Source of the DNA: a virus
Direction: 5' to 3' (one strand)
IMG/VR virus record: IMGVR_UViG_3300018080_000560
Location: 1-25,194 of that record
DNA length: 25,194 nt
A model generated the notes under the pieces. It did not search any database. It was not told where the DNA came from and was given only the letters and a program-made list of their open reading frames with translations. Shown piece by piece: positions 1 to 25,194 of this stretch (position 1 is the stretch's first letter; every line of letters starts with the position of its first letter). A program made the translations under genes and the position numbers.

Positions 1-21
1 AACGCTAAACACAGTAAATAA
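1..21 (+). CDS. C-terminal end of an upstream gene (partial)
   Basis: Six codons (reading NAKHSK) followed by TAA. The stop shares its last A with the ATG of the next gene (TAATG), the same junction seen at about ten other gene boundaries here. That junction is the only reason to believe this frame. Nothing can be said about function. Confidence 0.35.
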   Translation, partial: NAKHSK

Positions 22-176
22 TGGACGATAAAATAATAGAATTTATCAAGGAATTAAAGCAGAGCCAATACCCACTAAACGATTTAATGACACTAAAAGC
101 GCAGTTAAAAAATGATACTTTGTACTGCGATATATTGGAGTTGGCTTTAGCACAATTAATAAACGAAAACAAATAA
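21..176 (+). CDS. Small hypothetical protein, 51 aa
   Basis: A 51-residue ORF, MDDKIIEFIKELKQ to LAQLINENK, that starts at a TAATG overlap with the preceding frame and stops 4 nt before the next gene. It is predicted to be mostly helical, acidic and basic residues alternate, and it has no Cys motif or membrane segment. I do not recognise the family. The coupled start and the short gap to the next gene suggest it is the second-last gene of an operon that ends at the terminator at 501-533. Function unknown. Confidence 0.6.
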   Translation: MDDKIIEFIKELKQSQYPLNDLMTLKAQLKNDTLYCDILELALAQLINENK

Positions 177-180
177 TAAG

Positions 181-471
181 ATGAAGGACGAAGTAACACA
201 TAAACAAGATTTTGACATATTCGAACATAGATACAAGGAAATAATACAGCTAAAAGAAGATAACGAAACTTACAAAGCAATTATTAAAGAGGATTTAAAA
301 AACAACTTTGTAGCCATCCCAGAGACTGTCATAAACAGAATCGGGACGGGCAACCAATACTTTACAAGTGAACAACTATTAATCGATATGCAGGAAGAAT
401 ACGTTAAATTACTAAAAGCATATAACAAGCAAAGGAATAGAACGCTATTAGAAAGGATTTTCAATTTGTAG
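181..471 (+). CDS. Hypothetical helical protein, 96 aa
   Basis: A charged, probably coiled-coil protein (MKDEVTHKQDFDIFEHRYKE...). The first half is rich in E and K, the middle has a short non-helical part (VAIPETVINRIGTGNQYF), and the end is basic (NKQRNRTLLERIFNL). It has no recognisable domain. It is the last gene before the strong terminator at 501-533, so it closes a transcription unit that begins outside the window. Its start ATG lies 4 nt after the preceding stop, which supports co-translation. It could be a small DNA-binding or regulatory accessory protein, but nothing in the sequence proves this. Confidence 0.65.
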   Translation: MKDEVTHKQDFDIFEHRYKEIIQLKEDNETYKAIIKEDLKNNFVAIPETVINRIGTGNQYFTSEQLLIDMQEEYVKLLKAYNKQRNRTLLERIFNL

Positions 472-500
472 GATTCCAACACAACAACCAACACAGCAGC

Positions 501-533
501 AAGGCTCTATCATTAATTTGATAGGGCTTTTTT
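501..533 (+). terminator. Strong rho-independent terminator
   Basis: A 12-bp stem (AAGGCTCTATCA against TGATAGGGCTTT, with two G-U pairs) closes a 6-nt loop TTAATT and is followed by a continuous T tract. It lies 30 nt after the stop of the 96-aa gene and ends the left-hand operon. It also marks the boundary to the 0.8-kb non-coding region. Confidence 0.88.
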
Positions 534-742
534 ATTTGTACCTATTAAAGCAATACAATTCGATTTAAGGCTGTTTTTAAGCCCATAGAGACGTTTTTAC
601 CTATCATGTAATATATTCTATCAAGAGAGTTAATTTAAAGGCCTTAAAAGGGCTTAAATGAAGTATTTATAATTACAAAGATATTAGGTTAAGTATTAAT
701 TTGATATAAAGTATTGATAGTCACTCAATTAGAGTAAGTTAC

Positions 743-758
743 ACTAACAAGTGTTAGT
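743..758. repeat. Perfect inverted repeat, possible operator
   Basis: ACTAACA-AG-TGTTAGT: two 7-nt arms with a 2-nt centre, in the non-coding region. The size and symmetry suit a dimeric repressor site, but no repressor gene is visible in the window and a chance palindrome cannot be excluded in AT-rich DNA. Confidence 0.3.
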
Positions 759-864
759 TTATATAGGTAGTTCATAAGGTAATAAATTAGGTTACTAGGA
801 TAAAGTTATAAGGGGTGACCTGTTGAACACGTACAAAAGTTAATATGAAACTCTTACAAACCAC

Positions 865-1008
865 GCCAGCTTGACATATCATTTAGCTGTAATCCTTGCT
901 ATTACTGCATTGTAGAGTACTTGTCCTATAACTTATATTATGTTAAATAGAGCTGCCATATTGACAAAACCATTGCTATCACTGCATTGTAGGATGTTGT
1001 CTAGTGAT
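865..1008. repeat. Imperfect tandem repeat, two units
   Basis: Unit 1 starts at 865 and unit 2 at 955. Both read GCCA-NN-TTGACA, then after a variable spacer the 20-mer TTGCTAT(T/C)ACTGCATTGTAG (896-915 and 973-992, one mismatch), then a shared TTGTC shortly after. Unit 1 carries about 13 extra nucleotides in the spacer. It is not coding on either strand. It could be duplicated regulator sites, a replication or packaging signal, or two related small RNAs. Confidence 0.6.
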
Positions 1009-1017
1009 TGTATTCAT

Positions 1018-1027
1018 GTACTAGTAC
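1018..1027. repeat. 10-bp perfect palindrome
   Basis: GTACTAGTAC, 26 nt after the second copy of the 20-mer repeat. It may be a protein-binding site linked to the repeats. The evidence is symmetry and location only. Confidence 0.22.
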
Positions 1028-1158
1028 GGTGATACACTCTAATTCTGCGTCATCTGTAATGGTGAATTTGTACTTGACCCCACACACAATTTTTTCTCAC
1101 TACACCCATTACAAAGTCTTTGAAAATTATTTTTTATTATTAAACTTCATACAAATGT

Positions 1159-1189
1159 TTTGTAACTAAATTTATTTTTTATAGTATTG
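1159..1189 (+). promoter_or_regulatory. Possible Bacteroidetes-type promoter
   Basis: TTTG (1159-1162), a 19-nt spacer, then TAGTATTG (1182-1189). The Bacteroidetes consensus is TTTG, 19-21 nt, TAnnTTTG, so the -7 element matches at five of six fixed positions. It would drive the accessory operon beginning with the HNH gene at 1317, leaving a leader of roughly 120 nt. AT-rich DNA makes chance matches common. Confidence 0.35.
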
Positions 1190-1316
1190 TATTAGGAAGA
1201 GGTTAACGTGTAGTTTTCTTTTTTGCTTTAGTTTTTTAGTTTAGTATTAGAATATAACTATAATATATAAAGTACGTACAACAATTTATTTTTTGTTACA
1301 TTTAAAGTAAAGAGGC

Positions 1317-1826
1317 ATGAGAGACAACAGTAAAAAGATTAATTTAGGAGAGATTGAGAAGGGGTATATAATCAACAGAGATGGCACGATATTTAGTAAG
1401 AAGAGGAATAAATATATGAAGCTGTCAGATAATCACGGGTATTACATATTAAGATTATCTTTGAATGGAGTTCCTTCCCAATATTCGGTTCACCGTTTGG
1501 TGGCAACTAAATATATTCCAAACCCAAATAACAAACCACAAGTAAATCATAAGGACGGAAATAAAAAGAACAACCACGTGAGTAACTTGGAGTGGGTAAC
1601 ACAGTCTGAGAATATAAAACATTCTATATATGAGTTAGGAAAAACAGGGCATGGAGCTGTAAAGCCTAAAAAAGTATCTAGGGATGGAGTGGTGTATGCT
1701 AGTATAAAGGATGCGGCAGAGCAAACAGGCATATTCCCTCAGTTGATAACAGATAGTATCGCTGGTAGATCTGTTCCTACTTTTGTAGGTAATTGGAAGA
1801 TTGAAAGAAATTTAAGAAAATTATAA
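1317..1826 (+). CDS. HNH homing endonuclease-like protein
   Basis: A 169-aa protein with a canonical phage HNH module at about residues 55-105: a conserved His in SVHRLVA (H59), then VNHKDGNKKNN (N77, H78, D80) and NLEWVT. This metal-dependent fold nicks or cuts DNA. The C-terminal part (about 117-162, DGVVYASIKDAAEQTG) resembles the NUMOD-type DNA-binding modules of homing endonucleases. A typical NUMOD4 N-terminus is replaced by a shorter GYIINRDGTIFSKK segment. I see no split flanking gene, so it appears free-standing, next to a large non-coding region. Such genes spread by copying themselves into cut sites and are usually not needed for growth. Confidence 0.93.
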   Translation: MRDNSKKINLGEIEKGYIINRDGTIFSKKRNKYMKLSDNHGYYILRLSLNGVPSQYSVHRLVATKYIPNPNNKPQVNHKDGNKKNNHVSNLEWVTQSENIKHSIYELGKTGHGAVKPKKVSRDGVVYASIKDAAEQTGIFPQLITDSIAGRSVPTFVGNWKIERNLRKL

Positions 1827-1854
1827 AGGTTACATTGTAAAAAACAGATGAATT

Positions 1855-2016
1855 ATGGAGCAAGATTTTGAAAATGAATTACTTGAATTATGTGCTGCTC
1901 AACAGGAACAGGTGGCAGTATTGATTGAGGTTACACAGACCTTAATAAAGAGGGTAGAAGTATTAGAAGGTAAGGGTGTTCCTTACTGGAGTGATAAAAA
2001 CACAGATAACGATTAA
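1855..2016 (+). CDS. Small hypothetical coiled-coil protein, 53 aa
   Basis: An ORF of 53 codons, MEQDFENELLELCAAQQEQV to SDKNTDND. Residues 5-38 form a probable amphipathic helix or coiled coil (heptad-like L/V/I spacing), followed by an acidic tail. The start ATG has the AATTATG context repeated elsewhere in this window, and the next gene begins 2 nt after the stop. It resembles the many short 'xxELVKxxQEQNxVLxxI' phage peptides of unknown role. No function is assigned. Confidence 0.6.
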   Translation: MEQDFENELLELCAAQQEQVAVLIEVTQTLIKRVEVLEGKGVPYWSDKNTDND

Positions 2017-2018
2017 TT

Positions 2019-2366
2019 ATGACTAAAGGAGAAGCTGGTGAATGGCTAATGCACAACAGATACTTTTCTGAGGATTGGTGTAGAAGAACAGGTGTAGACC
2101 CGAATGACTTGACAATAGATGATGTTAAAGCTATAAAGGATGAAATGGATAATGACATGTATAGATGTAAGCGTTGTGGAGAGACAAAGCACAGAAGAGA
2201 GTTTAATAGCTTTGATGCTACTAGGACTTCTGTAAGATGTAAGCCATGTCAGAAGAGGGTAGAGCCTAATACTAAGATATTTAAGGACGGTAAGTTGAAT
2301 ACGAGACAGGTGAAAGGCTTTAATTGGCTGTTAGGGTATTCATTGCTAGATAAAAGATATGTATAA
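2019..2366 (+). CDS. Zinc-ribbon-like protein, 115 aa
   Basis: Two CxxC pairs 24 residues apart (C50-C53 in YRCKRCGETK, C74-C77 in VRCKPCQ), with the pattern C-x2-C-G-x-x-K-...-E-F-...-C-x2-C. Similar zinc-binding knuckles appear at the start of phage endonuclease VII-type and HNH proteins, but no catalytic HNH or ββα motif follows here. The N-terminal 45 residues are acidic and helical, and the C-terminus is basic (TRQVKGFNWLLGYSLLDKRYV). It probably binds zinc and perhaps DNA. It overlaps the next gene by one base (TAATG). Confidence 0.7.
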   Translation: MTKGEAGEWLMHNRYFSEDWCRRTGVDPNDLTIDDVKAIKDEMDNDMYRCKRCGETKHRREFNSFDATRTSVRCKPCQKRVEPNTKIFKDGKLNTRQVKGFNWLLGYSLLDKRYV

Positions 2367-2479
2367 TGGAAGCGAGATATTTAATGATAGATAATTGGGT
2401 AACAGTCCCAAGAAAAAAGGACGGGGAGCTGTACGATAAGCCTGTACGAATTAGGGCGATAGGAAGAAAATTTTTTTAG
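2366..2479 (+). CDS. Very small hypothetical protein, 37 aa
   Basis: A 37-codon ORF (MEARYLMIDNWVTVPRKKDG to RIRAIGRKFF) that begins at a TAATG overlap with the zinc-ribbon gene and ends 5 nt before the next start. The VPRKKDGELYDKPVRIRAIG segment looks like a short beta-rich basic fold. I do not recognise it. The coupled start and tight packing are the reasons to call it. Confidence 0.5.
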   Translation: MEARYLMIDNWVTVPRKKDGELYDKPVRIRAIGRKFF

Positions 2480-2484
2480 AAATT

Positions 2485-2682
2485 ATGAAGAACACAGAAT
2501 TAACAGAGGAACAGTTTAATCATTTAGCAGATGTGGCTAATAAATTTGAGTTTCCAGATGTATTGGAAAGATTAATGAAAATGGACAGATTTACTTTATT
2601 ATTGTTTTCATTAGAGTCAGGGTTGGCTTTAACAGCTTGTCAGTACAATCTAAAAGAATCACAAAAGAAAAATCGTAAGTAA
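2485..2682 (+). CDS. Hypothetical helical protein, 65 aa
   Basis: MKNTELTEEQFNHLADVANK, then a hydrophobic helix (FTLLLFSLESGLALTACQY, about residues 36-54) and a lysine-rich tail (KESQKKNRK). The hydrophobic stretch is broken by E and S and may be a buried helix rather than a membrane span. The start has the AATTATG context. Function unknown. Confidence 0.6.
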   Translation: MKNTELTEEQFNHLADVANKFEFPDVLERLMKMDRFTLLLFSLESGLALTACQYNLKESQKKNRK

Positions 2683-2689
2683 CGAAGTT

Positions 2690-2830
2690 ATGAATGAACT
2701 ACCATTCCCTGAAGAACAGCAAGAACCTAGTGATGGTTGGCTTTGCTTCAATAACGACTACGAAACAGAGGTCTTCTTTAATGGAGAATGGATATTACTA
2801 GAGGATTATTATAAACAACAGAAGAAATGA
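2690..2830 (+). CDS. Small acidic hypothetical protein, 46 aa
   Basis: A 46-codon ORF, MNELPFPEEQQEPSDGWLCF to EDYYKQQKK, with start context AGTTATG. It is acidic, and its aromatic-rich middle (WLCFNNDYETEVFFNGEWILLEDYY) is likely a small beta structure. The stop TGA overlaps the ATG of the next gene (ATGA). Family not recognised. Confidence 0.55.
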   Translation: MNELPFPEEQQEPSDGWLCFNNDYETEVFFNGEWILLEDYYKQQKK

Positions 2831-2919
2831 AGGATTTTTTAGAAGGAGCAGCTTACGGATTGATGTTCACAACATTTTTTACATTAGTAACGATAATTGT
2901 GTTAACCATCATTTATTAA
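2827..2919 (+). CDS. Single-pass membrane peptide, 30 aa
   Basis: A 30-codon ORF starting at an ATGA overlap with the previous stop. About ten polar residues (MKDFLEGAAYG) are followed by an almost uninterrupted hydrophobic stretch (LMFTTFFTLVTIIVLTIIY) long enough to cross the membrane once and reach the C-terminus. It would sit in the host inner membrane. It could be a lysis accessory, a superinfection-related peptide or an assembly factor. The sequence shows only the membrane character. Confidence 0.45.
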   Translation: MKDFLEGAAYGLMFTTFFTLVTIIVLTIIY

Positions 2920-2934
2920 AATCGTATTATAGTT

Positions 2935-3102
2935 ATGAAGAAGAGCTACAGAAGGAACGTATTGCAAGTAAAATCTATATTATTTGGAATATTAGTGCTA
3001 TTAGGTGTTAGTACTTACCAAATAATAAGAATAGCAAACAGTTTACAGCAACTAGAGTTAAAGTTTGACTTATTTGAGGTTGTTGGTAAACTGTTCAATT
3101 GA
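2935..3102 (+). CDS. Small membrane protein with basic N-terminus, 55 aa
   Basis: A basic N-terminus (MKKSYRRN), one hydrophobic helix at about residues 14-31 (SILFGILVLLGVSTYQII), then an amphipathic helix (ANSLQQLELKFDLFEVVGKL). The positive-inside rule predicts the N-terminus in the cytoplasm. The stop TGA overlaps the ATG of the CheY-like receiver gene (TGATG), so the two are likely translationally coupled. The family is unknown. A small membrane protein next to a receiver is noteworthy but does not prove they work together. Confidence 0.55.
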   Translation: MKKSYRRNVLQVKSILFGILVLLGVSTYQIIRIANSLQQLELKFDLFEVVGKLFN

Positions 3103-3416
3103 TGAAAATATTGATTATTGATGATTGTTATACAATCGCGAGGCTATTAGAGTATTATTTAGAGGGGTTTGAGGTTGATATAGCGCTGTCAGGTGTTGAT
3201 GGTCTAAAGAAGTTCGATAATCACGATTTAGTCTTTGTAGACGTAAATTTAGGGGATATGAAGGGATATGACGTTGCACAGATAATATCTAAGTTCTCTG
3301 AGGTTAAAATTATAGGCATGAGTGCTTCTGCTCCTGACTCAGATGAGTTTAATTACTTCATAAGGAAGCCATTAAAGATGAAATCAATAAAAGAAGCAAT
3401 AGATTCAGTTTTATGA
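3102..3416 (+). CDS. Stand-alone CheY-like response regulator receiver domain
   Basis: A 104-aa single receiver (REC) domain with no output domain. All hallmark residues are visible: the acidic pair D7-D8 in KILIIDDC, the phospho-acceptor D47 in LVFVDVNLGDMKGYDV, the switch Ser S74 in IIGMSAS, and K89 followed by cis-type Pro in FIRKPL. REC domains take a phosphoryl group from a histidine kinase onto the conserved Asp. Length is slightly below the usual 115-125 aa, because the loop before the KP motif is short. I chose the ATG at 3102 (TGATG with the preceding gene) over an in-frame TTG one codon upstream. It presumably uses host kinases, either to sense the cell or to drain phosphate from a host pathway. 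Confidence 0.93.
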   Translation: MKILIIDDCYTIARLLEYYLEGFEVDIALSGVDGLKKFDNHDLVFVDVNLGDMKGYDVAQIISKFSEVKIIGMSASAPDSDEFNYFIRKPLKMKSIKEAIDSVL

Positions 3417-3661
3417 AGACAATAGTACACGTATCACAGACAAAGATAAGGCATAACCAACAACATGGAGATAATCAGCCTTGCTTAATTGTCGTTAAGG
3501 AAGAAGAGTTAGATTTCGTCCATGAGTTAGTTATTTACGGACAAGACGGTAAAGAAGCCGCTAGAGTAGTGTATAGACCTTACAATCCTCTACCTTCTGA
3601 GGCTGTAGTGTGGGTTGAGACTGATAATGATGTTAAAATGATAGTTCATGAGGGTAACTAA
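3413..3661 (+). CDS. Hypothetical beta-rich protein, 82 aa
   Basis: It begins at an ATGA overlap with the receiver gene. The sequence (MKTIVHVSQTKIRHNQQHGD..., ELVIYGQDGKEAARVVYRPY, AVVWVETDNDVKMIVHEGN) alternates hydrophobic and polar residues as in a small beta-barrel or sandwich. The CLIVVKEEE and KEAARVVY segments look like paired strands. The start KIRHNQQHGDNQPCLIVVK resembles short phage proteins that accompany DNA metabolism genes, but I cannot place it in a named family. It overlaps the next gene by 14 nt. Confidence 0.65.
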   Translation: MKTIVHVSQTKIRHNQQHGDNQPCLIVVKEEELDFVHELVIYGQDGKEAARVVYRPYNPLPSEAVVWVETDNDVKMIVHEGN

Positions 3662-3836
3662 ATATGAGGACAGGCTCGCTATATGCAAAACCTGTCCTTT
3701 CTATATAAGTAGTATTGCCGCTTGTCGTGCTTGTGGATGCTCTCTGTTAGTGAAAGCAAGACTAAAGTGGTTTAACTGCAAAAAAGGCAAGTGGACTATT
3801 CCTGATGACCCTTCTCCTGAGCAAACTCCTTCATAA
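3648..3836 (+). CDS. Cys-rich small zinc-binding-type phage protein
   Basis: A 62-aa protein with Cys at 13, 16, 26, 29, 31 and 44, in the order C-x2-C-x9-C-x2-C-G-C-...-K-...-C-x3-GKW. The 'CGCxLxxKxxxxxxxCxxGKW' signature is common in small phage proteins of unknown role near structural or packaging genes, and the cysteines probably hold zinc. The start at 3648 lies inside the previous gene (14-nt overlap). The last 13 codons (TIPDDPSPEQTPS) overlap the 3' end of a convergent minus-strand ORF at 3796-3966. Confidence 0.78.
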   Translation: MRVTKYEDRLAICKTCPFYISSIAACRACGCSLLVKARLKWFNCKKGKWTIPDDPSPEQTPS

Positions 3837-3966
3837 TATCCTTAAACAGATCAATGTTGTCTAACATATTCTGTCTTCTCTTCATTTCGTGCATAACTTC
3901 TCTTGCACCTTTTTCAGTTCTCTTCAGAGCCTTACTTTTTTGATTTTTTCTGTTTCTGCTTTTCAT
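3796..3966 (-). CDS. Probable minus-strand small basic protein, 56 aa
   Basis: Read on the minus strand from ATG at 3966: MKSRNRKNQKSKALKRTEKG, then AREVMHEMKRRQNMLDNIDL and FKDIMKEFAQEKGHQE. It is very basic at the N-terminus and amphipathic-helical after residue 20, like a small nucleic-acid-binding peptide. A Bacteroidetes -7 element (TAAATTTG) lies about 30 nt upstream on the same strand (3998-4005). Its 3' end overlaps the convergent Cys-rich gene by 41 nt. The otherwise empty stretch between 3837 and 4113 makes it likely real. It would be the only minus-strand gene in the window. The main doubt is its short length. Confidence 0.5.
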   Translation of the reverse strand: MKSRNRKNQKSKALKRTEKGAREVMHEMKRRQNMLDNIDLFKDIMKEFAQEKGHQE

Positions 3967-3997
3967 TTTTATTGTATTTTACCCTTTTATCTACGAA

Positions 3998-4005
3998 CAA
4001 ATTTA
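3998..4005 (-). promoter_or_regulatory. Minus-strand -7 promoter element TAAATTTG
   Basis: The plus strand reads CAAATTTA, so the minus strand reads TAAATTTG, a full match to the Bacteroidetes TAnnTTTG element. A convincing TTTG at the -33 position is not seen. Transcription would start near 3990 and give a leader of about 25 nt before the minus-strand ATG at 3966. Confidence 0.4.
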
Positions 4006-4024
4006 TATATTGTTGCGTATAAAT

Positions 4025-4082
4025 ATGGGAGTTCGGACTAATTACCCGATGCAAAAGGTTTCGCTTAACTACCTACTCCCAT
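4025..4082 (+). ncRNA. Branched RNA-like fold ending in a T tract
   Basis: An 8-bp outer stem (ATGGGAGT 4025-4032 with ACTCCCAT 4075-4082) encloses two short hairpins: TCGG/CCGA (4033-4036 with 4046-4049) and AGGT/ACCT (4056-4059 with 4071-4074). TCTTTTT follows. It lies directly upstream of the second HNH gene and could be a terminator, an RNA leader or a small RNA. It is too short and has no T-arm of tRNA type. The short inner stems may be chance. Confidence 0.4.
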
Positions 4083-4113
4083 TCTTTTTAAGTTAGGCAT
4101 AAAATGTTAAGTT

Positions 4114-4635
4114 ATGAATCAACAAGAGATTTGGAAAGATGTATTAGGATACGAAGGACTTTATAAGGTATCTAATTTAGGTAGGGTAGTTTCTAAAAGA
4201 AAGATATTAAAAGGATGGGAATGTGTTAACGGATATTGGCTTTATAGATTGTGTAAAAATGGTAAAACTAGACAATTTTCAGCACATAGGTTGGTAGCAA
4301 TAAATTTCCTGCCAGCAGATCTAAATAGAAATTATGTCAATCATATAGATGGAGATAAGCTTAACAATAACCTAGATAATTTAGAGTGGTGTACCAATTC
4401 TGAAAACATTCAACACGCATATAAAATAGGACTAAAAAAATATAATAGCAATAATAGATGTCTAAATAGAGCTATTTGCAGAGATAATTTTAGCAGACTA
4501 GTAATAGACACAAGGACTGGAGTTTATTATAGCTCAATAAAAGAAGCTTCTATTTATAGTGTGTTTTCTTATTCTGCTTTAAAGGCAATGTTAAATGGAG
4601 AAAACCCAAATAAAACTAGTCTTAAAAAGGTGTAA
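4114..4635 (+). CDS. HNH homing endonuclease with NUMOD4 domain
   Basis: A 173-aa protein with clear domain order. NUMOD4 at residues 5-30 (EIWKDVLGYEGLYKVSNLGR) is a DNA-recognition module. HNH follows at about 55-105: H58 in SAHRLVA, N76-H77-I-D79 in NYVNHIDGDKLNNN, and NLEWCT. A NUMOD1-like C-terminal module covers 130-170 (DTRTGVYYSSIKEAS ... LNGENPNKTSLKKV). It would make a site-specific nick or break that promotes spread of its own gene. Start context AGTTATG. It shares architecture with the HNH protein at 1317 but only moderate identity, so the two are probably separate arrivals. It stands between small plus-strand genes with a structured segment just upstream. Confidence 0.96.
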   Translation: MNQQEIWKDVLGYEGLYKVSNLGRVVSKRKILKGWECVNGYWLYRLCKNGKTRQFSAHRLVAINFLPADLNRNYVNHIDGDKLNNNLDNLEWCTNSENIQHAYKIGLKKYNSNNRCLNRAICRDNFSRLVIDTRTGVYYSSIKEASIYSVFSYSALKAMLNGENPNKTSLKKV

Positions 4636-4667
4636 CCAAAAAAATATTAGTTACGTAGAGCAAAACG

Positions 4668-4865
4668 ATGAAGGATTTTCAATATGAGATTCAGTCTTTA
4701 GAGCAGCTTGACGAATTTCAACAATTTTATTGCGAGAAAGGTCTGTGTTATGTGCTACAGGCAATCCACAGTATAGATTCTTATCAATGTGAGGTTATAG
4801 AACCTTGCGAAAATGAAGGTGAAATATTCTATTTAGAGATTGGCGATAAAATTAGTTTAGCTTAA
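4668..4865 (+). CDS. Hypothetical acidic protein, 65 aa
   Basis: MKDFQYEIQSLEQLDEFQQF, then YCEKGLCYVLQAIHSIDSYQ, and an acidic end with CEVIEPCENEGEIFYLEIGD. Four cysteines are present but do not form paired CxxC motifs. It is predicted alpha/beta and soluble. It ends with TAATG overlapping the next gene, so it belongs to the operon leading into the packaging genes. Family not recognised. Confidence 0.6.
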   Translation: MKDFQYEIQSLEQLDEFQQFYCEKGLCYVLQAIHSIDSYQCEVIEPCENEGEIFYLEIGDKISLA

Positions 4866-5287
4866 TGGATGAAATAAGAGGTCTAAAATTCGAATACAGA
4901 CAGATCAGAGAAGATTTAGAGGACATTGAAGGTCTTGATCCATCATTTGTCATGAAATTGCAAGTAAGATTGTGCGAATTAAAGATGATTTTGAAGGAAC
5001 ACGAAGAGAAAAGGAAGGAAGAAGAGAGAAATACGTTCAGAAAGAACGCTGTACCTAAGAATAAGCAAGTTAGAGAGGTAGAATTGTCTGATTTAAGAGC
5101 TTTTAGGCATATGTTGACAGATAGGGAGATTTGTAAGAAATACAACCCTAAAACGTTAAAAACATGGAGAAATAAGCTAAATAAGGGTATTATCCCTAAA
5201 ATTGCAGAGGAATTATTGAAAAATAATGGATATAAAGTAATTCAGCCTAGATTATGGGCTAAACCAAAGAGTAAAAAGTACAAATAA
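4865..5287 (+). CDS. HTH-like protein, candidate small terminase subunit
   Basis: A 140-aa protein. Residues 1-65 form a long charged helix or coiled coil (FEYRQIREDLEDIEGLD..., LKEHEEKRKEEERNTFRKNA). Residues about 76-105 look like a helix-turn-helix: DLRAFRHMLTDREICKKYNP then KTLKTWRNKLNKGI. The tail is very basic (RLWAKPKSKKYK). HTH plus coiled coil, about 0.6 kb upstream of the large terminase, fits a small terminase subunit that recognises the packaging site, although that protein usually has its HTH near the N-terminus and lies directly next to the large subunit. It could instead be a DNA-binding regulator. Starts and ends at TAATG overlaps. Confidence 0.5.
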   Translation: MDEIRGLKFEYRQIREDLEDIEGLDPSFVMKLQVRLCELKMILKEHEEKRKEEERNTFRKNAVPKNKQVREVELSDLRAFRHMLTDREICKKYNPKTLKTWRNKLNKGIIPKIAEELLKNNGYKVIQPRLWAKPKSKKYK

Positions 5288-5544
5288 TGAGTGAAGAAAG
5301 TAAGCAACCAACAGGATATAGGGAGCAAGTGCAACTTATGAGTCCAGAACAGTTAAAAGAAGGAGAATTATACATGAATAACCTACTTCCTCAAGGTAGT
5401 GTGGTTAAAATTGTTAAAAAGAACGCTAATTCTGTTAAGTTTAGAGTTTGGAACGACTACAAAGGTAAATTTATTGATGTAGTTTCTGATTATGACGGAT
5501 TTTATAGAGTAGTTCAAATCCCTGTATATGAGCAAGGGGTTTAA
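5287..5544 (+). CDS. Hypothetical protein, 85 aa
   Basis: MSEESKQPTGYREQVQLMSP, then EQLKEGELYMNNLLPQGSVV, then beta-like segments KIVKKNANSVKFRVWNDYKG and KFIDVVSDYDGFYRVVQIPV. The second half looks like a small five-stranded beta barrel (SH3-like), a fold often seen in head-completion or nucleic-acid-binding proteins, but I cannot match it to a family. It starts at a TAATG junction and overlaps the following gene by 17 nt. Confidence 0.6.
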   Translation: MSEESKQPTGYREQVQLMSPEQLKEGELYMNNLLPQGSVVKIVKKNANSVKFRVWNDYKGKFIDVVSDYDGFYRVVQIPVYEQGV

Positions 5545-5779
5545 CGACATTGAGCTTATAGATTTAGGATTCTATAAGCAACCTACAGACAAAGTAGGGG
5601 AATATTACTGGGAATACTCAAAAGATGGAGTGATATTCGTTACAGACCAAACAAATTATGAGAAGGAAGCAGCAGAGTCCTTATATACGTTAACATTAAT
5701 ATCAGAAGTAAGTGAAACAACAGGAATCAAAGAGTCAAGAGATTTTACAGACATTATTAGAATCTTTAGCAGGCAGTAA
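5528..5779 (+). CDS. Hypothetical protein, 83 aa
   Basis: MSKGFNDIELIDLGFYKQPT followed by EYYWEYSKDGVIFVTDQTNY, then an acidic helix. The 'LGFxxxxxxxxxYWEYxKDGxxFVTDQ' pattern is the kind of small alpha/beta protein found in Bacteroidetes phages, where it has no assigned role. It starts inside the previous gene. Its stop (TAA 5777-5779) is followed after 1 nt by the next ATG. Confidence 0.58.
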   Translation: MSKGFNDIELIDLGFYKQPTDKVGEYYWEYSKDGVIFVTDQTNYEKEAAESLYTLTLISEVSETTGIKESRDFTDIIRIFSRQ

Positions 5780-5780
5780 T

Positions 5781-5903
5781 ATGAAAGTTACTGTAACTAT
5801 AGAGCCAGTAGCAGGATTAACAGCAGAACAAGTAGAACAAGCTAGAAAAGCTGGTAGAGAAGGAACAGATATTTACTTTAGCAAACCTGACAGCACTTTA
5901 TAA
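5781..5903 (+). CDS. Small hypothetical protein, 40 aa
   Basis: MKVTVTIEPVAGLTAEQVEQ ARKAGREGTD..., a short strand plus one helix. I chose ATG at 5781, 1 nt after the previous stop, over the in-frame GTG at 5712, because the GTG would overlap the previous gene by 68 nt, and nearly all junctions here are within 20 nt. It ends in a TAATG overlap with the large terminase gene. Function unknown. Confidence 0.55.
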   Translation: MKVTVTIEPVAGLTAEQVEQARKAGREGTDIYFSKPDSTL

Positions 5904-7243
5904 TGCCTAATATATCCTTTAGTCCAAGTCCGAAACAGCACAGAGCGTGGCAAAAACTAACAGACTCTACCACTAGGTTTGTGGGGTACGGCGGCGCGGC
6001 TGGAGGAGGGAAGTCTTGGTTAGGTGTTAATTGGCTTATAATAATGTGTTTCACCTATCCTAAAACAAGATGGGGATTGGGTAGAAAAGAATTAAAGAAC
6101 CTTAAGAGAAGTACTTTGCCTACTTTTTTTAAGGCTTTAGGTAAATACGGCATCACAGATAAGTATTACAAGTATAATCAGCAGTATGATTTCATTAGAT
6201 TCAACAATGGAAGCGAGATATACCTAGTTGACATGTCCTATAATCCTTCTGATCCTGAGTTCACTAAATTTGGAGGACTAGAACTTACAGGAGCATTTGT
6301 TGATGAGAGCAGCGAGTGTACAGAGAAGGCGATAGATATATTGTCTAAGAGGATAAGGCACATGAACAAGGAATACGGTCTTATACCGAAGGTTTTAGAG
6401 ACATTTAACCCATCTAAAGACCATGTTTATTGGAGGTATCACAAACCTGAGAAGGAAAATAGTCTTCCCGAAACATATGCGTTCATAAGAGCCTTAGTAA
6501 CAGATAATCCTGACATTGACCCTGAGTATATAAAACAGCTACAAATGGGTGATAAGGCTACGATAGAGAGATATTTCTACGGAAATTTTGATTATGACTC
6601 AGACGATTCAAAACTAATGGATTATGACTCGATCTGCTCTTTATTTACTAATACTGACGTTCCTGAAGGTGAAGGATATATCTCTGTTGACATCGCTCGT
6701 TTTGGAAAGGATGCTACCACGATATTTGTTTGGAGCGGGTGGAGGGTCGTTCACGTTGAGGTTATTGATAAAGGATCAGCAACATATACAGCTCAAATGG
6801 TAGCTCAAACAGCAGAAAGATATTCTGTGCCTAGTAATAATATAATCTTAGATGAAGATGGTGTTGGTGGTGGTGTTGTTGACGTAATGAGGACTAGAAT
6901 GCCTTCCGTGAAAGGTTTTGTATCTAATAAATCTGCGATAAAGAGAGGTAACGGTGATTTTAACTACAACAACATAAAGTCTCAATGTTATTTCATGCTA
7001 TCTAAATTCGTAAACGAGGGTAGAATTTATTTCATGCCTAAAGATACAGACGTAAAACAGAAGCTAATACAAGAGTTGGAGGTTGTTAAGAAGAAGCATG
7101 TAGATAAAGACGGTAAAAACATGGTTCTACCTAAAGAAGACGTTAAAAACATAATAGGGAGATCTCCTGACTACTCAGATGCCTTAATGATGCGCATGTG
7201 GTTCGAGCTAGGAAGAAATGAAACAAAAATTGATTGGTTATGA
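5903..7243 (+). CDS. terL: Terminase large subunit
   Basis: A 446-aa DNA-packaging motor with both required domains. The ATPase part has Walker A at 28-38 (GYGGAAGGGKS), Walker B at about 130-136 (GAFVDES, D134-E135) and the coupling motif ETFNPS near 166-171. The RNase H-like nuclease part has acidic residues D263 (YISVDIARFGKD), D317/D319 (IILDEDGVGGG) and D423/D426 (SPDYSDAL). It pumps genome DNA into proheads through the portal and cuts the concatemer at the end. Length is normal. The start is a TAATG junction and the stop TGA overlaps the next ATG. The portal is 13 kb downstream, which is unusual. Confidence 0.97.
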   Translation: MPNISFSPSPKQHRAWQKLTDSTTRFVGYGGAAGGGKSWLGVNWLIIMCFTYPKTRWGLGRKELKNLKRSTLPTFFKALGKYGITDKYYKYNQQYDFIRFNNGSEIYLVDMSYNPSDPEFTKFGGLELTGAFVDESSECTEKAIDILSKRIRHMNKEYGLIPKVLETFNPSKDHVYWRYHKPEKENSLPETYAFIRALVTDNPDIDPEYIKQLQMGDKATIERYFYGNFDYDSDDSKLMDYDSICSLFTNTDVPEGEGYISVDIARFGKDATTIFVWSGWRVVHVEVIDKGSATYTAQMVAQTAERYSVPSNNIILDEDGVGGGVVDVMRTRMPSVKGFVSNKSAIKRGNGDFNYNNIKSQCYFMLSKFVNEGRIYFMPKDTDVKQKLIQELEVVKKKHVDKDGKNMVLPKEDVKNIIGRSPDYSDALMMRMWFELGRNETKIDWL

Positions 7244-7989
7244 TAAAGATAAAGGTACAAGACAAGGAATACGATCTAATTAACGATTGGAGTGAGCTAA
7301 CTATACAGAAATTCTTAGAAGTACAGAGAATCTGCGATAAAGCACCTGAAAAACTAAAGAAATTAATAGGACACGTCTATTTTGGAGAGAAAGATGAGAT
7401 TGAGAAGATGAATTTCTCCAATAGAGAGCAATTAAAGACGTTTCCTAAGTTCTATGGGGATATACTACTAGAAATGTCAGATGTGCCAAAGGAAGTCGTT
7501 AAAACAATGGATTTCGAGTCAAGAGTAATTCATTTCAACAATCATTTAATAAAATTCGTTATAGGATGCTTATTTGCGCCTGTTGACATTCCCGAAATCT
7601 CAAATGACAGCTTTAAATTTGAAGGTGAAACTTTTATATTACCTAAATCTAGGAACGTACTAGGTAATGAAAGACCTATGGGATATATTTCTACTATTCA
7701 ATTTACTGAATCTGCTGATTTAGATATTTATATGAGAGATTTGGACGACAAAAACTATGGCGTTCTTGCTAACATTATAGCTATCTTATGTTTAAAAGAA
7801 GGCGAGGAGTATGATGAAGATGTCTGTTTAAAGCGAGCAGAGAAATTCAGAAACCTAACTATGGATATTGCATGGGATGTTTTTTTTTACTTGGACGAAC
7901 TGTTAAATACGTACACGAAAGCTACCCTCAGCTCTTCTCTGGAAAAAATCAAGCTAAATACGCAAGTTTCGCTAGGACGTCAGGATTGA
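7240..7989 (+). CDS. Tail assembly chaperone-like protein (zero frame)
   Basis: 249 aa from ATG 7240, which overlaps the terL stop (ATGA); an in-frame TTG two codons upstream is less likely. It starts MIKIKVQDKEYDLINDWSEL TIQKFLEVQRICD, a style seen in Bacteroidetes phage proteins thought to act as tail assembly chaperones, with a 'WxELTxxxFLxLQxI' opening. Its position upstream of the tape measure gene and the frame-switch site in its 3' part (T9 at 7880-7888) fit the chaperone pattern, as in lambda G/GT. No enzyme motif is visible. It could instead be a conserved structural protein of other function. The last 34 codons after the slip site overlap the -1 frame. Confidence 0.6.
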   Translation: MIKIKVQDKEYDLINDWSELTIQKFLEVQRICDKAPEKLKKLIGHVYFGEKDEIEKMNFSNREQLKTFPKFYGDILLEMSDVPKEVVKTMDFESRVIHFNNHLIKFVIGCLFAPVDIPEISNDSFKFEGETFILPKSRNVLGNERPMGYISTIQFTESADLDIYMRDLDDKNYGVLANIIAILCLKEGEEYDEDVCLKRAEKFRNLTMDIAWDVFFYLDELLNTYTKATLSSSLEKIKLNTQVSLGRQD

Positions 7990-8183
7990 ACGGTTTCGGT
8001 TGGTATTTGCAAATAAAATCAGTTGCGGAGAAAGGAGTGTTCACTTTTGGCAACAATTCAGGCATAAAAAGCGTAGAAAAGACTAATCTTTACGACTTTT
8101 TGACATATATAGCTGCAAACGCCTCAGAAGCGTTGTACCAAGAGAAAATAAGAGAACATGAATCTGGAAGAACTAGTAGATAA
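7872..8183 (+). CDS. -1 frame extension of the chaperone-like gene
   Basis: An ORF in the -1 frame relative to the preceding gene, overlapping it by 118 nt. Reading enters it naturally by a -1 shift at T-TTT-TTT (7881-7887), giving a 314-aa fusion: 216 residues of the zero frame followed by 98 residues (LLGRTVKYVHESYPQLFSG... to HESGRTSR). The region KYASFARTSGLNGFGWYLQI ... NLYDFLTYIAAN looks like the conserved end of this protein type, so it is more likely an extension than a separate gene. An independent start at ATG 7872 is possible but would sit deep inside the first gene. A sequencing error in the T run would look the same. Confidence 0.6.
   Translation: MGCFFLLGRTVKYVHESYPQLFSGKNQAKYASFARTSGLNGFGWYLQIKSVAEKGVFTFGNNSGIKSVEKTNLYDFLTYIAANASEALYQEKIREHESGRTSR
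7880..7888 (+). promoter_or_regulatory. Slippery T9 sequence for -1 frameshift
   Basis: Nine consecutive T. In the zero frame they read GTT-TTT-TTT-TAC, so 7881-7887 is the heptamer T-TTT-TTT, a valid X-XXY-YYZ slip site with full re-pairing in the -1 frame. After slipping, reading continues in the 98-codon open frame that ends at 8183. I did not identify a convincing downstream pseudoknot by eye. Confidence 0.6.
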
Positions 8184-8847
8184 AATAGAGCTAATCACAA
8201 CAGATGCTCCGAATATAAATACATTCTTGTTTGATGATTTAGAAACAATCAATGAGCTACACGCTACAAGTTATCCAATACTATTGCTAACTCCTACAGA
8301 GGATGAAATAGACCCTAGAGCAAATGAGCAAGATTACAATCTTATCATTTACTTAATGGATACTTATTTTCAAGATGATTCAAAGACATTAAGACAAAAG
8401 TACTCTGATATGCAAGATTGGGGTATTAGATTAGTAAATGAGTTACTAGATGATCCTAACATTAGAGATGTTGGTAATGTTTCCGTTACTAGAGGTCAAG
8501 AGAGATTCAATGACGAACTTGCGTTAGTTCAGTTCTCATTTACTGTAAGAGTGTATCACTGCCTAAAGCTATTAAAGAAGCCTACTAGTCTGACAGCAAC
8601 AACTGTAAGTTCTTCACAAATAGACTTAACTTGGACTGATGTTGCATCTGATGAATCGAATTACGAGATTTCTAGGAGTCTTGATAATGAAACTTGGACT
8701 ACTATTGCTACAATTGCTGCTGATAGCACTTCTTATAGCGATACAGGTCTTGATCCTAGCACTCTTTATTACTTCCGTATTAGGGCAACCACAGCCAGTA
8801 ATAGATCCGCTTATTCAAACACTTCCTCTGATACAACGTCTGCTTAA
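8158..8847 (+). CDS. Tail-terminator-like protein with C-terminal FN3 domain
   Basis: 229 aa in two parts. Residues 1-135 (MNLEELVDKIELITTDAPNI, LLLTPTEDEIDP, YNLIIYLMDTYFQDDS, DVGNVSVTRGQERFNDEL ALVQFSFTVRVYH) have the alternating pattern of small phage tail-completion or terminator proteins. Residues about 141-227 are a clear fibronectin type III domain (KPTSLTATTVSSSQIDLTWT with W159, then NYEISRSLDN, YSDTGLDPSTLYYFRIRA). FN3 and Ig-like domains are often hung on phage virion proteins and may bind host surface sugars. It starts 26 nt inside the preceding frame and ends TAATG with the next gene. Confidence 0.68.
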   Translation: MNLEELVDKIELITTDAPNINTFLFDDLETINELHATSYPILLLTPTEDEIDPRANEQDYNLIIYLMDTYFQDDSKTLRQKYSDMQDWGIRLVNELLDDPNIRDVGNVSVTRGQERFNDELALVQFSFTVRVYHCLKLLKKPTSLTATTVSSSQIDLTWTDVASDESNYEISRSLDNETWTTIATIAADSTSYSDTGLDPSTLYYFRIRATTASNRSAYSNTSSDTTSA

Positions 8848-9395
8848 TGGCTTTTGATTGGTTACATACTAGATATGCCACAGGAGTCTTTGTAAGGAGA
8901 TTAAGAAAGGAGATGGCTAAAGAGCTACAAGATCAAGGTCATGTTGCTTCAGGAAGGTTATTGAATAGTTTAAGCACAGGCACAAAGCAAACAAAAGGCA
9001 AGGTGCAGGGTGTTGTTCGTGGTTTAGCTAGAGGAGAAGCATTAGATGGATACCAAAGAGACGCTAACCTAACTATAAGAAAGATTCTAACATGGATGGA
9101 TTTAGTTAATGCTACGGGCAGAAACAGATTCGATTTTAAAGACATGAAGGAAAAAAGGAGAATAGCCTTAGCAATATTAAGCGCTTCTGTAGATCAAGGT
9201 ATTCCAATGAGAGGTGCTGCGAAATACTCTAACAACGGGACAAGAGTAGGATGGATAACTACACCATACAGAAATAACTTAAAGTTTGTCGATAAAGATG
9301 TAGTACCTAAAGTAGTTCAAGACATTGAGGAGAACTTCATTAGAATAATAGAAGCGATGGCAGCAAAAAACCCTAACATAAAACTAATAAAGTAA
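8847..9395 (+). CDS. HK97 gp10-like neck / tail-completion protein
   Basis: A 182-aa basic protein. The N-terminal helix and the segment VASGRLLNSLSTGTKQTKGK VQGVVRGLARGEALDGYQRD have the 'xSGxLxxSl' signature of the HK97 gp10 / neck protein group, which closes the head-tail junction. A small family of this kind usually has 130-190 aa, so the length fits. The C-terminal half is helical. It lies between the tail-terminator-like gene and the large tail genes, as expected for a joining protein. Both boundaries are TAATG overlaps. Confidence 0.65.
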   Translation: MAFDWLHTRYATGVFVRRLRKEMAKELQDQGHVASGRLLNSLSTGTKQTKGKVQGVVRGLARGEALDGYQRDANLTIRKILTWMDLVNATGRNRFDFKDMKEKRRIALAILSASVDQGIPMRGAAKYSNNGTRVGWITTPYRNNLKFVDKDVVPKVVQDIEENFIRIIEAMAAKNPNIKLIK

Positions 9396-10657
9396 TGGCA
9401 ATAACATTAGATTCACAACCAACGGCAAGCATACTCCATAGTCCTTATAGACCTATGGAGATTAAAGTCAGTTCTAATGATGGTGATGTAGCTAAAATGA
9501 AGTGTTTTATTCATTTAGACAATAGTGCTACTGCTGACAACGCAAATAATCCTATTATATTAGATCCTGACTTCGGAACGACAGATGAGTTTACATTTGA
9601 CATTGCAGGATACATTGCAGGATTAGATACTTTAACTAGCACTACGCAAACTGCTGACGTAGCAATCTCAGCAATAGATGCAGATACTAACTCAATAAAA
9701 ATGATTACTTGCTCTTTTACTGAGTTATTAGATGTAGGTGGTGCAGGCACTCTATCTGACGGAGCTAGTTTAGCTTATACTTCAGTATCAGATTGGTACG
9801 CTATAAACGGAGTGTGGGCTTACGATGAGGTATCAGATAAGTTTAGTGGGTTTGAGATAAAATCAACAGGAGATAAACAGTTCCTAACAAATAAGAGAGG
9901 AACAGCTTATAGAGAGATTGCAACAGATGAATCAGATTATTTAAGTGGGTTTTCCCCAAGTGAGACAACTGTTTACTTTAGATTAAAAACCTTTACTGAG
10001 CCTAATTTGGGAGGTTCTAGTACTATTTACTTCTATGAATTAGATTTAACTGGTATTAGAAGATTCGACTTACCATGTGGATCGTCAAACATTAACGCAA
10101 GTGGAGGCACTTGGTATGATGAGTTCGGGTCTTCAACAACAGCTCCCACTATTGATTCTAGCATAGGATCTTACACAGTAAGGATTGATGATGGTAAAGT
10201 AGAGGCTACTAACTCAACTAGAAGTGAGGTTGTTAGGTATAACGTTAGTTCTGTATGTGGAGATAGCACAAGAATAAAATTCTTAAACAGATTAGGAGCT
10301 TTTGAGTACTTCACGTTCAAAGGATACAGAGATAAGAGTGTAAGTATTAGAAAGAATTACTACAACAGACCTTTATCGGGTTCTTATTCTATAGGGGAAG
10401 GAGGAGATAGAGTATTAAGTACAGACAGTAGAACTGGGTTTGTAGTTTATTCTCAGCAATTATTGCAAGCAGATAGAGAATGGTTAATTGAAATGCTTGA
10501 AGGGCATGAGGCTTTTGTTGAAGAAAACGGTAATTCTATTCCTATCAAAATAAGAGCAGGAGGTACAGAGATTATAAAAGAGTCTGATGGTTTAATGACT
10601 ATTAAGATGACATACGAATACGCAAATCCAAACAGAAGACAGCATGGCGGATATTAA
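9395..10657 (+). CDS. Large structural tail protein, family of unknown name
   Basis: A 420-aa, beta-rich protein without signal peptide or membrane segment. The first 120 residues (MAITLDSQPTASILHSPYRPMEIK...) have a thin-strand pattern. The C-terminal part contains IKFLNRLGAFEYFTFKG, a 'FLNrlGgfeyFtFkG' motif that recurs in tail-region proteins of Bacteroidetes phages, then REWLIEMLEGHEAFVEENGN and a strand-rich end. The gene sits immediately before the 1121-aa tail protein and two genes before the tape measure, so it is likely part of the tail tip or distal tail. It overlaps the next gene by 14 nt. Confidence 0.65.
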   Translation: MAITLDSQPTASILHSPYRPMEIKVSSNDGDVAKMKCFIHLDNSATADNANNPIILDPDFGTTDEFTFDIAGYIAGLDTLTSTTQTADVAISAIDADTNSIKMITCSFTELLDVGGAGTLSDGASLAYTSVSDWYAINGVWAYDEVSDKFSGFEIKSTGDKQFLTNKRGTAYREIATDESDYLSGFSPSETTVYFRLKTFTEPNLGGSSTIYFYELDLTGIRRFDLPCGSSNINASGGTWYDEFGSSTTAPTIDSSIGSYTVRIDDGKVEATNSTRSEVVRYNVSSVCGDSTRIKFLNRLGAFEYFTFKGYRDKSVSIRKNYYNRPLSGSYSIGEGGDRVLSTDSRTGFVVYSQQLLQADREWLIEMLEGHEAFVEENGNSIPIKIRAGGTEIIKESDGLMTIKMTYEYANPNRRQHGGY

Positions 10658-13600
10658 GATAACATTAGTAGGATTAGAGAAGGATTTAGATGCACCACAA
10701 GGTAGGCAATTCCCTTTATCTCTAAATTTCTCTGCTGGTAGTTTAACTAATATAGATGCGAGATCAACAGACTACTCTCTGTCTTTTAGGATACCAGCGA
10801 CTAGAAACAATAAAAGTGCATTAGGGCATTTTGACTCGTCTAACATGTCAGATCAAGACACTTACCTAGCAAGTCAAGATTGTGTTGTAAAGGTGGATGG
10901 GTATCCTATATTCACAGGGAAATTCAAGTTGTTAGGATTTGTTAACGATAGAGGTTTCGAAGAGTTCAACTGTATTATACTTGGTTCAGGAATGGATTGG
11001 GTAGAGGGGATGAAAGATAAGACGTTACAGGATTATACTTGGGGGTCTACGCTTACATTCGATAAGGCAAGTGTAAAAACATCTTGGAGTAATACATATA
11101 CAGATGGTTATACTTTCCCATTAGTTAATTATGGAGCATGGAAGAATGTAAACAACGTAACTGTTGATGATCTACGTCCTGCTGTGTTCGTTAGGGCATT
11201 ATTTGAAGAAGCATTTAATTCAGAGGGATATACAATTCAATCAGACACAGATAGCGATGATTTTTTTCATACTTCTAATAATCCGATTGCGGACAAACTT
11301 ATATTGCCGTTTACTGGAAAGAACTTCACAGATTCTTCAATAGTAACAGCACAAACATTCTACGCAACTGAAACTAACGCTCAAGAATGGGGATCGGTAA
11401 CAAAAGTTCAGCATAGTGGGTTTATTGGTAAGCCTGTTATAGGTAATGGATCTACTTCTACTCCATCCGCAAAAGAAGCGGTATTAGGATCTTTTGGTAC
11501 GACTAATACGTCTGCCTGTGGTAGGCTATTCTTAGATGGCTCAGGCGCAGCTTTAAGCTCTGTTAGTGATTGGACTAATTTATATTTATATATTGATTCA
11601 AATAATACAACTATATCGTGTCCGACAGGTAAGGTATTCAAGGTTGTAAATTACGGGACAACGACAGCTCCATCTGGGTTAGGATACGGTACTGTTGAGT
11701 TTATTGACTTCTTAGGACAAGACGGTGTTAGAGCTGAGGTAAATCCGCGAAACTTCTCAGGAGACGGTCAAGCTAATATTACAAACGTAAAGTTAGCTTT
11801 CTTAAATGCAGGATGGGAAGATGCTCAAGAACTAACTATAAGTTCTGCACCTACAAACCCTAGTAGCATATTTAATACGTCTACGTATAAATACACAGCA
11901 ACAGAAGCAACAAGAGCTAAGTTTAAATTCGATGCGGAGGCTTATTCGTGGGACTCTTGGGGAGCAAATAAAGGAACGCTTACATTTAGAATAAGACATA
12001 AGACAGGATCAACAAACTCTACTAGAGGTTCTGAAACATTTAACCCTACTGATACATCTCCTATTGATTCTTACATAACTAAAACTATATCACACCCATT
12101 CACAGGGTCAGCAACGGATGATGCTTCTATAATTCCTGTTGGTTTTGAATCGGGAGCTATTGATTTAGCTGTAGGTGATGAAGTGTGGGTAGATGTAGTA
12201 GTACAACATGAGAGTTCATCCCAAGCAAACAGCATACTAAAAACAGGTAACGAAGGAGATCAGATTACAACTGCTTTTGGAGTTAGAAACTTAGAGTTTA
12301 AATCTATACCCGAAGACACCATCATTAAAGGAAAGACTTCTTTAGACGTTTCTACTGTATTAGATGATAGATTCAAAGTTTTAAGTTACATCAAAGGGTG
12401 TATTCATGCTTTTAACTTAATGATAAAAACAGACCCTTATTCTAAGAAGGTTATCATTAAAACAAGAGACAACTTCTATGATACCAACAGTAATGCTATT
12501 GATTGGACTAACAAGGTAGATTTGAAGAAACAGTACTTGATTGAGTACTTAGATATGTATAAAAAGAAATTAGAGTTTAAGTTTATAAAGGATTCAGCAG
12601 ATGGACACGTTAATCAGTTGAATGATATTAGAAATTTTGATTTAGGTTCTTACAGAGAAGATATAGGAGATAGATTTGAAGACGGTAAATCGGACTTTAA
12701 GAACCCTATCTTTGCTTATTCCTACCCTATAGTCGATAGATCTATTTTAGCGACTTACAGTGGAGCTAAGACAGGTTCTCAGGTGTCAGGTATTTACATG
12801 GCTAGAATGTGGAACACGTATAATGCTAATTCTGCACCACCTGCACCTTTTTACAATTATAGACCTAGATTATTGATTTTTGATTATAAGGCTCAAGCAA
12901 CAGAGAACGGATGGAAATGGGAAGGCGATACTGAATTAAAAGTACCTGCCGCAATGACTCAGGACTTTGGTTCTCTTACATTGAATAATTTTGACTTGAA
13001 TATATCTTATGGTAACTCGAATACTGATGGCTCAAATGTAGAGGAAGGATTAGTTGCTAAGTACTATCAAAAGACTATTAGTACAATTGAGAAGGGAACT
13101 AAGGTTTCTATACCTATGAATCTTACTTTTAGAGATATTCAAACTTTTGATATAACTAAGCCTATATACTTAGAGTATCCTGCTAACTTAAGAGGTTATT
13201 GGATAGTAGATAAGATTAACGGGTATAGTCCAACAACTAATGTTACTACTCAGGTAGATTTAATAAAGAAAGAGGACTTCACTACTAGAACACAAAACAC
13301 AGATAGAGATGTAAATCTTGAGTCAGATGGTGAAGAGTACAGCAAACAAACAGGAGACGGTCAAGGAGATAGAGACGGTGCTGGTGGAGTTTCAAAAGCA
13401 GACGCGGAACATGAAGTTGATACTACATTCCAAAAAACAGCAACAGAATTAGGCGGTGCTAAAGGAACTGGTGGCTCAAGTGGTGGCTCAGGTTCAGGAG
13501 ATAGCAGGTTTGATAGAACACCTTCAGGCTCTTCTAGTAAATTAGCTACACAGTCTTCTCAAGACGAGGATGCTAAAGAAGACTCAAGAGAGCAAGGTAG

Positions 13601-14009
13601 ATCGGAATCTTGGACGAATGACAAAGGAGTAGAAGGTGCTGAAAGAGAAACAGACTTAAATAAGAAGCCTGACCAAGACTTCCCTGCTGACGATGGTAAA
13701 TCTAAATCCTTAGTTCAACAAGGAAGTGGAAACAGCACAAACAAAGGTTCAGGGAACTTCGTTACAGGTTCAGGAAACAAGGGGACAGGGAAAAACCAAA
13801 CTGTTGTAGGACAAAATAATAAACCTAAACAAACAGATGTATTCCAAGTAGGTACTGGAACAAGCGACTCAGAAAGACATACAGCATTATCTGTTGGTAA
13901 TGACGGTGTAGTAAGAGAAGGCGGGGGTACTATTGTAGAAGAAACAGACTCAGGTATATCCCCTGTATATGAAGAAGTTAATGGTGAAATGGTTAAAATA
14001 ACAATATAA
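10644..14009 (+). CDS. Very large tail protein, tail tip or hub candidate, 1121 aa
   Basis: The largest gene in the window. The N-terminus (MADIKITLVGLEKDLDAPQG, DARSTDYSLSFRIPATRNNK) has the 'yS.sF.iP.T.nN' motif of Bacteroidetes phage tail proteins. Residues about 1-870 are globular and beta-rich with repeated W/Y/F strands. From about residue 872 to the end the sequence becomes low-complexity and rich in G, S, T, D, N and Q, with SGGSGSGD, NSTNKGSGNFVTGSGN and VVGQNN stretches, like a flexible stalk or fibre attachment. Its place between the FLN-motif protein and the tape measure suggests the tail tip, perhaps the hub that holds host-binding parts. The exact role is inferred from context. 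Confidence 0.65.
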   Translation: MADIKITLVGLEKDLDAPQGRQFPLSLNFSAGSLTNIDARSTDYSLSFRIPATRNNKSALGHFDSSNMSDQDTYLASQDCVVKVDGYPIFTGKFKLLGFVNDRGFEEFNCIILGSGMDWVEGMKDKTLQDYTWGSTLTFDKASVKTSWSNTYTDGYTFPLVNYGAWKNVNNVTVDDLRPAVFVRALFEEAFNSEGYTIQSDTDSDDFFHTSNNPIADKLILPFTGKNFTDSSIVTAQTFYATETNAQEWGSVTKVQHSGFIGKPVIGNGSTSTPSAKEAVLGSFGTTNTSACGRLFLDGSGAALSSVSDWTNLYLYIDSNNTTISCPTGKVFKVVNYGTTTAPSGLGYGTVEFIDFLGQDGVRAEVNPRNFSGDGQANITNVKLAFLNAGWEDAQELTISSAPTNPSSIFNTSTYKYTATEATRAKFKFDAEAYSWDSWGANKGTLTFRIRHKTGSTNSTRGSETFNPTDTSPIDSYITKTISHPFTGSATDDASIIPVGFESGAIDLAVGDEVWVDVVVQHESSSQANSILKTGNEGDQITTAFGVRNLEFKSIPEDTIIKGKTSLDVSTVLDDRFKVLSYIKGCIHAFNLMIKTDPYSKKVIIKTRDNFYDTNSNAIDWTNKVDLKKQYLIEYLDMYKKKLEFKFIKDSADGHVNQLNDIRNFDLGSYREDIGDRFEDGKSDFKNPIFAYSYPIVDRSILATYSGAKTGSQVSGIYMARMWNTYNANSAPPAPFYNYRPRLLIFDYKAQATENGWKWEGDTELKVPAAMTQDFGSLTLNNFDLNISYGNSNTDGSNVEEGLVAKYYQKTISTIEKGTKVSIPMNLTFRDIQTFDITKPIYLEYPANLRGYWIVDKINGYSPTTNVTTQVDLIKKEDFTTRTQNTDRDVNLESDGEEYSKQTGDGQGDRDGAGGVSKADAEHEVDTTFQKTATELGGAKGTGGSSGGSGSGDSRFDRTPSGSSSKLATQSSQDEDAKEDSREQGRSESWTNDKGVEGAERETDLNKKPDQDFPADDGKSKSLVQQGSGNSTNKGSGNFVTGSGNKGTGKNQTVVGQNNKPKQTDVFQVGTGTSDSERHTALSVGNDGVVREGGGTIVEETDSGISPVYEEVNGEMVKITI

Positions 14010-16600
14010 TGGCAACGAATAAGAAGATATTTATAGAGATAGTTACTAAAACAAGTGGCGCAGAAAAAGGATTAGATAATGTAGGAAACGCTGCTGATAA
14101 GTCGGGAAAGAAAGCAGATCAAGCAAGTAAGTCATTTTTAGGATTAGGAAGAACATTTACTGCAATAGCAAGAGGATTTGTTATTGTTAAGTCTTTTCAG
14201 TTGTTGGCTCAAGCGATAGGAGGTGCAGTAAAAGTTAGCGCGGACTTTGAGTTAGCTATGAACAAGGTTAAAGCAACAACAAAAGCCTCAACACCTGAGT
14301 TTAATAAGTTAAAAGCTGCTGCAAGAGAATTAGCTTTAGGGACAATGTTTACCGCAACGCAGGTGTCTGAGCTTCAATTAGCTTATTCTAAGTTAGGTTT
14401 CACAACTCAAGAGATCTTAGATGCAACAGACGCGACCTTAGACTTAGCAACAGCAACAGGTGAAGACTTAGCTAGTGCAGCAGATGTTGTTGGTTCTACT
14501 ATTAGAGGTTTTAATTTAGACGCTGTTGAAGCAGGTCGGGTTGCTGATGTTATGGCTGCTTCATTCACTTCTAGTGCATTAAATTTAGAGAGCTTTAAGC
14601 AGTCAATGAAAACGGTTGCTCCAATCGCTAACGCTGCGAATATTAGCTTAGAGACAACTACAGCAATGCTTTCTGTTTTAGCGGATTCTGGTTTAAGAGG
14701 CACAAGAGCAGCAACAGGATTGAAAAACTTAATGTCTCAATTAGTTGATCCTTCATCTAAGTTAGCGAAGGAACTAGGTTTCACAATAAATAATGCTGAA
14801 GGAGCTACTATTGCTTTTAGAAAACTTTCAGAAAGTAATATAGACTTAGCAAAAGCAACAAAATTAACAGACAAACGATCGTTAGCCGCATTTGCTACAT
14901 TCTTAAAAGGAACAGACGCTTTAGAAAAGTTAAATAAGTCTTATAAAGATGTTAAGGGAGCGTCAAAAGAAATGGCAGATGTTGTTGAGGATAGTGTAAG
15001 TATAAAATTAGATAAGTTTTTCTCCGCTATAGAAGTTTTCGCAGAATCTAATAGTGGGGCATTACTTGTTTCAATAGGAAGGTTATTAGATGAAATAACA
15101 GAGTTTATAAATTCAACTGACCCAGCTCTAAAAATAATAAAAAAGGCAGACACAGTAATGAAGGAGTTTACTGATGGAGTGGATTTAGCCGAAGTATCCA
15201 CTGGTAAACTAAAAAACAAAATAAATGAATTAAAAGAATCTAATGAAGGGTTAAAAACAAGTATTGAAGATCAAAAGTCTCCTTTAGATGAAAGGAATGA
15301 GTTAATAGCTAAATCATTCGAGTTAGCTCAAAAAGGTCAGAATTTAAATATATTAGAATCTACAAGATTAGAAGAGCTAAATAAACAATACGAATCAGGA
15401 GCGGCAGTGATGAAAGACAATACTGCGGAGAAGAATGTAAACAATGATACTTCAAAAGAGCAAATTAAGGTTAACGACAAGGTGATTGCTCAATTAGAAA
15501 AAGAGATAAAATTAAGATCATTAAAGAAAACTGATTCTGAAGACCCTATTTCTCCTTTAAGTGATACATCAAGTTTAGACTTAACTGCCGCAGCTGCTAC
15601 TGCCGCTACAAACGCTGTTGCAGGATATAATGATGAAATGGCTAAAATGGCTTCAATGGAAGTCCCTACAAAACACATGACAGGCTTTGAGATGCTTGGA
15701 GACTCTATATTAGCTATATTTGATAAGGAAGATCAATTAAGAGCAGCGCAAGATACTTTAGCGTCTTTTAATGATTTGTTTCAGGTTACACAACAAAATA
15801 GGTTAAATGATCTTGTAATTGCTAACGACAACGCGATGCTTTCTTTGCAACAAACCAATGACGAAGCAATGGCTAGATTCGATATAGACCAACAACATGA
15901 ACTTGAGTCTTTTGTAGGAACACAACAACAGAAAGCAGACTTTGAAAGACAAAACTCTTTAGAAAGATTAGAAAAAGAGAAGGAGCTAAGAAACGCAGAA
16001 GAGGCTTTAAGAAAAAAACAATTAAAAGAAGAAAATAAAATAGCGCAGAAAGCATTTAGAGTTAATAAGGCAAATGCGATAGCAGATATAGCAATAAACA
16101 CAGGTATAGCTGTTGCTAAACTTTGGGGGCAAACAGGAGTTGGTGCGCCAGTTATTATTCCTTTACTATTAGCCTCTGCTGCTGCTCAGAGTGCTTCTGT
16201 TGCTGGGCAAAAATATCAGCCTAAGACATTTGAAGAAGGTGGTGCTATTAACGGTCCAAGTCATTCAGAAGGTGGTGTTCCTTTTACTGTTGCTGGTCGT
16301 GCAGGATTCGAAGCAGAAGGTGGAGAGTACATGTTCTCAAGAAAGACAGTAGATAGATTAGGTACAGGATTATTAGATGCAATTAACTTCGGTGGTGCTT
16401 CTCCTAGACTGTTTGCTGATGGTGGTGTAGTTAGTGCTTCATCTGTCTCACAGAATGCTTTCGGAGGAATGGAAATGGCTGAAATGATTGGTGGTATCAT
16501 AGCTCAAACTGTTACCGAAATCCCTGTTGTGAATGTTGCAACAGACACGTTCAATGCAAGCAGATCGGTACAATCAGCACAAGATATGGCATCTTTCTAA
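14009..16600 (+). CDS. Tail tape measure protein
   Basis: 863 aa. Residues about 75-260 carry the typical tape-measure core (ADFELAMNKVKATTKASTPE, ELALGTMFTATQVSELQLAY, AADVVGSTIRGFNLDAVEAG, MAASFTSSALNLESF, SVLADSGLRGTRAATGL), as in the TP901-type family. Charged helical regions follow (390-470 and about 620-690). Then come a hydrophobic helix (GAPVIIPLLLASAAAQSASV) and the usual glycine-rich end with FEEGGAINGPSHSEGGVPF and EAEGGEYMFSRKTVD. It sets tail length and is ejected first into the cell membrane. By the usual 0.15 nm per residue rule the tail would be near 130 nm. Starts at TAATG; followed by an 80-nt gap with a palindrome. Confidence 0.95.
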   Translation: MATNKKIFIEIVTKTSGAEKGLDNVGNAADKSGKKADQASKSFLGLGRTFTAIARGFVIVKSFQLLAQAIGGAVKVSADFELAMNKVKATTKASTPEFNKLKAAARELALGTMFTATQVSELQLAYSKLGFTTQEILDATDATLDLATATGEDLASAADVVGSTIRGFNLDAVEAGRVADVMAASFTSSALNLESFKQSMKTVAPIANAANISLETTTAMLSVLADSGLRGTRAATGLKNLMSQLVDPSSKLAKELGFTINNAEGATIAFRKLSESNIDLAKATKLTDKRSLAAFATFLKGTDALEKLNKSYKDVKGASKEMADVVEDSVSIKLDKFFSAIEVFAESNSGALLVSIGRLLDEITEFINSTDPALKIIKKADTVMKEFTDGVDLAEVSTGKLKNKINELKESNEGLKTSIEDQKSPLDERNELIAKSFELAQKGQNLNILESTRLEELNKQYESGAAVMKDNTAEKNVNNDTSKEQIKVNDKVIAQLEKEIKLRSLKKTDSEDPISPLSDTSSLDLTAAAATAATNAVAGYNDEMAKMASMEVPTKHMTGFEMLGDSILAIFDKEDQLRAAQDTLASFNDLFQVTQQNRLNDLVIANDNAMLSLQQTNDEAMARFDIDQQHELESFVGTQQQKADFERQNSLERLEKEKELRNAEEALRKKQLKEENKIAQKAFRVNKANAIADIAINTGIAVAKLWGQTGVGAPVIIPLLLASAAAQSASVAGQKYQPKTFEEGGAINGPSHSEGGVPFTVAGRAGFEAEGGEYMFSRKTVDRLGTGLLDAINFGGASPRLFADGGVVSASSVSQNAFGGMEMAEMIGGIIAQTVTEIPVVNVATDTFNASRSVQSAQDMASF

Positions 16601-16617
16601 TTTTTTTATAGAATAGT

Positions 16618-16633
16618 GTATACTTTAGTATAC
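16618..16633. promoter_or_regulatory. Palindrome in the gap before the head genes
   Basis: GTATACT-TT-AGTATAC, a perfect inverted repeat with 7-nt arms, in the only real gap (16601-16679) between tail and head genes. It contains TACTTTAG (16622-16629), a five-of-six match to the Bacteroidetes -7 element TAnnTTTG. It may be an operator or part of the promoter for the capsid operon; a terminator is unlikely because no T tract follows. Confidence 0.4.
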
Positions 16634-16679
16634 AAAATGACGTATAAGGATATATATTGTATAGAAAAATAGACAGTAA

Positions 16680-17813
16680 ATGAAATTTAGATCAGACGTA
16701 TGTTTCTCAAATTCAAGCTTAGACGCTGTTGACGAACATGCAGGAGTTATAAAAGGAGTGACGATTGCAAGGGAAGGTATTGCAAAAGGTCATGGAGTGT
16801 TTTTAGATTCAGAATTTATATCAAAAGTTGCACAGCTAGGTAACGAAGCAGAACAAGGCGTTAAAGTAAGATTTGGACACCCTAACATGTGTTCGGACGC
16901 TTTAGGAACATACTTAGGAAGGTTTAAAAACTTTAGAGTTGTTGAGGACAAGGTTTATGCAGATTTACACATGGATGAAGTGGCTAAGAAGTCTCCTAAC
17001 GGGGATTTATACAGCTATGTATTTGCTATGGCACGTTCTAATCCTGATATGTTTGGTAACAGCATTGTTTTTAGAGCTGGTGAGTCGAGATTTGAAGAGG
17101 AAATGGGAGAAAACGAAGAAGTAATCAAGAAAGAATACACTTCTATTGTTGCTTTACACGCTTCTGATCTAGTGGATACGCCTGCTGCTACTGAATCTTT
17201 ATTTTCTTCTGACATGAGTTCTGCAAAGATTACTCAATTCTTACAGGAGAATCCTGAAATCGAGGAATTACTGTTTAACACACCTGACATTGACAGGGTT
17301 GTTGAGCAATTCAAGAATAGATATGAAAATTACAAATCAAAAAAGAACAAAATGGAAAAATCATTTAGTGAAAAAGTAAAAGACGCTTTAGTTTCTTTCG
17401 GATTAATGTCAGAGAACGCTGAAGAGTCTAACGTAGCTGAGGTAGAATCAAATGAAGAGACTCCTGTAGCTGAAGAAGCTCCTGCTGTAGAAGAACCAAA
17501 AGAAGAGTTTTCAAACGAGGAGGCAACAGAAGCAATGGAGCAAGCTGTTGAGAAGTTTGAGGAAGAAAAAGAAGAGTTAACTAAGGCTTTTGATGCAAAA
17601 GAAGCTGACTTAAATCATGCTTTAGCTGAGTTAGGAGAAGAAGTTAAGTCTTTAAAAGCTGAATTAGATTCAAAACAAGCTGAATTAGATGCTTTATCTG
17701 CTAAACCAACTGAATTAGAAGGTGAAGCTGATGCTAACATCACAGGTGAGGAAGCTAAGTTAAGCTCATCTCAAGAGGCTTTAATGGCATACTTAAAAGA
17801 GATTAAAGGATAA
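16680..17813 (+). CDS. Head maturation protease fused to scaffold
   Basis: 377 aa. The N-terminal half (about 1-180) is protease-like: VKVRFGHPNMCSDALGTYLG with candidate His H67, RFKNFRVVEDKVYADLHM, MARSNPDMFGNSIVFRA with candidate Ser S128, and ALHASDLVDTPAATESLF. This fits a prohead protease that trims capsid and scaffold. The C-terminal half (from about residue 225) is acidic coiled coil (EEA-rich repeats, then KEADLNHALAELGEEVKSLK AELDSKQAELDALSAK) and would be the scaffold for capsid assembly. An in-frame ATG at 17352 with an A-rich upstream could make the scaffold alone, as with lambda C/Nu3. It precedes the capsid gene, in keeping with its role. Confidence 0.83.
   Translation: MKFRSDVCFSNSSLDAVDEHAGVIKGVTIAREGIAKGHGVFLDSEFISKVAQLGNEAEQGVKVRFGHPNMCSDALGTYLGRFKNFRVVEDKVYADLHMDEVAKKSPNGDLYSYVFAMARSNPDMFGNSIVFRAGESRFEEEMGENEEVIKKEYTSIVALHASDLVDTPAATESLFSSDMSSAKITQFLQENPEIEELLFNTPDIDRVVEQFKNRYENYKSKKNKMEKSFSEKVKDALVSFGLMSENAEESNVAEVESNEETPVAEEAPAVEEPKEEFSNEEATEAMEQAVEKFEEEKEELTKAFDAKEADLNHALAELGEEVKSLKAELDSKQAELDALSAKPTELEGEADANITGEEAKLSSSQEALMAYLKEIKG
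17352..17813 (+). CDS. Possible nested internal start for scaffold alone
   Basis: In-frame ATG at 17352 (residue 225 of the protease gene), preceded by an A-rich stretch (AAATCAAAAAAGAACAAA), gives a 153-residue protein starting MEKSFSEKVKDALVSFGLMS. It covers all of the acidic coiled-coil scaffold and none of the protease. This mirrors known nested scaffold genes. It is inference from the domain boundary and start context only. Confidence 0.35.
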   Translation: MEKSFSEKVKDALVSFGLMSENAEESNVAEVESNEETPVAEEAPAVEEPKEEFSNEEATEAMEQAVEKFEEEKEELTKAFDAKEADLNHALAELGEEVKSLKAELDSKQAELDALSAKPTELEGEADANITGEEAKLSSSQEALMAYLKEIKG

Positions 17814-17829
17814 ACTAAATTAAGCAATT

Positions 17830-18000
17830 ATGAAAATCAAATTCGTCAAAGACGGTAAAGAAATCGAGGCTGAGATTCCTGAGTCTGATTTCAAACACTT
17901 CGAAGAGAAGTATGAAGCAAAAAAGGTTGGAGGTTCTGCACCTAAAAAAGCTGCACCTAAGAGGTCAGCAAAGAAAGAAGAACCAAAAGAAGATAAATAA
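17830..18000 (+). CDS. Small protein with basic/acidic K-A-P-E tail, 56 aa
   Basis: Residues 1-32 (MKIKFVKDGKEIEAEIPESD FKHFEEKYEAKK) look like a small ubiquitin-like or beta-alpha fold. The tail (VGGSAPKKAAPKRSAKKEEP) is a disordered charged linker. A very similar tail (SAPKK) ends the gene at 20024, even at DNA level (GCACCTAAAAAAG). The position directly before the capsid gene suggests a capsid accessory or head-completion protein. Start context AATTATG. Confidence 0.65.
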   Translation: MKIKFVKDGKEIEAEIPESDFKHFEEKYEAKKVGGSAPKKAAPKRSAKKEEPKEDK

Positions 18001-18030
18001 TAATTTTTAAACAAAACAAATTTTTAAGAA

Positions 18031-19380
18031 ATGGCTGATTTAATGTCACATGCTCTTAGTTTCTCAAAAGAATCAATTAGAGAGTATTTTATCAAACCAA
18101 TGTTCGTTCAATCGGACATCAGAGACATCGTAACTGTAAGAACAGATATCAAGAACTCTGAAAAATTAGACTTCATTGACAACTTAGACAAGATTACTAA
18201 GGCTTATGCTCAAGGTACATCTTTCACAACTTCAACTGGAGTAACAATCACTCAGAAGACTTTACAAGTTTCTGACATGAAAGCTGAGATCGCTCAAAAC
18301 GGTAAAGCGTTCTTAAACTACGTAAAAGAGTCTTTATTGGCTAAAGGTGTAGATGAGAATGATATCGCTAAAGGTGATGGATTATTCGAGCAAATCGCTA
18401 TGGAAATTTACATGGCTGGTTTAGCTAGAGACTTCCAAAGACAAATCTTCTTCGGAGATGTTGTTAAAGAAGACATCGTTTCTGGTGTGCCTGATGGTTC
18501 TTTAGATGCTGACTACAAAGAGTACGATGGATTCTGGACTAGAATCATTGATGCTTTTGATGCTTCTACAATTCCTGCTGCTCAGTACTTAGACTTAAAC
18601 TCTTCTACTTACCAAACTACTGTTGCGGTAAAAGAAGTTGATACAGTAACTTTAACAGGGACTTCAGGAACAGCTAACGTTAATATCAACGGAGTAGACT
18701 ACTTAGCTACTTTCGATACTGACTTAACTACTACTGCTGCTAACTTCGTAACATCTCACGCTGCTACTATTTTAGCTAGATTCGGTAAGATTGTTGTTAC
18801 TTCTTCTGGAGCTGATATCATCGTTACTGCTGGTGTTGCTGGTATGGCTCAACAAGATCCTACAGCTACTAACGTGTCAGGAGATTTAGCTGGTACTAAC
18901 GCTAACACTACTGCTAACGTTGCTAACACAACTTTAAAGACAGATGCTTCTTTAACTGCTTTCAAAGCGTTATGGTCTAAGATGCCTGCTTCTTTAAAAG
19001 GATTAATGCAGAAAGAAGGTAAGATTATGGTTACTGGTTCTGTTGCTGATAACTACATCGACACTATCGAAGCATTGAATGGTTCTGACGCTGCTTACTT
19101 CACTTTAAGAGATGGAGAAAAAGTTAAGGCTTTCAGAGGTATTCCTGTTATCGAAAGAATCGAGTGGGATGAGCATATCGAGGATGACTTCGCAAGTGTA
19201 AGACCACACAGAATCTTATTCACTATTCCTAGAAACTTAGTTGTAGGAACAGATGGAATTTCTGACGACACTAAAGTAGAGTCTTGGTATGAGATCTTAA
19301 CTCAAAATAGACATATGAGAGTTGAGTACAAGGCTGGTACACAATATATTCACGAGGACTACATAGTTGCTGCTTACTAG
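18031..19380 (+). CDS. Major capsid protein
   Basis: 449 aa with an HK97-fold capsid pattern: N-terminal arm and E-loop-like region (MADLMSHALSFSKESIREYF, TKAYAQGTSFTTSTGVTITQ), a P-domain helix region with MEIYMAGLARDFQRQIFFGD (127-143), and a C-terminal end with KVKAFRGIPVIERIEWDEHI and VGTDGISDDTKVESWYEILTQNRHM. Residues about 203-290 appear to be an inserted threonine- and alanine-rich beta domain (TVTLTGTSGTANVNINGVDY ... DIIVTAGVAGMAQQ). Codon use differs from neighbours, with more C-ending codons (TTC, TAC, AAC, GAC, ATC), as expected for a highly expressed protein. It follows the protease/scaffold gene and is followed by a terminator, typical for the main head protein. Confidence 0.92.
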   Translation: MADLMSHALSFSKESIREYFIKPMFVQSDIRDIVTVRTDIKNSEKLDFIDNLDKITKAYAQGTSFTTSTGVTITQKTLQVSDMKAEIAQNGKAFLNYVKESLLAKGVDENDIAKGDGLFEQIAMEIYMAGLARDFQRQIFFGDVVKEDIVSGVPDGSLDADYKEYDGFWTRIIDAFDASTIPAAQYLDLNSSTYQTTVAVKEVDTVTLTGTSGTANVNINGVDYLATFDTDLTTTAANFVTSHAATILARFGKIVVTSSGADIIVTAGVAGMAQQDPTATNVSGDLAGTNANTTANVANTTLKTDASLTAFKALWSKMPASLKGLMQKEGKIMVTGSVADNYIDTIEALNGSDAAYFTLRDGEKVKAFRGIPVIERIEWDEHIEDDFASVRPHRILFTIPRNLVVGTDGISDDTKVESWYEILTQNRHMRVEYKAGTQYIHEDYIVAAY

Positions 19381-19397
19381 TATATTCTTTATCATCG

Positions 19398-19424
19398 GGG
19401 AGTGACTTCGGTTGCTCCCTTTTA
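19398..19424 (+). terminator. Intrinsic terminator with UUCG tetraloop after capsid gene
   Basis: GGGAGTGAC (19398-19406), loop TTCG, GTTGCTCCC (19411-19419): nine pairs including two G-U, closed by C(UUCG)G, an ultra-stable tetraloop, followed by TTTTATT. It would limit read-through from the capsid gene into the tail tube gene, giving more capsid mRNA than downstream mRNA. Confidence 0.9.
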
Positions 19425-19448
19425 TTAAACATTTAAAATTTAACAATT

Positions 19449-19970
19449 ATGGCATTATTAGCTGCGGGAACAACTCAGAGTTGTACAAGTGCTAATTCAG
19501 GTGGGATTAAAAGAATCTATCTTGCTAACGCTGATGACGTAAGTGCTTTCACTTATGCTTCAAACGTTGCTACTGTTATTGCTATGGCTATGTCCAAAGT
19601 ATTCTATGAGTTCGAGTTCGAACAAGATACTGCTGAGTGGAGAGAGTCAGGTGAGTTAGTAAACGGTTCTGCAAAATACACTGAGGAATTAGAGTTTTAT
19701 ATCAGATTAAACAATGACACAAACAGAACAATCTTAGATGCATTATCTAACAATTGTGGTTATATTGCTGTTGTAGAAGATTCTAACGGAACACATTGGC
19801 TTTTAGGAGCTAGCGAAGGGTTAGGAAAAGAAAGACCATTGAAATTAGTTTCTGATACTACTACAAGTGGTAAGGAATTAACAGATCAAGCTGGTTCTAT
19901 TATCGTTTTAGGAGCTATGTCTCAAACTAAAGCGGTTACTGTTACTCAAGATATGAGTTCATTATTATAA
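19449..19970 (+). CDS. Probable major tail tube protein
   Basis: 173 aa with the pattern of a Bacteroidetes phage tail tube protein: MALLAAGTTQSCTSANSGGI KRIYLANADDV, then KVFYEFEFEQDTAEWRESGE LVNGSAKYTEELEFYI, then GYIAVVEDSNGTHWLLGASE and RPLKLVSDTTTSGKELTDQA. Strand-rich, no membrane segment. It lies just after the capsid gene, between two strong terminators, as expected for a virion protein made in large amounts. Another structural role, such as a head decoration protein, cannot be excluded. Start context AATTATG. Confidence 0.72.
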   Translation: MALLAAGTTQSCTSANSGGIKRIYLANADDVSAFTYASNVATVIAMAMSKVFYEFEFEQDTAEWRESGELVNGSAKYTEELEFYIRLNNDTNRTILDALSNNCGYIAVVEDSNGTHWLLGASEGLGKERPLKLVSDTTTSGKELTDQAGSIIVLGAMSQTKAVTVTQDMSSLL

Positions 19971-19977
19971 TCCATTT

Positions 19978-20008
19978 AGGGGAGGGATAAAACTCCCCTT
20001 TTTATTTT
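19978..20008 (+). terminator. Intrinsic terminator after tail tube gene
   Basis: AGGGGAG (19978-19984) pairs with CTCCCCT (19993-19999), loop of 8 nt (GGATAAAA), followed by TTTTATTTT. It lies right after the stop of the 173-aa gene and before the next ATG, so the tube gene is a short, high-output unit. Confidence 0.88.
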
Positions 20009-20023
20009 CTATAAACAATTATT

Positions 20024-20206
20024 ATGGCAAAATACATCTATAAAAAAGAAGACGAACTAACAGTAGTTTGGATTGGAAGAGATAAGTACATCTTATGTGA
20101 ATGTACTCAAGAGCAATTAAGAAAGATCTATGATAATGGACTTGGTTGCGTTGATAAAGAAGCTGAGAAGAAGTCAGCACCTAAAAAAGAAAAAGAAGAA
20201 GAATAA
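20024..20206 (+). CDS. Small protein with charged tail, 60 aa
   Basis: MAKYIYKKEDELTVVWIGRD KYILCECTQEQLRKIYDNGL, then a charged tail with EKKSAPKKEKEEE. The body has the 'YxxK...IGxxxY.l...TQeqL..iyd.Gl' pattern of short phage head-tail proteins of unknown exact role. The tail resembles that of the gene at 17830. It lies between the tube terminator and the portal gene and starts with context ATTATG. Confidence 0.65.
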   Translation: MAKYIYKKEDELTVVWIGRDKYILCECTQEQLRKIYDNGLGCVDKEAEKKSAPKKEKEEE

Positions 20207-20216
20207 AAGTCTTTAG

Positions 20217-21539
20217 ATGGAACAAGATAATAAGCAGTTAACCAACAATCCTGTTGAGCAGAATAAGTTTTCCTCTAGTGTAATATCTACAACTAGTGCT
20301 TCTACAATTAAAGAGCCTAGTAAAGTAGATTATAACTCGCTAGACTACATTTCATTTGGAACAGATAACTTATTCCCTCAAGGATTAGCTATATTAAACA
20401 GAAGATCAGCGACTCACAGAAGTATTCTTAACAATAAAGTTACTTACTCATTAGGTAGAGGTTTTATTACTGAGAATAACGACAGATTAGCTCAATATAT
20501 CAAGCAAGTTAACAGTAAGAGAGAATCCCTTAGAAAGGTTCTAAAGAAGATTTTCAACGATTGGTATAGTTTCGGTAATGCTTACTTAGAAGTGGTCTTA
20601 ATCCCTAACGGAGAGCCTCAGTTCTTCCATCATGACGCTACTAAAGCGAGAATAAGTAAAGACAGACAAAATGTAATATTCCATCCCGATTGGAAACAGT
20701 ATGAAGGTAAAAAGAAATTTGCTAAAGTTCTACCTCTATATCCTGAGTTCAAGAAGATTGATGGCTTTGAGAGAGCTATATTCCACTTTAAGCAGTATGA
20801 ACCTGAGTTCTGTGATTACGGAGTTCCTGACTGGATTGCTGCATTAGATGCTGCTGCAATTGGGTATAAGACTAACAGATGGAATCTTTCAAGACTTGAG
20901 AATAGTTTCCAAGTTTCAGGTATCTTAGAGATCGTAGGCGACATGTCTATGGAGGATGCTAAGAAGGTAAAAAAAGATTTAGCAAGCAACTTCTCAGGAG
21001 AAGAGAATGTTGGAAAGCTATTAACAATAACAAGACAGTTTGCAGAGTCAGGAAGTGGATCTACATTCACTCCTTTAGTTCAAACTTCAGATGGTGAGTG
21101 GATTAACTTACACCAACAATCAGATTCAGATTTAATTATAGCGCATAATTGGTTTAGAAGTTTATCTGGTATTTCAGACTCTACAGGGTTTGATACTAAA
21201 AGGATTAGAAACGAATACCAAGTTGCAAAGAACACTGTAATTGGAGAGAATCAAGACGCAATCTTATCTGAGATTAAATTCTTGATCGAGGAACACTCTA
21301 GCATGGACGCTGAGGTATTATCTTTCAGAAATGAGTCTCCTGTATCATTAATTGATTTAATTGACGTTAACAGCATTATTACTGTTGATGAAGCTAGAGA
21401 GAACAGCTTAGGTTTAGCTAACTATCATGATGCTGAAAAAGGTAATAAACTTATTTCTGAGATCAGAGAAGAAGCAATGCTAAGAGGACAACAGAAAGAG
21501 ACTACAGATCAACAGAAGGATGGTGATGCAAGAGATTAA
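20217..21539 (+). CDS. Portal protein
   Basis: 440 aa of HK97/PBSX-type portal pattern: DYISFGTDNLFPQGLAILNR RSATHRSILNNKVTYSLGRG at the start, LKKIFNDWYSFGNAYLEVVL (about 108-127), IFHFKQYEPEFCDYGVPDWI AALDAAAIGYKTNRWNLSRL, then GILEIVGDMSMEDAKKVKKD and the acidic, disordered C-terminus (GQQKETTDQQKDGDARD). It forms the ring in the head vertex through which DNA is packed by the terminase and released. Length is normal. In most phages it is next to the large terminase; here it is 13 kb away and downstream of the capsid gene. It overlaps the next gene by 20 nt. Confidence 0.92.
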   Translation: MEQDNKQLTNNPVEQNKFSSSVISTTSASTIKEPSKVDYNSLDYISFGTDNLFPQGLAILNRRSATHRSILNNKVTYSLGRGFITENNDRLAQYIKQVNSKRESLRKVLKKIFNDWYSFGNAYLEVVLIPNGEPQFFHHDATKARISKDRQNVIFHPDWKQYEGKKKFAKVLPLYPEFKKIDGFERAIFHFKQYEPEFCDYGVPDWIAALDAAAIGYKTNRWNLSRLENSFQVSGILEIVGDMSMEDAKKVKKDLASNFSGEENVGKLLTITRQFAESGSGSTFTPLVQTSDGEWINLHQQSDSDLIIAHNWFRSLSGISDSTGFDTKRIRNEYQVAKNTVIGENQDAILSEIKFLIEEHSSMDAEVLSFRNESPVSLIDLIDVNSIITVDEARENSLGLANYHDAEKGNKLISEIREEAMLRGQQKETTDQQKDGDARD

Positions 21540-21702
21540 AAACAACATAAACTTGACATTAGATATTATAGTAGGAAGCTCTTTCGCTATACACCTAACT
21601 AACGTGAATGATTGGGCAGCAATTGTAGCAATAATAGTTGGTTGCATCCGTATCGGAGAGTGGCTTTTTGACGTATATAAGAAATATAAAAACAAAAAAT
21701 AA
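21520..21702 (+). CDS. Small membrane protein, holin-like
   Basis: 60 aa. After a short polar start (MVMQEIKNN) there is a hydrophobic stretch (LTLDIIVGSSFAIHL), a short turn (TNVNDW), a stronger hydrophobic helix (AAIVAIIVGCIRIGEWLF) and a lysine-rich end (YKKYKNKK). Two membrane-like helices with a positive tail fit a small holin, the phage protein that opens the inner membrane at lysis. No endolysin gene is next to it in the window, so holin is inference. The ATG at 21526 is an alternative start. Confidence 0.5.
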   Translation: MVMQEIKNNINLTLDIIVGSSFAIHLTNVNDWAAIVAIIVGCIRIGEWLFDVYKKYKNKK

Positions 21703-22310
21703 TGGCTTGGGTAATAACAGACGAAACATCTCACTTAAAATTAGTTAATGGAGTAAAGAAGTATTTACTTCCTAAAGGAGATATTAAAGTAATATTAGAA
21801 AACGGAATAGTAGTAATCGAAGGTGATTCAGGAAACGTTAGAGACAATATTGTAATAGATTATCAAAACGTAACAACTCCAAGTGAATCTAGCGGTGCTG
21901 ATCTATTTGATACTATCGTAGGATACATGACTTCAGGGGGTGGCGGTGATGCTTCTTCAGCAAACCAAGACACAATGATTACTCATTTATCTGAAGTAGA
22001 AGGTGCTGTTGAGACATTAGAGGCTGATTTAGCTATTCCATCTGCTATTGCGGACGGAGAGAAAGATGTAGCTGTTACGGGGACTGCTGTTGCTTTAGGA
22101 ACGACTGCTGCAATGAAGTTTGTAGTTCTTACTGCTAAGTCTGGTAATGGAGCTACTATTTGGGTAGGAGGTTCTTCTGTTACAGATGACGGTGATACAG
22201 GGAATCCTTTAGCTGCTGGTGAGTCTATGACAGTTTATTTAGCAGATATTGCTGACGTTTACATAAATGGTACTGCAACTGACGGTGTTACTTTCTCAAG
22301 ATTCAACTAG
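21702..22310 (+). CDS. Probable virion decoration protein, 202 aa
   Basis: It starts with a TAATG junction. Residues 1-62 are a small strand-rich module (MAWVITDETSHLKLVNGVKK YLLPKGDIKVILENGIVVIE). A linker with GGGGD and a helix (MITHLSEVEGAVETLEADL) follow, then a C-terminal beta domain (about 118-202: DVAVTGTAVALGTTAAMKFV, GATIWVGGSSVTDDGDTGNP, AAGESMTVYLADIADVYING). The last domain looks like the small beta sandwich fused to many phage head fibres and decoration proteins ('VGxxxVTxxxGxPLxAGExxTvyLaDiadVyiNGTAtdGVtf'). It is probably a surface protein of the virion. Confidence 0.6.
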   Translation: MAWVITDETSHLKLVNGVKKYLLPKGDIKVILENGIVVIEGDSGNVRDNIVIDYQNVTTPSESSGADLFDTIVGYMTSGGGGDASSANQDTMITHLSEVEGAVETLEADLAIPSAIADGEKDVAVTGTAVALGTTAAMKFVVLTAKSGNGATIWVGGSSVTDDGDTGNPLAAGESMTVYLADIADVYINGTATDGVTFSRFN

Positions 22311-22315
22311 AGTTT

Positions 22316-22972
22316 ATGAATATTAAAGGACATAAACATATTTTTGCTGGGCCTGAGTTCATAAAAAGAAGGCTTGACGCTCCTGCTGTGTATAAAGCTG
22401 CGGCTGGTGGTGGTTGTACTGCTGTGCAATCTGATGAACTTCAAATTGGTGCAGGTACTTCTAACTCTAGTTCTGCTCCTTTCTATGGTTTATACGACTA
22501 TTCATGGTATGGTGGAATTTGGTTAGCGTCCGAGTTTACGGGGACTGCTGATGGACAGATTCAACTAACAGGACTAGAAGTGGAAAGAGGTAGTACTACA
22601 AGTGGTTATCCTACTAACAACATGGAGATATGGATTTCAGAAGTAACTGAAAGTACATTTGATTCTTCTCCTGCTGTAAATGCGACAGACTTAACTAAAA
22701 GTAATGAGGTAAAAGTCTTTGATGGTAACTTAACTTGGTCTTCAGGATGGAATGAGGTTACGTTTGATACAAACTACTGTTATGGAGGGTCTAACAATCT
22801 ATTAGTTGAGTGGAGAAACTATGACGGTTCATGGCAGTCAGGGTATGGACATGGGGAGTATGATTTTTCTCCTGCACTTAATAGAGCAGCATATAAAGCA
22901 ACAGACAATGCTTATCCTACAGGCAACGGTAGCAGAAATAACTCAAGAATAAACACAATCTTTAAATACTAA
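22316..22972 (+). CDS. Probable beta-sandwich surface protein, 218 aa
   Basis: It begins MNIKGHKHIFAGPEFIKRRL DAPAVYKAAAGGGCTAVQSD, followed by a Gly/Ser/Trp/Tyr-rich beta domain with IQLTGLEVERGSTTSGYPTN NMEIWISEVTESTFDSS, VKVFDGNLTWSSGWNEVTFD, and TNYCYGGSNNLLVEWRNYDG. The 'yG.sNNLLVeW' strand pair resembles domains of secreted Bacteroidetes proteins and carbohydrate-binding jelly rolls. No signal peptide is seen, so it is probably carried on the virion. It lies between the decoration-like protein and the connector gene. Confidence 0.55.
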   Translation: MNIKGHKHIFAGPEFIKRRLDAPAVYKAAAGGGCTAVQSDELQIGAGTSNSSSAPFYGLYDYSWYGGIWLASEFTGTADGQIQLTGLEVERGSTTSGYPTNNMEIWISEVTESTFDSSPAVNATDLTKSNEVKVFDGNLTWSSGWNEVTFDTNYCYGGSNNLLVEWRNYDGSWQSGYGHGEYDFSPALNRAAYKATDNAYPTGNGSRNNSRINTIFKY

Positions 22973-22974
22973 TT

Positions 22975-23199
22975 ATGGCGGTAGATACACAACAATTACA
23001 AGTTGATTTAGCACTTCATGGTGATATTATTTATTGCGATGAACACAATGAATCATATTACTTAGTTGTTATGGAGAATGTAGCAGACCATAACACTGTC
23101 CATGATCTTATTGATAGTTATGTGAATAGTGAATATCCTAATCAAACTAACTGCACATTGGTTGATGGAATTTTAAAATGTGAAAAAAGTAAGCAATAA
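22975..23199 (+). CDS. Hypothetical protein, 74 aa
   Basis: MAVDTQQLQVDLALHGDIIY CDEHNESYYLVVMENVADHN, TVHDLIDSYVNSEYPNQTN, then CTLVDGILKCEKSKQ. Three Cys residues. Acidic, alpha/beta, no membrane segment. It starts 2 nt after the previous stop with context AATTATG and ends TAATG with the connector gene, so it is likely co-made with virion genes. Family not recognised. Confidence 0.6.
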   Translation: MAVDTQQLQVDLALHGDIIYCDEHNESYYLVVMENVADHNTVHDLIDSYVNSEYPNQTNCTLVDGILKCEKSKQ

Positions 23200-23687
23200 T
23201 GGCACAATTCGTTACAGCACAACAGGTTATATCTAACGCGTTCACTAACACGAACACAGATACTAACTTAATAAAAACAACTACTATTGAGCAAACTCAG
23301 TTAAAGCATTTAAAGCCTGTTTTAACAGAAGACTTATATGACTTAATAGTAACAGAGAATAACGCTAGTAGTTTATCTGCTGCGAATCAAACTATTTTCG
23401 ATACTTATATCGTTCCTGCTATGTATTGGTTCGTGAAGTATGACGTTATCTTAGACGCTCATTTGAAGTCTAACTCTAAAGGTATTAACAGATCTTTTGG
23501 AGACTTCTCAGAGCAAGGAGATAATACTGATATTTCTCATGTTATGACTAGTGCATTCATGACAGGGTTGAAGATATTGGAAAGAATGACAGAATATATT
23601 GAGGATAATGAATCTAGTTATTCAACTTATGAGAGTGGAAAGAATGTATTAAATGATGTATCACTTAGAGGAGGAATAATTTATTAG
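23199..23687 (+). CDS. Head-tail connector-like protein (DUF6712-like)
   Basis: 162 aa, mostly helical: MAQFVTAQQVISNAFTNTNT, DTNLIKTTTIEQTQLKHLKP VLTEDLYDLI, then TIFDTYIVPAMYWFVKYDVI LDAHLKSNSKGI and KILERMTEYIEDNESSY. The pattern 'I...I..AQ..hlkPvLg..lYd.i' with a helical core 'yi.pal.w.vk.dvl' fits the DUF6712 / gp6-like adaptor group found near portal and capsid genes of Bacteroidetes phages. It would form the ring under the portal. The name DUF6712 is from memory of the family pattern, not from a search. Confidence 0.62.
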   Translation: MAQFVTAQQVISNAFTNTNTDTNLIKTTTIEQTQLKHLKPVLTEDLYDLIVTENNASSLSAANQTIFDTYIVPAMYWFVKYDVILDAHLKSNSKGINRSFGDFSEQGDNTDISHVMTSAFMTGLKILERMTEYIEDNESSYSTYESGKNVLNDVSLRGGIIY

Positions 23688-23688
23688 T

Positions 23689-25194
23689 ATGGGAGCAGCA
23701 AATCAACATAGAAATTTAACAGGAGAGCAACTACATAAGCCTTTTGGCTTTGCAGGAGCATCTAACAACACAAGACCTTTTAAGAATGGTAATGGAGACT
23801 TAGTTTGGACATTAGACTCAAACTTAGAGAGTGCATTAGATTATGTATCTCCACAAACAGCACCACCTTCTGAGGATAATGGAGACATATACTTACTAGA
23901 TGATACTGGAACAGATTACGACATTGACACAATTGCTTGGCAATCAGGATCTACTATTAGAATTACTTTTAATGGTTCTCCTGATTTATCTGCTGTAGCG
24001 GCTGATGATTATTTCATAACAAGTGGTAATGCTAATTCATCAAATGATGGAACATTCGTTATTACTACTGTAAATGATGGTTCAGATTACATTGAAATAA
24101 CAAATACAGGTAGAACAGACGCTACGGATGATGAAGCTAGTGACGCTGCTGGTACGGGTTATTACGTACTAGAGGAGTGGGATGCAGCACCTAAAGGGTC
24201 GCATGTTAAGTTTGACGGAACTAGTTGGGTAAATTCTACTGTTGCTGATGGTGTTATTTGTTACGATCAGACAGCAGATTCTCATAGATACTATGATGCA
24301 ACAAACCAACATTGGGACAACACAATCGGTGGTGCAGCAGGAACAGTTACTTCTGTTGGAGGTACAGGTACTATTAACGGACTAACACTAACAGGAACAG
24401 TAACTACTTCGGGTAACTTAACTCTTGGTGGTACTCTAGCTGTAAACGATGGAGATTGGTCAGGAACAGACTTAGCAATCGCTAACGGAGGTACAGGACA
24501 AAGCACAGCGCAAGCTGCAATAGACGCTTTAACTCAGGTGTCAGGGGCAACAGATGAATATGTACTAACAAAAGACACAGCAACAGGAAATGCAACATGG
24601 AAAGCAGCTAGTGGTGGTTCGTCTCTATGGACAGATGATGGAAGTGGTAGAATCAGTTATAGTGCTTCAAATGCTGCTGTAGAAATATACGAGACATCAT
24701 ACGGGAATACTTATGGGTCTAACGTAACGGTTAGAAGAGGATTCTTCATGGTTGGTGAAGGACATACTATTGGAGATAATACTACAGCTACAAACGTAGA
24801 TAGAGCTTTCGTTGCAGGTGGTAACCATACTGTTGGTAACGTAGGGACTGTTGGTTATATCGCAGCTATAGGGTACAATAACACTATTGAAGAAGGATTG
24901 TACAATGTTGCAGTAGGTGGTACTAATACTATAAAGGACACATCTGACAATGCTATTGCTGTTGGTACAAGTAATACTATCACAGGTTCTAATACTATTG
25001 TAGTGGGTAACGCTAATGAATCTAAGTCTGATAGTGCAATTATATTTGGAGATACTGTAACAGCAGGTGAATCTTCTAAGAAACAATTAGCATTTGGTAA
25101 TAACTTTGACGTAGCTAAAACATATTTCTCTAAAGGTTTTTACGTTGAATTTGGGAGTGGTGGTTCTTCAAGACCTACTTTCGGATTAGTAAGA
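23689..25194 (+). CDS. Tail fibre / receptor-binding protein, 5' part (runs off the window)
   Basis: 502 codons from ATG 23689, open to the window end. Residues 1-60 may attach to the tail (MGAANQHRNLTGEQLHKPFG). Residues 85-160 look like a beta domain (WQSGSTIRITFNGSPDLSAV, NSSNDGTFVITTVNDGSDYI). Residues 215-275 hold the fibre repeat GTVTSVGGTGTINGLTLTGT and IANGGTGQSTAQAAIDALTQ. Residues about 352-475 are YadA/adhesin head-like repeats of 'N.i..g..N.vavG..N' form (AAIGYNNTIEEGLYNVAVGG TNTIKD..., SNTIVVGNANES), which stack as a trimeric beta-prism. It is the probable host-recognition fibre. Its C-terminus lies outside the window. Confidence 0.85.
   Translation, partial: MGAANQHRNLTGEQLHKPFGFAGASNNTRPFKNGNGDLVWTLDSNLESALDYVSPQTAPPSEDNGDIYLLDDTGTDYDIDTIAWQSGSTIRITFNGSPDLSAVAADDYFITSGNANSSNDGTFVITTVNDGSDYIEITNTGRTDATDDEASDAAGTGYYVLEEWDAAPKGSHVKFDGTSWVNSTVADGVICYDQTADSHRYYDATNQHWDNTIGGAAGTVTSVGGTGTINGLTLTGTVTTSGNLTLGGTLAVNDGDWSGTDLAIANGGTGQSTAQAAIDALTQVSGATDEYVLTKDTATGNATWKAASGGSSLWTDDGSGRISYSASNAAVEIYETSYGNTYGSNVTVRRGFFMVGEGHTIGDNTTATNVDRAFVAGGNHTVGNVGTVGYIAAIGYNNTIEEGLYNVAVGGTNTIKDTSDNAIAVGTSNTITGSNTIVVGNANESKSDSAIIFGDTVTAGESSKKQLAFGNNFDVAKTYFSKGFYVEFGSGGSSRPTFGLVR

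What the first reader, a model, noticed from the sequence alone, without database searches (positions are those of the whole stretch)
7872..7989. Probable programmed -1 frameshift at a T9 run in a tail chaperone-like gene
Seen: the zero frame reads GTT-TTT-TTT-TAC and the heptamer T-TTT-TTT (7881-7887) leads exactly into a 98-codon open -1 frame; the two frames overlap by 118 nt. Known: tail assembly chaperones of many phages are made as short and long forms by -1 shifting upstream of the tape measure gene. Inference: a 249-aa short form and a 314-aa long form. The relevant gene sits directly after terL, an unusual place.
Basis: partly seen in the sequence, partly recalled or inferred. Interest (0 to 1): 0.58.

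Follow-up and report, generated by a model that had tools for sequence, protein, structure and literature searches.

The report
Conserved T9 frameshift in phage gene
In a family of uncultured tailed phages, a run of exactly nine T's joins two overlapping reading frames of one gene, very probably so that part of the protein is made in a longer form; the same trick is known from phage tail-assembly genes, but this gene family is unnamed and sits in an unusual place.

Summary
Nine T's at 7880-7888 read GTT-TTT-TTT-TAC in the zero frame (ATG 7240 to stop 7989, 249 aa); a -1 shift at T-TTT-TTT (7881-7887) enters a 98-codon open frame ending at 8183 (314-aa fusion). It is not an assembly error: 9 of 9 contigs carrying the gene, from five lineages down to 36-38% identity in the shared region, keep T9 in the same codon phase with a homologous -1 frame. 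In the most distant (L029) the -1 frame has no ATG, GTG or TTG from its upstream stop to 60 codons past the slip. In the overlap the -1 frame is under purifying selection; the zero-frame tail hardly is, and its length varies. No RNA structure was found just downstream. Ribosomal slippage and RNA-polymerase slippage would give the same protein and cannot be separated here. "Tail chaperone" remains an inference: no family, solved-structure or significant fold match supports it, and the gene is not next to the tape-measure gene. Separately, 38 nt (8064-8101) inside the -1 frame lie in the longest or second-longest exact match between lineages, have hairpin potential, and are unexplained.

The parts
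5903..7243 (+). terL, terminase large subunit, directly upstream (its stop overlaps the ATG at 7240)
   Evidence: PHROG terminase 1.2e-28, PF04466; ORF
7240..7989 (+). zero-frame ORF, 249-aa short form; the first 216 codons (7240-7887) are shared with the fusion
   Evidence: conserved in 8 other contigs
7880..7888 (+). T9 run, the slip site
   Evidence: exactly T9 in the same phase in 9 of 9 contigs
7881..7887 (+). heptamer T-TTT-TTT in the codon phase for tandem -1 ribosomal slippage
   Evidence: read; phase checked
7887..8183 (+). -1 frame extension, 98 codons plus stop (from ATG 7872 if counted as an ORF)
   Evidence: homologous in all relatives; under purifying selection in the overlap
8064..8101 (+). 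38-nt near-invariant block inside the -1 frame with hairpin potential; role unknown
   Evidence: exact in four lineages, synonymous sites frozen, fold z -2.95 as a 42-mer; absent from L029
8158..8847 (+). next gene; N-terminal part possibly a tail terminator (by eye), C-terminal fn3 domain in the window
   Evidence: PF00041 1.1e-10; N-terminal part matches no family
14009..16600 (+). tape-measure gene, four genes further on
   Evidence: PHROG tape measure 5e-56

Best explanation
The gene at 7240-8183 encodes one protein in two frames. Translation in the zero frame stops at 7989 and gives a 249-aa form. A part of the output enters the -1 frame at the T9 run and gives a 314-aa form with a different, conserved C-terminal domain. 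The change of frame happens either by tandem slippage of two tRNA-Phe on U-UUU-UUU or by RNA polymerase adding one U on the T9 template; both give the identical fusion. SHOWN: site, phase, open frames, conservation over five lineages, selection on the -1 frame in the overlap, no ATG/GTG/TTG for the -1 frame in L029. INFERRED: that the shift happens, its level, and that the two products act like the lambda gpG/gpGT pair (shared N-terminal part, extra domain on some copies) in tail assembly. The confidence given is for a programmed frame transition; for the tail-assembly role alone I would say 0.5.
For: T9 in the same codon phase in 9 of 9 contigs, five lineages. Homologous -1 frame in all, down to 32% identity. 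L029's -1 frame has no ATG, GTG or TTG from its upstream stop to 60 codons past the slip; L017 has only TTG before it. In the overlap the -1 frame has fewer amino-acid changes than random placement (P 0.07, 0.0015, 0.0005, 0 of 2000, 0.0005, 0.0020 for six pairs). Long runs are rare in these genomes (1 run of 8 or more against 4.45 expected in the window; T9 is L029's only A/T run of 7 or more). U_UUU_UUU is listed among motifs shifting above 0.10% without stimulator in E. coli (passage of PMC4066793). Tail role: gene block includes the tape measure, and no small overlapping ORF pair stands next to the tape-measure gene in the window.
Against: No stimulatory RNA structure downstream in five lineages (z 0.28 to 1.50, i.e. 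weaker than shuffles), no conserved Shine-Dalgarno-like element seen by eye. U_UUU_UUU is described as much less shift-prone than A_AAA_AAG in E. coli (passage of PMC5009743). No RNA or protein data. For the chaperone role: no family or structure match, position after terL, and the zero-frame end weakly constrained (P 0.56, 0.10, 0.31, 0.023, 0.20, 0.11).
Confidence: 0.88

Rival explanations
1. The transition is made by RNA polymerase: slippage on T9 yields mRNAs with one extra U (among others), which ribosomes then read without shifting. This differs from ribosomal slippage in mechanism only and is contained in the best explanation.
For: Slippage on runs of 9 A or T in bacteria is reported (passage of PMC5009743). 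No downstream structure. All nine T's are kept although seven suffice for the heptamer. Flavobacterium phage 11b, with a related terminase, has an A9 run between two ORFs joined in the -1 sense.
Against: The two outer T's are partly fixed by the amino acids they encode (Val in the zero frame; Leu or Phe in the -1 frame), so nine rather than seven is weak evidence; the codon phase fits the ribosomal heptamer exactly.
Confidence: 0.45
2. Two separate overlapping genes: the -1 ORF starts at its own ATG (7872) and makes a 103-aa protein; the T run is only a by-product of dual coding.
For: ATG at 7872 in the window and at the same place in 7 of 9 contigs. Dual coding would itself tend to hold the T's.
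Against: TTG instead of ATG in L017, and no ATG, GTG or TTG at all in L029 up to 60 codons past the slip. The -1 frame upstream of 7872 has no conserved role.
Confidence: 0.08
3. Assembly or sequencing error, or a decayed gene: the true sequence has ten T's, or the -1 half is dead.
For: Homopolymers are error-prone (general knowledge).
Against: Exactly nine in 9 of 9 records with distinct metagenome names; -1 half conserved under selection.
Confidence: 0.02
4. The short form is not a functional partner: the fusion is the working protein, the slip site is a tolerated or rate-setting interruption, and the protein may act in head-tail completion rather than as a tape-measure chaperone.
For: Zero-frame tail weakly constrained and of different length in L017 (261 aa) and L029 (310 aa). 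The gene is not next to the tape-measure gene.
Against: If only the fusion mattered, a one-base change would remove the interruption; none of 9 contigs has done so. The end of a short form need not be conserved for the short form to work.
Confidence: 0.3

Closest known systems
Phage lambda gpG/gpGT and the G-T tail assembly chaperones of long-tailed phages
   Same: One gene, two products with a common N-terminal part; -1 transition near the end of the first ORF; second ORF open only in the -1 frame; AT-skewed slip site in the right phase.
   Different: No sequence or significant fold match; shared part 216 codons; directly after terL and four genes before the tape measure instead of between major tail and tape-measure genes; slip site is a bare T9. 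(Lambda features from passages of PMC5009743; its gene position partly recalled.)
Presumed G/T-like ORF pair of Flavobacterium phage 11b (L012 17855-18528) and of Cellulophaga phage phi10:1 (L013 23846-24557)
   Same: Two overlapping ORFs joined at a homopolymer run (A9 and A8); in 11b the second ORF follows a TAA directly and lies in the -1 frame.
   Different: Lie just before the (annotated or presumed) tape-measure gene; no evident sequence similarity by eye; phi10:1 is in the +1/-2 sense and its second ORF has an ATG. Not annotated as frameshift genes in these records; my reading of the sequence only.
Bacterial transcriptional-slippage genes (e.g. Thermus dnaX, Shigella spa13, IS elements)
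   Same: A run of about nine A or T gives two frames from one gene without structured stimulators (passages of PMC5009743).
   Different: Not shown here at the RNA level; here the codon phase also fits ribosomal slippage.

Membership tests
[quoted passage not shown]
   9 of 9 contigs; (sequence level; the shift itself is not measured)
G/GT-type phage tail assembly chaperone | Gene directly upstream of the tape-measure gene, after the major tail protein gene | tested here: not met
   directly after terL; four genes (8158, 8847, 9395, 10644) lie before the tape measure at 14009; same order in L002
G/GT-type phage tail assembly chaperone | Sequence match to a known chaperone family | tested here: inconclusive
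   no chaperone family in Pfam, PHROGs or NCBIfam for the window protein, nor in Pfam or PHROGs for L017 and L029; known chaperones diverge greatly, so absence is weak
G/GT-type phage tail assembly chaperone | Fold of the N-terminal part | tested here: inconclusive
   residues 1-111 modelled at block pLDDT 72-89; chaperone-labelled viral models only at E 0.68, 1.0 and 1.9
G/GT-type phage tail assembly chaperone | Binds the tape-measure protein; absent from virions; needed for tails | not testable with these tools
   needs experiment
-1 programmed ribosomal frameshift | Heptamer X_XXY_YYZ in the zero-frame phase | tested here: met
   T_TTT_TTT at 7881-7887, same phase in 9 of 9 contigs
-1 programmed ribosomal frameshift | Stimulatory downstream structure or upstream Shine-Dalgarno-like element (common, not obligatory) | tested here: not met
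   no structure better than shuffles in 80 nt downstream in five lineages; no conserved SD-like element by eye
Programmed transcriptional slippage | A or T run of about nine or more | tested here: met
   T9 in 9 of 9 contigs
Programmed transcriptional slippage | mRNA length heterogeneity at the run | not testable with these tools
   no RNA reads held

The most novel reading that the evidence does not exclude
This is an undescribed tail-assembly factor family whose frame transition rests on a bare T9 run, probably by RNA-polymerase slippage, in a phage group where homopolymer runs (A9 in 11b, A8 in phi10:1, T9 here) take the place of classical ribosomal signals; and the near-invariant 38-nt hairpin block at 8064-8101, 176 nt after the run, is a remote cis-element acting on this gene or the next.
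Probability: 0.12. Interest if true: 0.65.

Novelty: new variant of a known kind. Interest (0 to 1): 0.42.

Why it matters
If right, it adds a frameshift gene family that the family libraries used here do not recognise and that gene callers would split into two overlapping ORFs. It also gives a clean test case for whether phages of this kind make two-form proteins by polymerase slippage on homopolymers rather than by ribosomal signals. The near-invariant 38-nt block is an unexplained constraint that can be tested in the same construct.

Tried and rejected
Assembly error: rejected, T9 in 9 of 9 contigs. Independent start of the -1 ORF: mostly rejected on L029 and L017. Downstream stimulatory RNA structure: none in 5 lineages; the 301-nt fold of 7860-8160 is less stable than its shuffles (z 1.20). 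Pairing between the slip region and the 38-nt block: no better than shuffled blocks in 4 lineages. Rfam: one sub-threshold match, E 2.7. tRNA: none in the window. Named phages: no match for the shared part, the -1 part, L029's shared part, or the genes at 9395 and 10644. Bacterial and archaeal genomes: no relative in two scans. Solved structures by sequence: none for the shared part; five rows at E 0.4 or worse for the -1 part. The -1 ORF model is poor (mean pLDDT 53.8) and was not searched. Zero-frame model: no PDB match at E <= 0.001; VIA-align best Z 4.6, on low-confidence parts, taken as noise. Viral Foldseek: five matches at E <= 1e-3, all unnamed or uncharacterised. NCBIfam gave a proline iminopeptidase row far under its cut-off (19.6 of 500 bits), taken as chance. 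The long form was not folded: no reading of the DNA under the folding tool's stated rules gives it.

Caveats: L001-L004 are near-identical to one another, as are L010 and L011, so 9 contigs are 5 lineages. The overlap test used four representatives (window, L001, L010, L017), not L029. The 38-nt block was noticed before it was tested (post hoc); one search used the same four. Pattern-based searches of the viral collection find only relatives that share short peptides, so relatives with an intact frame could have been missed.

Literature: searches; I saw their listings, passages of PMC5009743, PMC3711429, PMC10885494, PMC4615864 and PMC4066793, and the abstract and outline of PMC6149199. None of what I saw describes this gene; most subscription papers are not held.

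Full report
WHAT IS THERE. The zero frame starts at ATG 7240, overlapping the terL stop, and ends at 7989 (249 aa). At 7879-7890 it reads GTT-TTT-TTT-TAC; T's occupy 7880-7888. Slipping back one base on T-TTT-TTT (7881-7887) leads into TTA-CTT-GGA and an open frame to 8183; the fusion is 314 aa. All numbers in the finding check out. The run is the only homopolymer of eight or more in the window, where shuffles expect 4.45.

RELATIVES. Searches of the viral collection with both halves gave eight other contigs: L001-L004 (one lineage), L010/L011, L017 and the distant L029. Against the window the zero-frame protein is 69-70%, 58% and 61% identical in the first three lineages; L029 is 38% (alignment) or 36% (tblastn) identical in the shared part and 32% in the -1 part. 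All nine contigs, window included, have exactly nine T's in the same codon phase and a homologous -1 frame. L029 is a different genome: 42.6% GC, a terminase that looks different by eye, no other A/T run of seven or more in 7.8 kb. Yet it reads GAG-GTT-TTT-TTT-TCT, and the -1 frame continues with the conserved core. With each lineage's codon use, keeping GTT-TTT-TTT in all five by chance has a product of about 2e-4 (values; product mine).

IS THE -1 FRAME REACHED BY A SHIFT? In seven of nine contigs there is an ATG in the -1 frame eight bases before the run; in L017 it is TTG. In L029 there is no ATG, GTG or TTG from the upstream stop to 60 codons past the slip. So initiation at ordinary start codons cannot serve the whole family.

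WHICH FRAME IS SELECTED IN THE OVERLAP? I placed the observed substitutions at random among sites with the same base (four representatives, six pairs, L029 not included). The -1 frame has fewer amino-acid changes than random (P 0.07, 0.0015, 0.0005, 0 of 2000, 0.0005, 0.0020). The zero frame does not, or hardly (P 0.56, 0.10, 0.31, 0.023, 0.20, 0.11). The zero-frame stop is at the same place in three lineages, but the product is 261 aa in L017 and 310 aa in L029. So the fusion is constrained; the end of the short form is not clearly so.

HOW IT WORKS. Two routes give the same protein: tandem tRNA slippage on U-UUU-UUU, or an added U during transcription. For the first: exact codon phase, and the motif is listed among those shifting above 0.10% without stimulator in E. 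coli (passage of PMC4066793). For the second: nine T's, a length at which bacterial transcriptional slippage is reported (passage of PMC5009743), and no stimulatory structure. The two outer T's are partly fixed by the amino acids they encode, so run length does not decide. I put the two routes near even.

WHAT THE PROTEIN DOES. The model of the zero-frame protein is a beta-hairpin with helices for residues 1 to about 111 (block pLDDT 72-89); the rest is not modelled with confidence. No family library or solved structure names it. Fold matches at E <= 1e-3 are five unnamed viral proteins; chaperone-labelled rows appear only at E 0.68-1.9. By place, it opens a block running terL, frameshift gene, a possible tail terminator (by eye) carrying an fn3 domain, a possible connector (by eye), a 420-aa gene, a 1121-aa gene, tape measure, then protease-like and capsid-like genes (by eye) and the portal gene. 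The frameshift gene and the next three genes appear in the same order in L029 (apart from the frameshift gene, likeness was judged by place and by eye). With no small ORF pair next to the tape-measure gene, a G/GT-like role is the best guess, at about even odds.

COMPARISON. Named phages with related terminases have the portal gene (11b, phi10:1, Versailles) or a long unannotated gene (P12002L) after terL, not this gene. Flavobacterium phage 11b has, just before its presumed tape-measure gene, two ORFs joined in the -1 sense at an A9 run, the second entered right after a TAA; phi10:1 has a pair overlapping at an A8 run in the +1/-2 sense, whose second ORF does have an ATG. These were seen by reading the sequence and were not tested further.

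A SECOND FEATURE. 8064-8101 is identical in four lineages. Over the DNA fetched for these genomes it lies in the longest exact match in most lineage pairs: longest in 4 of 6 (window-L017, window-L010, L002-L010, L010-L017) and second longest in 2 of 6 (window-L002, L002-L017). Of amino-acid-invariant degenerate codons, 12 of 13 are identical there, against 6 of 25 in the rest of the single-coded -1 frame (P = 8e-5) and 21 of 75 in the shared region (P = 1.7e-5; post hoc). It folds better than shuffles as a 42-mer (z -2.95; only z -1.02 in a 61-nt context). All 7 viral contigs with the exact 28-nt core carry this gene. It shows no pairing with the slip region beyond chance and only chance-level matches in named phages. 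Local recombination between lineages could explain part of it: the flanks are also unusually alike between L001-L004 and L017.

VERDICT. A real, conserved, programmed frame transition (about 0.9 that it is programmed rather than two genes or an error); ribosomal or transcriptional undecided; chaperone role plausible, not shown.

Noticed in passing
8064-8101: 38-nt block identical in four lineages, with frozen synonymous sites and hairpin potential, inside the -1 frame; longest or second-longest exact match between these genomes. Role unknown.
   Followed up: partly
3099-3416: Small phage ORF with a response-regulator receiver domain (PF00072, E 1.1e-12).
   Followed up: no
1317-1826 and 4114-4635: Two HNH endonuclease ORFs (PF13392; the second with NUMOD4), probably free-standing homing endonucleases near the terminase gene.
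   Followed up: no
5903-21539: Unusual gene order: terL, frameshift gene, tail genes and tape measure come before the capsid-like and portal genes; portal at 20217 is far from terL.
   Followed up: partly
8575-8847: fn3 domain at the end of the gene after the frameshift gene (PF00041); no fn3 found in the 143-aa gene in the same place in L029.
   Followed up: no
L012 18173-18181 and L013 24219-24226: A9 in Flavobacterium phage 11b and A8 in Cellulophaga phage phi10:1 between overlapping ORFs just before the tape-measure position; not annotated as frameshifts in these records.
   Followed up: partly
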